DNA of 64,000 nt from NCBI RefSeq assembly GCF_008641105.1, contig NZ_VTTI01000010.1:1-64000 (forward strand). The letters run 5' to 3'. This stretch comes from Halopseudomonas salina (GTDB taxonomy: Bacteria; Pseudomonadota; Gammaproteobacteria; Pseudomonadales; Pseudomonadaceae). This document shows positions 1-64,000 of this stretch, in pieces. Within the stretch, counting starts at the first letter, position 1; every line of letters begins with the position of its first letter. The position numbers were made by a program, and so were the translations under genes. Below the pieces are notes generated by a model that was not told where the DNA came from, made no database searches, and was given only the letters and a program-made list of their open reading frames with translations.

Positions 1-10
1 CGAGTAATAC

Positions 11-65
11 GGCCAACATAGGTGTTACCTATGTGGCCGGTTTGTGGTGTTACCTATGTGACCGG
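11..65. repeat. Inverted and direct repeat at left edge
   Basis: ACATAGGT (16-23) and ACCTATGT (27-34) form an inverted repeat around a GTT spacer, extended on both sides by GGCC (11-14 and 35-38). The right half recurs about 26 bases later as GGTGTTACCTATGTG (46-60), followed by ACCGG. A palindrome plus a direct copy just upstream of a secretion-effector gene could be the end of a mobile element or a regulatory site. No transposase lies in the window, so its nature is unknown. Confidence 0.5.
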
Positions 66-254
66 CTCAACAACCTTCCCGGCCACAACCAACTGCGCCA
101 ATTCTTGCGCACTTTGCCAGCTCTATCCCGCACCTCCAACCAACGTCTGGCGAAACCTCCAACCGCTGCCCGTTTTGCCGACCACCTCACGTTTTTCATT
201 TTCTCGATCTGCAATAATGCTGCCGCTCCACAGCCCAAGCACAAGGAACAATGG

Positions 255-2372
255 ATGTTCGCCCCTGCCAACATGGCCGCTTTTACGCTGGAAATCTCAG
301 GCATCGCCCACGACTTCAAAGTGCTGTCATTCACCGGCACCGAAGCCATCAGCCAGCCCTACCGCTTCCAGCTGGAACTGGTTAGCGAACGCCCTGATCT
401 GAATATTGAAGCACTGCTGCAGCAGCCGGTTTTCTTCAGATTCGCCGGCGAGGGTAAAGGCATCCATGGCCTGATCCACCGCGTTGCCCAGGGCGACGCC
501 GGCAAGCGCCTGACCCGTTACCACATCGACCTGGTGCCACATTTGTATTACCTCGGCCACCGTACCAACCAGCGCATCTTTCAGCATCTCACCGTGCCGC
601 AGATCATCGCCCGGGTATTGAACGACCATGGCATCCAGGCAGATACATTCCGCTTCCAGCTCAACAGCGAATACCCCCAGCGGGTCTACTGCACCCAATA
701 CGACGAAACCGATCTGCATTTCATCCAGCGTCTGTGTGAAGAAGAAGGCATCCATTACCACTTTGAACACAGCACCGATAACCACCTGTTGGTGTTCGGT
801 GATGATCAGACCGGCTTTCCCAAGCTGGATCGCCCCACCGCTTACATACAAGACAGTGGCCTTGTTGCCGACGAGCCGGTGATCAAACGCTTCGCCATGC
901 GCTTCGAAACCCGCCCCACCAGAGTGACCCGCCGCGATTACGACTTTGAAAAGCCTCACCTGGTGATGGAAGCCGCACACAAAGCACAGCAGCCAGCCGA
1001 AAGCGAACAGCCACCCACCCCCCTGCCCGACCTGGAAGACTACGACTACCCCGGCCGCTTTACCGAACGCGCCCGCGGCAAACAGCTAGCCAAACGCAGC
1101 CTGGAACGCCACCGCAGCGACTACCGCCTCGCCGAGGGCAAAAGCGATGTCCCCACATTGGTCACCGGCCATTTCCTGACCCTGTCAGAGCATCCACGCA
1201 CCGAATGGAACGACCTGTGGCTAGTCCTCAGCATTCGGCACGAGGGCAAGCAGCCCCAGGTACTGGAAGAGTCCGTCACCAGTGATACCAAGGAGTCAGA
1301 CGGTTTTACTCAGGGCTACCGCAACCAATTCACCGCTGCCCCTTGGGATATTCATTACCGCCCGCAACTCGACCACCCCAAACCCAAAGTGCTCGGCACC
1401 CAGACCGCCGTGGTTACCGGCCCAGTAGGCGAAGAGATCCACTGCGACAGGTACGGTCGCATCAAGGTGCAATTCCACTGGGATCGCGAAGGCCAGGGCG
1501 ACGAGCGCACGAGCTGCTGGCTTAGAGTTTCGTCCAGCTGGGCAGGCAATCAATACGGCGGCATCGCCATCCCGAGAGTAGGGATGGAAGTACTGATCAC
1601 CTTCCTCGAAGGCGACCCGGACCAGCCACTGGTCACCGGCTGCCTCTACCACAAGACCCACCCAGTCCCGTATGAACTACCCGCCAACAAAACCCGCAGC
1701 GTGTTCAAGACCCTCAGTTCCCCGGGTGGTGGCGGCTACAACGAGCTGCGAATCGAAGACAGGAAAGATCAGGAGCAGATCTACATCCACGCCCAGCGCG
1801 ACTGGGATGAAAACATTGAGAACGACAAGAAGATCCGCGTCGGCAACGAACGCCACGATCGTGTGGAGGCCAACAGCTACACCGAGTTCATGGCCGAAGA
1901 GCACCACACCACCCACAGCGATCGCAAAACCGAGATCAAGGCCAACGATCATCTGACAGTCGGCACCAGCCAACACATCAAGCTCGGCACCGGCCAGTTC
2001 ATCCAGGCAGGTAACGAAATTCACTATTACGCCGGCGACAAGGTTGTGATTGATGCGGGTATGGAACTCACCGCCAAAGGTGGCGGCTCGTTTCTGAAGC
2101 TTGATCCCAGTGGGGTGACGCTGATCGGGCCGGCGGTCAAGATTAATGCGGGGGGAAGTGCCGGGCGGGGATCGGGCGTAAGCATTCAACTACCTACTAT
2201 ACCTGGCGCTGCCGATCGGGCTGTCGCAGGGCAATTGACGCTGAATGCACAGCCAAATGATCTGTCCCGGCTCAAGTCAGCGGCCAGAGATAACCTGCTC
2301 CTCTCCAGCCAGTGTCACCGCCAACCGGATGGCCACTGCCCATTGGAGGCTTGTCCATGTCTGAGCGCATGA
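255..2372 (+). CDS. vgrG: Type VI secretion tip protein VgrG
   Basis: This is the spike at the tip of the type VI secretion tube, which carries effectors out of the cell. The 705-residue product has the usual order: a gp27/gp44-like hub (about 10-350), an OB-fold gp5-like region with the family motif GPVGEEIHCDRYGRIKV (from about 388), and a C-terminal repeat region rich in HLTVGTS/QHIKLGTGQ-like strands that forms the triangular beta-helix. The start at 255 has AAGGA seven bases upstream; the frame is open back to 33, but that part does not look like VgrG. There is no extra C-terminal effector domain. The end overlaps the next start by 16 bases, so cargo loading and translation are probably coupled with the following chaperone. 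Confidence 0.95.
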   Translation: MFAPANMAAFTLEISGIAHDFKVLSFTGTEAISQPYRFQLELVSERPDLNIEALLQQPVFFRFAGEGKGIHGLIHRVAQGDAGKRLTRYHIDLVPHLYYLGHRTNQRIFQHLTVPQIIARVLNDHGIQADTFRFQLNSEYPQRVYCTQYDETDLHFIQRLCEEEGIHYHFEHSTDNHLLVFGDDQTGFPKLDRPTAYIQDSGLVADEPVIKRFAMRFETRPTRVTRRDYDFEKPHLVMEAAHKAQQPAESEQPPTPLPDLEDYDYPGRFTERARGKQLAKRSLERHRSDYRLAEGKSDVPTLVTGHFLTLSEHPRTEWNDLWLVLSIRHEGKQPQVLEESVTSDTKESDGFTQGYRNQFTAAPWDIHYRPQLDHPKPKVLGTQTAVVTGPVGEEIHCDRYGRIKVQFHWDREGQGDERTSCWLRVSSSWAGNQYGGIAIPRVGMEVLITFLEGDPDQPLVTGCLYHKTHPVPYELPANKTRSVFKTLSSPGGGGYNELRIEDRKDQEQIYIHAQRDWDENIENDKKIRVGNERHDRVEANSYTEFMAEEHHTTHSDRKTEIKANDHLTVGTSQHIKLGTGQFIQAGNEIHYYAGDKVVIDAGMELTAKGGGSFLKLDPSGVTLIGPAVKINAGGSAGRGSGVSIQLPTIPGAADRAVAGQLTLNAQPNDLSRLKSAARDNLLLSSQCHRQPDGHCPLEACPCLSA

Positions 2373-3199
2373 ATGTACGGCAGGCATCAGCTCCTGATTA
2401 TTCCGACGATTGCTACCTGTTGCTGGATGGTTTGAACATGGACGTACCATTCACCGCATATACCCATGATGACCACCCCACAATCGTACCGCTGTTTCGC
2501 GGCACCAGACATGCCAAGGTCATTGAAGCCAGTCCCTGGCTGGTCAAGCCCAGTGCGGGAGGGCAATTGCTGGCCAAGCCTGAAACCTGGCAAGACTATG
2601 GTCTAGTGCTGCGCTCGGCAGCCGGCAAGGACACCATTGCCGATCATCTGCGTAGCCTGATCAGCGTACTGCTACCTTCCCGGCAACTGGCCTATTGCCG
2701 TTTCTACGCCCCTACCTGGGCCGACAGACTGTTCAGCACCATGCGTCCTGAAGAATTCGAGTCATGGTCTGGCCCCATATCTCAATGGCTTCTTCACGAT
2801 GGCAGCGCGTGGAAAGCATACGTCAGTACGGCCAACGGCAAGCCTCGGGGTCTCAACGAGGAGGGTTGGTACCTACTTCGCGAGGAACAACTTTCTCAAT
2901 GGCAAACCGATGAACATGAACGATTTATCGACAAGGCCACGCATCACCTGGGCTGCAATCAGGGTCATGCGGGTTACTTGAACCAACGCGAGCACATCGC
3001 CGCCCTGATCAAAAAAGCCCATGACTATGGCTTCAGGCTTGAGCATCAGACGCTCCATTACCTCGAGTTGGCCTGGCGCTTTCCCCAGGAGCTAAGCAGT
3101 CCCTATTGGGCTGAGTACCTCGGCGATCAAACCCATACGGCCGATCAGCGCCTGGCATTCTCCGAACAACAGCTCTTTGGTCTGAACAAGGACGTCTAG
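2357..3199 (+). CDS. DUF4123 domain protein, type VI effector chaperone
   Basis: DUF4123 proteins (Tap/TEC adaptors) bind a specific effector and load it on the cognate VgrG without being secreted. The 280-residue product begins MSERMNVRQ, preceded by GGAGG at 2345-2349, and has the family's early YLLLDG motif (about residue 16), the HAKVIEASPWLVK-like segment and later SLISVLLPSRQLAYCRFYAPTW-like core. It lies between vgrG and the putative effector, the standard position for such an adaptor, and the three genes overlap or nearly touch. It therefore most likely serves the LysM protein that follows. Confidence 0.85.
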   Translation: MSERMNVRQASAPDYSDDCYLLLDGLNMDVPFTAYTHDDHPTIVPLFRGTRHAKVIEASPWLVKPSAGGQLLAKPETWQDYGLVLRSAAGKDTIADHLRSLISVLLPSRQLAYCRFYAPTWADRLFSTMRPEEFESWSGPISQWLLHDGSAWKAYVSTANGKPRGLNEEGWYLLREEQLSQWQTDEHERFIDKATHHLGCNQGHAGYLNQREHIAALIKKAHDYGFRLEHQTLHYLELAWRFPQELSSPYWAEYLGDQTHTADQRLAFSEQQLFGLNKDV

Positions 3200-3201
3200 C
3201 C

Positions 3202-5253
3202 ATGGAATATATCGTCAAATCCGGGGACAACCTCAGTCTGATCGCGCGGGCCAACGGCACCACTATCGCCACACTGATGCGCTTGAACCCCGAGATAGAA
3301 GATGCCAACAGTATCTATCCGCAACAGCGCCTCCGACTGCCTGACACAGACGACGCCCGGCAAACCCGTGAGGTTGGGCAGATCACCGATTGCAGTGAGT
3401 GCGCAGACGACTATGTGGACCTGCTGCACCAGGCAGATGAAGCCGTTTTCATCCCCTTGACCGCAGAGCACCAACGGGAAATTCAGCAAGAGGAGGCCGT
3501 TCTGGAGCAGCTTATCCAGCAGTTTCACTCTGAAATGGAAGGCACTGAGGAAAGCATCGCCGGTTTCAAGGACAGCTTTATCGAGCGCCTCCAGCAAGAG
3601 CGGGTAATCGACAGCGCCAAGCCAACCGAGCCCATGCAGCTCACCGAAATAAGGCGACTGATGGGCAATCGGCACTATGCCTATGTACGGAAGGATTCAG
3701 GTTGGCGGCGCCACCGCAGCTACAGCATCGAGTCTCAGGACAGAGCGAGCACCAAAGGCTGGTATGACCCTGCCAGCGGAAGAGTAGACGGTCAGAAGCT
3801 GATCGACTCAATAGCCAAGGATATGCGCAGCCCTACGCTAAAAGCCAAGCTGACCCTTCACAGTAGTTTTACCGACTGGTGTCTGCTCGAATGGCAAAGT
3901 GATCCAACGCGCTGGACACCTGTCGACGGCATGCCGCCCATCGTCATCGGCACCCAAGCACAGGCCATGCGCTATGCCATGGGCGCCAGCCTGAACGCCG
4001 GCTTCGACGCAAAGAAGATGAATGCCCACGTCGCAGCCAAGGCCAGCGTCAGCGCCAACCTCATAGAAGCGAAAGCTCATGCTGAAAGCTCCTGGCCAGC
4101 CGAGGAGGACAGTGAGTGGATAATTCGCTATAGAGATGAATTCAACAGTTTGCAGGAAGCATCATTGGGTAAGTTTCGCGCTCTGATCAAGGCCGAACTA
4201 ACCGGCTTTGCCGGCGCCAGCGCCCTGCTTAGCGCCAACGTGCATGTCGACATGAAAAATGGCCTCCCGCAGTTGCGCGGCACCGGGGGCTCAAGCAGCA
4301 GCCAAAGCAACGACGGTCCTGCATCCGCAGAAGCCAGCGCCTTCGCCGGCGTCCGCGCCGACGGCAAGCTGGAAGGCAGCGTGGAATGGCAGGACACGCT
4401 TGCTGAGCCAGCCGCATGGACAGCTTTGTGCACCCTCGGAGTGGGAGCTGGCGCTGCTCTTGGCCTGGGTGGTGAAGCCAAGTTGAAACTCAAGTGGAGC
4501 GCCCGGACGCACAAATTCTACTTTAACGTGCAGGCCGGTCTGGTAGCAGGCGCTGGCGCCTCTGGAGAATTAGGTGCCGAAGTAGATGCGGGTACATTCC
4601 TGGCTATGGTCAAGTGCGTCTACAACAGCCTACTCACCGTGGATTTTCATAAGGTTGAGGATATTGATTCTGATGCGTTTGGTCAGTTGATCAACTTTGC
4701 TTTTCTTGGAATCCTTGCTGGCGCAACTCATGCTGCCGTAACGGTGCGCTTGGGTACAAGAATTGCCGAACGAATCGGCGACGATATCAATAGAATCAGA
4801 TCTGATCACAGAAGCGCCCTTGAAAGAGAACAGTTGGCCATAACAACGGCCAACAACGTCATTTCCGACCTCGCCAGGGGGGGTGAAAGCTGGGTCAGGT
4901 ACGCACCTCCTGAAGTAAAGGGTCGTCTTCTGGACATTTTCTGTTTCGACTACGGCCCGAGCTTTTGGGACACTTATACGATGGGTTATAACCGCCGTGA
5001 AAGAGCCGTTTTATCTCTCCTTGAAGTTAGCCAGAGCTGGCGTGACTACGAGGAAACCGTCACCCGCATCAATCCGGCAGGCACAAAGGGCAGCTTCGCC
5101 CACAACCGCACTCGCTTACGCAATCTAATGCGCCTGTTTCCCAGCCTGCAGATAGACCGTATCGAGAGCGAACTACGGGGAAAGCGGGCGGTCCCCAACC
5201 AACCAGTGCAACTAGCCAAACATGTCCAACTGACGGGAACCTACTATGCGTAA
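3202..5253 (+). CDS. LysM-headed probable type VI effector
   Basis: The 683-residue product starts with a clear LysM module (residues 2-48; YIVKSGDNLSLIARANGTT), as found on several VgrG-linked cargo proteins. A charged, helical stretch follows (60-220). Next come Ala/Gly-rich segments (about 250-470), including GVGAGAALGLGG and GLVAGAGASGELGAEV, and a hydrophobic helix near 498-510 (FAFLGILAGATHAAV). The C-terminal third is charged and helical. No peptidase, lipase or nuclease motif was recognised. The Gly/Ala-rich amphipathic core could suit a membrane-perturbing toxin, but this is inference. Its position after vgrG and the DUF4123 adaptor, and before a lipoprotein that overlaps its stop codon, is the main support for an effector role. 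Confidence 0.7.
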   Translation: MEYIVKSGDNLSLIARANGTTIATLMRLNPEIEDANSIYPQQRLRLPDTDDARQTREVGQITDCSECADDYVDLLHQADEAVFIPLTAEHQREIQQEEAVLEQLIQQFHSEMEGTEESIAGFKDSFIERLQQERVIDSAKPTEPMQLTEIRRLMGNRHYAYVRKDSGWRRHRSYSIESQDRASTKGWYDPASGRVDGQKLIDSIAKDMRSPTLKAKLTLHSSFTDWCLLEWQSDPTRWTPVDGMPPIVIGTQAQAMRYAMGASLNAGFDAKKMNAHVAAKASVSANLIEAKAHAESSWPAEEDSEWIIRYRDEFNSLQEASLGKFRALIKAELTGFAGASALLSANVHVDMKNGLPQLRGTGGSSSSQSNDGPASAEASAFAGVRADGKLEGSVEWQDTLAEPAAWTALCTLGVGAGAALGLGGEAKLKLKWSARTHKFYFNVQAGLVAGAGASGELGAEVDAGTFLAMVKCVYNSLLTVDFHKVEDIDSDAFGQLINFAFLGILAGATHAAVTVRLGTRIAERIGDDINRIRSDHRSALEREQLAITTANNVISDLARGGESWVRYAPPEVKGRLLDIFCFDYGPSFWDTYTMGYNRRERAVLSLLEVSQSWRDYEETVTRINPAGTKGSFAHNRTRLRNLMRLFPSLQIDRIESELRGKRAVPNQPVQLAKHVQLTGTYYA

Positions 5254-6178
5254 CCTATCTCTCGTAACGATATTGATTAGCTGCAGCACACTTCTCAATG
5301 GTTGTCAGAACAGTCAGCCTCCTAACGCAACTTATGATCTGCCTAAGCTCGTCACCCTGCTAACCGAAAGAACCCGAGACAACCTGGCCTTCATCGAAGG
5401 CGGCACTTTTATCATGGGCGACTTCGGCGCCGTCGGAGAAGATGGCGTATGGCGACCCTATTTCCCGCCAACAATTGAAGAAGACCAGCCTCATAAAGTA
5501 ACTCTGTCCAGCTATTCATTGAGTAAATACAAGACCACATGGCATGATTTTGATACCTATCTGCTAGCGAATGACCTGCCATTGATCGAGCGGGGCCTGT
5601 CCAAGACGTGGGAAAGAAATCCTTTTGAGCAAGATCCGGCTAGCCGCCTATTTGTCGAAAAGCCTGCTCGAGTCACTTGGCAGGACGCCAAGAACTATTG
5701 TCAGTGGCTAGGCAGCCTGACCGACCTGCCACTGGATTTACCCACCTCGGCCCAATGGGAGTTTGTTGGACGCAACCGAGGCAGTAAGAATTGGATCTAC
5801 TCTACCCATGACGGACAACCACTAAGCGCTCATCCCGAGCTATCCGAGCGAGTCCACGACACCGGAGAGTACGTCCCAGTGGGAAGCCGGTTGCCCCCCA
5901 ATCCGTTAGGCATTTACGATATGGCCGACAACGGTATGGAATGGGTCAACGACTGGTTCTCGGAAACATGGTATCGGGAAAATCCGGAGATAACTGATCC
6001 AAAAGGGCCCGACGAGGGCGCCGAAAGGATTGTCCGTAACATGGATTTCAGCTTTTCACGTATTGGCATGCCAGAGTCGCTCCCCAGTGCACTCAATGAA
6101 GAATGGGACAGCATTTCGGAGTACACCTTCCGCTGCGCCCTTCAGAGCCCCATCCCTCTCACTGACAGCGATCAATAG
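5246..6178 (+). CDS. SUMF1/FGE-fold lipoprotein, candidate immunity protein
   Basis: The 310-residue product has a lipoprotein signal peptide with lipobox LLNGC (Cys20); Gln follows the Cys, so outer-membrane sorting is expected. The rest is a formylglycine-generating-enzyme-like (SUMF1) fold: FIEGGTFIMG near residue 50, LPTSAQWEFVGRNRG near 168, a DNGMEW variant of the usual GNVWEW motif near 230 and a terminal FRCAL. Its start lies inside the last codons of the LysM gene (eight-base overlap), which implies tight co-expression. Inferred role: periplasmic neutralisation of the effector. A catalytic or structural periplasmic role cannot be excluded. Confidence 0.7.
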   Translation: MRNLSLVTILISCSTLLNGCQNSQPPNATYDLPKLVTLLTERTRDNLAFIEGGTFIMGDFGAVGEDGVWRPYFPPTIEEDQPHKVTLSSYSLSKYKTTWHDFDTYLLANDLPLIERGLSKTWERNPFEQDPASRLFVEKPARVTWQDAKNYCQWLGSLTDLPLDLPTSAQWEFVGRNRGSKNWIYSTHDGQPLSAHPELSERVHDTGEYVPVGSRLPPNPLGIYDMADNGMEWVNDWFSETWYRENPEITDPKGPDEGAERIVRNMDFSFSRIGMPESLPSALNEEWDSISEYTFRCALQSPIPLTDSDQ

Positions 6179-6229
6179 GCAATCTAGTTTTTATCAAAAG
6201 CGAATTACCGTTACCCAGGAGTATGAACA

Positions 6230-6423
6230 AGTGAAATCATGGATGAACCATATCTTCGCACTCGCATTGTCGCCCATGAGCTTTTCTCTCGCAGAGCTCT
6301 ACTGGCAGTGTGACCTTCCCTGAAGCGGGTACAAAGCTGAGGGCTGCCTTTCTGGGCGCGATTCTTGCGCTGCTCATTGCCGTGTCGTGGTTAATACTTG
6401 CCGGCTTTTCGTGGAGCTCTTAG
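6230..6423 (+). pseudogene. Possible remnant of a small membrane protein
   Basis: The 391-base gap after the lipoprotein gene has no complete gene. A GTG at 6230, ten bases after GGAG, opens a 30-codon hydrophobic frame (starting MKSWMNHIFALALSPM). It overlaps another frame that runs to the stop at 6421-6423 and encodes a good membrane helix (FLGAILALLIAVSWLILAGF). A single frameshift near 6280 would join them into a protein of about 60 residues. This may be a decayed part of the effector module or chance. After it, AGCCCA/TGGGCT (6422-6427 and 6435-6440) can form a weak hairpin. Confidence 0.25.
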
Positions 6424-6569
6424 CCCAGATCACTTGGGCTTGGCTCGTCCTTACCCACGCACGCAGGATCCCGGGCAACGACCAAATACGCTCTGACTGA
6501 TACCCAGGGATCGATGACTCTGCCCCCCATTGATCTCCATTGATTCGAAATCTGGCCCAACCAACACCA

Positions 6570-7901
6570 TTAACGCATATCAAAAAACTCCCGGTGCATG
6601 CGCCTGGCCGGTACGCCCCATTTGCGAAACTGACCGAACACCGCACTGGCGAACTTCACCGGGCCGCAGAACCACAGGCTGGCCTGCTGCCAATCGGGCA
6701 CAGCATCACGGATATCCTGCGCTGTCAGCCTGCCCTCTGCTTTGCTACGCCGAATGATCAGATTGACACCTGCAGCCTCGGCATCGGCGCGCAGCTTATC
6801 GAGCGCCTCTTCGTTGACATCCTCTGTGGTATGGAACAGGTATACGGTGCGGTGATCCGGATGCCTGGCCAGGTAATTCATGCGGGCAATAAAGGGAGTA
6901 ATACCAATCCCGCCGCCCACCCATATCTGGGTAAGGCTGTCATCTTCAAAGTTGAAAGCACCATAAGGTCCTTCCACCGTTACCGGCATACCCTGGCACA
7001 CCTTCGCGCTGGCCAGCCGGGTGTGATCACCCAGCTCCTTCACAACAAACTTCAGGAAACGGGTCTGCGGATCCCAGTCTGAGGCAATGGTATAGGGGTG
7101 CGGACCGTCCCGGGGGTCGGAAGTAACAAAGGCAAACTGACCCGGCTGGTGACCCTGCCAGCCATCCTCCACCCTGACCAGGCATTCGAACACCCGCAGA
7201 CCGGGATAATGGTGCACCGAGACCACTTCGCCCGACACCTGTCGCGCCCTCGACGGCCAGCCTAACAGCAGCAACACTGCCGCTACGCTACCCGCCACCA
7301 CAACAAGGAACGTCAGCCATCCGATAGGGTCGGCCCAATAATCGAAATTCATCAGAATAAAGCTATGCCAGGCCAGAGGCAGGAACGCCACCGCCAGCAG
7401 CTTGTGGGTCTTGCGAAACAGGTGGTACGGAAAAGCCTTTACCAGAGCCAGCACAATCAATAGCGCGACAATATAGAACGCCCACTCCCCCAAGGTTTCT
7501 GCCAGCCCGCGCTGGCTGCGTAACCAGGTTTCGATGCCGGCGAGCTCTTGTCCGGCGCCTCTGCGGGCCGGCTTTTCCAGCCAGCCCCAGCCCACCATCC
7601 ACTTGCTACCCTGCGCCCACCACCAGTGCAAAGTAGCCAATACCAGGGCGCCAATGCCCAGCCATTTATGCACGCGGTAAACCTTGTCAAGGCCACCGAG
7701 CCAACGTTCCAGCAATCGCAACCGTAATGCCAGCACCAGGGCCGCAGACATCATGAACACCGCCAGGATTCCGGAGTACTGCACGAATACCTTGCGAAAC
7801 GGAAAGTACGCAAACGGGCTGACCCACAGGGTGTCCGACATAAACCAGATGCCCGTGACCAGTGCAATCAAACCCCAGAAAAAAACCGATATACGCGCCA
7901 T
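6570..7901 (-). CDS. Ferric-reductase-like transmembrane flavoprotein
   Basis: The 443-residue protein has about six membrane helices (to about residue 220) with paired histidines in RVHKWLGIGALVLATLH and KTHKLLAVAFLPLAWH, the usual haem ligands of the ferric reductase/NOX-like family. A cytoplasmic ferredoxin-reductase module follows, with the FAD motif HPYTIAS (about 270) and the NAD(P)H motif GGGIGITPF (about 330). It should pass electrons from NAD(P)H through FAD and haem across the membrane; the acceptor (ferric iron, oxygen or another protein) cannot be told from sequence. AAGG lies six bases before the ATG. A good Anr/FNR-type box sits 62-75 bases upstream of the start. Confidence 0.85.
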   Translation of the reverse strand: MARISVFFWGLIALVTGIWFMSDTLWVSPFAYFPFRKVFVQYSGILAVFMMSAALVLALRLRLLERWLGGLDKVYRVHKWLGIGALVLATLHWWWAQGSKWMVGWGWLEKPARRGAGQELAGIETWLRSQRGLAETLGEWAFYIVALLIVLALVKAFPYHLFRKTHKLLAVAFLPLAWHSFILMNFDYWADPIGWLTFLVVVAGSVAAVLLLLGWPSRARQVSGEVVSVHHYPGLRVFECLVRVEDGWQGHQPGQFAFVTSDPRDGPHPYTIASDWDPQTRFLKFVVKELGDHTRLASAKVCQGMPVTVEGPYGAFNFEDDSLTQIWVGGGIGITPFIARMNYLARHPDHRTVYLFHTTEDVNEEALDKLRADAEAAGVNLIIRRSKAEGRLTAQDIRDAVPDWQQASLWFCGPVKFASAVFGQFRKWGVPARRMHREFFDMR

Positions 7902-7962
7902 GGGAAACCTTGTGAGCGACCTGTGTCCGGTAAGACGCTACTCGCACCAAACCCACTTGCGT

Positions 7963-7976
7963 TTGATCCTTGTCAA
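7963..7976 (-). promoter_or_regulatory. Anr/FNR-like box upstream of ferric reductase gene
   Basis: TTGATCCTTGTCAA matches the FNR/Anr consensus TTGAT-N4-ATCAA at 9 of 10 positions. It lies about 65 bases upstream of the start of the minus-strand oxidoreductase gene, where an activator site centred near -41 would put the transcript start near 7928. This suggests low-oxygen control of that gene. The call rests on sequence match and position only. Confidence 0.45.
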
Positions 7977-8107
7977 ACAGAACCCGACTTTAAACAGAAT
8001 TTACATAGCGCCCGCCAGCCGAGGTCTGTATCAACGGGGTCTAACTGATTGAACACGGTTGGGCATGGCTATCCGCCTTGCCCTGTCCCTGATCTTCAGC
8101 GCTAGAC

Positions 8108-8536
8108 CTAACCAGCCAACCCGGACAACCGCAGCAACCACCACGCGACAATCAACAACTGCACTAGAAAACCGGCAAAACGCAACCAGACAAAAATCTG
8201 AGCCGTACTGATCAGATGCATAACCGATTGAAAAATCCGCGCAGCTAAAAGCAACAGCGCAAGGCCATCCGTTACAGCGCTATTACCTGTAGCCAACGCA
8301 TAGAGTAGTACCGCAAAAAGCAACGGCAGATTCTCGACACAATTGGCATGCGCGCGAACCAGGCGACGACCAAAGCCCTCCGGCGTATTACTGCCGTCTG
8401 GAGCAAATGCGTTGACTTTCATCTTGCCCGACAACACCAAGAGCCCGCGTTGATTGACCATCACAAACAACAAAATCAGCATCCAGGCCGCAAGGCCCAG
8501 TAAAGCAACGGCAGACGGGGATAAGGAAGACGACAT
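8108..8536 (-). CDS. MAPEG family membrane protein
   Basis: A 142-residue protein with four hydrophobic helices and the bacterial MAPEG pattern: an RAHANCVENLPLLFAV segment (about 60-75) followed by AARIFQSVMHL (about 98-108). MAPEG proteins are small integral membrane proteins related to glutathione transferases and eicosanoid enzymes; the bacterial members mostly lack a known substrate. The start has GAGG seven bases upstream. It is transcribed alone, away from the UDP-sugar dehydrogenase gene. Confidence 0.85.
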   Translation of the reverse strand: MSSSLSPSAVALLGLAAWMLILLFVMVNQRGLLVLSGKMKVNAFAPDGSNTPEGFGRRLVRAHANCVENLPLLFAVLLYALATGNSAVTDGLALLLLAARIFQSVMHLISTAQIFVWLRFAGFLVQLLIVAWWLLRLSGLAG

Positions 8537-8572
8537 AGCAGATACCTCATTATTTTTATTGGGAAATCGAGG

Positions 8573-8595
8573 ATAGAGTAATAGCTCTATTTTTC
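8573..8595 (+). other. Hairpin with T-run in the wbpA upstream region
   Basis: ATAGAG (8573-8578) and CTCTAT (8585-8590) pair around TAATAG and are followed by a run of T. No plus-strand gene ends before it, so if transcribed it would be in a wbpA leader, either as an attenuator or simply an AT-rich palindromic operator. The stem is short and the functional call is weak. The rest of 8537-8722 shows no clear feature. Confidence 0.2.
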
Positions 8596-8722
8596 CAAGC
8601 GCAGGCCTTCAAGAGCATCCACACAGCGCTCGACCAAAAGGACCAGAAGAAACCTTGCTCCTGTTCAGCCTCTTTGCAATGATCACTTACCAGCATCATC
8701 GTCACGGTCAAGGAACCAACCC

Positions 8723-10078
8723 ATGCCGCAGCAACAAACAGACAATGCCAGCACCATGACCTATCCCGCTAATACATCGCTCGAAACCCTTGAAAAGCGA
8801 ATCAGCGAGCGGATCTGTCATGTGGGCATCTACGGCCTGGGATACGTGGGCTTGCCGTTAGCGCTGCGGTTTGCGCAAGTGGGCATCAGGGTCACCGGCT
8901 TCGACATAGACGTGCACAAAGTGGAAACCCTGAACGGCGGGCACAGCTACATCGAGCGCATAACGTCAGAACAGATTGCAACAGCCCAGGCGGCAGGGTT
9001 CATCGCTACCAACGACTTCGCTCTCACCACTGACGTTGATATTCAGATCATCTGCGTCCCAACGCCACTAGACAGTCATCACCAACCCGACCTGAGCTAT
9101 GTAACGGACACGGTAGACAGCATTCTCCCCTACTTCCGTGAGGGTCAGATACTCAGTCTGGAAAGTACGACCTGGCCCGGCACCACCGAAGAATTGCTGG
9201 AACCGAGATTACGCGCCAAGGGCTTCATACCCGGAGAAAACTGTGCACTGGTGTACTCACCAGAGCGAGAAGACCCAGGCAACGCCCAATACCAGACCGC
9301 AGACATTCCTAAAGTGATAGGCGGGACCACACAGCGCTGCCTTGACCTCGGAGTATCGCTTTACAGTTTAGCGATAAAAACCATGGTGCCCGTAAGCACG
9401 CCTAAAGTCGCTGAAATGACCAAGCTCCTGGAAAACATTCACCGGGCCGTCAATATCGGCCTGGTGAATGAAATGAAGATCGTCGCCGACAAAATGGGCA
9501 TCAATATCCACGAAGTCATCAAGGCAGCCGCCACCAAACCTTTTGGTTTCGTTCCCTACACTCCGGGTCCCGGCCTTGGCGGCCACTGCATACCCATAGA
9601 TCCCTTCTACCTGACATGGAAAGCCAAGGAATACGGGATCAATACGCGTTTCATAGAGCTGGCTGGTGAGATAAATCATTACATGCCGCACTGGGTAGTA
9701 CAGAAGGTAGCAGACGCGCTGAATGATCACGGCAAGCCGGTCAAGGGCAGCAGGATTCTGGTATTGGGCTTGGCCTACAAGAAGAATATTGATGACACAA
9801 GAGAGTCACCCGCGGTGGAAATCATGGCGCTGTTGCAGGATAAGGGGGCGCTAGTGGAGTATTCGGATCCGCATGTGCCTATTTTTCCGCAGAAGCGGGA
9901 TTATAGTTTTGACCTGAAATCGGTCGACCTAACACCCGCTGCGATAGCTGCCTATGATTGCCTCGTACTGGCCACCGACCATGACGCATTCAACTACGGT
10001 AATCTAACAATCTTTCCCAAGCTATTAATCGATACGCGAGGGCGCCTTCCAATTCATCCACAAATTGTTTCCGCATAA
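8723..10078 (+). CDS. wbpA: UDP-N-acetyl-D-glucosamine 6-dehydrogenase (WbpA type)
   Basis: This enzyme oxidises UDP-GlcNAc with two NAD+ to the uronic acid form, an early step for O-antigen or capsule sugars. The 451-residue product has the N-terminal Rossmann motif GIYGLGYVGLPLA (about 33-45), a central region with STTWPGTTEE, the catalytic Cys in GLGGHCIPIDPFY (about 291) and a C-terminal UDP-binding domain with LGLAYKKNIDDTRESPA. AAGGAA precedes the ATG. It shows the same base composition as housekeeping neighbours, while the next gene is clearly AT-rich. The substrate assignment follows overall WbpA likeness (PFYLTWKAKEYG, RFIELAGEIN) and is good but not certain. Confidence 0.85.
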   Translation: MPQQQTDNASTMTYPANTSLETLEKRISERICHVGIYGLGYVGLPLALRFAQVGIRVTGFDIDVHKVETLNGGHSYIERITSEQIATAQAAGFIATNDFALTTDVDIQIICVPTPLDSHHQPDLSYVTDTVDSILPYFREGQILSLESTTWPGTTEELLEPRLRAKGFIPGENCALVYSPEREDPGNAQYQTADIPKVIGGTTQRCLDLGVSLYSLAIKTMVPVSTPKVAEMTKLLENIHRAVNIGLVNEMKIVADKMGINIHEVIKAAATKPFGFVPYTPGPGLGGHCIPIDPFYLTWKAKEYGINTRFIELAGEINHYMPHWVVQKVADALNDHGKPVKGSRILVLGLAYKKNIDDTRESPAVEIMALLQDKGALVEYSDPHVPIFPQKRDYSFDLKSVDLTPAAIAAYDCLVLATDHDAFNYGNLTIFPKLLIDTRGRLPIHPQIVSA

Positions 10079-10095
10079 CATAAGGCGTACGAGCA

Positions 10096-11202
10096 TTGAA
10101 AACGCAGTCGAATCTTGAGCCAACTCCTCAACTAAAGGTCTGTTACGCACTTGCGTACAAGGCTCCAAAATATATAAGAACATTGAGCATTATCCAGGCC
10201 TTAGAACGAGAAGAAAAAATCCACCTCACCGTCGCGACAAACTCTAGTACAAATACTTTTCGATACCTAGAAACAACTTTGAAGCTTATTATTCAAGCAT
10301 TCAGAGGACGACCGGATATATATATATTAGGCTTCAGGGGGCACGAGCTCTATTGGCTATTAAAATTGATTGCAGGAAATAGGCCCATTGTTATTGACGC
10401 ACTAATGTCTCCATATGCATCATTGGTAGAAGAACGTAAACTTGGAAAAGCAGGGTTAATTATTTCTAATATTATTAAAATAGTGGAATCAACGATTTTA
10501 AAGAGCGCAGACCTAATAATCACTGACACTGACTCACATTCAAAATATTACTCAGAAACCTTTTCTATCAGCGAAAAAAAAATAGTGACAGTACCTGTGG
10601 GCGCCATAGAAATAGACCACCTAACCCGGACACCGGTAGAATCATCTTTAACCATACTATTTTATGGATCTTTTTTACCCCTCCACGGCGTTAGCACTAT
10701 CGTTGACGCTATCGCTTTTATCCCCGACATTCCGTTACATTTCATCTTCATTGGTGGTAAGTTGGAGTATGAGAAGACACTAAAAAAAGCTTTTGCAAAA
10801 AGAACGCCAACGTTGAGCTACAAATATATAGAAAGCGTTCCTTTCGACCAACTGATTGATTTCTATATACCCATGGCAGACGTCTGTTTGGGCGGGCCTT
10901 TCGGTGGCACCAAGCAAGCGCATCGCGTTATTACCGGAAAAACATCACAATGCCTAGCCCTTGCCCGAACAACCATTATTGGAGAAACAAACGAGGTAAA
11001 GAATTTCAAGCATAAAGAAAATTGTTTGATAACCAAACAAAACGACCCCAAATCACTAGCGGAGAATATCACCTGGTGTTGGGACAACAGGGACCGTTTA
11101 GAGAAAATTGGAATCGAAGGCAGAAAAATGTATTTCACTCATTTATCTATCGATGTGATTCGAGCCAAGTTAACAACAGCATTATTCAATATGAATTTTT
11201 AA
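10096..11202 (+). CDS. Glycosyltransferase, GT4-like
   Basis: A 368-residue protein with a GT-B layout: an N-terminal acceptor half (KVCYALAYKAPKYIRTLS near residue 13) and a C-terminal donor half with FYGSFLPLHGVSTIVDA (about 195-210), the core position of GT4 enzymes, and later GKTSQCLALARTTIIGE. Sugar donor and acceptor are unknown. The start used is TTG at 10096 with AAGG ten bases upstream, 17 bases after wbpA, so the two probably form one transcript. The gene is strongly AT-rich compared with wbpA, a sign of separate origin. Its 3' end overlaps the convergent methyltransferase gene by four bases. Confidence 0.75.
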   Translation: MKTQSNLEPTPQLKVCYALAYKAPKYIRTLSIIQALEREEKIHLTVATNSSTNTFRYLETTLKLIIQAFRGRPDIYILGFRGHELYWLLKLIAGNRPIVIDALMSPYASLVEERKLGKAGLIISNIIKIVESTILKSADLIITDTDSHSKYYSETFSISEKKIVTVPVGAIEIDHLTRTPVESSLTILFYGSFLPLHGVSTIVDAIAFIPDIPLHFIFIGGKLEYEKTLKKAFAKRTPTLSYKYIESVPFDQLIDFYIPMADVCLGGPFGGTKQAHRVITGKTSQCLALARTTIIGETNEVKNFKHKENCLITKQNDPKSLAENITWCWDNRDRLEKIGIEGRKMYFTHLSIDVIRAKLTTALFNMNF

Positions 11203-11951
11203 ACATTTTTTTTAGCGAGAAAGATAAAACCGTCGCCAAAGTCGCGAACCATTGGGGCCCTCTGTATATTTTTAAAAAACCAAAGCAACAAGAAAACTAT
11301 GCTTTTATTAAAGAATCGCAGTCCACTTCGAGATATACCGCTTTGAGCGGTGGCTGCATCTCTACTTAGAACAGCGGCTTTCTTATAATACAGCTCTCGC
11401 AAACAGTAAAGGGCATTAGTTACAGGAAATCCGTATATATCAATAGTAATAACTGAGAAACCTGCCACCTCCAACTTTTCTTTCAACTCAGAGCGCTCAT
11501 ATCTGCGAACATGACCTGCCCAAACATCGACCGCTTGCCATTTATTCATGTAAGCCGGTACCGAGCCAATAAACAACCCACCAGCAGTCATATAGCTGTG
11601 TATATTACTCAAAAAATTCTGGTCATCTTCAATATGCTCCAAGACTTCAAAAGCCATAATCAGGTCGAACTCCTTCCCTACAGAGTCAAAACTATCGACT
11701 ATCTTTACATTATTAGCTTCATTAAACCGTTGAACCAAAAGATCCCTAGCATCTATAGATGACTCGACCAGCACTACCGATTCACAAGCAACAAAACTGT
11801 TAAACCAAGCAGCAACATCACCAAGCCCCGGACCTATTTCTGCGACCCTAATCGCTCTTTTGTAAGACAAAACGTACCGACGGAGCAGGCGATCAATTTC
11901 AAAGAAACGCATAATAAAACGGGGAGCAGGTGCGCTGATAAATTTTTTCAT
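11199..11951 (-). CDS. Class I SAM-dependent methyltransferase
   Basis: The 250-residue product has the SAM-binding motif VAEIGPGLGDVAAW (about 36-49), an acidic end of strand 2 (VLVESS), and motif II/III-like DLIMAFEVLEHIEDD (about 96-110), typical of the Methyltransf_11/23 group that includes sugar and lipid-carrier methylases. A hydrophobic segment near 215-230 may touch the membrane. It is the last gene of the minus-strand glycan operon that starts next to pilA, with a four-base overlap with the flippase-like gene upstream. A role in methylating a sugar or lipid-linked glycan is inference from context. Confidence 0.75.
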   Translation of the reverse strand: MKKFISAPAPRFIMRFFEIDRLLRRYVLSYKRAIRVAEIGPGLGDVAAWFNSFVACESVVLVESSIDARDLLVQRFNEANNVKIVDSFDSVGKEFDLIMAFEVLEHIEDDQNFLSNIHSYMTAGGLFIGSVPAYMNKWQAVDVWAGHVRRYERSELKEKLEVAGFSVITIDIYGFPVTNALYCLRELYYKKAAVLSRDAATAQSGISRSGLRFFNKSIVFLLLWFFKNIQRAPMVRDFGDGFIFLAKKNV

Positions 11952-12886
11952 TTTTTACCATAGCGAAATGTTGTTAATACCACGCATGTGACGCCAAACA
12001 TTACATCAATGACACAGCAAATCAGCCGATGCATAAGCACCCATGACAATGCATGCTCCCAAGGAACAATTGAACCTGCCAAACTTGTAAATATGGCTTC
12101 TCGCACGCCGATACCTGCTGGTGCAAGAAAAGCAAGCCAGCCAGCTATCACTGAAATTAAAAAAGCGGCAAGCAGAAGGCCAGTACTACCAGCCAACCAA
12201 CCCTCTCCAAACAGAGGTATTATTGAGATTCCGGTAAAGAGCCATGTTGAAGCATATCCTATACCAAGCGTGAAGGAACTATAGATCGATACTGTTGTTA
12301 CCGACAAACCTTTTCCTAGAACCATTGACGTAACAGAAGTCGAAAATCGGATGGATATACATAACAGAAAAAAGTAACATACAGTTACGACTGAGAGAGA
12401 CACCAGGCCCGAAATATAAACTAGCGCAATCACCCAGCCAGCCGTTAGGACTCCAATACACAAGGAGGAAATTTGCTCCCCAACTGAAACGATGGAATTT
12501 ATACGACTGAGCTTGACCCCTTGTTTTGATACAATACCTCTTCCCAGAATCCCAACTATTTTTCCTGGGAAATATTTACCTATTACCAAAAAACCGGTAT
12601 CAATTAGTATGTCTTGAAAGCTTCTAAATATATTGTAAATTCGAAGATATCGCTGCCAAAGAAACGCTGACAGGAAATATACTGACAACATCAAAGCCAT
12701 TACCAACATGGTCGCTACAGGTGAAAAGTTTAAATCTAAAGGAAGTTTTGATTTTGTTTTTAGGAGATAAATAGCTGCCAGCACGAGAGCAATAATAGCC
12801 GCCAAGAAAAAACTACTCCACACAAGCTTTATCCGGGCGCTCTCTCCAAGCCCGACCAACCAAGCACTACCTTCTATATTTCTCAT
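11948..12886 (-). CDS. Flippase-like membrane protein (LPG synthase TM family)
   Basis: A 312-residue protein with about eight membrane helices and the family's central pattern (VIGKYFPGKIVGILGRGIVSKQG, about 95-117, and LAFLAPAGIGVREAIF, about 258-273). This fold is shared by the membrane part of lysylphosphatidylglycerol synthase and by AglD-like proteins of glycan loci, often annotated as flippase-like. Both its start and its stop overlap neighbours by four bases, so it is translationally coupled to the GT2 and methyltransferase genes. A second member of the same broad family lies at 30468-31409. Confidence 0.75.
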   Translation of the reverse strand: MRNIEGSAWLVGLGESARIKLVWSSFFLAAIIALVLAAIYLLKTKSKLPLDLNFSPVATMLVMALMLSVYFLSAFLWQRYLRIYNIFRSFQDILIDTGFLVIGKYFPGKIVGILGRGIVSKQGVKLSRINSIVSVGEQISSLCIGVLTAGWVIALVYISGLVSLSVVTVCYFFLLCISIRFSTSVTSMVLGKGLSVTTVSIYSSFTLGIGYASTWLFTGISIIPLFGEGWLAGSTGLLLAAFLISVIAGWLAFLAPAGIGVREAIFTSLAGSIVPWEHALSWVLMHRLICCVIDVMFGVTCVVLTTFRYGKK

Positions 12887-13773
12887 TCACTTCTCTTATA
12901 CATGAGCATTGTTATCTGTTCGGATATTAGCCCCATCAAGAAAATCATTGCGCTAGAGGTAAACAATAAAGCACTCATATTAGTAAACTTATCAAATGCA
13001 GAAAGGGTATAACCGTACCATCCCATACCTAACATGAAAATAAGAAGTGAAATTGGGGCGAATATTTTCAAGGGAGAATAAAGCGTTCCAATTTTGAATA
13101 TAATTAAAACAAATCTAGTGCCATCCTTTAAAGGCCTGATGTGGCTAGTACCAACCCGTTTTGCGACATGGATAGGCTCATATGCTACCGAATAACCAGC
13201 CCTAAAAAATGCCATAGTGCTGGTGGTTGGATAAGAAAATCCGTTGGGCAATAAATAAATAAACTCCCGAAATTTTTCTGCACGTACCGCTCTAAACCCT
13301 GAAGTTAAATCACTCACTTTATGCCCGGACATGTATGTTGCAAGCCAGTTATAAAATCGGTTAGCAGTCCCACGCCACACATTGGCCTGAGATCCTCGTT
13401 GGCGCGACCCTACGACAAGATCGTGCCCCGAAAGCAGGCGATCAACAAGCTTCACAATAGAATCAGCATCGTGCTGGCCATCCCCATCCATAAATACCAG
13501 AACATCACCTTTAGCATGTCGCGCACCGGTCTTGATCGCCGCCCCATTCCCTTTAGAATAGGGGTGCTTAATAACTATTGCCCCAGCAACAGAGCTGATT
13601 ATTCCTGTATCGTCGTCTGACCCATCATCAACCACGATAACTTCCAAATCAAGCGCAAGTGCCCTTACAGTTTCCACTACAGTGCCTATGGTTGCGGCCT
13701 CATTCTTGGCCGGTATTACCACCGATATTTTCAATTTTACTACTTCTTCTGAGAGTTTCATCATTGCTTTCAA
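12883..13773 (-). CDS. Polyprenyl-phosphate glycosyltransferase, DPM-like GT2
   Basis: A 296-residue GT-A enzyme with SVVIPAKNEAATIG (about 17-30), the nucleotide-binding VVDDGSDDD and the metal-binding MDGDGQHD (about 95-102), then two C-terminal membrane helices (about 232-250 and 265-285). This layout is that of dolichyl/undecaprenyl-phosphate mannose or glucose synthases, which move a sugar from an NDP donor to polyprenyl phosphate at the inner membrane. It would supply the lipid-linked donor for the membrane glycosyltransferase upstream. The ATG at 13773 makes a 74-base overlap with that gene; starts at 13764, 13761 or a TTG at 13734 are possible and the choice is open. Confidence 0.85.
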   Translation of the reverse strand: MKAMMKLSEEVVKLKISVVIPAKNEAATIGTVVETVRALALDLEVIVVDDGSDDDTGIISSVAGAIVIKHPYSKGNGAAIKTGARHAKGDVLVFMDGDGQHDADSIVKLVDRLLSGHDLVVGSRQRGSQANVWRGTANRFYNWLATYMSGHKVSDLTSGFRAVRAEKFREFIYLLPNGFSYPTTSTMAFFRAGYSVAYEPIHVAKRVGTSHIRPLKDGTRFVLIIFKIGTLYSPLKIFAPISLLIFMLGMGWYGYTLSAFDKFTNMSALLFTSSAMIFLMGLISEQITMLMYKRSE

Positions 13774-15703
13774 TCTCTGACTTAAGTTCTTGAATCATCG
13801 ACGCTAGTTTACTATTCGTATCTGGTTTAGCTAATAACTTTTCTCTGCGTCTAACTGCATCGTAAGCAGATTTCTTGTCTCCGTCTTTAAGGTGCAGGTA
13901 AACCTGATATTGCAAAACTGGAGCAACCTGAGGCCCGGCCTGCTCAGCGATATCAAGCTTGGTAAGAGCATTTGATATATCACCCCTACCTTCCTCAGTC
14001 ATTGCATACAAGAAAAATAGCTTTGTATTGTATTCAGGTACCTGAGCTGCCTTATTCTCAATCATAGCATCCAGCAGTCCTGAAAGGTGGCCGTAGTCCA
14101 AATCACCGCATGATTGAGAGGCGATAAATTCATGCAGATCAAATAACAAATTTATTACACTTTGATCTAAATTTCCTGAGGGTACAAGTTCTAGAAGTGA
14201 TTTGAACCGTTCAAGGATTTGATCTGACGTTTCAACCACACAGGCAAATAACAATGCTTGTATTCTAATATTTATGCAGTCTGGACATGCCTTGAAAGTC
14301 TTATCCATTATTCTTAATGAGATTGCATGCTTCTCTTTAACAATAAAGTCTTGGTTAGCATCATACAAATTTTTGGCTTGGCCGTTGGGTAGGCCTTCCA
14401 TTTCAATAAATACAGAATGCAAAGCGGCTCTAACTGAACCGGGATGCTTTTGATTCCAAACATCAGCAGCCTTTGCGGGCTGCCCCCATAAATTTGTAAG
14501 ACCATATAATATTACAAGTAACAAGCAGCAGTAAATAGCATAAGAATATCTAACAATTCTACCGACTCGGCCACGGACCATGAAAACTGTTACAGTCAGG
14601 GACAATACAGCACCATATAGAGCAGTATAATTTCGATGCTCATAATATAGCTCCAGCAGCACGGTGGTGGACTCAATCAGGTGCCCTGTCAAGTACCACG
14701 CCAAAGCAAACAAAAGCCAAACACTTCGCTTTCTCATTTTAAAAGCTAAAATCGAAATAACTGCCCAACCACACATTGCGAGTATAGTTTTCAGTTCAAA
14801 ACCAAGAACCCCAAAATAATCGTGAAACGGCCCATATGACGTTGGGGATTGAGGGAAAAAAGCTGAAAAAAGATATTGCCAAAGGATATAAGTTTCGGTC
14901 AGCAGTCTGTCCCAGGGTGTGTACCCTCGGTGTTCGCTATATTCAAACCAATTAATACTCAATGGCGAAATCTGATATAAAATCACTAATAATGGGAGGA
15001 GTAATGTCAAACGCCTAATATTTTGAAAAGCTTGAGCTTCTGGCACCTTGCGAGCGAATAATAACTCGATTACTAGCGCATAAACGGGGAATATTAGACC
15101 AATTTCTTTGCTGAACACCGAGAGAACACTAAATGCCCCTACGCCTCCAACCTGTATTAACATCGCTTTATTTGGGCTATTTTGGTAAAACTTATATCCG
15201 TGCAAAAACAAACTCACGCCAAAAAGACCAAACAAGGTCGCTAAACCAGTCATACGTTGAATCGCAATTAAACTCGTAGACGCTAATATTGGCAATATGG
15301 CCCACATAAAAGCAGCTGCGACAGATACCCTAAAAGAACTCCCTACAACTTTAGCTTCCGACAACTTTACTAGCCGATGACCTATGTAAACCAGCAATAG
15401 AAAATTCAACAGATGTATGAGTACGTTGAACAACAAAACTGCTTGTGTGTTTCTGGGCCAACCATCAGCGAACGGCACAAAACTTAGAAGCGCCAATGGC
15501 CTTCCTAAAGGCCCTGAATGTCCACCAAACACGAATGACTGAATGTCTCCGGAAGAGGCGAGGGTGGTTAATCCACTGAGATTCGAATAGTCATCATAAT
15601 ATAAGGCGCCGGTTGTACCTGGATAATATGCAAGACCAAGCAGCATAAGTGCCGCAAGTAAAATTAAAGATCGAGAAATTATTAATTTTTTCATATTCAC
15701 CAT
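13700..15703 (-). CDS. TMTC-like membrane glycosyltransferase with C-terminal TPR-like repeats
   Basis: The 667-residue product has about ten membrane helices in residues 8-405 and a soluble, helical C-terminal part (about 430-640) with repeat pattern like TPR units (for example YAMTEEGRGDISNALTKLDI and YQVYLHLKDGDKKSAYDAVR). The first periplasmic loop has an acidic pair in GALYYDDYSNL (Asp37-Asp38), the typical GT-C catalytic loop. This order, GT-C core then TPR, is that of TMTC O-mannosyltransferases and of bacterial protein O-glycosyltransferases. Located right after pilA and before a DPM-like donor synthase, it is a good candidate pilin glycosyltransferase; that role is inference. The start could also be ATG 15694. 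Confidence 0.7.
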   Translation of the reverse strand: MVNMKKLIISRSLILLAALMLLGLAYYPGTTGALYYDDYSNLSGLTTLASSGDIQSFVFGGHSGPLGRPLALLSFVPFADGWPRNTQAVLLFNVLIHLLNFLLLVYIGHRLVKLSEAKVVGSSFRVSVAAAFMWAILPILASTSLIAIQRMTGLATLFGLFGVSLFLHGYKFYQNSPNKAMLIQVGGVGAFSVLSVFSKEIGLIFPVYALVIELLFARKVPEAQAFQNIRRLTLLLPLLVILYQISPLSINWFEYSEHRGYTPWDRLLTETYILWQYLFSAFFPQSPTSYGPFHDYFGVLGFELKTILAMCGWAVISILAFKMRKRSVWLLFALAWYLTGHLIESTTVLLELYYEHRNYTALYGAVLSLTVTVFMVRGRVGRIVRYSYAIYCCLLLVILYGLTNLWGQPAKAADVWNQKHPGSVRAALHSVFIEMEGLPNGQAKNLYDANQDFIVKEKHAISLRIMDKTFKACPDCINIRIQALLFACVVETSDQILERFKSLLELVPSGNLDQSVINLLFDLHEFIASQSCGDLDYGHLSGLLDAMIENKAAQVPEYNTKLFFLYAMTEEGRGDISNALTKLDIAEQAGPQVAPVLQYQVYLHLKDGDKKSAYDAVRRREKLLAKPDTNSKLASMIQELKSEIESNDETLRRSSKIENIGGNTGQE

Positions 15704-15735
15704 AAAAAAACCCCGGCATGAAGGCCGGGGTTTTT
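15704..15735. terminator. Bidirectional Rho-independent terminator after pilA
   Basis: CCCCGGC (15711-15717) pairs with GCCGGGG (15724-15730), flanked by seven A on the left and five T on the right, so it can work in both directions. For pilA, on the minus strand, the U-tract ends exactly at the start codon of the TMTC-like gene. Pilin mRNA would mostly end here and a fraction would read through into the glycan operon. Confidence 0.9.
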
Positions 15736-15746
15736 AGTCTACTAAA

Positions 15747-16151
15747 TCAACCGCGGCAAGAGCCCGGCATCCACTTAAGAGGCAGACCAGAACATACCCA
15801 CTCGCCTATACGGTTTGTGGAAGTATCCGACGGAGTTAGGGTAACAGTCACTGTCTCGCCGAAGTTCTTACCTGTTGCTGTAACTTCGCCTGAACTTGCG
15901 TCTACGAGAAGAGTAGAAACATACTGGGTCGAGCTAAAACCTGTGGAACAAGTATCAAGGTTTGAAAAACCTTCAGACTGAACTATCTCAGTCACACATG
16001 TCCGCGCCGAGCTAGCAGCCAGAACAATCTCAGAGGCCTTAGCGCGGTTAGTGTAATCCTGGTATGCCGGCAGCGCGATGGCAGCCAGAATACCGATGAT
16101 CGCTACAACGATCATCAGTTCGATCAATGTAAAACCTTTTTGAGCTTTCAT
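15747..16151 (-). CDS. pilA: Type IV major pilin PilA
   Basis: The major subunit of the type IV pilus. The 134-residue prepilin has a six-residue leader MKAQKG, then the processed and methylated Phe+1 in [20 protein letters not shown] with Glu+5. Two cysteines near the C-terminus (WVC...GSC) form the usual D-loop. GGAG lies seven bases before ATG 16151; the frame extends four codons further, without a site. It is divergent from pilBCD, has its own sigma-54 promoter and a strong terminator, and is followed by probable glycosylation genes. Ser/Thr-rich stretches ([19 protein letters not shown]) are plausible O-glycan sites, but no site can be assigned. Confidence 0.95.
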
Positions 16152-16198
16152 AGTCAACTCCATTTATGTGATTTAGCCTAGAGGCTGCTTTTCTAAAT

Positions 16199-16213
16199 GC
16201 ATAATCCGTGCCA
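16199..16213 (-). promoter_or_regulatory. Sigma-54 promoter of pilA
   Basis: Read on the minus strand the bases are TGGCACGGATTATGC. The TGGCAC block is a full match to the -24 element, and GG and GC are separated by exactly ten bases, as sigma-54 requires. The expected transcript start is near 16187, about 36 bases before the pilA ATG. Pilin genes of Pseudomonas are known to use RpoN with the PilS-PilR system. Confidence 0.85.
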
Positions 16214-16289
16214 GATCCATGATAGCCCGGCTACGCTGCCCTGCGTTTCAGATGCTACCACTTGTTACCGGAAATTCATCACCTAGCTC

Positions 16290-16314
16290 GTCACTGTGTG
16301 ACGTAATTTGTCAC
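16290..16314. promoter_or_regulatory. Candidate PilR enhancer sites
   Basis: GTCACTGTGTGAC (16290-16302) is an inverted repeat of GTCAC/GTGAC, and a third half-site GTCAC follows at 16310-16314. The array lies about 105-125 bases upstream of the predicted sigma-54 start of pilA, the proper distance for an enhancer-binding protein. PilR is the expected binder by analogy with P. aeruginosa. It may also influence the divergent pilB gene. Confidence 0.5.
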
Positions 16315-16415
16315 ATCGGTGATCTTTGCGCAGAGACTATGTCTCCTGTCAGGCACTGCTGTACTATAGTCCCAAATGAAATGCTACTAATAACGGATCG
16401 AGACAGCCTTAGCCT

Positions 16416-18119
16416 ATGGATACTCCCGCTCTCTCCGGCCTGGCCCGGCGCATTGTTCAGGATCAACTCCTGGACGCACAGGCTGCCAGCAAGGCCAGCA
16501 AGCAGGCAACGCAGGACAAGATCCCCTTCATTACCTATCTGGTTCAGCACAAGCTGGCTAACGCCAAAGACCTCGCCATGCTATGCGCTGAAGAATTCGG
16601 TTATCCCTATTGCGATCTCACTGCAATTGACGGCGAATCACAGCCGCGAGACCTGGTGAGTGAAAAGCTGATTCGCCAGCACAGCGTCATCCCACTATTT
16701 AAGCGAGGGTCGCGTCTTTTCCTTGGACTGTCAGACCCGACCAATCAGCAGGCCCTGAGCGATATTCAGTTCAATACCGGCTTGATGACTGACGCGGTCA
16801 TTGTCGAAGACGATAAATTGCAAGCGGCAATTGAGAAATTTCTCGACAGCCCCACTGGCGGTCTTGGCGATATGGCTGACGAGGACCTGGACGCACTCGA
16901 TGTACAGAGCGTCAAGGACGATGACAAAAACGAGGGAGTCGGCGGCGATGCAGATGACGCCCCTATTGTTCGCTTCGTCAACAAGATGCTTCTTGATGCA
17001 GTGCGGATGGGTTCTTCAGACTTGCATTTCGAGCCCTACGAGAAGATCTACCGCGTACGTTTTCGTACAGATGGTATTTTGCACGAAGTAGCCAAACCTC
17101 CTGTGCAGCTGGGCGTTCGTATCGCTGCACGCCTTAAAGTGATGTCCGCAATGGACATGGCTGAGAGACGCAAACCGCAGGATGGTCGGATCAAGATGAA
17201 GATATCCAAAAACAAGGCTATCGATTTTCGAGTGAACACCCTGCCCACCCTCTGGGGCGAAAAAGTCGTATTGCGTATTTTGGATGCTGAGAGCGCTAAA
17301 ATGGGTATTGATGCGCTGGGTTATGAGGACGATCAGAAAGAGATGTACATGACCGCCCTTGCCAAACCACAGGGCATGATTCTGGTGACCGGCCCTACTG
17401 GCTCGGGCAAGACGGTGTCGCTGTACACCGGCCTTAATATTCTGAATACCGTGGAGCGAAATATTTCCACCGCGGAAGATCCGGTTGAAATCAACCTTGA
17501 GGGCGTTAATCAGGTAAACGTTAACCTGAAACAAGGGCTCGATTTCTCCAAGGCCTTGCGGGCGTTCCTTCGCCAGGATCCGGATATCATCATGGTGGGT
17601 GAGATTCGGGACCTGGAAACGGCGGAAATCGCAGTCAAAGCTGCGCAAACAGGCCACATGGTGCTCTCCACACTGCACACCAACAGTGCTGCCGAAACTC
17701 TGACCCGCTTGCGCAATATGGGCGTTCCCTCATTTAACATCGCAACATCAGTCAACCTGATCATCGCCCAGCGATTGGCCAGGCGCTTGTGCAAGCAATG
17801 CAAGCAACCGATGGAAGTACCTCGAGACGTACTCTTGGAAGAGGGTTTCAGCGCCGAAAAAATTGATGCCGGAATCACAATTTATGGCCCTGTGGGTTGC
17901 GAAAGCTGTAAAGATGGTTATAAAGGACGTGTGGGGATTTATGAGGTAGTCAAGATCACGCCGGCAATGCAGCGTATTATCATGGAAGATGGCAACTCCA
18001 TCGAGATTTCAGACGTCGCCCAGAGCGAAGGGTTCCGCAACCTGCGCCAATCAGCCTTGATGAAGGTGGAGCAGGGTGTGACCAGCCTGGCGGAAGTCAA
18101 CCGTGTGACCAAGGATTAA
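16416..18119 (+). CDS. pilB: Type IV pilus assembly ATPase PilB
   Basis: The hexameric ATPase that drives pilus extension at the inner membrane. The 567-residue product has the MshEN/T2SSE N-terminal domain (about 1-150), a Walker A GPTGSGKTVS (about 327-336), Asp box and Walker B region (PDIIMVGEIRD, about 392-402), and the zinc-binding cysteines in LCKQCK and CESCKDGYKGR. It heads a pilB-pilC-pilD-coaE-yacG run with gaps of three bases or overlaps, divergent from pilA. No strong ribosome site is seen ahead of the ATG, but the N-terminus matches the family. Confidence 0.97.
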   Translation: MDTPALSGLARRIVQDQLLDAQAASKASKQATQDKIPFITYLVQHKLANAKDLAMLCAEEFGYPYCDLTAIDGESQPRDLVSEKLIRQHSVIPLFKRGSRLFLGLSDPTNQQALSDIQFNTGLMTDAVIVEDDKLQAAIEKFLDSPTGGLGDMADEDLDALDVQSVKDDDKNEGVGGDADDAPIVRFVNKMLLDAVRMGSSDLHFEPYEKIYRVRFRTDGILHEVAKPPVQLGVRIAARLKVMSAMDMAERRKPQDGRIKMKISKNKAIDFRVNTLPTLWGEKVVLRILDAESAKMGIDALGYEDDQKEMYMTALAKPQGMILVTGPTGSGKTVSLYTGLNILNTVERNISTAEDPVEINLEGVNQVNVNLKQGLDFSKALRAFLRQDPDIIMVGEIRDLETAEIAVKAAQTGHMVLSTLHTNSAAETLTRLRNMGVPSFNIATSVNLIIAQRLARRLCKQCKQPMEVPRDVLLEEGFSAEKIDAGITIYGPVGCESCKDGYKGRVGIYEVVKITPAMQRIIMEDGNSIEISDVAQSEGFRNLRQSALMKVEQGVTSLAEVNRVTKD

Positions 18120-18122
18120 GTC

Positions 18123-19391
18123 ATGGCGCAACAAGCAGCGATAAAAAGAAAGGCCGCTCCTGCTAAAAGGAAGGCTGCAGTAAAGGAAATACAGCCTTCC
18201 GCCTACAAATGGGAAGGTAAGGATCGTAAAGGCACCAAGGTATCCGGCGAGATGCAGAGCACCAATCCTGCTCTGGTCAAGGCCCAGCTGCGCAAGCAGG
18301 GAGTGCTGGTTACCAAGGTCAACAAGAAATCCACGTTGTTTGCCAGCCGCGGCAAGAAGATCAAGCCATTGGATGTGGCATTTTTTACCCGCCAGCTAGC
18401 GACCATGATGAAGTCGGGCGTACCTATTATTCAGGCGTTTGACATCATCGCCGAAGGTACCGCGAACCCGAATTTCCAGAAATTGATCCTTGAAATCAAG
18501 ACCGATGTAGCCGCAGGTAATACGCTGGCTGACTCCCTACGCCAACACCCGAAGTATTTTGATGATTTGTTCTGCAACCTGGTCGAATCGGGTGAGCAAT
18601 CGGGCCGTCTTGAATCACTGCTGGATCGTATTGCGACTTACAAGGAAAAGACCGAGGCCCTGAAGGCCAAGATCAAGAAGGCAATGACCTACCCCATCGC
18701 GGTGGTTGTAGTCGCAATTGTGGTCACGGCAATTTTGCTGCTCAAGGTGGTACCGCAGTTCAAGGAAGTTTTTGCTAATTTCGGTGCTGAACTGCCGGCA
18801 TTCACTCTGATGGTTATTGGGCTTTCGGAATGGCTGCAGTCCTGGTGGTTCATCATTCTTATCGGCTTTATCATCATCGGATACGCATACACCCAGGCCC
18901 ACTTGCGATCAAAGAAGTTCCGTGACGCCCAGGATCGGATTTTGTTGAAAGCGCCCATCGTTGGCGACATTATCTACAAAGCTGCGGTGGCTCGCTATGC
19001 CCGCACACTGTCCACCACCTTTGCCGCGGGTGTGCCGCTAGTTGACGCTTTGGACTCGGTGGCTGGTGCTGCGGGTAACGTGGTGTTCTACAACGCTGTT
19101 ATGCAGATCAAGGAAGACGTTTCCGCAGGCTCGCAACTTAATTTCTCCATGCGGACCACAAACGTGTTTCCGTCACTGGCTATCCAGATGGCTGGCATCG
19201 GTGAAGAGTCGGGTAACCTTGACGGCATGCTCGATAAGGTAGCCGACTATTACGAGGCCGAGGTGGATAACGCCGTGGATAACCTGACGACCCTGATGGA
19301 GCCCATGATCATGGTGGTTCTGGGCATTCTGGTTGGCGGCCTGATCATCGCGATGTACCTGCCGATCTTCCAGCTGGGCGCCGTCGTCTGA
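18123..19391 (+). CDS. pilC: Type IV pilus inner-membrane platform protein PilC
   Basis: The platform protein on which PilB and the retraction motor act. The 422-residue product has two repeated T2SSF cytoplasmic domains (about 75-200 and 285-400) with the pattern FFTRQLATMMKSGVPIIQAF and YARTLSTTFAAGVPLVDAL, and three long membrane helices (about 190-213, 235-260, 390-415). It starts three bases after pilB. The Lys/Ala-rich first 30 residues are longer and more basic than in some relatives. Confidence 0.97.
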   Translation: MAQQAAIKRKAAPAKRKAAVKEIQPSAYKWEGKDRKGTKVSGEMQSTNPALVKAQLRKQGVLVTKVNKKSTLFASRGKKIKPLDVAFFTRQLATMMKSGVPIIQAFDIIAEGTANPNFQKLILEIKTDVAAGNTLADSLRQHPKYFDDLFCNLVESGEQSGRLESLLDRIATYKEKTEALKAKIKKAMTYPIAVVVVAIVVTAILLLKVVPQFKEVFANFGAELPAFTLMVIGLSEWLQSWWFIILIGFIIIGYAYTQAHLRSKKFRDAQDRILLKAPIVGDIIYKAAVARYARTLSTTFAAGVPLVDALDSVAGAAGNVVFYNAVMQIKEDVSAGSQLNFSMRTTNVFPSLAIQMAGIGEESGNLDGMLDKVADYYEAEVDNAVDNLTTLMEPMIMVVLGILVGGLIIAMYLPIFQLGAVV

Positions 19392-19394
19392 ACC

Positions 19395-20267
19395 ATGACC
19401 CTTATTGATTATCTGGCCAGCCATGTGCTGGCCTTTATTTTGCTCGCCGGCCTGCTTGGTTTGATTGTGGGCAGTTTTCTGAATGTGGTGATTCATCGCC
19501 TGCCCATCATGATGGAGCGCGCCTGGCTCAGGCAAAGCAGAGAAATGCTCGAGCCGGATGTCGAATTGGCCCCGGAGCCAACATTCAATATCGTCCTTCC
19601 CCACTCCCATTGCCCCCACTGCAATACCGAGATCAAGGCTTGGCAGAATCTGCCCGTTATTAGTTATTTGCTACTCCGCGGGCGCTGCGGGCATTGTCAG
19701 AAGCACATCAGCTTGCGCTACCCTTCTGTCGAGCTACTCACCGCTGTCTTGTCCATGGTGGTTGCCTGGCAATTCGGCTTCGGCTGGCAGGCAGGTAGCA
19801 TGCTGGTGCTCACCTGGGCGCTTATCTGTCTCAGCCTGATTGATGCCGATACACAGTTGCTGCCGGACGCGATAGTGCTGCCCCTGCTCTGGCTAGGACT
19901 TATAGCCAATAGCTTCGGACTTTTCACTGACCTGCACACCGCCCTCTGGGGCGCGGTAGCAGGTTATCTCAGCCTCTGGCTGGTGTTCTGGGCGTTCAAA
20001 CTGATAACCGGCAAGGAGGGCATGGGCTACGGTGATTTCAAGCTTCTGGCCATGCTCGGCGCCTGGGGTGGCTGGCAGATCCTGCCCCTGACCATACTGC
20101 TGTCTTCGCTGGTGGGTGCCATTCTCGGCATCATCATTCTCAAGACCCGCGGCCAGTCGAATGCCACTCCCCTGCCCTTTGGCCCTTACCTGGCGATCGC
20201 CGGGTGGATTGCGCTGATCTGGGGTGACACAATAACCGGCAAATATCTTCAAATTGCCGGATTCTGA
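19395..20267 (+). CDS. pilD: Prepilin peptidase/N-methyltransferase PilD
   Basis: This enzyme cuts the leader of prepilins and pseudopilins and methylates the new N-terminus. The 290-residue product has the zinc-binding cysteine pairs CPHCNTEI and CGHCQ (about 74-104) of the methylase loop, and the two catalytic aspartates of the GxGD aspartic protease family: LIDADTQLLPD (about 149) and GMGYGDFK (about 213). About eight membrane helices are seen. It acts on PilA, FimU, PilV, PilW, PilX, PilE and FimT in this window, and probably also on type II secretion pseudopilins elsewhere. Confidence 0.97.
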   Translation: MTLIDYLASHVLAFILLAGLLGLIVGSFLNVVIHRLPIMMERAWLRQSREMLEPDVELAPEPTFNIVLPHSHCPHCNTEIKAWQNLPVISYLLLRGRCGHCQKHISLRYPSVELLTAVLSMVVAWQFGFGWQAGSMLVLTWALICLSLIDADTQLLPDAIVLPLLWLGLIANSFGLFTDLHTALWGAVAGYLSLWLVFWAFKLITGKEGMGYGDFKLLAMLGAWGGWQILPLTILLSSLVGAILGIIILKTRGQSNATPLPFGPYLAIAGWIALIWGDTITGKYLQIAGF

Positions 20268-20270
20268 ATA

Positions 20271-20876
20271 ATGATCATTGGTTTAACTGGCGGCATTGGC
20301 AGTGGCAAGTCTGCCGTTTCACTGCACTTTGCAGTTAAACATGGCATTCACGTTGTGGATGCCGATATCAAGTCTCGCGTTGTGGTCGAGCCAGGCAGGC
20401 CGGCTCTTCACGCCATAGTTGATCGTTTCGGTGACGCTGTCCTGCAGACTTCCGGTGAGCTGGACCGAGCCGCACTACGCGAAAAAATCTTCAGCGATCC
20501 GCAAGAGAGAGTATGGCTCGAGGGCTTGCTGCACCCGCTGATCCGCGAAGAGATTATTACTGATCTGGCTTCTGCCACATCGCCATATGCGTTGCTGGTC
20601 TCTCCCTTGCTCGTTGAATCCGGGCAGCACAAGATGACCGATCGTGTGCTGGTGGTGGATGTATCGGAGGAAACGCAGCTCATGCGGACCGCGTTACGGG
20701 ACAATGTGCCAGAGCAGCAGGTCAGATCTATCATGCAAGCCCAGGCATCCAGGGAAGAGCGTCTGAAACATGCCCACGACATAGTCAGCAATGATCAGGA
20801 CCTGGCAGCGCTCCACAAGCAGGTGGATGCGCTGCACCAGCAATACCTGAAACTGGCTTCCGGAGACACCATATGA
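20271..20876 (+). CDS. coaE: Dephospho-CoA kinase
   Basis: The last step of coenzyme A synthesis, phosphorylating the 3'-hydroxyl of dephospho-CoA. The 201-residue product has the P-loop [13 protein letters not shown] (about 4-16), the DAD motif near residue 30 and the LID-type RxxxQ segment (about 140). It lies three bases after pilD and overlaps yacG by four bases, the usual arrangement in Pseudomonas, where it travels with pil genes without a functional link. Confidence 0.96.
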
Positions 20877-21061
20877 CCCTGAATCTGCAATGCCCTACCT
20901 GCACCGCTCCAGTCACCTGGGATGAAGCCTTTCCCGACCGGCCTTTTTGCTCCCCTCGATGCCGCTTGATTGACTTGGGGGCCTGGGCTTCCGAAGAACA
21001 CGTCGTGCCCGGCGAGGAGCTGGAACAGGATCTGTATTCCGGCGATCTGCCGCAGCAATAG
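20873..21061 (+). CDS. yacG: DNA gyrase inhibitor/zinc-binding protein YacG
   Basis: A 62-residue protein with the four-cysteine zinc knuckle CPTC...CSPRC and the following [11 protein letters not shown], which define YacG. In E. coli it binds GyrB and inhibits gyrase. It begins inside the coaE stop region (ATGA overlap) and ends four bases before the Nudix gene. Confidence 0.95.
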
Positions 21062-21065
21062 CGCG

Positions 21066-22127
21066 ATGACTCGGACCCGGATCCATGTGATGGCCGCGGT
21101 GATTCGCCGGAGCGGCCGCATTCTGATTGCTCAGCGCCCCAAAGCCGCGCATCAGGGCGGACTGTGGGAGTTTCCTGGCGGCAAGCTTGACGCGGGTGAA
21201 GACCGTTACGAGGGCCTCAAACGGGAATTGGAAGAAGAGCTGGGCATTGAGGTCACCTCTGCCCGGCCCTTGATTGATATCGACCACGATTATCCGGACA
21301 AGTCTGTGCGTCTGGATGTCTGGCTTGTAGATGATTTCAATGGCGAGGCCCATGGCGCCGAGGGTCAGCCTGTTCAATGGGTATTACCCGGCGAGCTGAG
21401 GCTGTACGACTTTCCTCAAGCCAATGTGCCTATCGTCACCGCCGCACAACTACCGGAAAGCTACCTGATTACCCCCGACTGCGAGGATAGTTCAACGCTT
21501 GTTGCCGGACTGGATGATGCCCGTAAACGGGGCCTTACCATGGTTCAGCTTAGGCAGACAGCTATGCAGCCCGCCAAATATGAGCAGCTGACGACCAGAT
21601 TGATGCAGAGCTTTGGCGACGACTTTATCTGGTTGCTCAAGGCCGCGACTCCACCCGCGAGCGGCGATGGATGGCATGTGACTGCGTCGCAGCTGCGAGA
21701 GCTGCACAGAGCCGGATGGCGGAAGGGAGAACCATTCCCGGCGGGGCCGCCGGTCCCACCAAGGTCAGTGCAAGCGCCCAACCTCGGGCCTAGGTCCGCA
21801 CCAGAGTGGGAGCGGCTGCCTGGCCGCGAAGGAGCTCCAGCTGGCAATAATCTGCTGGCCGCTTCCTGTCATGATGCAGAGGAATTACGAATGGCAGCAG
21901 AGATCGGCGCAGACTTCGTGACTCTCTCACCGGTGCTGCCGACGACTTCGCACCCGGAAGCCAAAGGCATGGGGTGGGAAGAAGCACGAAATCTGATTGC
22001 GCAGGTGAATATCCCGGTTTACCTGTTGGGCGGGCTGTCGACTGACAATCTGGAGCAGGCTTTTCAGGCTGGCGCCCAGGGCATCGCGGGCATATCCGGA
22101 TTATGGAAGCCCAAGACTGACCTCTGA
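21066..22127 (+). CDS. Nudix hydrolase fused to thiamine-phosphate-synthase-like domain
   Basis: A 353-residue two-domain protein. The N-terminal MutT-like domain (1-130) carries a perfect Nudix box (GGKLDAGEDRYEGLKRELEE, about 39-58), for cleaning 8-oxo-dGTP or related nucleotides. The C-terminal TIM-barrel (about 140-353) resembles ThiE, with LAASCHDAEEL, FVTLSPVLPTTSHP and a final YLLGGLS. This fusion is common in Pseudomonas. Odd here is a segment of about 40 residues (about 217-260; rich in Pro, Gly and Arg) between WHVTASQLRELH and LLAASCHDA that the family lacks; the DNA under it looks like a REP element. Start 21066 is four bases after yacG; the frame extends upstream without family likeness. 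Confidence 0.9.
   Translation: MTRTRIHVMAAVIRRSGRILIAQRPKAAHQGGLWEFPGGKLDAGEDRYEGLKRELEEELGIEVTSARPLIDIDHDYPDKSVRLDVWLVDDFNGEAHGAEGQPVQWVLPGELRLYDFPQANVPIVTAAQLPESYLITPDCEDSSTLVAGLDDARKRGLTMVQLRQTAMQPAKYEQLTTRLMQSFGDDFIWLLKAATPPASGDGWHVTASQLRELHRAGWRKGEPFPAGPPVPPRSVQAPNLGPRSAPEWERLPGREGAPAGNNLLAASCHDAEELRMAAEIGADFVTLSPVLPTTSHPEAKGMGWEEARNLIAQVNIPVYLLGGLSTDNLEQAFQAGAQGIAGISGLWKPKTDL
21722..21845 (+). repeat. REP-like insertion within a coding region
   Basis: The stretch includes GTGGGAGCGGCTGCC and GGCCGCGAAGGAG, which match the common Pseudomonas REP pattern (GGGAGC followed by a hairpin and GCGAAG). It keeps the reading frame of the Nudix/ThiE-like gene and encodes a Pro/Gly/Arg-rich insert with none of the family's features. 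The exact borders are uncertain. Confidence 0.55.
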
Positions 22128-23075
22128 TCAGTCCAGCGAAACTACCCGCAACTCCTTGGGCATGCTGAAGACGATATTCTCCTCCTGACCAGCCAACTCC
22201 TCTTCGCCAGTCGCACCCAAACCGTGGAGATGTTGGATAACCTGGCGCACCAGAACATCCGGCGCAGAGGCGCCCGCGGTGATACCGATATGCTTTACGC
22301 CATCCAGCCACGCTGACTGGATCTCTTCAGCGCCGTCGATCAGATAAGCCGGCGTACCCATACGCTCGGAAAGCTCGCGCAGCCGATTAGAATTAGAGCT
22401 GTTCGGACTACCCACCACCAATACCAGATCGCACCCCGCCGCAAGCTGCTTGACCGCATCCTGACGGTTCTGGGTGGCATAGCAGATATCATCCTTGCGT
22501 GGCCCATCAATCGCCGGAAAACGTGCTCTGAGCGCGTCTATCACCCGAGCGGTATCGTCCATGGAAAGCGTCGTCTGGGTGACGAAAGCCAATCGCTGGG
22601 GATCCTTCACTTCCAGCTTGCCGACATCATTCTCGTCTTCAACCAGATAAATGGCTCCGCCGTTGCGGGCGTCGTACTGACCCATGGTGCCTTCAACTTC
22701 AGGGTGACCCGCGTGGCCGATCAGGATGCACTCGCGCCCATCACGGCTATAGCGTGCCACTTCCATATGCACCTTGGTAACCAGCGGACAAGTAGCGTCG
22801 AAAATCTTCAGCCCGCGATCTTCAGCTTCCTTTCGTACCGCCTGGGAGACGCCGTGGGCACTGAAGATCACGATAACGTCGTCAGGGACCTGTTCTATCT
22901 CTTCCACGAAGACCGCACCGCGATTGCGCAGGTCCTCAACCACAAACTTGTTGTGCACCACTTCATGCCGCACATAGATCGGCGGCCCGAACACTTCGAG
23001 CGCACGATTGACGATCTCGATGGCGCGGTCTACGCCGGCGCAAAAGCCGCGGGGGTTGGCCAATTTGATCTGCAT
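22128..23075 (-). CDS. ispH: 4-hydroxy-3-methylbut-2-enyl diphosphate reductase
   Basis: The last enzyme of the MEP isoprenoid pathway, an iron-sulfur protein giving IPP and DMAPP. The 315-residue product has the three cluster cysteines in [10 protein letters not shown] (Cys12), DATCPLV (about 96) and later ICYATQNRQ (about 197), plus SSNSNRL. ATG 23075 has GAGG six bases upstream and gives the standard [10 protein letters not shown] start. It is the last gene of the murJ-to-ispH series, and its stop codon directly abuts that of the convergent Nudix gene. Confidence 0.97.
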
Positions 23076-23180
23076 GGAGAGCCTCGTGGTTGGGTGCTGA
23101 ATGACCGCATTATCCACGATAAGCGGGACAGAATCGATGGGGGCTGGTCTGATGGAATGGTGTATGCAACAAGGTCAGAA

Positions 23181-23373
23181 TGGATTCCCGCGTGCGCGAG
23201 AATGACGGGTACAAGTACGAGCGCACCCTGACAGGCGGCCGTGGATTCCCGCGTGCGGGAGAGTGACGAGGTTTTGGTTTAGCGCTTGCGCCTGAAGCGG
23301 GCGCTACGCGCTGCCAAAACAGGACTCCGCTCCTCCCCCAAATCGTCATCCTCGCGAACGCGGGGATCCATTC
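23181..23373. repeat. GGATTCCCGC repeat family, three copies between fkpB and ispH
   Basis: Copies at about 23181-23208, 23242-23269 and, inverted, 23344-23373. Each has GGATTCCCGCG, a short loop and a complementary block ending in GTGACG or ATGACG. Further copies lie at 54486-54515 and 56029-56054. They are imperfect hairpins of REP type. The 280-base gap has no gene besides. Confidence 0.75.
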
Positions 23374-23397
23374 GCATCTGGACTCAACAACTACGCC

Positions 23398-23835
23398 TCA
23401 AACCGGCTGCACATCCAGAATCTCGACATCAAAGGTCACTGTCTTCCCGGCCAGCGGGTGATTGAAGTCAACGTCCACCGTGGTGTCATGGATGGTCTTG
23501 ACCACACCGGGCATCTCTCCGCCGGCCGCATCGCGGAAAATCACCAGCAGACCTGGCTCCAACTCCATTTCATTGAACTGGTCTCGCGCAATGCTCTGAA
23601 TATTCTGCGGATTACCCGGACCAAAGCCGCGCTCTGGCTCTATCTGAAAGCTGCGCTGATCCCCCGCCTTGAGGCCGAATACGCTCTGCTCAAAGCCCGG
23701 CAGCAACCTACCGTCGCCTACCTTGAACGTGGCCGGAGATTTATCGGTGGTCGTGTCTATCACCTCACCACCAGGCAATTTGAGGGTGAAATGCAGCGTC
23801 ACTTGGGTGTCATGGTTGATGCGCGTTTCAGTCAT
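23398..23835 (-). CDS. fkpB: FKBP-type peptidyl-prolyl isomerase, FkpB/SlpA type
   Basis: A 145-residue FKBP with the inserted-flap (IF) layout of SlpA: VTLHFTLKLPGGEVIDTT at the start, GDGRLLPGFEQSVFGLKAGD (about 40-60), then an IF domain with FNEMELEPGLLVIFRD, and VDFNHPLAGKTVTFDVEIL at the end. It speeds proline isomerisation and acts as a chaperone in the cytoplasm. Its start overlaps the lspA stop by four bases; this lspA-fkpB-ispH order is standard. Confidence 0.95.
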   Translation of the reverse strand: MTETRINHDTQVTLHFTLKLPGGEVIDTTTDKSPATFKVGDGRLLPGFEQSVFGLKAGDQRSFQIEPERGFGPGNPQNIQSIARDQFNEMELEPGLLVIFRDAAGGEMPGVVKTIHDTTVDVDFNHPLAGKTVTFDVEILDVQPV

Positions 23836-24332
23836 GGGTTTGCCTTTGCGGGTTTGGTTATGAACATGTCCAGAATCAACAGCGCTGCACCGACCGTTAT
23901 GGCGCTATCGGCGATGTTGAAGGCCGGAAAGAACCAACTTTGCTGCCAGTGCACCAAAATAAAATCGACTACATGACCGTGCATGATCCGGTCGTACAGA
24001 TTACCCAGCGCGCCGCCCAGGATCAGCGCCAGTGCAATCGACTCCAACCGCCTGCTGCGCGGCAAACGGGCCATCCAGATCACCAGCATGACACTCACGC
24101 CAACCGCAATCGCGGTAAAGAACCAGCGCTGCCAGCCGCCTGCACCCGCCAGAAAACTGAAGGCTGCACCTGGGTTATAGGCCAAGGTAAAGCTGAACAA
24201 TCCATCAATGACCGGTAGCTGCTGGTGTAACTGCAACTGATTCAAGGCGACCCACTTGGTCAGCAGATCCAGTGCAATGACCAGTACGGAAATCCAGATC
24301 CAGCGCAGGCCTCCCTGACGCAAATCAGGCAT
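23832..24332 (-). CDS. lspA: Lipoprotein signal peptidase
   Basis: Signal peptidase II removes lipoprotein signal peptides after diacylglyceryl modification; the SUMF1 lipoprotein at 5.2 kb would be a substrate. The 166-residue protein has four membrane helices and the two catalytic aspartates in [16 protein letters not shown] (about 112-127) and FNIADSAI (about 140). ATG 24332 is preferred, with GAGG nine bases upstream inside ileS; a GTG at 24347 is possible. It overlaps the ileS end by eight bases. Confidence 0.96.
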
Positions 24333-27156
24333 GCTTGCGCACCTCACCCGGGCCTTCGATGTTATCTATGCAGCGACCGCAGAGTTCGGGATGCGCAGCA
24401 TGTGAGCCCACGTCGGGGCGCAGATGCCAGCAGCGGGCGCACTTGGCGTGACCGGATTTGACGATACTCAGCTTTAAGCCCGGTAGTTCTGTTGTGACCG
24501 AGTCTGAGCCCGCAGCATCCAGCGGCGCAATAGCCGCCTGGGACGTAATCAGCACAAAACGTAACTCGTCGCCAAGGCGCGCAAGCTTGTCCGCAAGTGC
24601 TTCGTCGGCATGCAAGGTCACTTCCGCCTGCAGGCTGCCGCCGATGACTTTTTCCTTGCGCAGATTTTCCATCTCGCGATTCACTGCCACCTTCACTGCC
24701 ATGATTTCTTCCCAGAATTCACGGCCGAACGCAGCACTCTCTGGCAACGCGGCCAGCTGTTCATACCAGGTATTGAGCATCACGGATTCGTTGTGCTCGC
24801 CCGGCAGGTGCTCCCACAACTCTTCAGAGGTGAACGCCAGGATAGGGGCTATCCAGCGCGTCAGCGCCTCCACGATGTGATACATGGCCGTCTGGCAGGA
24901 CCGCCGCGCAGTGCTGTTGGCACCAGTGGTGTATTGGCGGTCCTTGATGATATCCAGGTAGAAGCCGCCCAGCTCCTGTACACAGAAGTTATGCACCTTC
25001 TGATACACGTTCCAGAACTTGTAGCTGTTGTAATCCTCGATGATCTCCTGCTGCAGCAGCAAAGTGCGATCAACTGCCCAGCGATCCAGATCCAGCATCT
25101 GCTCAGGATCGAGAAGGTGCTCTTTTGGATCGAAGCCGGTCAGGTTCGAGAGCAGGAATCGAGCGGTGTTACGAATACGGCGGTAGGCGTCTGCGCTGCG
25201 CTGCAGGATCACCTTGGAAACCGCCATCTCGCCCGAGTAGTCAGTCGAGGACACCCACAAACGGAGAATGTCTGCACCCAGGCTGTTGTTGATTTCCTGG
25301 GGTGCGACCACGTTGCCCAGGGACTTGGACATCTTGCGGCCGTTCTCGTCGACGACGAAACCGTGGGTCAACAGCGCCTTGTAGGGCGCGTGGCCATCGA
25401 TGGCGGCGCCGGTCAGCAGGGATGAATGGAACCAGCCGCGATGCTGGTCGGAGCCTTCCAGATACAGGTCCGCACGCGGGCCCTGTTCGTGACCCATCGG
25501 GTGTGAGCCGCGCATAACGTGCCAGTGGGTGGTACCGGAGTCGAACCAGACGTCCAGCGTATCGCTGATCTTGTCATACTGCTCTGCCTCGGCACCCAGC
25601 AGCTCCTGTGCGTCTGCCTTGAACCAGGCCTCGATTCCCCCCTGCTCGACTCGCTTGGCAACTTCTTCGATCAGCTCGAGCGTGCGCGGGTGCAGGTCGC
25701 CGGTTTCCTTGTGCAAAAACAGGGGGATCGGCACACCCCAGTTGCGTTGGCGCGAAATGCACCAGTCAGGACGGCCGGCAATCATGTTGTGCAGGCGCTG
25801 CTTGCCCCAGGCGGGAACGAATTCGGTTGTTTCAATAGCGGCCAGAGCGCGCTTACGCAGGCTCTCGCCCTCCTTCGGCTCGGTATCCATGCCGACAAAC
25901 CACTGCGCTGTTGCGCGGTAGATCACCGGCGTCTTGTGACGCCAGCAGTGCATGTAGCTGTGGCTGACCTGCTCGTGGGCCAGCAGACAGCCGACTTCTT
26001 CAAGCTTGGCGACCACATTGGGGTTGGCTTTCCAGATGAACTGGCCACCGAAGAATTCCAGCGATTCGACATACACACCATTGCCCTGAACAGGGCTGAG
26101 AATGTCGTCATTGACCATGCCGTAGCGCTTGCAGGTATGAAAGTCGTCCACACCATAGGCAGGCGCTGAGTGCACGATACCGGTACCCGCACCCAACTCG
26201 ACATAATCAGCCAGATAAACTGGCGACTTGCGTTTATAGAACGGGTGATTGAAATTGATCAACTCCAGCGTGTCGCCGGTAGTAACAGCAACAACCTCGC
26301 CTTCACGGCCGTAACGGGCCAGACAGCTTTCGACCAGTTCTTCAGCCAGCACCAGCAATCGGTCACCGACATCAACCAGGGCGTAGTTGAATTCCGGATG
26401 CACGTTCAGCGCCTGGTTGGCCGGGATCGTCCAGGGAGTCGTGGTCCAGATGACCATCTGCGCCGGCTTGCTCAGCTCTGGCAGGCCAAAGGCGGCGGCG
26501 AGTTTGGCAGGTTCGGCGCAGGGGAAACCGACATCAATGGTTGGCGACTGCTTGTCGGCATATTCCACTTCAGCTTCAGCCAGGGCCGAGCCACAGTCGA
26601 AGCACCAGTTGACCGGCTTCAGACCCTTGAATACAAAACCTTTCTCGACCATCTTGCCCAGCGCACGGATCTCGCCCGCCTCGTTGGCATAATCCATGGT
26701 CTTGTAGGGATTATCCCACTCCCCGAGCACACCCAGACGCTGGAAGTCGGTCTTCTGGCCTTCGATCTGCTTGGCCGCGTAGGCACGACTCAACTCGCGG
26801 GTTTTAGCTGGCTCCAGATTCTTGCCGTGGGTGACTTCGATCTTGTGCTCGATCGGCAAACCATGGCAGTCCCAGCCGGGCACGTAGGGTGCGTCAAAGC
26901 CCGACAGCGTCTTGGAGCGGGTAATCATGTCCTTGATGATCTTGTTGACTGCGTGGCCAATATGAATATCGCCGTTGGCGTAGGGCGGGCCATCGTGCAG
27001 CACAAAGCTGGGCCGGCCGCGGCTGATCTCGCGGATCTTGCCGTACAGGTCGATACCTTCAAGACGCTTGAGCGTCTCCGGCTCACGGTTGGGCAGGCCG
27101 GCTTTCATCGGGAATGCCGTTTCTGGCAGGTTCAGCGTCGCTTTGTAATCAGTCAT
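24325..27156 (-). CDS. ileS: Isoleucyl-tRNA synthetase
   Basis: Charges tRNA-Ile. The 943-residue class I synthetase has the HIGH motif in [10 protein letters not shown] (about 58-67), a large CP1 editing domain with [13 protein letters not shown], the KMSKS motif in [10 protein letters not shown] (about 602-611), the anticodon-binding domain and the C-terminal zinc cysteines CARCWH and CGRC. ATG 27156 gives the family start [11 protein letters not shown]; a GTG at 27171 is less likely because it lacks a ribosome site. Confidence 0.98.
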
Positions 27157-27167
27157 CTGGTCCAGGC

Positions 27168-28118
27168 TCACTTGTTTGAGTCAGAGGCCCATTGGGCGCG
27201 GGCAGCTGCAATATCTGCCGTGATAGCTGCCTGCAGGGCATCCAGGGAATCGAATCGCTGTTCGTCACGCAGTTTTTCATGAAATAGGACGGTGAGGTGG
27301 CGGCCATAGAGATTGCCCTTGAAGTCCAGCAGATGGACCTCGAGATGCGGCTGGCCATCACCTTCAACCGTGGGACGCATGCCGATGTTGGCCACGCCCT
27401 GATGTGACCCCTTGAAAGGGTCTTCGTCGAGCACCGCACTCACACGGAATACCCCCTTGAGCGGTGCGTGCAGGCGTTTTAATTGCACATTAGCGGTGGG
27501 TGCACCCAGGGTGCGGCCCAGCTGCTGACCGTACATCACACGACCGCTGATACTGAATGGACGCCCCAGCAGACGCTCAGCCAGCTCGAAGTCGCCGTCG
27601 GCCAGCACCTGGCGCAACCGCGTGCTACTGATGCGGTCGCCGCTCTCTGCCACCGTATTGGCCGCCTCGACGGTGAAGCCGTGGCGCTCGCCGCTACCCT
27701 CCAGAAAAGCAAAATCACCACTGCGATCGCAACCAAAGCGGAAGTCGTCACCCACTTCCAGATGCTTTACACCAAGGCCGTCGATCAGCACCTGCTGAAC
27801 GAATTCCTCTGCGCTGAGCTCGCGTAGCCGGCGATTAAAGGCCAGACAAAGCACGCGATCAACCCCTTCAGCTTCAAGCAGCATGAGCTTGTCGCGCAAG
27901 CGGGTAAGGCGCGGGGGCGCGGCGTTGGGCGCGAAGTATTCCCGAGGCTGCGGTTCGAAAATCACCACACAGCCGGGCAGTCCCATACGGGCAGAGTGCG
28001 AACGCAGGCGCTTCAGAATGGCCTGATGCCCGGCATGCACACCGTCGAAGTTACCGATTGTCGCTACACAACCCCGATGCCGGGGGCGCAGGTTATGTAG
28101 ACCGCGGACCAGTTCCAT
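27168..28118 (-). CDS. ribF: Bifunctional riboflavin kinase/FAD synthetase
   Basis: Makes FMN from riboflavin and then FAD. The 316-residue protein has the N-terminal nucleotidyltransferase domain (about 15-160) with [14 protein letters not shown] and later [13 protein letters not shown], and the C-terminal flavokinase domain (about 185-310) with [11 protein letters not shown] and the motif [11 protein letters not shown]. It lies 11 bases before ileS in the same direction, as in other gammaproteobacteria. Confidence 0.97.
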
Positions 28119-28212
28119 AATGCTCGTTGTTTGGCTGAGGGATCAAACGCGCGAGTATACAGGGTAAGCGGTGTGCGCGTCATGCGCAGGCGCCGAGTTG
28201 ACCGCCAGGATG

Positions 28213-28280
28213 CTGGTCGAGATGGAACTCGACCCTCCGGGAAACCACCCCTGGGAATGGCCGAGTTCCACCTCGGCTTT
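28213..28280. repeat. REPIN-like palindrome doublet (GTCGAGATGGAACTCGAC family)
   Basis: GGTCGAGATGGAACTCGACC (28215-28234) is a palindromic unit; a second inverted unit with CCGAGTTCCACCTCGG follows (28261-28276), separated by CTCCGGG...CCTGGG. The same unit pair occurs at 41448-41525 and 55877-55952, with a single unit at 55971-56000. It fills most of the ribF-murJ gap. Confidence 0.8.
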
Positions 28281-28291
28281 CGGGGCTGCTG

Positions 28292-29863
28292 TCAGCCCTG
28301 ACGCAGATGACGCATGCGCATTCCTGTGGCGATTAGCGTCAACACAAAGATACCTATGCCGGCGCCAACCAAAAGAGCCATCTCGAGCACCTTGCGTTGC
28401 CACGCCCAGGCGAACCACTGCTCGATACCCGGCACCATCCAAACGATAACCAATGCCATCGCGATGCAGGCTGTGACCAACCGGAAAGCGAACACCCCCC
28501 AGCCCGCCTGGGCCTGATAGATGCCTGCCTTGCGCAACCCCCACCAGAGCAGACTCGCATTGAGCACGGCTGACAATGAGGTTGCCAGCGCCAACCCAAC
28601 GTGGGCCAAAGGCCAGATCAGGATCAGGTTGAAGCCCATATTGACCACCATGCAGATGATCGCGATCTTTACTGGCGTCTTGATGTCCTGGCGCGCGAAA
28701 TAACCCGGAGCTAATACCTTGATGAGCATGAAGGTCATCACGCCTATTGAATAAGCTCTCAGTGCGGCGGCGGCTTGCAGAGTGTCGCGTTCAGTCATGG
28801 CGCCATAGTGAAACAGGGTGGCAATCAGCGGCTCAGCCAACAGCAGAAGCGCCAACGCGGCCGGCACGCCCACCAACAAAACCATGCGAATCGCCCAGTC
28901 GAGAGTGGCAGAAAACGCCTTGGGGTCCTCCCCCGCGTGCTGGCGGGACAACGCTGGCAGAATGACCGTACCAATCGCGATACCAAAGGCGCCAAGCGGC
29001 AGCTCTGACAGACGATCAGCGTAGTACAGCCAGGAAATGCTGCCCGTTTCCAGGAAGGACGCGAGCACAGTATCCAGCAGCAGATTGATCTGGCTTACCG
29101 ACACACCGAACAACGCCGGTAGCATCAGGGTCATGATGCGCTTGACCCCCTCATGCTTGCGGTTGGGGCGCGGCATCGGCAACAGTTTGATCTGCGCAAG
29201 AAACGGCAACTGGAATAACAGTTGCACTACACCGGCAATAAACACGCCCCACGCCAGCGCCATGATGGGCTCGGCAAAATAGGGCGTCATCAGAACCGTC
29301 GCACCAATCATGCTCAGATTGAGCAGTACCGGGGTAAAAGCCGGCACGGCAAATCGACCGTAGCTGTTCAGTATCGACCCGCAGAGGGCAGTAAGTGAGA
29401 TCAACAGCAGATAGGGAAAGGTGATACGCAACATATCGGTCGCCAGGGCGAGCTTTTCCGTATCGCCATGGAAACCCGGTGCAAAAATGGTTATCAGCAC
29501 CGGCGCGCCCGCAACCCCCAGCGCCGTGATGGCAACCAGAGTGATTCCCAATGTCCCGGCAACGCCGTTCACCAGGTATTTGACATCCTCCAGACTGCGT
29601 TTGGCGCGATATTCGGACAGCACCGGCACAAATGCCTGGGCAAAAGCGCCCTCGGCAAAGAGTCTGCGCAGAAAATTGGGGATCTTGAAGGCGATAAAAA
29701 AGGCATCGGCTTCGGACTGGGAACCGAAATAGGCCGCAACCACCACGTCGCGCACCATCCCGAGTACACGCGAGAGCAGCGTCATGATGCTCACAACCAT
29801 GCCTGAACGCAGTAACGTCGGGGCTTTGGGTTCGGGAGCTGCGGGAGGGACCTGCTCAGTCAT
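28292..29863 (-). CDS. murJ: Lipid II flippase MurJ
   Basis: Flips the peptidoglycan precursor lipid II across the inner membrane. The 523-residue MOP-family protein has 14 predicted helices and the family patterns SRVLGMVRDVVVAAYFG (about 32-48), NFLRRLFAEGAFAQAFVPV (about 64-82) and the RPNRKHEGVKRI cytoplasmic loop. It heads the minus-strand murJ-ribF-ileS-lspA-fkpB-ispH series, divergent from rpsT. The REPIN-like element after it may tune read-through into ribF. Confidence 0.97.
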   Translation of the reverse strand: MTEQVPPAAPEPKAPTLLRSGMVVSIMTLLSRVLGMVRDVVVAAYFGSQSEADAFFIAFKIPNFLRRLFAEGAFAQAFVPVLSEYRAKRSLEDVKYLVNGVAGTLGITLVAITALGVAGAPVLITIFAPGFHGDTEKLALATDMLRITFPYLLLISLTALCGSILNSYGRFAVPAFTPVLLNLSMIGATVLMTPYFAEPIMALAWGVFIAGVVQLLFQLPFLAQIKLLPMPRPNRKHEGVKRIMTLMLPALFGVSVSQINLLLDTVLASFLETGSISWLYYADRLSELPLGAFGIAIGTVILPALSRQHAGEDPKAFSATLDWAIRMVLLVGVPAALALLLLAEPLIATLFHYGAMTERDTLQAAAALRAYSIGVMTFMLIKVLAPGYFARQDIKTPVKIAIICMVVNMGFNLILIWPLAHVGLALATSLSAVLNASLLWWGLRKAGIYQAQAGWGVFAFRLVTACIAMALVIVWMVPGIEQWFAWAWQRKVLEMALLVGAGIGIFVLTLIATGMRMRHLRQG

Positions 29864-30024
29864 GGATTCGAGTCGCCAGGTAAAGCCGCGATGATAGCCT
29901 CCCGACGTACTCTCTGGCGAGAACCGAGCCTTAGCAAAAGCTTGTGGCCGGAGCGTAAAAGCCTCAAGCTACTGCCCCACGGTAAACGGCCTGAAACTTC
30001 TGGTTTGCAGCCGATCGACACCCC

Positions 30025-30053
30025 TTGACATTGGTACAGGCTGGCGGCATAGT
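30025..30053 (+). promoter_or_regulatory. Sigma-70 promoter of rpsT
   Basis: TTGACA (30025-30030) is a perfect -35 element; 17 bases later CATAGT (30048-30053) is a 4/6 match to the -10. The transcript would start near 30060, with a leader of about 45 bases before rpsT. Confidence 0.75.
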
Positions 30054-30105
30054 ACGCGGCCTTATTTGTACCCTTATTCATAACGATTTTCTGAGGAGCA
30101 CGACG

Positions 30106-30378
30106 GTGGCAAACTCACCTCAAGCCAAGAAACGCGCCAAGCAGGCCGAGAAGCGCCGCAATCACAACGCAAGCCTGCGCTCCATGGTTCGTACTTATAT
30201 CAAGAACGTGGTCAAGGCTATCGACGCCAAAGACCTGGAAAAAGCAAAGACTGCCTACACCGCAGCAGTGCCGGTTATTGACCGCATGGCTGACAAGGGC
30301 ATCATCCCCAAGAACCGAGCCGCTCGTCACAAGAGCCGCCTGAACGCACACATCAAGGCAATGGCTACCGCCGCCTGA
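30106..30378 (+). CDS. rpsT: 30S ribosomal protein S20
   Basis: A 90-residue, Lys/Arg/Ala-rich small-subunit protein starting [21 protein letters not shown], the S20 signature. The start codon is GTG at 30106 with GAGGAG seven bases upstream; the frame is open further 5' but that covers the promoter. A GTG start is known for S20 genes, and in E. coli an unusual start codon takes part in its autoregulation. The gene has its own promoter and terminator. Confidence 0.97.
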
Positions 30379-30397
30379 TCTGCGTTTCTTGTGGAAG

Positions 30398-30425
30398 AAA
30401 AAACCGGCCTTGAGTCGGTTTTTTT
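30398..30425 (+). terminator. Rho-independent terminator of rpsT
   Basis: AAAAAACCG (30398-30406) pairs with CGGTTTTTT (30416-30424) around a nine-base loop and ends in seven T. It lies 20 bases after the rpsT stop and is partly symmetrical, so it may also stop transcripts of the minus-strand glycan cluster that ends at 30468. Confidence 0.85.
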
Positions 30426-30467
30426 GTGGGTGTTGTTTAGAAATAGAAAAGGCGGCCCCATCCCGCA

Positions 30468-31409
30468 CTAACGCCGAGACTCTCTTCTTTCGGACATTTC
30501 CAGAATTCCTATAGCAGCAAATCCAAAAAGAATGGAAAACCACATTCCTGCGACTCGAATCGCTATCGCGGTGACAGCTGCAACCTCCACCGAAATACCA
30601 TAGACACCCAGAATCGCTATCAGAGAAATCTCCGTCGAACCGATGCCGCCGGGCAACATGGACGCCGCGCCAGCAAGCATCGCCAGCGGATAGCTACCGA
30701 ATGCGCTCAGAAAAGGGATTGTCAGATTGAGCCATTCAAGCAGGTAGCAAAAAGAAAGAGCGGTAACCGACCACGCCAATAAGCCAAGCCCAAAAGAGAG
30801 TGCAACGTCAGGGCCGTTCATCCAAACCCGGCAGGATATGAGCCCATCCTCGACAACCTTCACCATCCCGCCCAACCGATCCATCCCGTACCTGACAACA
30901 AAACTCTCGATTACGTGCAGTGTCTGCGGGAAGCGTCCAAGCAGCAGAACCGCACTGGTGAAAAGCACTACGAAGATACCGCTTAGCCAAAGAATGCCGT
31001 GCTCACCAAATGCAGCCATACCCAGCAGAAACACTACGACCAGGTCGAACGATCTTTCATATACAAACGCCCCGAAAACGACCTGAGCAGGCACCGACTG
31101 GCGATCCAAATATCGGATTCGAATCAGCTCTCCTATCTTGCCTGGCGTTGCCGTAAAAGCGAAACCTGAAAGGTAAGCCAGATAACCGAAGATCCACCCC
31201 GTCCGATACCCGGCCCGCTTAAGCAACCAATGCCACCTCAGATAGCGGACGAACCATGACAAACATGCGAAACCAACCAATACTGGAAGAACCCGCACGA
31301 CCTGGTCCATCAGCTTGAAAGTGTCGTTTCGGGTATCTGCCCAGATCAAGCCAAGCAAGTAGAGTGCAGACAGGACGATGAGCCCGAGTACGGCGCGACT
31401 GAAATTCAA
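30468..31409 (-). CDS. Flippase-like membrane protein (LPG synthase TM family)
   Basis: A 313-residue protein with about eight membrane helices and the family pattern YLAYLSGFAFTATPGKIGELIRIRYL (split over about 75-102), FGAFVYERSFDLVVV and MLPGGIGSTEISLIAIL (about 250-266). The shared membrane core with lysylphosphatidylglycerol synthase and its frequent presence in glycan loci suggest a part in lipid-linked sugar export or transfer. It is the last gene of the arabinose-type cluster. It matches the protein at 11948-12886 in layout but differs clearly in sequence. Confidence 0.8.
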   Translation of the reverse strand: MNFSRAVLGLIVLSALYLLGLIWADTRNDTFKLMDQVVRVLPVLVGFACLSWFVRYLRWHWLLKRAGYRTGWIFGYLAYLSGFAFTATPGKIGELIRIRYLDRQSVPAQVVFGAFVYERSFDLVVVFLLGMAAFGEHGILWLSGIFVVLFTSAVLLLGRFPQTLHVIESFVVRYGMDRLGGMVKVVEDGLISCRVWMNGPDVALSFGLGLLAWSVTALSFCYLLEWLNLTIPFLSAFGSYPLAMLAGAASMLPGGIGSTEISLIAILGVYGISVEVAAVTAIAIRVAGMWFSILFGFAAIGILEMSERRESRR

Positions 31410-31415
31410 ACGTGA

Positions 31416-31817
31416 TTACCGGAAAGAATAATATTTATGACCGAGATAACTAGTGAACACAGGAACAACAACCCCAATCGCGTGGGCTGCTTCGCGCGCA
31501 AACCTTTCAATCCCGAGCCACGGAAACACTACGAAAGCCAGAAACATGCTGAGCCCCCATGTCTGCAAAATCGCCACGAAGTTCACCAGAACAAACCACC
31601 CTGCAGAAAGCCGTAAAGACTGCCGGGTCTCACGGAACACGAACAATCTGGCCAACACGAAAGCGGTCACCATTCCGGTAAGGTAGGCTAGAACCACGGC
31701 AGTAGAAAAACTGGTCCAAACGTCATAAACAATCCGCGACGCCAGATTGACCAGCGCTGCGATGCCACCCGTTATTAGAAACGCCAGGAATTTTCCGGAA
31801 AGGAATTGCCGGATCAT
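31416..31817 (-). CDS. GtrA family membrane protein
   Basis: A 133-residue protein with four membrane helices and the GtrA/DPMS pattern ([18 protein letters not shown], about 15-32; ending [10 protein letters not shown]). GtrA-like proteins are thought to flip polyprenyl-phosphate-linked sugars; one (Rv3789 type) is linked to export of decaprenyl-phosphoryl-arabinose in mycobacteria. Presence beside DprE1/DprE2-like enzymes suits such a role. It overlaps the FAD oxidoreductase gene upstream by four bases. Confidence 0.85.
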
Positions 31818-33100
31818 CCTGCGGCGTCTCTGGCGATTGCACGTCCGAACTTAACGCTTTCCGATATCCCCCTGTCTTCCGGGTAGTAATAGGACGTGTC
31901 AGCGACCCACAGTCCCGCTATCGGCAACTTGGGCGGAGGAAGCCTGCGCAGAAAACCCGGCTCGCAAATCGGTTGCGCGAAGCGATAGCGGCTGGCATGA
32001 ATATCCAGGAAGTCATCATCATCCAAAGCCGGGTTGATTTTCTTGAGGTAGCTTCGCACCTTGTCCACGAAAACCGAATCAGGATCGGCAAACTTCCGGT
32101 GCTCTGCCGGCATGTAAAACGGCACGTAAACGATACTTTCTTCCAGGGGATACAAGTTCGAGTATTCGACCAAACCGGGTATATCCATGTCCGGATCATT
32201 GATATTCACCCAGAAATTCGAGCTGACCGGCTTGTTCAACTTCGCAATTACGCAAACGACGGCAATGTTCCGCACGGAACAAAAACGGTCTAGTAGCTCA
32301 ACGAGCAGATCCGGGGCAATTTGAGGAATGTAAGGCAAAGGGATCGTGCTTATGACCCTTTCAAAAGGATCAAACTGGCCTTTCGCCTCGATACCACGGA
32401 CGCTCCCCCCTTCCATAACGATTCGCGAAACCGGCGTATTGAGCCTGACCTCTCCGCCCCGCTCTTCAATCGACGCACGCATAGCTTGAAGGAGAGTGTC
32501 TGATCCGCCTTCAAGATACCCAAGCTTTTCCTTGAACAGATTGTATCTGGAGCGACCGATACGGCGGATGCGACTCCATATCCATGCCGCAGAAAGGTTA
32601 TCTGAATAGTCGTAGAACTTGTAATCGAAAAGTTTGCGCCATAACACTTCGTACGCCTCTGGACCTACCCAGCGCTTGATCCAGCCCGTCGCCTCCACGT
32701 CATCCAGCGGCGTCCAATCATTGCGTTTGGTTGACAGAAAAGCATGCAATCCGTATCGAAACTTGGCGATCATGCCAAGCCCTCGAAATCTCAGCAATGC
32801 AACTGGATTGCCCCAGGGCTGAAGTTCACCCTGGTACCAGTAACCCATTCTGGTAGCCACCCAGTGCATCTTGTCCGTCAGATCCAGCTCCTCCAACAGC
32901 TCAAGAAATGCGTCGTCGGAGGTGCAATGGAAATGGTAGTAGCGTTCGATATTCAACCCAGAGAAGTTAAACGGAGCAGCCATGCCGCCCACTCGATCAT
33001 CCGCCTCGAAGACAATCGGCTGATGGCCATCCAGCGCTAATTGATACGCAACTGCCAGCCCCATCGGACCTGCGCCTAAAACTGCTACGCGCTTACCCAT
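31814..33100 (-). CDS. NAD(P)/FAD-dependent oxidoreductase of glycan cluster
   Basis: A 428-residue flavoprotein with the dinucleotide-binding motif [19 protein letters not shown] (about 6-24), the GG motif [12 protein letters not shown] and a C-terminal FAD contact near [16 protein letters not shown] (about 395-410). The fold is that of amine oxidase/UDP-galactopyranose mutase/protoporphyrinogen oxidase relatives. The substrate is unknown; from context, a sugar nucleotide or a lipid-linked sugar is possible. It starts two bases after the epimerase gene and overlaps gtrA. Confidence 0.75.
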
Positions 33101-33102
33101 AT

Positions 33103-34044
33103 TCAGAACTCCAGAGCAATGTGGCTGTATCGGGGATCATTGAACGTCTCGTTGATCGCTTCCGCAAAAGGCGTGCACTGAACACCGAAAATAGCCGGCC
33201 AATCAATCACTTCAAACTCATCTTTGGCGGTTAACGCCGCCAGTTGCTGAGTCGTGAAAGGCGGATTTCTGTCGAACAGTGCCCATATCCAGAGTAGAGA
33301 ATGAAACATGCTGTAGGGAATCTTGGTTATGACAGTCCGTGCGCCGGTCACGCGCTTGATGTGCCGAATAATATCTATGTAATCGACCTTTTCATGACCG
33401 GAGATGTTATAGATCCCGTCCGCTGCCCGGCCCTCCATGGCGCTAATGATCACGTTACAGAAATCTCCGACATATAATGGCTGCCGCATGTATTCACCAT
33501 TACCAGGAATAGGAAATACGGGCACCTTCTTCATAAAGCGGGAAAGCCAGCCCAGATGCTTCCTGTCAAACCACCCGAACATCAGAGTCGGCCGGAGGAT
33601 TGGGCACGAAATCCCGCTCTCCAATACCAGGTTTTCTTGCAGGATCTTGGTCCTGGTATAAAAATCGCCAGCAACAGAAACCACAACCGAGGAACTGATA
33701 TGCACGAGCTTCGAAACCTGGTGCTCTTTAACTGCTGATAGTATCAATGCCGTAGCCTCGACATTGTTACGGAGAAACTCCTCGTACTCTGTTCCGCCAA
33801 TCTGCGCCTGCAGCATCACTACCACTTTGGCGTCTTCGAAATGCTGTCGCCAATCGCCCGGCTGCGCCAAATCGACACACTCTGCCAGCACCCCGCCATG
33901 TACCGATTTCAACACATCCACGTTGTGTTGGTGTTTATCCAGCACAACGATGTTCGAACAGCCCTTGGCAATAAGCCTCGCCACCAGATTCTGACCAACC
34001 AGCCCGGCGCCCCCAGGCAAAACAATTTTATCGGTCAGCAACAT
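33103..34044 (-). CDS. NAD-dependent epimerase/dehydratase (extended SDR)
   Basis: A 313-residue extended short-chain dehydrogenase: nucleotide motif [14 protein letters not shown] (about 11-24), SSSVVVS near 117-123 and the catalytic Tyr/Lys pair in YTRTK (about 129-133), followed by [17 protein letters not shown]. Such enzymes epimerise, dehydrate or reduce NDP-sugars. Which sugar cannot be told. It is separated from the DprE2-like gene by about 196 bases, so a second promoter or processing site may lie there. Confidence 0.85.
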
Positions 34045-34110
34045 CAGCGTAATCCTTGATCCAGTTGGTTGGTACTGATGGCTTTAGTCTACCAATCACT
34101 TAGCGGTGCC

Positions 34111-34130
34111 TGTAATTCGAAAAAATTACA
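34111..34130. promoter_or_regulatory. AT-rich palindrome between epimerase and DprE2-like genes
   Basis: TGTAATT (34111-34117) and AATTACA (34124-34130) form a perfect 7-base inverted repeat around CGAAAA. It lies in the only long gap inside the cluster (34045-34240), 67 bases upstream of the epimerase start. It could be an operator or an RNA hairpin; there is no T-run to make it a terminator. The rest of the gap shows no clear gene. Confidence 0.35.
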
Positions 34131-34240
34131 GTGAACTCATCAGCGAAAGACCTCGTTGGCATCAGTCAAATGACATCATCAGCGTGATGGATCGCAGAGG
34201 ACACCTGGCGGCTCTCCATAAACATAATGCTAGCCGCGGA

Positions 34241-34978
34241 TTACAGACGGGTTCGTTTCAGTATGTCGTGGGGCATCGAGCGGATGATAAGCATGATCCA
34301 CCACCAAAAACCGGGCACGTAAACAACATTCATTTTGCGCTCAATGGCTCTACGAATAGCTTGGCCAGCACGCTCAGGCGACACAGTGAGCTTTTTTGGT
34401 AGGTCAAGACCTGCGGTCATAGGGGTCGAGACAAATCCAGGCTTGATCGTTACAACATGAACTCCCACCTTGTAAAGCCTAGCGCGCAGCCCTTCACAGA
34501 ACGTCGAAACTGCAGCTTTCGCCGCCCCATATACATAGTTGCTCTGGCGCCCCCTATCACCTGCCACCGAAGATATGACCGCAAGGGTTCCACTGCATTG
34601 GATCTCCAGATGGTTGGCGATCACCGAAAGCAACATAATTGTCGAGACCGCGTTGGTTGCGAAAGTATCCAGCAGCACACCTACATCGTTTTCGCATTTA
34701 GTCTGATCAGGGAGTGTGCCATGGGCGACCAGAGCAACATCTATATGGTGCAGCTCGCGAAGACAGGCATTCAGCATCTCGGGATGTGTATCCAGGTCGT
34801 TCACGTCCATCTTGAAGAGAATCACCGAGCTGGCACCCCGGACATCAAGGTCGTTCTTAATCTGCTCAAGCTTTTCTTCGTCCCGGCCGACAAGAAAGAA
34901 AGTGTGCCCCTGCTCCGCCCAACCCCGAGCACAAGCGACGGCGATGGCCGACGTGGCCCCTAGAATCAATATGTTCAT
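34241..34978 (-). CDS. DprE2-like SDR, polyprenylphosphoryl-2-keto-ribose reductase
   Basis: A 245-residue classical short-chain dehydrogenase with ILGATSAIAVACARG (about 4-18), the Ser-Tyr-Lys triad in ISSVAGDRGRQSNYVYGAAKA (split over about 136-157) and the PGFVSTPMT loop. The VAGDRGRQSNYVYG stretch closely follows mycobacterial DprE2, which reduces decaprenylphosphoryl-2-keto-ribose to the arabinose form. With a DprE1-like gene two genes upstream the assignment is strong. Start and preceding stop share ATGA, so it is translationally coupled to the 782-residue membrane protein. Confidence 0.85.
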   Translation of the reverse strand: MNILILGATSAIAVACARGWAEQGHTFFLVGRDEEKLEQIKNDLDVRGASSVILFKMDVNDLDTHPEMLNACLRELHHIDVALVAHGTLPDQTKCENDVGVLLDTFATNAVSTIMLLSVIANHLEIQCSGTLAVISSVAGDRGRQSNYVYGAAKAAVSTFCEGLRARLYKVGVHVVTIKPGFVSTPMTAGLDLPKKLTVSPERAGQAIRRAIERKMNVVYVPGFWWWIMLIIRSMPHDILKRTRL

Positions 34979-37323
34979 TCTGTACTCTGTTCCCAATCAG
35001 GCTGGCGGGCCCGAACTTCCAAGTTTGAACGTATATTTGAGCACCTGTGGACCGCGCCCTCCTGAACGAAAGCCAACCCTACCTCAAAACTACCTTGTAG
35101 CTTGCCCACCACCGCGGCAATCGAGAACCCTGAAGCTGATAGCTTTTCATCGCCAAAATGATCGCCTATCTCAGGCCGTATTTCGGAGCTTGTCTCGAAC
35201 CAGTGTGATACCCCTTCTGAGTCTTGCAGCACAAAGTAGGTTAATGCAGGCACAAGGGGTTGTTTTTCTGAGCTTATCAGCCAGCCACTTGCATGGAGAA
35301 TTTCATCAGCAGCTGACACCCGATCCACAATTTTAAAAGCACCTTCACAGGTTACCATTCGCGTTTCTGCTTCGCTAAATAGGTTTGGCTCAGCTTTCGA
35401 AAATTTATAGATATCCTCCACCGCGAACTTGGAAACACCATCCAATGATTCGATCACTACGTGAATGTTTTCTTGCCAGAACCAACTCCCCCACGAACTG
35501 CTTGTCACTTGGACCGATTCCACTGATTCTGCAGATAAGTAATTTGTCCGCCCCCAGAAAAATCCGAATTGCTTAGTATTATTAATGAGCGGACTGACCA
35601 CAAAGCCACTGCGAGCCATGGTCGCTATGAAGCGATAACTATAAGTTCTTCCATCCTGCAGCCGGACCACTAGCTTAAGCTGATTCGGCTTGAATAAAAA
35701 AGAAACAAGCCTGCCAAGGAGTGAAGGGGTGATATCCATGCTCATAAAAATTGGCGTATCTCGATGCGGAATAGTTACAAGCTCTCCCAGCCTGTAGGTT
35801 CCTTTGAAAATCTCTTGCCGAGACATGGAGTAACCGCTTGTGCGCTCAAGCTGTAAATGGGACTGAAGGAACTGCACAGGTTTATATCTCCCAAGCAGCT
35901 CCAGCCAACTTAAACCGTCTTCTATCGCAGGAAAACGCCCGTCAATGGGCTCCACATTAAAAAAAATGTTACCAGGTGCGCTATTACTAGCTAAATAAGC
36001 TCGGTTTTGCTCGGCCAACGAGTCCGTATAAACTGAATAACTCTGAAAGACTGGGCGGGGGGCCCAGTTGTTCCCCGAGGCTATGAGCGCCCACTGCTGA
36101 TGGGAGTAAATATCAGATCCTCCTTCTAACAGTGGTATCGGAGAAAGTCTCCCGAGGTTTTCTAACGATAGATCGTAGGAAGCTTTAAGTGATGCCGGCT
36201 GGAAAAGCCTAAGATAGGCTCCATAGGCGGCCGCACCATAAACATTTTTATTAGATGAAAGATAGTCTCGCACTGGAGAGTGCAAGTAACTAGCGCTGAT
36301 AAAAAAACCGCTCGTGCACGCAATAACAACCGCAAAACCTGAAGCTCGATTAAAGCGAAATAGCAAAGTGCAAATAGACACCAAAATAAGCACAATGCTA
36401 GCTATCAGAGCGTGATGGCCGTCGTGCCGAACAAAACTCGACTTAAAGGAAAGAAAAAGAATCAAGCAGAACATCAGAAATACGTATATTTTTTCCCAAC
36501 GCGGCTGCTCTTGCAAGAGCACCGCCAGGGATATGGTGCAAGCAGCCGCCAAGTAAACTATGACTTCAAGAGAAGATCCCGTCAACGCCATGGCTTCAGT
36601 GTAACCTTGAACGATCGGCAGCATATTCGTAATATAAATCCGTAGTGTATCTAACGGCTGCTCTGCGATAAGCCACGCTGCAACTATAACGATAGGCGGG
36701 ATGCACACTGTAAGCGTGGCCATAAGCCACTCTCGCCGGGCGATCAGCAACACCGCAGCCAAAACCATTACCGCTATGCAAGCGATCAGGAGGGTTCCCT
36801 TAATCAGGGGCAAGAAGCCAAGCGGGGCAAGCACAATAATCATCACGAGCGCACTTGCTAACCGGCTATGATATCTATCGCGAAGCCCAACTATCGCTAA
36901 TCCAATCAAAAGTGGGAGCAAGAACAAAAGAGCATCTCTTGCGAAAAGGCTAGTTGGTAACGCCAGCGCCAATATTACCAGCGGGAGAGAAGAGCGCCTA
37001 CCTGCCGCCATGAGAGCTGCTACCCAGCCGGCAAAGGCCAGAAATAAACTACCCCATACCATCAGTTCGTCCGTTGCCGGATGAAAGTACCGAGTAAAAA
37101 CAGCCGCATAGGGGCCAAAGGTGAATATGATATCTTCACCGATCTTCATTCCTTCGGCCACACCTACGTTCATTCCCAGTCGCCACGAAGGATCAAGACC
37201 AGCCACAGGCATAAGTGGCAACAACGGAACCAAAACCGCGAGCATTGCAAACAACAACAGCCCTTTAGCAAAGAGATTCAACCATCGACCCGAAGAACTC
37301 GTGTTTTGATTAGCCTGACTCAT
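34975..37323 (-). CDS. Large membrane protein, candidate lipid-linked-sugar transferase
   Basis: The 782-residue product has about twelve membrane helices (residues 15-355) and a large C-terminal soluble part (about 360-782), probably periplasmic. A conserved-looking acidic motif GLDPSWRLGMN lies in the first outer loop (Asp44), where GT-C enzymes keep their catalytic acid. I do not recognise a named family. Within a cluster that makes polyprenyl-phosphoryl-arabinose, a role in transferring that sugar in the periplasm is plausible inference. The C-terminal part ends in a region of beta-like pattern (GWLISSEKQPLVPALTYFVL) that could bind carbohydrate. Base composition is more AT-rich than in the housekeeping genes nearby. 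Confidence 0.6.
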   Translation of the reverse strand: MSQANQNTSSSGRWLNLFAKGLLLFAMLAVLVPLLPLMPVAGLDPSWRLGMNVGVAEGMKIGEDIIFTFGPYAAVFTRYFHPATDELMVWGSLFLAFAGWVAALMAAGRRSSLPLVILALALPTSLFARDALLFLLPLLIGLAIVGLRDRYHSRLASALVMIIVLAPLGFLPLIKGTLLIACIAVMVLAAVLLIARREWLMATLTVCIPPIVIVAAWLIAEQPLDTLRIYITNMLPIVQGYTEAMALTGSSLEVIVYLAAACTISLAVLLQEQPRWEKIYVFLMFCLILFLSFKSSFVRHDGHHALIASIVLILVSICTLLFRFNRASGFAVVIACTSGFFISASYLHSPVRDYLSSNKNVYGAAAYGAYLRLFQPASLKASYDLSLENLGRLSPIPLLEGGSDIYSHQQWALIASGNNWAPRPVFQSYSVYTDSLAEQNRAYLASNSAPGNIFFNVEPIDGRFPAIEDGLSWLELLGRYKPVQFLQSHLQLERTSGYSMSRQEIFKGTYRLGELVTIPHRDTPIFMSMDITPSLLGRLVSFLFKPNQLKLVVRLQDGRTYSYRFIATMARSGFVVSPLINNTKQFGFFWGRTNYLSAESVESVQVTSSSWGSWFWQENIHVVIESLDGVSKFAVEDIYKFSKAEPNLFSEAETRMVTCEGAFKIVDRVSAADEILHASGWLISSEKQPLVPALTYFVLQDSEGVSHWFETSSEIRPEIGDHFGDEKLSASGFSIAAVVGKLQGSFEVGLAFVQEGAVHRCSNIRSNLEVRARQPDWEQSTE

Positions 37324-37381
37324 AAAAAATCTCCCGCTACGCTGAGCGAAAAAGCGTATTCTCCGTTCGTTATTTGTAGAT

Positions 37382-38692
37382 TCATTCCGTTACCCGTTTC
37401 CAGAATCTAGAGTTAAGTGAGGGATCACGCAGCAACTCGACCTGCTCCCACGCTGGATACCCGGAGCGGAAGTCCGCCCCGGACATGTGTGCATCTTTTG
37501 CTGGGTAAAGCCGGCCCCCTGCCTCGCGAACCACGAGATCCATCCGGTTGAACAGACTTGCCAACTTTGAAACCTGGGGGAAATCCAAGGCTAGAGAAAT
37601 ACCCGGCTGCGGAAACGACAGCAGGCCGGGGCTTATACCGTTGCCACAGCGCTTAAGAACTGCGAGGAATGAACCCTGGCCGGAACTTGAGATTACATCC
37701 AGCAGGTCGCGTATTGCTTCTCGTGCGGAGTGATGCGGCACTATGCACTGATACTGTTGAAATCCGCTTCGACCATAAATACGGTTCCAGTTGGACACAC
37801 CATCCAGCGGGTAAAAGAACGGTTGATAATCGCTGCGCTGCGGGGTGGGGGCGCTTTGGTGCTTGCGCCAGTACAACTCGTTAAATATCCGCAACGACGG
37901 ATTGTTAACTAACGAAACAGAGGGAGCAAAAGGTACGTTAAATCGGGGGGGCGAGCTGTGATCGAGAGTACCGGAAGGGGCGTGATCACCGACGAAGTAA
38001 ACACCTCTGCCCGCTGAGGATCCCGTGGCCAGACAATCAATCCAAGCAACGCTGTACTCATGTTGGTCATCTAACTGTTCTGACAGTTCGAAAAATCGGT
38101 CTAGATTATCAAAGCGTCTAACGACGCCGCTGATCTGGCTCGACGATATCGGCATAAGCTGAATTTCGGCCCATTCGATCACACCAGTCAGGCCGAGCCC
38201 TCCAATGCTCGCCGCGAAAAGCTCTGCGTGTATTTCTCGTGAGCAGATCAGCGCACCGTCGACGGAGCGGACAAGACTAAATTGATTCACATGACTGCCA
38301 AATGTGCCGCGTATATGATGATTTTTCCCGTGGACGTCGTTGGCTAGCGCACCGCCCAGTGTCGCGAATTGCGTTCCGGGTGTGACTGGCAGAAACCAAC
38401 CGCGCGGAATCGAGAGCTGCAGGATCTCGCCCAGCGTTACTCCAGCTTCGGCGCGAAGAATACCGTTTACCCAGTCAGCTGCAATGAACCTGTCCAACGA
38501 GCGCATCTGAAGCACGTGGCCCGATGTCGCAAGACAGCTGTCTCCGTAGCTTCTGCCGTTTCCAAAAGGCAGCAGTTCTCCATGCGCACGCGCGATAGAG
38601 GCTATTTGATCAGCAACCTGATTGCGCCAAACAAGAGGATGCAAGGTTTGGGGAAAATGGGGATAACGCCCCCAGGAAAGAGCTGTATCCAT
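37382..38692 (-). CDS. DprE1-like FAD-dependent oxidase
   Basis: A 436-residue protein of the VAO/PCMH flavoprotein family with the FAD motifs LLPFGNGRSYGDSCL (about 40-54) and LGGALANDVHGKNHH (about 112-126), both typical of DprE1, which oxidises polyprenylphosphoryl-ribose at C2. The last part includes LYPAKDAHMSG, also DprE1-like. The start overlaps the upstream stop (TAATG), and the DprE2-like reductase is in the same operon, so the two-step epimerase is complete. DprE1 in mycobacteria is a well-known drug target. Confidence 0.88.
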   Translation of the reverse strand: MDTALSWGRYPHFPQTLHPLVWRNQVADQIASIARAHGELLPFGNGRSYGDSCLATSGHVLQMRSLDRFIAADWVNGILRAEAGVTLGEILQLSIPRGWFLPVTPGTQFATLGGALANDVHGKNHHIRGTFGSHVNQFSLVRSVDGALICSREIHAELFAASIGGLGLTGVIEWAEIQLMPISSSQISGVVRRFDNLDRFFELSEQLDDQHEYSVAWIDCLATGSSAGRGVYFVGDHAPSGTLDHSSPPRFNVPFAPSVSLVNNPSLRIFNELYWRKHQSAPTPQRSDYQPFFYPLDGVSNWNRIYGRSGFQQYQCIVPHHSAREAIRDLLDVISSSGQGSFLAVLKRCGNGISPGLLSFPQPGISLALDFPQVSKLASLFNRMDLVVREAGGRLYPAKDAHMSGADFRSGYPAWEQVELLRDPSLNSRFWKRVTE

Positions 38693-40170
38693 TACGCTGC
38701 AATCCAGAAAACCATACCGAACAGCACACCCACCATCAGGCTTACGCGGTCGCGGATGGCGAATACCACTGGGTCATCATCCATGACCCCGCGATGGGTC
38801 AGCATCCAAATGCGGGTAATCCAGAATAACAGTAGCGGACAAGCCAGCCATATGAGGCGTGGTTCCGTATACATCCCGGTAGTTTCCTGATCGTGGATAT
38901 ACAATGCCAGGACCATCACAGACAGATAGCCCGAGGAGGCGCCAAGTGATGCAACCATTTCTAGATCGGAAGGGAAGTATCCTCGACCACGGGTTTTTTC
39001 GGTCTCGCCGCTACTTCGCGCCGCGTTGAGCTCGGCATATCGCTTGACCAGCGCAAGGCTGAGAAAAACGAACATGGAAAAGGCCAGCAGCCAGAAAGTG
39101 GGGGATAAGTTGAACGCTGCGGTACCAGCGATAATGCGCATCGTATAAAGCGTCGCTAATGTAATGACATCGATCGTCATTAGCTGCTTCAGCCAGAGCG
39201 AGTATGTCAATGTGATGAAATAATACAAAGCTAATGCGGCGACAAACTTCCATGGCAGAAATAGTGCAGCGCCCGTAAAGGCGACAACAAGCAGGGCCGG
39301 AAAGACCAGCAAGCCAGCTTTGATGGACAGCGCCCCCGAGGCAAACGGCCTTGCATGCTTGGTCGAATGGTGACGGTCATCCTCAAGATCGAGTAGGTCG
39401 TTGAAGATGTAAACCGATGATGCGCATAAACCAAAAAAAACAAAGGCAAGAATGCCTTGCAGAAGAAGCGAGCTTTGATCGAACTGATGCGCAGCGAGCA
39501 GGGGAACAAAAATCAGTAAATTCTTTAGCCACTGATGAATCCGCAACGCCTTGAACCAGACCCGTATCCCCGCCCGGCCAGAATCCATGACAGCTTCCAC
39601 ATTGCCCTTTCGCCTCGCCGCAATCAGAACGCCAGCTTGAGGGTTGACCACATAGGCTCGGCGAGCTGCAGTCCATATGCATATGTCGTCTGAAGAGTTG
39701 CCGGCATAGTCAAACCCGCCTCGGCCGTAATGCTCAACCAGCAGGTCACACTTGCTCTGAGCTGAAAGGTTCCGGCTGGCGTTGGTCGCCAAAACCTTGT
39801 CGAACAGTTGAAGATGTTTGGCAATGCGGTTGGCCAATATCTCATGGCTCGCAGTGGCAAGAACTATCTCACGCCCTTCACCGCGCGCGTTTTCGATCAA
39901 CTCCAGAACGGCCGGGTCATAGGGAAGTACAGTCACATCTATTTCGGTAGCTCTGGCAAGCTCCTCCTTTAGCTTGACCTTACTCTCGTGCAACCATTGG
40001 AATGGCTTGATCACGCCAAGAGGGTACTGACGCAGGAACGCCAGACCGCTCTCAAGCAACATGTCCGACCGAAGTAGTGTGCCGTCAAGATCAATGCACA
40101 GCGGGATCTTGCCTGTCATGCACTTCATGAGGCTAAGTTGTTCGCGCTGAGTATCCGTATCCGCTTCCAC
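38692..40170 (-). CDS. HAD phosphatase-UbiA prenyltransferase fusion
   Basis: The 492-residue product joins an N-terminal HAD domain (DLDGTLLRSD, about 28-37; later a GNSSDDICIW-like motif IV region near 156) to a UbiA membrane prenyltransferase (about 205-490, some eight helices) with the metal-binding motif NDLLDLEDDRHH (about 256-267) and TYSLWLKQ. The UbiA part is like the enzyme that attaches phosphoribose to decaprenyl phosphate; the HAD part could remove the 5-phosphate. This makes it the first committed enzyme of the cluster. The start is uncertain: GTG 40170 is the longest, ATG 40128 and 40119 are alternatives, none with a strong ribosome site. Confidence 0.85.
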   Translation of the reverse strand: MEADTDTQREQLSLMKCMTGKIPLCIDLDGTLLRSDMLLESGLAFLRQYPLGVIKPFQWLHESKVKLKEELARATEIDVTVLPYDPAVLELIENARGEGREIVLATASHEILANRIAKHLQLFDKVLATNASRNLSAQSKCDLLVEHYGRGGFDYAGNSSDDICIWTAARRAYVVNPQAGVLIAARRKGNVEAVMDSGRAGIRVWFKALRIHQWLKNLLIFVPLLAAHQFDQSSLLLQGILAFVFFGLCASSVYIFNDLLDLEDDRHHSTKHARPFASGALSIKAGLLVFPALLVVAFTGAALFLPWKFVAALALYYFITLTYSLWLKQLMTIDVITLATLYTMRIIAGTAAFNLSPTFWLLAFSMFVFLSLALVKRYAELNAARSSGETEKTRGRGYFPSDLEMVASLGASSGYLSVMVLALYIHDQETTGMYTEPRLIWLACPLLLFWITRIWMLTHRGVMDDDPVVFAIRDRVSLMVGVLFGMVFWIAA

Positions 40171-40236
40171 ATTTCAGGGATTCCTTCTCCCAAAGCCATA
40201 CAACAAGGTGTGAGGACGGTGACGCCTGCGTTCAAC

Positions 40237-41355
40237 CTATACCAGCACCAAATTATCCCGATGCACCATCTCCGGCTCATCGATATATCCCAGTATTTTG
40301 GCCACCGAATCGGTTGGCTGGCCGAGGATGCGGCTGGCATCCAGGGCACTGTAATTGACCAGTCCGCGCGCCACTTCCTTGCCGTCAGGCCCAACGCAAA
40401 CAACCATTTCGCCACGGCGGAAAGCACCTTCAACAGCGACTACACCTACGGGTAGCAGGCTGCGGCGTCCGGAGGCCAGGGCCTTTACAGCGCCCTCATC
40501 GATAATCAGCCGACCGCGGGTCTGCAGGTGTCCTGCGAGCCATTGTTTGCGGGCTGCCAGCATGCCTTTCTCTGGCAGCAACAGCGTACCCAGCTCCTCG
40601 CCGCCCTGTAGCCGCCCTATGACACGATCAATCCTGCCACCGACAATCACCGTACCCGCACCGGAACGAGCCGCCAGCCGCGCTGCACGCAGCTTGGTGA
40701 GCATACCGCCGCGGCCCAGCGCGCCAGCACTGCCGCCCGCCATCGCATCCAGAGACGGATCGTCCGCCATTGCTTCGCGCACCAGCTCTGCCTCGGGATT
40801 GCTTCGAGGGTCAGCGGTGTACAAGCCATCGCGGTCGGTAAGGATGACCAGCAGATCGCCTTCGACCAGGTTGGTCACCAGCGCGCCCAGGGTGTCGTTG
40901 TCGCCGAAGCGGATCTCGTCAGTGACCACGGTGTCGTTTTCATTAACCACCGGGATGACGCCCAGATCGAGCAGGGCACGAAGGGTGCTGCGGGCATTCA
41001 GGTAGCGTTTGCGGTCAGAAAGGTCATCGTGAGTCAGCAGAACCTGGGCAGTAGACAAACCGTGAGCCTGGAAACTGGATTCCCAGGCCTGCACCAGACC
41101 CATCTGGCCGATTGCCGCCGCCGCCTGCATCTGGTGGATTGTCTTGGGGCGCTCAGTCCAGCCCAGACGACTCATGCCTGCCGCTACGGCGCCGGATGAA
41201 ACCAGAACCAGTTCCGCGCCGCTTTTACGCAGCTCGACCAACTGCTCTACCCAGACCGCCATCGCCTCCTTGTCGAGACCGCGACCATCACCGGTCAACA
41301 GGGCGCTGCCGATCTTGACTACCCAGCGACGGGCGTTGGTTACTTTGTCACGCAT
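40237..41355 (-). CDS. proB: Glutamate 5-kinase
   Basis: First enzyme of proline synthesis, feedback-inhibited by proline in relatives. The 372-residue protein has the amino-acid kinase domain ([13 protein letters not shown], about 12-24; [21 protein letters not shown], split over about 146-166) and a C-terminal PUA domain (about 280-365; [13 protein letters not shown]). It follows obgE, with a REPIN-like element between, the normal order in Pseudomonas. Confidence 0.97.
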
Positions 41356-41447
41356 ATTCGATCCAGAAACGAAGAGTCAATAGAATTAGCGCATTCTAAC
41401 CCTATCCGCAGCTAACGCGAACGGGCCTCGCCAGACAGACTAGCTTT

Positions 41448-41525
41448 CCGGGAGGGCCGAGTTCCATCTCGGCCAACGGTGGCGTGATTGGCGCCGCCTC
41501 GTCGAGATGGAACTCGACACTCCCA
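41448..41525. repeat. REPIN-like palindrome doublet between proB and obgE
   Basis: GGAGGGCCGAGTTCCATCTC (41451-41470) and, inverted, GTCGAGATGGAACTCGAC (41501-41518) then ACTCCCAG, with a GC-rich loop of about 30 bases containing GGCGTGATTGGCGCC. The two outer ends (CCGGGAG and CTCCC) are complementary, so the whole element can fold as one long hairpin. It is the same family as at 28213 and 55877. Confidence 0.85.
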
Positions 41526-41545
41526 GTAGGCAGCAGTATCAGCAA

Positions 41546-42790
<1,245 letters not shown>

Positions 42791-42808
42791 CTACAAAAAG
42801 AACAAACA

Positions 42809-42838
42809 AAAAAGCCCCGTCGTCAGACAGGGCTTTTT
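42809..42838 (-). terminator. Terminator between rpmA and obgE
   Basis: AAAAAGCCC (42809-42817) pairs with GGGCTTTTT (42830-42838), with an inner GTC/GAC pair and a short loop. On the minus strand the stem is followed by a U-rich stretch. It should end or weaken the rplU-rpmA transcript before obgE. Confidence 0.8.
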
Positions 42839-42854
42839 CGAACCGAGGGTGGTA

Positions 42855-43112
42855 TCAGGCTTCTACGACGTTTACGTAGCGACGACCCAACTTGCCCTTC
42901 ACTTCAAACTTGATCACGCCAGCCGCTTTGGCGAACAGGGTGTGATCCTTGCCCATGCCGACGTTCTTGCCGGGATGGAATTCAGTGCCGCGCTGGCGAA
43001 CGATGATGTTGCCGGGGATGATTGCCTGGCCGCCATACATTTTCACGCCAAGGCGTTTCGATTCGGAATCGCGACCGTTACGTGTGGAGCCGCCTGCTTT
43101 TTTGTGTGCCAT
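42855..43112 (-). CDS. rpmA: 50S ribosomal protein L27
   Basis: An 85-residue protein near the peptidyl-transferase centre, starting [20 protein letters not shown], the L27 signature, with [15 protein letters not shown] in the middle. AGGAGATAAACACCC precedes the ATG. It is co-transcribed with rplU, 23 bases upstream. Confidence 0.98.
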
Positions 43113-43135
43113 GGGTGTTTATCTCCTCAATGGGC

Positions 43136-43447
43136 TTAGGCAGAGATGCCGGTAATCTTGATTTCGGTGTACCACTGACGGTGGCCCTGACGCTTCATGT
43201 GGTGCTTGCGACGACGGAACTTGATGATGCGGATTTTATCGCCACGACCGTGGGCGCTAACTTCAGCAGTCACCTTGGCGCCTTCAACAACAGGCGCGCC
43301 GATCTGTACGTCATCGCCATTGCCAATCAGCAGCACGCGGTCGAAATCAATGCTGGCGCCAGTTTCAACGTCCAGCTTCTCTACTCTCAGGTATTCGCCT
43401 TCGGCGACCTTGTACTGCTTACCACCGGTAACAATCACTGCGTACAT
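43136..43447 (-). CDS. rplU: 50S ribosomal protein L21
   Basis: A 103-residue large-subunit protein with the start [20 protein letters not shown] and the C-terminal [16 protein letters not shown] signature. GGAG lies eight bases before ATG 43447; the frame is open 20 codons further but that covers the leader. The transcript from the promoter at 43607-43635 has a leader of about 150 bases with a palindrome GCCGTAAATACGG (43580-43592), a possible regulatory hairpin. Confidence 0.98.
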
Positions 43448-43606
43448 GATGCTTTCTCCGTAATCCTGCTCACCCGGCGCTTGGGTATAATCGTTAGTGG
43501 CCGGCATGGCTGCAAGTGAACCCGCCTATCGGGCCCTACCTTGCCATTGTTAAAACAGGGATGCTGTAAATCTGCTTAGCCGTAAATACGGTTTTCAGGG
43601 GCGGGA

Positions 43607-43635
43607 ATTCTACGCAATGCGTGCCGCTTGCGCAA
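43607..43635 (-). promoter_or_regulatory. Sigma-70 promoter of rplU-rpmA
   Basis: On the minus strand TTGCGC (43635-43630), a 17-base spacer and TAGAAT (43612-43607) make a strong sigma-70 promoter. The transcript should start near 43600, giving a long leader before rplU. Confidence 0.75.
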
Positions 43636-43700
43636 GACTTACCTTCTTCACCCAACAGGCCTGTTAACAGCCTTTTATAGGTTACCAGGCAGCGGCTTTC

Positions 43701-43729
43701 TTGACAGCGCGGGGCCTGCCGCCTAGCAT
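43701..43729 (+). promoter_or_regulatory. Sigma-70 promoter of ispB
   Basis: TTGACA (43701-43706), exactly 17 bases, then TAGCAT (43724-43729), about 30 bases ahead of the ispB start. It is divergent from the rplU promoter about 65 bases away. Confidence 0.75.
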
Positions 43730-43759
43730 GCCGCGCAACCTACGAGGAATGTGCAGTTA

Positions 43760-44728
43760 ATGTCCACCCTGCCTTTTTACAACGCAGTCGCCGATGATTT
43801 TGACTCAGTCAACCAGCTGATCATTCGCCAGCTGCATTCGCGCGTTCCTCTCGTTGAGAAAATCGGCAATTACATCATCAACGCCGGAGGCAAGCGCCTG
43901 CGACCTCTGGTGGTACTGCTCAGCGCCCGGGCCTGCGGCCTGAGCGATGAACGCCAACACAGCCTGGCCGCAATTATCGAGTTTCTGCACACCGCCACCC
44001 TACTGCACGACGACGTAGTCGACATATCCGACCAGCGTCGCGGTCGCTCTACCGCGAACGCCAAGTGGGGCAACGCGCCCAGCGTACTGGTAGGAGACTT
44101 TCTGTATTCCCGTGCGTTTGAAATGATGGTCGAAATGGGTGACATGCGCATCATGCAGGTGCTAGCCAACGCCACCAACGTGATTGCCGAGGGTGAAGTA
44201 CTGCAGTTGACCAAGGTCCGCGACGCCGGCACCGACGAAGCCACCTACATGGAAGTTATCCGCAGCAAGACCGCGATGCTGTTTGAGGCATCAACTCACA
44301 GCGCGGGCATTCTTGCAGGAGCCAACGAGGAGCAGATTGACGCCTTGCGCCAATACGGCAATGCCTTGGGCATCGCCTTCCAGCTGATCGATGATGTACT
44401 CGATTACACCGGCGATGCCGAGGCCATGGGCAAGAATGTGGGAGACGACCTGGCCGAAGGCAAACCTACCCTGCCATTGATCTATACCATGCGTGAGGGA
44501 ACGGCTGAGCAGGCGCAGAAAGTGCGCCAGGCGATCCAGAAGGGCGGAATCGAAGACATCACGGCAATACAGCAAGCTGTGCGTGAATGTGGGGCGCTGG
44601 ATTACACCTCGCAACTCGCGCGCACGCACATCGACGAAGCGGTCAAGCTGCTCCAGGTGCTGCCACCTTCGGTCTACCGCGACTCTCTGGAGCAGCTGGC
44701 CAAGTTCGCGATCGAACGCCGCTTCTGA
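43760..44728 (+). CDS. ispB: Octaprenyl-diphosphate synthase
   Basis: Makes the polyprenyl side chain of ubiquinone from IPP, which ispH in this window helps supply. The 322-residue trans-prenyltransferase has GGKRLRPLVVLL (about 43-54), the first Asp-rich motif LLHDDVVDISD (about 80-90) and the second IDDVLDYTGD (about 212-221). ATG 43760 is preferred: GAGGA ends 11 bases upstream, while a GTG at 43751 is too close to it. It stands alone, divergent from rplU. Confidence 0.96.
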   Translation: MSTLPFYNAVADDFDSVNQLIIRQLHSRVPLVEKIGNYIINAGGKRLRPLVVLLSARACGLSDERQHSLAAIIEFLHTATLLHDDVVDISDQRRGRSTANAKWGNAPSVLVGDFLYSRAFEMMVEMGDMRIMQVLANATNVIAEGEVLQLTKVRDAGTDEATYMEVIRSKTAMLFEASTHSAGILAGANEEQIDALRQYGNALGIAFQLIDDVLDYTGDAEAMGKNVGDDLAEGKPTLPLIYTMREGTAEQAQKVRQAIQKGGIEDITAIQQAVRECGALDYTSQLARTHIDEAVKLLQVLPPSVYRDSLEQLAKFAIERRF

Positions 44729-44732
44729 GCCA

Positions 44733-44792
44733 CCCCTTCGGGCCGGAGCCGGCGCTCCTGCCGGTAGGAGCGCCGACCCCGTCGCGAAGCGA
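44733..44792. repeat. REP element between ispB and fklB
   Basis: GGCGCTCCT (44751-44759) and AGGAGCGCC (44766-44774) form a perfect stem, followed by GTCGCGAAGCGAT, which holds a TCGC/GCGA pair. This is the usual Pseudomonas REP look (GTAGGAGCG...CGCGA). It lies between two convergent genes and may double as a transcription end. Confidence 0.75.
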
Positions 44793-44794
44793 TC

Positions 44795-45409
44795 TTAAAG
44801 TACCTTGATCAGCTCAATATCGAATATCAGCGTGCTGTGCGGCGGAATGCTACCCGCGGCGCGGCCACCGTAAGCCAGTTCCGGCGGGATGAACAGCCGC
44901 CATTTGGCGCCTTCCTGCATGAGCTGCAAGGCCTCGGTCCAGCCGGCAATAACGCCGCCCACCGGAAACTCCGCAGGCTCGCCGCGCTTGTATGAACTGT
45001 CGAACACTTCCCCGCCAATCAAGGTACCTTCGTAGTGGGTGCGCACGGTGGAGGACGCGACAGGAGTCGCTCCGTCGCCCGCATTGACGACCTCGTATTG
45101 CAGACCCGAGTCCAGGGTAATCACACCAGGGCGCTCCGCATTCTGTGCCAGGAAATCGATTCCTGCCTTGCCTGCCTCGCGAGCCGCCTCTTCAGCAACG
45201 GCCTGCATTTTCGCCTGCAAACCCTGGAAGGCCTCCTGCAGTGCAGCTTCGTCCACCTGGCTCGGCTGCTGAGTAAAAGCATCGCGCAGGCCAGCGACCA
45301 CCAGATCAATCGTCAGATCAGGGATGTTGCTGGTCAGTAATTGGTCGCCCATCTGTCGGCCAATGCCGTAGCTGACGCGCTTTTCGTCTGTATCAAAGGT
45401 ATCGCTCAT
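44795..45409 (-). CDS. fklB: FKBP-type peptidyl-prolyl isomerase, FklB type
   Basis: A 204-residue FKBP22-like protein: an N-terminal helical dimerisation part (YGIGRQMGDQLLTSNI, about 15-30; long helix about 50-88) and a C-terminal FKBP domain (about 105-204) with VRTHYEGTLIGGEVFDSS, WTEALQLMQEGAKW and PPELAYGGRAAGSIPPHSTL. There is no signal peptide, so it acts in the cytoplasm. GGGAGTACC is near the start. Confidence 0.93.
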   Translation of the reverse strand: MSDTFDTDEKRVSYGIGRQMGDQLLTSNIPDLTIDLVVAGLRDAFTQQPSQVDEAALQEAFQGLQAKMQAVAEEAAREAGKAGIDFLAQNAERPGVITLDSGLQYEVVNAGDGATPVASSTVRTHYEGTLIGGEVFDSSYKRGEPAEFPVGGVIAGWTEALQLMQEGAKWRLFIPPELAYGGRAAGSIPPHSTLIFDIELIKVL

Positions 45410-45527
45410 ACCGGTACTCCCTGGAAATTAGCCATAAAGCCTGCCATAAAGCTGGGAGGAATTCATTAAACGGCGCCAGTCCGTTACAATGCCGGCCTTT
45501 TTCGTCCTCCCTAAACGAGATACCGCC

Positions 45528-46820
45528 ATGCTGGAAAAGCTATTCCAACTGCAAGCTCACGGCACCAGCGTGCGCACCGAAGTGATTGCCGGCCTGACGA
45601 CGTTTCTGACCATGGCCTATATCATTTTCGTCAACCCGATGATGATGGCAGACGCGGGTATCGATCCCGGTGCTGCCTTCGTAGCGACCTGTCTGGCGGC
45701 AGCCATCGGCTCGCTGATCATGGGCCTGTGGGCGAATTACCCGATTGCACTGGCACCGGGCATGGGTTTGAATGCCTTCTTCAGCTACACCGTCGTCGGT
45801 TCTATGGGTTACAGCTGGGAAGTCGCACTGGGCGCGGTCTTTATCTCAGGCTTTCTGTTCTTTCTGCTGAGCATATTCAAGGTCCGCGAATGGATCATCA
45901 ACAGCATTCCAATGGCACTGCGCTCAGCAATAGCCGCCGGCATTGGACTCTTTCTGGCGCTGATCGCACTGAAGAACGCCGGCCTGGTCGTTGACCACCC
46001 TGCCACGCTGGTGACCCTGGGTGACTTGTCGCAACCCGCACCGCTGCTGGCAGGCCTGGGATTCGCCATTATCGTAGCCCTGGCGTATCGGCAAATCACC
46101 GGAGCGGTGATGATCGGTATATTGGTGATTACCGGCATCAGCCTGCTTGCCGGCTTTAGCCAGGCAAATGGCGTAGTTTCGGCACCGCCGAGCCTTGAAC
46201 CGACCTTCCTGGCACTGGATATCCGCGGAGCCATGGAGATAGGCATGCTCAGCGTGATCTTCGCCTTTCTGTTCGTAGACCTGTTCGATACCTCGGGAAC
46301 ACTGATCGGCGTGGCGCAGAGGGCCAACCTGGTAGAAGCAGACGGCAAATTACCGCGCCTGGGCCGCGCCCTCATGGCCGACAGCACCGCCACCATGGCC
46401 GGCGCCGCCATGGGCACCTCCACCACTACCAGCTATATAGAATCGGCGGCAGGCACGGCTGCAGGCGGCCGTACCGGCCTGACCGCTTGCGTTGTGGCCT
46501 TACTGTTTCTGATCAGCCTGTTCTTCTCGCCACTGGCCGGCGCCGTTCCTGCCTTTGCCACGGCACCTGCGTTGCTGTTTGTTGCTGTATTGATGACCGG
46601 CGGCCTGGTACAGGTCGATTGGGAAGACCTGACGGTCGCAGCCCCTGTGGTTATCACGGCCATCACCATGCCGCTGACCTTCTCCATCGCCAACGGCATT
46701 GCACTGGGCTTTATCAGCTGGACGTTGATCAAGCTACTGGCCGGCCGCTGGCGTGATCTGAACCCCAGCCTCTATGCTCTGGCGGCCCTTTTCATCATCA
46801 AACTTGCGTTGTTCAACTGA
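45528..46820 (+). CDS. NCS2/AzgA-type purine permease
   Basis: A 430-residue membrane transporter with about 13 helices and the AzgA-subfamily marks [17 protein letters not shown] (about 23-39), [10 protein letters not shown] (about 81-90), [13 protein letters not shown] (about 250-262) and [14 protein letters not shown] (about 291-304). It probably imports adenine, guanine or hypoxanthine with protons; which one cannot be told. The ATG at 45528 gives the family N-terminus [13 protein letters not shown]. Its stop overlaps the trmA start (ATGATG region). Confidence 0.9.
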
Positions 46821-47905
46821 TGAGCCTGTCCTTCGATCCTGCCGAATACGAACAGCAACTTGCAGCCAAGCGCCAGCGCCTGGTTGAGCTCCTGAAACCC
46901 TTCAACGCCCCTGAACCGGAGGTGTTCGAGTCTCCGCGGGAGCATTTCCGCCTGAGAGCCGAATTCCGGCTCTGGTATGAGGATGGCAAGCCGTACTACG
47001 CCATGTTTGAGAAGGGCAACAAATACAAGCCAATCCTGATCGACCAACTGCCCATCGCCAGCCGTCGCATCAACGAACTGATGGGGCCGTTATTAGAAGC
47101 CTGCAGAGCCGAACCAATGCTGGGGCGCAAGCTGTTTCAGGTCGAGTTTCTCACCACGCTGTCGGGCGAAGCCTTGGTCAGCTTGTGCTATCACCGCCCG
47201 ATTGATGAAACCTGGGACGCGGCTGCGCAGCGCCTTGCAGACCAGCTCGACATCCTGGTGATTGGCCGAAGCCGAGGCCGTAAGCGTGTGCTTTCACGGG
47301 ACCATGTCATTGAAGAACTGGAAGTCAATGGCCGGACCTGGCGCTACCAACAGGTAGAAGGCGGCTTCACCCAGCCCAACGGCAACGTGAATCAGCACAT
47401 GCTGAGCTGGGCTCAGGACGCTGCCGGCAGCAACGATGACGACCTGCTGGAGCTCTATTGCGGTAACGGCAACTTCACGCTGCCGCTATCGACATGCTTT
47501 CGCAAGGTGATGGCCACCGAGCTGGCCAAAAGCTCGGTTTATTCAGCTATTACCAATATGGAAATGAACGGCGTAGAAAACGTCACCCTGGTGCGGCTGG
47601 CAAGTGAAGAAGTAACCCAGGCGTTGACTGGCGTACGCGAATTCCGCCGGTTACAGGGTATCGACCTACAGAGCTTCGACTTCGGTACGGTGTTCGTCGA
47701 TCCACCCCGAGCAGGTCTTGATCCGGCCACGCTGGAGCTGGTCAGGGGCTACAAGCGAATATTTTATATTTCCTGTAATCCGGAAACCCTGGCGGCGAAT
47801 TTGCTGGACCTGTCCAGCACGCACCGGGTAACCCGATGCTCACTCTTTGATCAGTTTCCCTATACCCACCATATGGAGAGTGGGGTGTTGCTGGAAAGAG
47901 TCTGA
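46820..47905 (+). CDS. trmA: tRNA (uracil-5-)-methyltransferase
   Basis: Makes m5U54 in the T-loop of tRNAs. The 361-residue enzyme has the SAM motif [14 protein letters not shown] (about 212-225), DPPRAGLD (about 294-301) and the catalytic Cys in [12 protein letters not shown] (about 319). The first residues ([12 protein letters not shown]) match TrmA rather than RlmC/RlmD. It is coupled to the purine permease by a one-base overlap and converges on pilE with 17 bases between. Confidence 0.96.
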
Positions 47906-47922
47906 TAGCGCCTGGCAAGGCG

Positions 47923-48318
47923 TCACTCTCTCCAGCATTTATCGTCTGCCGGAGTTGTCTGACCCAGCGCATTTATCGTCATGGTTGCACAGTCATCTCC
48001 CGCCATTACACCACCAGCAACTGCGGTAGCCGTAATAAGATAGCCTCCGTCAGTGCCCGCTCCGTTGGCGAGAGCCACGTTATAAACAGCGTCCCCTGTT
48101 ATAGGGCTGCGAGTGGGTATCGGCGCGCCGGCGTAGGCACCAGTACGCGAAAACTGACGCTCCGTCACCTGCGCGGCCTCAAACAGCACCGCGGAGGCCT
48201 CCGCGCGACGGGTCTTCTTCGTGTACTCAACATAACTCGGGTACGCGATGGCCGCCAGAATGCCTACAATGGCGACCACAATCATGACCTCGATCAAAGT
48301 AAATCCCTTGCTTCTCAT
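47923..48318 (-). CDS. pilE: Type IV minor pilin PilE
   Basis: A 131-residue pilin-like protein with a very short leader MRSKG, then [24 protein letters not shown], Glu+5 present, and a small C-terminal globular part with two cysteines (DDCATM and KCW). It ends the minor pilin operon, 9 bases after pilY1. In P. aeruginosa a small pilY2 lies between pilY1 and pilE; there is no room for it here. Confidence 0.92.
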
Positions 48319-48327
48319 AGCACTTCC

Positions 48328-51300
48328 TTATTGCAGCTGTCGCCACATGATACGACGGGATAGCCCAGAAGCGGCAGCTCTTTCATCAAGGAATAGAGTC
48401 TGACCTGTGGACAGCAAGACAGCTTTGGTTTGCGTCGGCTTGTCATCACCTCGATCGATAATGACAGGCAAACCAGGTAGCCCCTCATTGATATCGATGC
48501 CCGCAACAATCGAGTCATTATCGTCGATCCTGCCATCCCTGTTGGTATCCAGCACCTCATAATTGAGCATACCGCCTGTGAGTAGATCGAGCTCAACAAG
48601 TCGACCACTACCCGAGCTAACACAAGGGTCCTCAGCATCAATGATCGCCGTTACAAAGACTACCCGGCCCTCTGTTGTCTGAGCCGGGAAGATCACCCGC
48701 TCACCCTCGGCGACACCGTTATAAATCAAAGGCAGATACCACCCTTTCTGCGTGTTGAAGTCGACCGGGTTGGCGCTGGTGCGGAAGTAGTCCTGACCAC
48801 CGATCGTAACCTCATCAGTAATGGACTGAGGCTGCAGATTTGCCAGCACAACCTCCCCGGTGTTTGTCGGAGAGTCCCAGATCGAGTAAAACGCCTGCTG
48901 AGTCTTTGTCAGCTTGTCTGGGGCTTCGGCCAACTTACCCGTGCCGAACGATACCAGGTGCCCCCCTTGGGGATGTTCGGTAATCAGCGGATACGTTGTA
49001 ATCGGCTGTGTTGAACCAGCAGCAAACAATTTGCTTGCAGACCAGTCGCTTTCCAATGTCGAAGAGGTATCAAACTTCCAGAGATTGCCGCGCAGGTCAC
49101 CGGCATAGATCTTCTCGATCTGGTGCTGCGCGTTTACCACGATCTGTGGAGAGGCCAGCCCCGAGCCCCTCGCCTGCTCAGCTGCTGTCCCGGAGGTGTT
49201 CTCATCTACAACAATCTTGCGAACCAGGGCGCCCGTTGCCAGGTCGACAATGTAAAGAGCTGCCTTGCCAGTATGACTACCATATCCATTGCCGAAAACT
49301 GCGACCCACTGGTTATCCTTGGTTCTAGCAATCGCAGCACGGGAGTATGTGTAGCCAAGGTCATTCCACTGGTTGGACGGCGTATTGGCAGCCGGAGGAG
49401 AGAGCTCCCAGAGCGCAGATGGCGTATTTGGATTGGTAGCGGTTTGTTGGAATAACCTGACAGCAAACATGCTCTTGCCGCCTGCGCCCATTCCAGAGAC
49501 GGCAACAGTTGACCAGGTAGAGCCAAGCTGGGCATCTGATACCGATATCTGCCCATCTACCAGGAACCGGTGAGTGCCGGACTCGGCATAATCAGGTTCA
49601 GCTACGATATTCAGGGAAGGGAGCACACTTGAGGGCATGTAGCCATAACGGTGCTGACCATTGTCCGCGTTTAGAATATGGAAAAAACCGTCATTGGCAT
49701 TAACGATCAGACTGGTCTCGAGCTCAGAAGTCTTGTAAGCCAAGTAACTATCGTAACTTAAATCTCCAACAATCGCAGACACGCTTTGCGTTTCGGGAGC
49801 TACTCGCTCAAGGGAAGAGTTGACGACATCGCCCAGCAAAACTGAACGACTGCGTAATCCGCTAATCGATGCGCCTTTGCTCCAGGACAACAAATCAGCA
49901 CCCGTAATAGGCGAACTTACCGAACCATTCAACTGTGCCTGCTGCGCAGGGGAAAGATTACCGTAAGCGAGAGTTACCGGCGCGTTAGTAGCGGTGTTAT
50001 AGCCCTGATAACTCGCGGGATTGAGGCTTGGTGTGAAGGTGTTATCCGTAGTCCAAAGCAACGTATCGGCGCGCCCTGTAACGGAGTTGAGACGATATGC
50101 TTCAATCGTGCCACTCCATGAGGAGGGCTCATAAAGGGTTTTGTAATAGACCGTATCGGCGGTTAAAGTCGCGGAACTCGAAGCACCTGCCCCACCGGAA
50201 CCTGCCTGAGCAGTGATGGCGTTGATTGCTTTAGACAGACTATCATTTAACTCGCTAGCATCATTGGCAGTGTAATATTCGCCATTGCCGTAATCAGCAG
50301 CATCTTCAAGCATGTCGTTGCTGGTAGCAAAGCCGACGGTGTATGTCTGCATGTTCTGTTTAGCAAAGCCTGCCGCGTTAAAGCTTTTGCCAGCCAAGTC
50401 AGGTGCGGTCGTATCGCGCAAGTCAATATCGTAAGCAAATTTGGCTATATCGTCTAGAAAGAGCGTGTCACCCTCGGCGTCGCCCGATGAATCATTACCG
50501 TCATTTCCACTATCACCATCCCAGTTAGGCAGGTTGTTATTGCCGGTCACACTGGGATTATTGCGCTTGGGGTCGTCATTAGGGAAACTTCGGTCAAAGG
50601 TCGGCAGACCATCAGTTACCACGATACTGAAAGTTCGCTGACAACGGTACTCAATAGGACTCTCGTAAGTACTGCTGCCCGATAGAGTCTGCAATCCTTG
50701 ATCGGGAGCCAGCCCCCTGAGATATCGCGTCATCTCATAATAACTTTCAGCCAGTGGAGTATTGGTCGAGGCATCTACATCATTCACCTCGTCTACAAAG
50801 TCCTCGAAATTGGTTTGAGCCTGAGACGCACTAGTGATCACTGAACCGGCAGGAGAAACGGTTTCAGAAAAATCCTTGACCTCGATTTGTAAAGACCCAC
50901 CCGGTCCGCGATTACCATCAGCAGGTGGGTTGAAAGTAAAAAGCCCATATCTTAAACCTCGGTTATCAGAAACGATTTGATTGGTCACCTCCCGTGCAAC
51001 GTTCATACGATAATCGTCAGGCAAAACGTTCCTCAAGTCGACCCCGTTGTTCGAGGTAGAAGGCCAAGTGTTATAAATATAGGATAAATATTTTCTGGTA
51101 TATCGAGTAAGTCCATTCCCAACTGGATCTGGAAGCATAAAACAGCGACGGTCGCTTACGTTATTACCACTCAAAAGGTACAAGGCAACACGGCCTGTAC
51201 TACATAATGACCCGATACCTCTGCTCAAATTTCCGAGTGTTATATTATCGTTGTCCGCTTCAAGGTATAATTCGACGGTCACATTACGACAGCCAAAGAA

Positions 51301-51540
51301 ATTACATCGCCTTTCAACCCTGCTTGTAGCATAAGCCACATTATCGTAGTTGCTAGCTGCTACTCCTGAAGGAGCTATCGCGTTCCGCATACTCCCCGAA
51401 TTATCCAGCAGAACAAGTACGTTCGGCGTCACAGCTGAGGCACTCAGAATCGGCGCTTGCACGGGAGAGAAGGCGTAAACTGGAGCGGTGACGAATCCGC
51501 TCAACAGGACACCCGAGGCAAAGCTGATTAACTTTTTCAT
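48328..51540 (-). CDS. pilY1: Type IV pilus tip adhesin/biogenesis factor PilY1
   Basis: A large pilus-associated protein for assembly, adhesion and surface sensing. The 1070-residue product has a signal peptide (MKKLISFASGVLLSGFVTAPVYA-type, cut near 23), a von Willebrand A-like domain with MIDAS motif DNSGSM (about 47-52), and a C-terminal beta-propeller (about 560-1060). A perfect EF-hand-like loop DTNRDGRIDDND lies at 998-1009. Start ATG 51540 has GGGAG eight bases upstream; the frame extends 25 codons further. The N-terminal half includes a Cys-rich stretch (RRCNFFGCRN). Confidence 0.95.
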   Translation of the reverse strand: MKKLISFASGVLLSGFVTAPVYAFSPVQAPILSASAVTPNVLVLLDNSGSMRNAIAPSGVAASNYDNVAYATSRVERRCNFFGCRNVTVELYLEADNDNITLGNLSRGIGSLCSTGRVALYLLSGNNVSDRRCFMLPDPVGNGLTRYTRKYLSYIYNTWPSTSNNGVDLRNVLPDDYRMNVAREVTNQIVSDNRGLRYGLFTFNPPADGNRGPGGSLQIEVKDFSETVSPAGSVITSASQAQTNFEDFVDEVNDVDASTNTPLAESYYEMTRYLRGLAPDQGLQTLSGSSTYESPIEYRCQRTFSIVVTDGLPTFDRSFPNDDPKRNNPSVTGNNNLPNWDGDSGNDGNDSSGDAEGDTLFLDDIAKFAYDIDLRDTTAPDLAGKSFNAAGFAKQNMQTYTVGFATSNDMLEDAADYGNGEYYTANDASELNDSLSKAINAITAQAGSGGAGASSSATLTADTVYYKTLYEPSSWSGTIEAYRLNSVTGRADTLLWTTDNTFTPSLNPASYQGYNTATNAPVTLAYGNLSPAQQAQLNGSVSSPITGADLLSWSKGASISGLRSRSVLLGDVVNSSLERVAPETQSVSAIVGDLSYDSYLAYKTSELETSLIVNANDGFFHILNADNGQHRYGYMPSSVLPSLNIVAEPDYAESGTHRFLVDGQISVSDAQLGSTWSTVAVSGMGAGGKSMFAVRLFQQTATNPNTPSALWELSPPAANTPSNQWNDLGYTYSRAAIARTKDNQWVAVFGNGYGSHTGKAALYIVDLATGALVRKIVVDENTSGTAAEQARGSGLASPQIVVNAQHQIEKIYAGDLRGNLWKFDTSSTLESDWSASKLFAAGSTQPITTYPLITEHPQGGHLVSFGTGKLAEAPDKLTKTQQAFYSIWDSPTNTGEVVLANLQPQSITDEVTIGGQDYFRTSANPVDFNTQKGWYLPLIYNGVAEGERVIFPAQTTEGRVVFVTAIIDAEDPCVSSGSGRLVELDLLTGGMLNYEVLDTNRDGRIDDNDSIVAGIDINEGLPGLPVIIDRGDDKPTQTKAVLLSTGQTLFLDERAAASGLSRRIMWRQLQ

Positions 51541-51601
51541 TGTAGTTCTCCCTGCCGTAACCGGTGTCGGCTGGCTTGGTAATCGCGCGGAGACAAACTG
51601 A

Positions 51602-52090
51602 TTAATTCTTTGCATAAATACTCTCCAGCGCGGTAGTGGTATTGCCCACAGTTGCCACTGAGGTGACGCGATACAACATCACACTTTCGCCTGGGTCGAC
51701 ATTAATGGCTGCGCTGGAAGTACCCAGTTTCTGAATCTGATAGAGACTATTGCCATCAGTCGCTGCTCTCCATATACCGCAAGCGCTGTTACCGTTCTGG
51801 GCAGCTGCGTTATCGAAGTCGGGTGTTCGGCACCCATTACCATTACATTGCGCACAAGCTGCCAGCGCGGCCGCGCTGTTGAGGTTGGCAATAAAGCCCT
51901 CACCTTCGCGCAAACCAGCTTCCGCATACTGGAAGGTGATAGTTTTGAATCGGGTATTACCCGACATCTTTTCCTGCAAGGTCGCACTCTTCATTGCTGA
52001 CACACCAACAATGGTCAGCAGGAGCAGGAAAATCAGGCTAACGAACAAAGCCACGCCACCCTGGGCCTTTTTCGGTGTGGTATTGAACAT
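51602..52090 (-). CDS. pilX: Minor pilin PilX
   Basis: A 162-residue PilX-type minor pilin. The leader MFNTTPKKAQGG is followed by VALFVSLIFLLLLTIVGVSAMKSATLQEKM, the PilX/PulK-like helix, where the usual Glu+5 is replaced. Cysteines AACAQCNGNGC occur near residue 80. ATG 52090 has AGGAAG six bases upstream; a second ATG at 52105 overlaps the pilW stop (ATGA) and may also be used, giving five more residues. Confidence 0.9.
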   Translation of the reverse strand: MFNTTPKKAQGGVALFVSLIFLLLLTIVGVSAMKSATLQEKMSGNTRFKTITFQYAEAGLREGEGFIANLNSAAALAACAQCNGNGCRTPDFDNAAAQNGNSACGIWRAATDGNSLYQIQKLGTSSAAINVDPGESVMLYRVTSVATVGNTTTALESIYAKN

Positions 52091-52101
52091 AAAGGGCTTC
52101 C

Positions 52102-52836
52102 TCATAACAACCGATTCCGCAAGGCTGCAACCACCGTGTATTCCTGCTCGGCGGTTCGTTGATTTTCGTCTTCAAGCACGAGTGCAATTCGTACGCTGCG
52201 AATAACGGCCGGATTGGGGACTAACCCTGGAGCAACATAGTTACCAGTCACGTAGGTATCACCAGCGTTAGCTGCAACACCAAACTGGATATCCAGGGAC
52301 TTGACGTTACCTATCAGTGGTTCGAAACCCGCGCCGCCGCCATAACGTACTTGGAGGACATTCTCAGCAGCGTCGAGTTGATATTCGATCTGGCGGATGG
52401 GCAGTGCGATCTCACCAGCCGGTGGGGTAGCCGACCCCACCTCCACACTTCCACCAGTCCGGCAGTCTGTCACCAGCGTCCAGTCGGCGTTGGAACTCTG
52501 ACCCACCGCCTGTGTCGCGTTGGAGGTGATAATCCGCAGCGTAGCGTTGGGACCATCCCAGGCAATCGGATTGTCAAAGGCAGCCGGTACATTTGTAATG
52601 GAGCCCGACGCAAGTGAGAGGCACCCAAACATGCCGGCCATGCGCAACTCCTGCGTCATACGAGTCAGCACGTAACGTGCATCTTCCTGCAAGGTGGCGG
52701 AGGCATCCTGAACTAACGCGGTCTGACGACTGCTGGCAAAAATCTGGGTTATGCCCAGCACCAGCACCAAGCCCAGCACCAGCGCAATCATGATCTCGAT
52801 AAGACCGAAACCCTTGCTGCTATTCTTGAACTTCAT
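52102..52836 (-). CDS. pilW: Minor pilin PilW
   Basis: A 244-residue minor pilin with leader MKFKNSSKGFG and helix LIEIMIALVLGLVLVLGITQIFASSRQTA, followed by a globular domain. GGGAGC precedes the ATG. Its start overlaps the pilV stop by ATGA, and its stop overlaps a possible pilX start the same way. It belongs to the PilVWX-FimU priming complex that starts pilus assembly with PilY1. Confidence 0.92.
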   Translation of the reverse strand: MKFKNSSKGFGLIEIMIALVLGLVLVLGITQIFASSRQTALVQDASATLQEDARYVLTRMTQELRMAGMFGCLSLASGSITNVPAAFDNPIAWDGPNATLRIITSNATQAVGQSSNADWTLVTDCRTGGSVEVGSATPPAGEIALPIRQIEYQLDAAENVLQVRYGGGAGFEPLIGNVKSLDIQFGVAANAGDTYVTGNYVAPGLVPNPAVIRSVRIALVLEDENQRTAEQEYTVVAALRNRLL

Positions 52837-53321
52837 GGGGCCGCTCCCACTGCATTGACTGCCACGTTGGTCGTGATCGCCAGTTCGCCTCGCTGGACAT
52901 TACCCTCAGCGTCTAATCCGCCAGCACGACCTTCCGACCAGCTCACTTCCACACTGACTTGCGAGCCGTTAACGTCTATCGAGCCAGCCCCATCAGGCAA
53001 AGCACTGACTGCATTGGCGAAATCGATCAGGTCAGTGGCCAATACACTGTTTGCTGAGCCGGGCACGGCCTCTATGTTCGCAATATCATATTGATCCAGT
53101 TGCACCGGGTCGGCATTCGCCCTGATGCGATCTATTACGTCATACACGATAAAGCTCGCCTGTGAGCTGAGTCGCGAGCTGTCGGTGTATTTCAACGCAT
53201 TAAGCTGCATTGCTGCAGCTCCGAGCACACCAATAGCCGTTACAAAAACGGCAATCATGACTTCAAGCAACGAAACCCCGCGCTGACGTTTGCTGCGTAC
53301 CAATCCGAGTTTACTTCTCAT
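52833..53321 (-). CDS. pilV: Minor pilin PilV
   Basis: A 162-residue minor pilin with a long basic leader (MRSKLGLVRSKRQRG) and the helix VSLLEVMIAVFVTAIGVLGAAAMQLNAL, Glu+5 present. ATG 53321 overlaps the fimU stop (ATGA). In P. aeruginosa PilV helps connect the minor pilins in the initiation complex. Confidence 0.92.
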   Translation of the reverse strand: MRSKLGLVRSKRQRGVSLLEVMIAVFVTAIGVLGAAAMQLNALKYTDSSRLSSQASFIVYDVIDRIRANADPVQLDQYDIANIEAVPGSANSVLATDLIDFANAVSALPDGAGSIDVNGSQVSVEVSWSEGRAGGLDAEGNVQRGELAITTNVAVNAVGAAP

Positions 53322-53773
53322 ATGCAGGACGCTCCCGTGAGAATTCTCCCGGTCGGGCACACCACCATACTTTTGGTAGAGTCGCCCCGGGTGTAATTGA
53401 ATACGACAGAATTGGCCGGCGTTTTCAGGCCGCCCAGGCTGTCGAACACAATCGTGTCAACATCACCTGTGGCTGTAATAGTCGCTCCAGAGGGAAGCCC
53501 TGCATAACGCCGTATGACTGTCCCATCGCGAACAATTTCCAGGTCCTGAGTCCAATCATCATCAGTGAGGGCGCTAACATTTACATCCTCGCTGTGATTG
53601 ATAGCCTCAAGCCTCGCCAAACTGAATGCACGGAGCAAATCGCTGAGATCAGAGTCAGCGCGTGAGCGTTCGAAGATCCCGCTAAACGCGGGAAAACCAA
53701 TAACGGTGACCAGAGCCAGCACCGCTATTGCGATCATCAACTCAATAAGAGTGAAACCCTTCACACTTTTCAT
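53318..53773 (-). CDS. fimU: Minor pilin FimU
   Basis: A 151-residue GspH/FimT-family minor pilin with leader MKSVKG and [26 protein letters not shown], Glu+5 present, then a beta-rich domain ending CPTGRILTGASC. ATG 53773 has GGGGA six bases upstream. It is the first gene of the fimU-pilVWX-pilY1-pilE operon, divergent from fimT. Confidence 0.9.
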   Translation of the reverse strand: MKSVKGFTLIELMIAIAVLALVTVIGFPAFSGIFERSRADSDLSDLLRAFSLARLEAINHSEDVNVSALTDDDWTQDLEIVRDGTVIRRYAGLPSGATITATGDVDTIVFDSLGGLKTPANSVVFNYTRGDSTKSMVVCPTGRILTGASCI

Positions 53774-53791
53774 CAAAATCCCCTTTATCAC

Positions 53792-53932
53792 GTGCTGACA
53801 CTATAGAAAGCCCGCCGCAAGCGGTCGCGTTCGTTTCGATAACCGGTAAGATCGAGGTGATGACAGGTCGAGACGTCATTTTCAAGGCATACACGGCAGT
53901 AGGCCTGTTTCACATTTCAGGGAGGATACCCC
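53792..53932. promoter_or_regulatory. Divergent fimU/fimT control region
   Basis: A 141-base spacer between two divergent minor pilin genes must hold both promoters. The only sequence of note is GCGTTCGTT (53827-53835), a partial match to the AlgR box ACCGTTCGTC. AlgR is known to drive the fimU operon in P. aeruginosa. No clear sigma-70 elements were picked out. Confidence 0.3.
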
Positions 53933-54451
53933 ATGCGTTCCCGTGGTTTTACTTTGATTGAGCTTATGGTGGCGCTGGCAGTGTTCGCGCTGCTGATCGG
54001 CATTGCGGTCCCCGGTTTCGGCAGCATGATAGACCAGCAGCGAATGAGCACAGGACTCAATAATCTGGGTTTGGGTCTGACAATGACCAGGGATGAGGCC
54101 GTGCGAATGAACCGCACTTTGACCCTCGCCCCTATCAGCGGGGACTGGAACGAGGGCTGGGTGATCTTTGTCGACACCAATAACGACGGGGTGCCCGATG
54201 GGGGAGAAAAGGTTTTACGCCATCTGCCTCCGGATACCCAACTGCGCGTACACGCAAACAAGCCGGTTTCCAGGTATGTGCGGTTCAATGCCCATGGTCA
54301 GACCGAGCTTCTCAATGGTGGCTTTCAGGCCGGTACCTTTCGGTTTTGCCCTTCCAAGTCGGGCGCAGAGGGGCGGAAATTGGTAATCAATCAGGTGGGG
54401 CGGTGGCGGGTCGAGCGCACAGTGATAGCTGCGAAGTATTGTGGGCCTTGA
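53933..54451 (+). CDS. fimT: Pilin-like protein FimT
   Basis: A 172-residue GspH/FimT-family protein with leader MRSRG and FTLIELMVALAVFALLIGIAVPGFG, Glu+5 present. GGGAGG lies eight bases before the ATG. In some bacteria FimT binds DNA for natural transformation; the basic C-terminus here (GRWRVERTVIAAKYC) would suit that, but this is inference. It is divergent from fimU, whereas in P. aeruginosa fimT and fimU point the same way. Confidence 0.88.
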   Translation: MRSRGFTLIELMVALAVFALLIGIAVPGFGSMIDQQRMSTGLNNLGLGLTMTRDEAVRMNRTLTLAPISGDWNEGWVIFVDTNNDGVPDGGEKVLRHLPPDTQLRVHANKPVSRYVRFNAHGQTELLNGGFQAGTFRFCPSKSGAEGRKLVINQVGRWRVERTVIAAKYCGP

Positions 54452-54485
54452 TGTTTTTGCTGGTAAAGCGGTAGGTCAAAATGGG

Positions 54486-54613
54486 CTCCCGCGTTCGCGG
54501 GAGTGACGGGGATACTGGCGGGAGTGACGGGAAGACTGGCGGGAGTGACGGGAGGACTGACGCGATTAAGAGGTACTGGGACCGGAGTGACGGGGCTGGG
54601 CCCGTCACTCCGG
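54486..54613. repeat. Hairpins and 21-base tandem repeat after fimT
   Basis: CTCCCGCG-TT-CGCGGGAG (54486-54503) is a perfect palindrome. GGAGTGACGGG then occurs four times, three of them at a 21-base period (from 54500). The last copy, CCGGAGTGACGGG (54582-54594), pairs exactly with CCCGTCACTCCGG (54601-54613) around GCTGGG, five bases from the argJ stop. It may serve as a convergent transcription end. Confidence 0.8.
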
Positions 54614-54617
54614 CGCT

Positions 54618-55835
54618 TCAGGTTCGGTATTCGGCGTTGATACGCACGTATTCGTGGGACAGGTCGGTTGTCCATAGCGTTTCTGAATGCTCGCCTCGGC
54701 CAAGCTCAATGCGGATGGTGATCTCCGCCTGGGCCATGATCGCTGCGCCCTGCGCTTCTGTATATTCCTCGGCACGGCCTCCGTTGCGGGTAATACAGGC
54801 CTGATCGAGATATACATCGATCTTCTCCACATCCAGGTCCGGCACACCTGCACGACCCACCGCGGCAAGAATACGACCCCAGTTGGGATCGGAGGCGAAA
54901 AGTGCGGTCTTGATCAGGGGAGAGTGCGATATGGCGTAGCCCACATCCAGACACTCATCCCGGTTATTCCCACCATTCACCTGCACGGTAACGAATTTGG
55001 TAGCCCCTTCCCCGTCACGGACGATTGCCTGCGCCAGTTCAAGCATGACGGCCTTGATTGTATCGGCCAGCAGCGTGTAGTCCTCGCCTGCGGCCTCTGT
55101 TATCTCAACCGCCTGCGTCTGACCCGTGGCGATCAACATGCAGCAATCATTGGTGGAGGTGTCGCCGTCGATGGTGATGCGGTTGAAGGAGAGATCGGCC
55201 GCTTCGCGCAACAAACCCTGCAACACAGGCTGCGCTACCTTTGCATCAGTGGCGATATAGCCAAGCATGGTGGCCATGTTTGGCTTGATCATACCCGCGC
55301 CCTTGGATATGCCCGTTACTGTCACGGTTTCACCTGCGAGGGTGATCTGACGGCTGACACCCTTTGGCAGGGTGTCGGTGGTCATGATCCCCTCCGCGGC
55401 CTGGGCCCAGTTGTTCTCGTCAAGGTTTTCCAGGGCAGCCGGCAAGGCGCCTATTACCTTATCAGCGGGTAACAACTCGCCAATCACACCCGTACTGAAG
55501 GGAAGCACCTGTTTGCTGTCGACGCCGACCAGCTCCGCCAGAGCCGCGCAAGTTTTCAGGGCTGCCTGCATACCGGGATTGCCGGTGCCTGCGTTGGCGT
55601 TGCCGGTATTGACCAGCAGGTAACGTGGAGACTGGCCCAGATGCTGACGGCAGAGCGTTACCGGTGCAGCACAAAAGGCGTTGAGGGTGAACACACCCGC
55701 GATGCTGGAGCCCTCAGCGGCTTCCATGATAACCACGTCCTTACGGCCCGCACGCTTGATGCCCGCGGAGGCGATGCCCAGGCGAAAGCCTGGAACGGGA
55801 TGCAAAACAGGTAGGGGGCCAAGTCCGACGGGCAT
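54618..55835 (-). CDS. argJ: Glutamate N-acetyltransferase/ornithine acetyltransferase ArgJ
   Basis: Recycles the acetyl group in arginine synthesis. The 405-residue precursor cuts itself at an Ala-Thr bond in [23 protein letters not shown] core (Thr near 189), giving two chains. The start [17 protein letters not shown] and the [13 protein letters not shown] segment fit the family. ATG 55835 has GGAG eight bases upstream; the frame runs upstream into a repeat element and should not be annotated longer. Confidence 0.95.
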
Positions 55836-55876
55836 GGTGCAATCTCCGGATGAAATAAGAGGGATATTGTAGCCGC

Positions 55877-56060
55877 CCGGGAGGGTCGAGTTCCATCTCG
55901 GCCGGCGGTGTGGCGGCAACAACCTTGCCGAGGTGGAACTCGGCCACTCCCAGGGGCGGCGTGCCCATCCGGGGAGGTCGAGTTCCATCTCGACCGACGG
56001 TGGTGGCTAGAACGCCAATGGTCGGGGTGGATTCCCGCCTTCGCGGGAATGACGAAGGCC
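55877..56060. repeat. REPIN-like doublet, single unit and GGATTCCCGC hairpin between argJ and secA
   Basis: GGGAGGGTCGAGTTCCATCT (55879-55898) and the inverted GAGGTGGAACTCGGCC (55930-55945) plus ACTCCC form one doublet; a third unit with GGTCGAGTTCCATCTCGACC spans 55976-55995. Then GGATTCCCGCCTTCGCGGGA (56029-56048) plus ATGACG is a copy of the second repeat family. Three repeat units sit in 185 bases. Confidence 0.85.
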
Positions 56061-56103
56061 CTCCCGGGTAAGGCGGAGCACTGGCTCGGGCGATGGCGCT
56101 AGC

Positions 56104-58848
<2,745 letters not shown>

Positions 58849-59050
58849 AGTCGACTTTGATATCCGTTTGAGGGTGGGCGGCGCGGCCGATACATACCGG
58901 GCCAAACCGTAAACAAGCATTCTACTCTGAATCGCGCTGCACAATAAACCTGCACAAGTCGGGGGCAATGAGCGCTACGACTGAGAGACGGCATTACGCC
59001 AGTATTGCTGGCTGTAAACAGAGCAGAACCTTGGAGTGTAAGGCAGAAAC

Positions 59051-59080
59051 GAAAACGTCCACAGGTCTGTGGACGTTTTC
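59051..59080. terminator. Perfect palindrome, probable terminator
   Basis: GAAAACGTCCACAG (59051-59064) and CTGTGGACGTTTTC (59067-59080) form a perfect 14-base inverted repeat with GT at the centre. It lies 35 bases beyond the stop of the M23 peptidase gene and ahead of secA, so it should end the peptidase transcript. The U-run is short (four), so efficiency is uncertain. Confidence 0.6.
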
Positions 59081-59114
59081 GGATTGTTCCAGGTGAGATC
59101 ACTTCAGGGCAGAA

Positions 59115-60038
59115 TCACTTCAAGGCGATGTAGCGGGCCGGGTTGACAGCCATGCCGTTGCGGTAAACTTCGAAGTGCAGATGCGGCCCGGTTGACCTGC
59201 CAGTGGAACCGACAGTCGCGATCTCCTGGCCCTTGCTGACCAGATCACCCTTCTCCACCTTCAATTCGTGGGCATGGGCATAGCGGGTCTTGTAGCCATC
59301 ACCATGTGAGATCTCGACCATGTTGCCATAAGCGCCATTACGGCCCGAGAAAGTCACCACGCCGGCACCCACGGCAAAAATGGCAGTGCCACGGGGTGCC
59401 GAAAAGTCGGTGCCTGTATGCATGGCGATTCGGCCAGTCATGGGGTCACTGCGCCGCCCGAAGGAGGAGGAAACATACCCATCCTGCACCGGCATGAAAT
59501 CGAGCATGGCGTTGCTGTCAGCCGACCGGTTCATGATCAACTGCTCGAGCAGTTTCATCTGCTGAGTCCGGTTATCGATTCGATCGGCGAGGCGATCGAT
59601 GACTGACTGCACATCGGATTCCTGACTGACACTGTTTTTGTGTAGCTCAGGACCACCCACACCCGGTTCGGAATTGAAATCAAATTCGCCGTCGGACAGC
59701 TCGGCCAATTCGGTCAAGCGTTCGCCAAGCGCATCAAGGCGACTTAGCCGGGTCTGCAAGCGGGCCAATTGCTGGGTCATGTGCGTCAATTGCGCGTGCG
59801 AGCCCTCTTCATCAGCTTCACTGCTGGCCAGATCAGCCAATGTCTGCTCCCAGACAGCGTCGGCATCTACCTGCGAGGGCTGGATTTCAGCAGCCGGGTC
59901 GCTCAACAGGGACCAGGTCAGCACTACGGCGCTAACCGGCATCGCGATCAATGCGACTAGTGCAGCCAGAAGGACTGGCAAGCTGAGGCTGATCGCCCTG
60001 GCCGCGCCTTGCCGGTCAGTCAGAATAATGATGTTCAA
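59115..60038 (-). CDS. M23 family metallopeptidase
   Basis: A 307-residue membrane-anchored cell-wall endopeptidase or divisome-type LytM factor. A helix at 15-45 anchors it; residues 70-165 look like coiled coil (VWEQTLADLASSEADEEG; MTQQLARLQTRLSRLDAL); the LytM domain (about 185-303) keeps the zinc and catalytic residues in HTGTDFSAPRGT (about 207), RYAHAHEL and GPHLHFEVYRNG (about 286). All metal-ligand histidines are present, so it may be an active hydrolase. It sits beside secA and dciA as in Pseudomonas. Confidence 0.9.
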   Translation of the reverse strand: MNIIILTDRQGAARAISLSLPVLLAALVALIAMPVSAVVLTWSLLSDPAAEIQPSQVDADAVWEQTLADLASSEADEEGSHAQLTHMTQQLARLQTRLSRLDALGERLTELAELSDGEFDFNSEPGVGGPELHKNSVSQESDVQSVIDRLADRIDNRTQQMKLLEQLIMNRSADSNAMLDFMPVQDGYVSSSFGRRSDPMTGRIAMHTGTDFSAPRGTAIFAVGAGVVTFSGRNGAYGNMVEISHGDGYKTRYAHAHELKVEKGDLVSKGQEIATVGSTGRSTGPHLHFEVYRNGMAVNPARYIALK

Positions 60039-60114
60039 TTAAAAATCCCCAAACTACGAGTTATGCGGTTCTGATACGATGACCGCTGCTCAATAACTCC
60101 AATCGGCAAATGCC

Positions 60115-60567
60115 ATGTCTTTTCATCCCCTCGATGCCCGCCGGCCCGGCGATTTGATTCGAACTAATTCAACCCTCAAGGGTCTATACGCCAGAGCCAG
60201 AAATATAGAGCGGCTGCAAGTTCTGCTGGATACGTTGCTGGAGCCTGCTGCAAGGGAACATTGTCGCGTAGCCTCGCTGCGTGAGGGCGTTCTTCGCCTG
60301 ACCGTATCTGACAGCCACTGGGCTACCCGGATGCGTTACCAGCAAAAACGCCTGATTCGACAGCTTCAGGCCTTCAATGAGTTCGCAACTCTAACGAAAA
60401 TTCACTGCAAGGTACAGCCTGTAGTGGTCAAAAAACCACCAGCACTGAATCCGATGCGCCGCTCAGCGGTGGCAGCGCGGGCACTGAAAGATACGGCAGA
60501 TCAAGTCAATGATCCGAGTTTGAAGGCTGCACTGGAGAGACTGGCTTACCATCACAAGGATGCCTGA
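60115..60567 (+). CDS. dciA: DciA-like DUF721 protein
   Basis: A 150-residue basic protein with the DUF721 pattern: LKGLYARARNIERLQVLLDTLLE (split, about 20-42) and LREGVLRLTVSDSHWATRMRYQQKRLIRQL-like core (about 60-90). DciA is the ancestral loader or operator of the DnaB replicative helicase in bacteria that lack DnaC. The C-terminal 40 residues are a charged tail. It is divergent from the M23 gene and convergent with lpxC. Confidence 0.85.
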   Translation: MSFHPLDARRPGDLIRTNSTLKGLYARARNIERLQVLLDTLLEPAAREHCRVASLREGVLRLTVSDSHWATRMRYQQKRLIRQLQAFNEFATLTKIHCKVQPVVVKKPPALNPMRRSAVAARALKDTADQVNDPSLKAALERLAYHHKDA

Positions 60568-60587
60568 ACAAAATTCGAGCAAAAAAA

Positions 60588-60607
60588 ATGGCCACCGAAG
60601 TGGCCAT
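60588..60607 (-). terminator. Terminator of lpxC
   Basis: ATGGCCAC (60588-60595) pairs with GTGGCCAT (60600-60607) around CGAA, a stable tetraloop. On the minus strand the stem is followed by a U-run (eight A at 60581-60588 on the plus strand), so it ends the lpxC message. It is also where dciA transcription ends in the other direction. Confidence 0.85.
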
Positions 60608-60640
60608 ACGAAACGAAACGAGATTACACGAAACGAAACT

Positions 60641-61552
60641 TCAGACTGCCGCAGCCGGGCGCATGAAGGAAATAGGCGCAGTACCTGCATCTTCGAATGT
60701 CACTATCTCCCACGCTTCCTTATTGGCAAGAAGGGCGCGTAGCAACATGTTGTTCAGGCCGTGGCCTGATTTATGTCCGCGGAACTCACCCACCAGACTC
60801 TTGCCAAGCAGATAAAGATCGCCGATTGCGTCAAGTATCTTGTGTTTGACGAATTCGTCCTCGTAGCGCAAGCCGTCTTCGTTCAATACACGGTACTCAT
60901 CAACCACAATGGCGTTATCCACACTGCCGCCCAACGCCAGATTCTGCGAGCGAAGATGTTCTATGTCGCGCATAAACCCAAAGGTTCTGGCACGACTGAC
61001 TTCCTTGACGAAAGAAGTGCTGGAGAAATCCACACTGGCAAACTGGCTGCGACCGCGAAACACCGGGTGGTCAAAGTCGATCCCGAAAGAGACCTTGAAC
61101 CCTTCGAAAGGCAAAAAGCTGGCAGTCTTGCCATCTTCTTCTACGGTAATTTCACGCTTGATACGGATAAACTGCTTGGCGGCGTCCTGCTCTTCGATAC
61201 CAGCGGACTGGATCAGGAACACAAAAGGACCGGCGCTGCCGTCCATGATCGGCACCTCAGAGGCGCTGAGCTCGACATAAGCATTATCAATGCCCAGGCC
61301 AGCCATCGCTGACAACAGGTGCTCGACGGTGTCTACCTTGGCGCCGTTATTGACCAGCGTCGTTGACATCGTCGTCTCGCCCACAAATTCTGCCCGGGCC
61401 GGTATCTCGACCGCAGGGTCCAGATCCGTCCTGACGAACACTATTCCAGTCCCCACTGGCGCTGGTTTCAGCGTGAGATAAACCTTCTCACCCGAATGCA
61501 GACCAACACCAGTGGCCCGGATGATGTTCTTCAGTGTGCGCTGTCTGATCAT
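60641..61552 (-). CDS. lpxC: UDP-3-O-acyl-N-acetylglucosamine deacetylase
   Basis: The committed step of lipid A synthesis, a zinc deacetylase. The 303-residue protein starts [21 protein letters not shown] and has the metal ligands in [15 protein letters not shown] (about 77), [15 protein letters not shown] (about 237) and the general acid region [10 protein letters not shown] (about 261-270). ATG 61552 fits the family; the frame is open 16 codons upstream. It follows ftsZ at 145 bases, as in E. coli and Pseudomonas. Confidence 0.98.
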
Positions 61553-61697
61553 GCTTTTATACTTCCGCTGTAGTGGCGAAAAAGTCGCGAAAATGGCCAA
61601 CGATTTTCGGTAAAGTGGCGCGTATCATAGCAAAGTCCACCTTTATTGAACACCAATCAGCCCTATTCGCGTGATTGACTAGACCTATCAAGTCTGA

Positions 61698-62879
61698 TCA
61701 ATCTGCCTGGCGCCGCAGAAATGCCGGAATGTCCAGGTAGTCCAGATCTTCTGGTGCCTGACTCAAACGTGCGGCTGCCGCGTTGCTGCCCTGTCCACCC
61801 GTGTTACGCATAACCGTCGGACGATCCAGATCACGGTAGTTAGGCGCGGTACTTTCCTGTGGCTGACGAGCCGCAGGTGCCGGGGCGCTCGTGTTATCGA
61901 CAACTTTCACGGGCTTGTCCATCCGCGCGCCCAGGCCTGTGGCGACAACAGTCACGCGCAGCTCGTCACGCAGCTCTGGATCGATAACGGTACCCACCAC
62001 CACTGTAGCAGTCTCGGAGGCAAACTCTTCAACGGTGCTACCGACTTCGGAAAATTCACCCAGGGACAGATCTGGTCCAGCTGTGATATTCACCAGAATA
62101 CCCCTTGCGCCCATCAGGTTCACGTCTTCCAGCAACGGACTGCGAATTGCCGCCTCTGCTGCTTCACGTGCACGATTCGGACCACTGGCGTGGCCAGTAC
62201 CCATCATCGCCATGCCCATTTCGCTCATTACGGTTTTCACGTCGGCAAAGTCGACGTTGATCATACCCGGACGCATGATGAGGTCAGCAATGCCCTGAAC
62301 GGCGCCAAGCAGCACGTCGTTGGCCTTGCTGAACGCGGCAAGCAGGCTGGCGTCTTTGCCCAGCACGGTCAGTAGTTTCTCGTTGGGAATGGTGATCAGC
62401 GAATCCACATGCTCGCTCAGTTCACGGATGCCCTCTTCGGCGATCTGCATGCGCTTGCGGCCTTCGAACGGGAACGGCTTGGTGACGACTGCGACTGTGA
62501 GGATACCCATTTCACGAGCCACTTCGGCAACGATTGGCGCCGCACCTGTACCTGTACCACCACCCATGCCGGCGGTGATAAACACCATGTCTGCGCCACG
62601 CAGCACTTCAGCGATGCGTTCGCGGTCTTCCATCGCCGCTTCACGGCCGATCAGCGGATTGGCGCCAGCCCCAAGACCCTTGGTCACATTCGGGCCCAAC
62701 TGCAGGATGGTGCGGGCGCTGACGTTCTTCAGTGCCTGTGCATCGGTGTTGGCACAGATGAACTCGACGCCCTCGACGTTGTTGACAACCATGTGCTGCA
62801 GGGCGTTACCACCGCCGCCACCGACACCAACAACCTTGATTACTGCGTTTTGCGGAACGTTATCAATTAATTCAAACAT
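61698..62879 (-). CDS. ftsZ: Cell division GTPase FtsZ
   Basis: The tubulin-like protein that forms the division ring. The 393-residue product has GVGGGGGNALQHMV (about 17-30), the tubulin signature GGGTGTGAAP (about 104-113), and the T7 loop NVDFADVKTVM (about 205). A linker of about 60 residues rich in Ala, Pro and Gln leads to the C-terminal peptide DLDYLDIPAFLRRQAD, which binds FtsA and ZipA. It follows ftsA by 93 bases; that gap has TTTCGTTTTCGTTTCG repeats. Confidence 0.98.
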   Translation of the reverse strand: MFELIDNVPQNAVIKVVGVGGGGGNALQHMVVNNVEGVEFICANTDAQALKNVSARTILQLGPNVTKGLGAGANPLIGREAAMEDRERIAEVLRGADMVFITAGMGGGTGTGAAPIVAEVAREMGILTVAVVTKPFPFEGRKRMQIAEEGIRELSEHVDSLITIPNEKLLTVLGKDASLLAAFSKANDVLLGAVQGIADLIMRPGMINVDFADVKTVMSEMGMAMMGTGHASGPNRAREAAEAAIRSPLLEDVNLMGARGILVNITAGPDLSLGEFSEVGSTVEEFASETATVVVGTVIDPELRDELRVTVVATGLGARMDKPVKVVDNTSAPAPAARQPQESTAPNYRDLDRPTVMRNTGGQGSNAAAARLSQAPEDLDYLDIPAFLRRQAD

Positions 62880-62972
62880 GGTTCCATCTCCTCGAGTACT
62901 AACTCGTTTCGTTTTCGTTTCGTTTACTGCATTGCTCGCTTGCGCGAGCGCCAGACCGCTTTTGTGCGGCTC

Positions 62973-64000
62973 TTAAAAATTGCCCTTGAACCATCGCTTG
63001 ACACGTACCAGCGCTGATTCCTTGCTCGTTTCCGAACTGCTTGCAGCCGCGGCGTTATGCCGGTTGCCGTAGTGCAACAGCCCTACACTGGTGGCATAGA
63101 TGGGGTTGCGCACCACATCCGTCAGCCCCTTGAATTCCTGTGGTACGCCCAGGCGTACCGGCATGTGGAAAATCTCTTCGGCCAGCTCCACAGCACCTTC
63201 CATCTTCGATGTACCACCGGTCAGCACGATGCCGGCCGGAATCATGTCTTCGAAGCCGGAGCGTCGCAGCTCGGCCTGAATCAGCGTGAACAGCTCGTCA
63301 TACCGCGGCTCGACCACTTCGGCCAGGGCCTGACGGGACAGATCGCGCGGGGGACGCTCGCCCACGCTGGGCACCTTGATGGTTTCTTCCGGGCCGGCCA
63401 GTTTGGCCAGCGCACAGGCGTAGCGGATCTTGATTTCCTCTGCGTACTGGGTCGGGGTACGCAACGCCATGGCGATGTCGTTGGTAACCTGATCTCCGGC
63501 AATCGGAATTACGGCCGTGTGGCGAATCGCGCCTTCGGTGAAGATCGCGATATCCGTGGTGCCGCCACCGATATCAACCATGCACACGCCCAGTTCCTTC
63601 TCATCATCGGTCAGCACTGCGTAGCTGGAGGCCAGTTGCTCGAGAATCACATCTTCGACTTCCAGCCCACAGCGGCGGATGCATTTTTCAATGTTCTGCA
63701 CGGCATTCAGTGCGCAGGTCACCAGATGCACCTTGGCTTCCAAGCGCACGCCGGACATGCCCAGCGGCTCGCGCACACCTTCCTGGTTATCGATCACATA
63801 TTCCTGGGGCAGGATGTGCAACACCTTCTGGTCAGCGGGAATGGCCACCGCCTGGCCTGCGTCGAGCACCCGCTCAATGTCTGCCTGTGCCACTTCACGA
63901 TCACGAATTGCCACAATGCCGTGGGAATTGAGACTACGAATGTGATTACCGGCAATCCCGGCAAATACCGAGTGAATTTCGCAGCCGGCCATCAACTCCG
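62973..64000 (-). CDS. ftsA: Cell division protein FtsA, truncated by the window edge
   Basis: An actin-like protein that ties FtsZ to the membrane. About 340 residues are seen; the first 75 or so lie beyond the right edge, since the visible part begins in the family's internal LMAGCEIHSVFAGIAG segment. It has the phosphate-binding VDIGGGTTDIAIFTEG (split, about 135-150 of the visible part), GGTSKMEGAVELAEEIF, and the C-terminal amphipathic membrane helix with KRWFKGNF. An ATG at 63995 is internal and not the true start. Confidence 0.96.
   Translation of the reverse strand, partial: ELMAGCEIHSVFAGIAGNHIRSLNSHGIVAIRDREVAQADIERVLDAGQAVAIPADQKVLHILPQEYVIDNQEGVREPLGMSGVRLEAKVHLVTCALNAVQNIEKCIRRCGLEVEDVILEQLASSYAVLTDDEKELGVCMVDIGGGTTDIAIFTEGAIRHTAVIPIAGDQVTNDIAMALRTPTQYAEEIKIRYACALAKLAGPEETIKVPSVGERPPRDLSRQALAEVVEPRYDELFTLIQAELRRSGFEDMIPAGIVLTGGTSKMEGAVELAEEIFHMPVRLGVPQEFKGLTDVVRNPIYATSVGLLHYGNRHNAAAASSSETSKESALVRVKRWFKGNF

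Follow-up and report, generated by a model that had tools for sequence, protein, structure and literature searches.

The question raised by this locus is which sugar is made by a pathway of mycobacterial type in a Halopseudomonas salina genome, and for what. The window (the whole stretch of 64,000 nucleotides that was analysed) contains a minus-strand run of eight open reading frames at 30468-40170. The original prediction had described it as a fused UbiA-HAD protein, DprE1-like and DprE2-like enzymes, GtrA, a flippase-like protein, an epimerase, an FAD oxidoreductase and a 782-residue membrane protein, and all eight were found on the minus strand at their noted coordinates (Table 1). Like the corresponding pathway of tuberculosis bacteria, this portable gene set is very likely to assemble a sugar of arabinose type on a lipid of the membrane; two extra enzymes, here called EPI and FADOR, may turn this lipid-linked sugar into a different one.

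Table 1. Genes of the operon, with predicted functions and the kinds of evidence used
Feature	Position	Strand	Evidence
HAD phosphatase and UbiA fusion, 492 aa; predicted polyprenyl-P 5-phosphoribosyltransferase and 5-phosphatase	38692..40170	-	profile, PDB, residues
DprE1-like FAD oxidase, 436 aa	37382..38692	-	profile, PDB, residues
782-aa membrane protein, GT-C-like, with a pair of beta domains at its C-terminus; candidate sugar transferase	34975..37323	-	
DprE2-like short-chain reductase, 251 aa	34241..34996	-	profile, PDB, residues
EPI, epimerase-type extended SDR, member of the add-on module	33103..34044	-	profiles, residues, neighbourhood
FADOR, FAD enzyme of PRK07233 type, member of the add-on module	31814..33100	-	profiles, neighbourhood
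GtrA, which may flip the lipid-linked sugar	31416..31817	-	Pfam, neighbourhood
LPG_synthase_TM flippase-like membrane protein; putative alternative or second flippase	30468..31409	-	profiles

The operon and its setting

The eight genes are separated by -22 to +196 bases and lie between proB and rpsT. Their G+C content (0.515) is below that of both flanks (0.586 and 0.587), and this contrast suggests an acquired island. Among 50,697 phage records the sole match was remote (30% identity, with 56% of the query aligned), and the idea of carriage by phage was dropped. Scans for promoters (12 found, 8.2 expected) and terminators (18 found, 15.0 expected) were uninformative.

The core pathway

First of all, the fused protein matches both the UbiA (1.7e-18) and HAD (1.4e-9) profiles, scores 667 bits against NF006088 (cut-off 351) and has the decaprenyl-phosphate phosphoribosyltransferase 8j8j as its best PDB match by sequence (1.3e-26). 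Residue counts are restricted to loci with 85% or more of the query covered, which leaves out UbiA relatives without the HAD half; N257, D258, D261 and D265 of the NDxxDxxxD motif are kept in 48 of 48 such loci, and Asp27 and Asp29 of the HAD domain in 46 of 48, the other two having no aligned letters there. The HAD domain carries a DLDGT motif and is a candidate 5-phosphatase. Second, the DprE1-like protein has DprE1 as its best PDB match by sequence (1.8e-61), and H121, K123, K347, Y396 and K399, which we take to correspond to the active-site set His132, Lys134, Lys367, Tyr415 and Lys418 of the Mycobacterium tuberculosis enzyme, are invariant in 52 of 52 loci. Third, the DprE2-like protein has DprE2 as its top PDB match by sequence (1.5e-27), and its Ser143, Tyr156 and Lys160 are likewise invariant (52 of 52). 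The three PDB matches thus all bear the names of mycobacterial enzymes, and none of the DprE1 or DprE2 active-site residues whose loss was looked for is lost.

The curated NCBIfam equivalog cut-offs are missed by both redox enzymes: the DprE1-like protein scores 335 bits (7.7e-100) against NF053785, under its cut-off of 500, and the DprE2-like protein 185 bits (2.5e-54) against NF053786, under its cut-off of 250, the latter model ranking second to the general SDR model NF005489 (339 bits, cut-off 267). They are therefore homologues outside the curated models. Taken with the intact catalytic residues, the family matches nevertheless support a complete core route from PRPP to polyprenyl-phosphate-arabinose, as the original prediction had it.

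Cys387 of mycobacterial DprE1 has a role in the covalent action of benzothiazinones. Of the 53 DprE1 loci aligned, 52 have Ala at the equivalent position and one has Ser, and covalent benzothiazinones are thus not expected to work on DprE1 of these loci. Should EPI and FADOR tailor the sugar as proposed below, DprE1 and DprE2 in a Gram-negative genome would by themselves imply neither plain arabinan nor sensitivity to covalent DprE1 drugs.

An add-on module tied to DprE1

EPI, FADOR and GtrA are an add-on that is strongly tied to the DprE1 pathway. EPI adjoins FADOR in 39 of 39 FADOR loci, and DprE1 is present at 35 of these. In a phylum sample of 299 Pseudomonadota genomes, FADOR occurs in 7 (E 1e-80) and DprE1 in 41 (E 1e-50); all 7 fall among the 41 (P 5.7e-7), and EPI is found in each of the 7. 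A class sample of 321 genomes has FADOR in 10, and DprE1 is found in each of the 9 not counted before (E 1e-98 or better). The order UbiA-DprE1-DprE2-EPI-FADOR-GtrA is seen in 37 of 50 FADOR loci; since L005 and L138 are one and the same contig, a copy too many is included in this count, in the 41 module rows of the DprE1 tree and in the identity medians below. Eight plasmid matches were found and five looked at; four have the same order, the fifth (29% identity) being without annotation there. Genes surrounding the six-gene order vary between loci. The wider comparison drew on the best 80 of 297 loci, picked via the family of the 782-residue protein, and on a family sample of 23 genomes, one of which (G662) was seen over 1.5 kb only.

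The module is also missing from many clusters that have the same core. On a DprE1 tree of the window and 82 of the 92 DprE1 loci (10 with short matches or short context being left out), the module label switches 19 times, or 18 without the uncertain L022 and L044, and at least 7 of the switches are forced by well supported branches; the module has thus been gained or lost repeatedly. For two loci, L118 and L164, the label of module bearer rests on sequence elsewhere in the same genomes. A GtrA profile, for which these module loci supplied most of the training sequences, matches 36 of 40 of them and 5 of 42 loci without the module (28-34 bits). Median identity is 70% for FADOR, 67% for EPI and 46% for DprE1, with one locus counted twice, the module enzymes being the more conserved.

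A proposed function for EPI and FADOR

EPI matches the epimerase-type SDR family of Pfam (5.6e-19) and has a glycine-rich motif and YxxxK; Ser118, Ser119 and Tyr129 are kept in 39 of 39 loci and Lys133 in 38, with one gap. FADOR scores 552 bits against PRK07233 (cut-off 252). A possible relationship of FADOR to UDP-galactopyranose mutase was provisionally set aside, no such enzyme being among the best 60 of its 228 PDB profile hits.

In the reading that we prefer, to which we would give an even chance, the operon makes a polyprenyl-phosphate-linked pentofuranose that EPI and FADOR alter and that a GT-C transferase then uses outside the cytoplasm. The UbiA domain would transfer ribose-5-phosphate from PRPP to polyprenyl phosphate, the HAD domain would take off the 5-phosphate, and, judging from homology and conserved residues, DprE1 would oxidise and DprE2 reduce C2 to give polyprenyl-P-D-arabinofuranose. 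EPI and FADOR, a second pair of an SDR and an FAD enzyme, could then alter the lipid-linked sugar, the simplest change being inversion of another carbon, for example C3 to give lyxofuranose. GtrA, perhaps together with the LPG_synthase_TM protein, would flip the product, and the 782-residue protein would transfer it to an envelope glycan. The families, residues, association, gene order and modularity come from computation; the reactions are all inferred, those of EPI and FADOR most of all. Since UbiA is the sole glycosyl-transfer type in the six ordered genes, the simplest assumption is that EPI and FADOR work on what UbiA makes, and the end product would be a tailored lipid-linked pentofuranose instead of plain arabinose. 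A bolder form of this reading is speculative and, in our view, rather unlikely to hold in full: EPI and FADOR as a redox pair parallel to DprE1 and DprE2, converting polyprenyl-P-D-arabinofuranose to a sugar that bacterial glycans are not known to contain, such as D-lyxofuranose with C2 and C3 both inverted, in a six-gene cassette portable across distant bacterial lineages.

Two other substrates have to be weighed. The pair might modify the isoprenoid carrier, for example its alpha unit, so that it is reserved for this sugar; the best PDB profile hit of FADOR is indeed a phytoene desaturase (5mog, 1.1e-15) and EPI also matches the 3-beta-HSD family (2.5e-15). However, the best PDB profile hit of EPI is a dTDP-glucose 4,6-dehydratase, many core clusters manage without the module, and there is no evident reason why DprE1 systems alone should need such a carrier, which makes this quite improbable. 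The resemblance of EPI to nucleotide-sugar SDRs would, on the other hand, fit synthesis of a separate nucleotide sugar that always neighbours arabinose in the acceptor glycan, but the six-gene order is without a cytoplasmic glycosyltransferase while the surrounding genes vary, and we regard this as improbable.

The original prediction of a lipid-linked D-arabinose donor thus stands for the core; plain D-arabinose is a less certain end product, because EPI, FADOR and GtrA are strongly tied to the pathway although many core clusters lack them. If EPI and FADOR do tailor the pentose, some of the DprE1-bearing bacteria produce a sugar of the envelope that would be labelled arabinose under current annotation, and the module provides both a sequence marker for that sugar and a compact cassette to assay.

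Flippases, transferase and acceptor

GtrA (Pfam, 5.7e-12) and the LPG_synthase_TM protein (1.2e-41) are the putative flippases, Pfam finding no MATE-family flippase among the eight operon proteins. No Pfam or NCBIfam profile matches the 782-residue protein at E 0.01; ArnT and AftA are among the GT-C enzymes that its structural model resembles, and it is a candidate sugar transferase.

An alternative is that the operon supplies pilin arabinosylation with plain polyprenyl-P-D-arabinofuranose, as happens in Pseudomonas paraeruginosa, with EPI and FADOR incidental. The core is complete, as this would require, and one relative (L107) has pilA and pilB next to a core of this kind that lacks the module; a membrane protein there matches the model for the terminal beta-arabinofuranosyltransferase (4.8e-19), at 68 bits far under the model's cut-off of 1050. 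In our window, pilA (15747-16163) has a glycosylation-type cassette of its own after it. This comprises a GT-C/TPR protein that the AftB model does not match, along with a GT2 synthase, a methyltransferase and a membrane protein, while a separate GT-C-like protein is encoded in the arabinose operon. Pilin is therefore a doubtful acceptor, and we lowered pilin arabinosylation from the main reading to an unlikely one.

Relation to known systems

The core pathway is not new; what differs is the second half, EPI, FADOR and GtrA. Lipid-linked D-Araf pathways have already been described in Pseudomonas, as the original prediction also stated: the available parts of PMC12369383 and PMC11127046 assign the pilin D-arabinofuranose pathway of P. 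paraeruginosa (PA7, Pa5196) to PSPA7_6245-6251, with homologues in P. syringae, where the enzyme is reported with a fused PRP (HAD) domain. That system and our operon have in common the UbiA phosphoribosyltransferase and the lipid-linked D-Araf route. The P. paraeruginosa genes, as described there, serve pilins via TfpW, whereas here there are EPI, FADOR, GtrA, a separate GT-C-like protein and a site at proB/rpsT, the PA7 island having been compared in part. As far as the available text of PMC11127046 (Kelly 2024) goes, the three-component pentofuranose systems of Citrobacter youngae consist of a fused HAD and UbiA protein that forms und-P-ribofuranose, together with an epimerase of the SDR family, a flippase and a GT-C enzyme; a GT136 transferase is typical of them. 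The same paper connects homologues of DprE1/E2 with glycans containing Araf and notes that Xanthomonas and Bacillus have more elaborate systems, in which there is more than one epimerase. Our operon resembles the C. youngae systems in its HAD and UbiA fusion, an SDR of epimerase type, putative flippases and a GT-C-like protein, but those systems use a MATE-type flippase and a single SDR that alone leads to Xylf, in contrast to DprE1/E2 plus an extra SDR, an FAD enzyme and GtrA. The literature searched, which covered few subscription papers, adds nothing on the six-gene combination to these two papers; the available parts of PMC11841053, PMC10412643 and PMC12826051 add nothing on EPI or FADOR.

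The mycobacterial DPA pathway (Rv3806c, Rv3807c, DprE1, DprE2, Rv3789) has the same four-step logic and the same catalytic residues as the operon, which, on the other hand, has a HAD phosphatase that is not of Rv3807c type, Ala at the Cys387 position, and EPI and FADOR in addition.

The core pathway and its chromosomal setting

The eight tightly packed genes of the original prediction are all present, and the products and families that it assigned to them agree with our family matches. The nearest named full-length relatives of the neighbouring proB are from Pseudomonas species (88-90%), and the chromosome is thus Pseudomonas-like; the G+C content is 0.515 in the cluster versus 0.586 and 0.587 in its flanks.

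Coordinates in the window of the cluster, its borders and the pilin-side genes
Feature	Position	Strand	Remark
Eight-gene cluster	30468-40170	minus	
proB, glutamate 5-kinase	40237-41355		one border of the cluster
rpsT	30115-30378	plus	other border; identified by eye
Pilin locus	11199-16163		pilA with its own glycosylation-type cassette
Nucleotide-sugar dehydrogenase and weakly matching group-1 glycosyltransferase	8723-11202		adjoining the pilin cassette

The UbiA half of the UbiA-HAD fusion resembles the mycobacterial decaprenyl-phosphate phosphoribosyltransferase (8j8j, 1.3e-26), and its N257, D258, D261 and D265 are kept in all 48 loci covering at least 85% of the protein; out of these, the 46 with readable letters at HAD Asp27 and Asp29 have both. 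For DprE1, the match to the solved enzyme has an E-value of 1.8e-61, and mycobacterial DprE2 is the top PDB match of DprE2. Active-site loss, which the original prediction held would speak against the pathway, was looked for by alignment, and the residues are retained: the equivalents of His132, Lys134, Lys367, Tyr415 and Lys418 in DprE1 and Ser143, Tyr156 and Lys160 in DprE2 are invariant (52/52 loci each). Both proteins fall below their NCBIfam equivalog cut-offs, DprE2 being scored higher by a general SDR model than by its equivalog model. At the position of mycobacterial Cys387, to which benzothiazinones bind covalently, DprE1 carries Ala in 52 of 53 loci and Ser in one.

According to PMC12369383, the D-Araf genes of P. 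paraeruginosa are PSPA7_6245-6251, with homologues in P. syringae, and TfpW sits at the pilin locus. PMC11127046 describes a characterised Citrobacter HAD-UbiA fusion, ties DprE1/E2 homologues to Araf glycans, mentions unexplained systems with several epimerases, and notes a P. syringae enzyme carrying a PRP domain. The core of this cluster is therefore of a known kind.

An EPI-FADOR-GtrA module accompanies DprE1

The addition to this core is a module of an epimerase-type extended SDR (EPI), an FAD enzyme of PRK07233 type (FADOR) and GtrA. Among genome loci chosen by the 782-residue membrane protein family (best 80 of 297), tblastn found DprE1 in 34, EPI in 36, FADOR in 34 and GtrA in 32. Over the loci compared for gene adjacency, FADOR was found in 39; EPI adjoins it in all 39, and DprE1 shares the locus in 35. 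Of the other four, one (L059) has DprE1 elsewhere in the genome, while the rest are short contigs (7-11 kb). In a locus fetched after this count (L126), about 1.5 kb separates EPI from FADOR.

In 299 evenly sampled Pseudomonadota genomes, with at most five candidates scored per genome as in all our large searches, FADOR occurs in seven (E 1e-80) and DprE1 in 41 (E 1e-50). All seven lie within the DprE1 set (P 5.7e-7, by a statistic that ignores ancestry) and carry EPI; FADOR and DprE1 are within 7 kb on one contig in six and on two contigs in the seventh (G160). FADOR was not seen in the remaining 34 DprE1 genomes of this sample. The class sample gave FADOR in 10 of 321 genomes, one shared with the phylum sample (G001); DprE1 is present in all nine others, within 4 kb in seven, on another contig in one and at 1.3 Mb in one. 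Across both samples, thus, 0 of 16 FADOR genomes are without DprE1.

Legionella species, many of which carry the 782-residue family (L014, L018-L020, L023-L026, L029 and others), yielded no arabinose genes in the DNA fetched around those loci. One record titled Bacillus subtilis (L064) contains a cluster, and in the DprE1 tree the DprE1 of this cluster and the one from Stenotrophomonas maltophilia L063 are sisters; the record is perhaps mislabelled or contaminated.

Order, mobility and exchange

The order UbiA-DprE1-DprE2-EPI-FADOR-GtrA, intervening genes allowed, is found in 37 of 50 FADOR loci, the window included (L005 and L138 being one contig); among the 13 that remain, several are incomplete. 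Of eight plasmid matches, five were inspected. Four, from Agrobacterium (typed as conjugative), Burkholderia, Rhodobacteraceae and Rhizobium, are annotated with all six genes; the fifth, from Embleya, has a distant FADOR match (29%) in a region without annotation, with none of the other cassette genes beside it. In loci with FADOR and DprE1, median identity to the window is 67% for EPI and 70% for FADOR versus 46% for DprE1 and 42% for DprE2. A DprE1 tree, built by a quick method and with several long branches, has 83 rows, of which 41 carry the module and 42 lack it. Along this tree the module label changes 19 times versus a shuffled mean of 27.9, and at least seven changes are forced by well supported branches; the module is thus both inherited and exchanged.

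Proposed chemistry of EPI and FADOR

Since UbiA alone among the six ordered genes is of glycosyl-transfer type, EPI and FADOR would most simply act on its product, at a step that follows DprE1/E2 and precedes GtrA. The YxxxK motif is retained in EPI (Tyr in 39/39, Lys in 38/39), and FADOR is a flavoprotein of the amine-oxidase/phytoene-desaturase type. Our leading guess is a second oxidation-reduction, by which C3 would be inverted; the two may instead alter the sugar in another way, or alter the carrier.

Architectures in the Pseudomonadaceae and the pilin locus

UbiA-HAD occurs in 23 of 298 sampled Pseudomonadaceae genomes (E 1e-60), and 20 regions were fetched. Eleven have the core and an LPG_synthase_TM protein without EPI and FADOR, five have EPI-FADOR-GtrA, one (L118) ends at a contig end with the module on another contig, and three show neither architecture, L121 among them also being without DprE1 and DprE2. 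No LPG_synthase_TM protein is seen in any of the family sample's seven uncut module loci (among them L001 and L053), whereas in the window it occurs together with GtrA, a pairing seen in 10 of 40 module loci overall. One genome (G729) holds two UbiA-DprE1 sets separated by about 12 kb, with EPI-FADOR-GtrA beside one of them (L106). The UbiA-HAD match of L092 contains two internal stop codons and may be a degenerate copy or reflect a sequencing error.

One core-only locus (L107) adjoins pilB and pilA, and its AftB-like protein matches at 4.8e-19, far under the model's cut-off. The pilin cassette of the window, with a G+C content of about 40-43%, comprises a GT2 synthase, a membrane protein, a methyltransferase and a 667-residue GT-C-like protein with TPR repeats, among whose named relatives are several Halopseudomonas.
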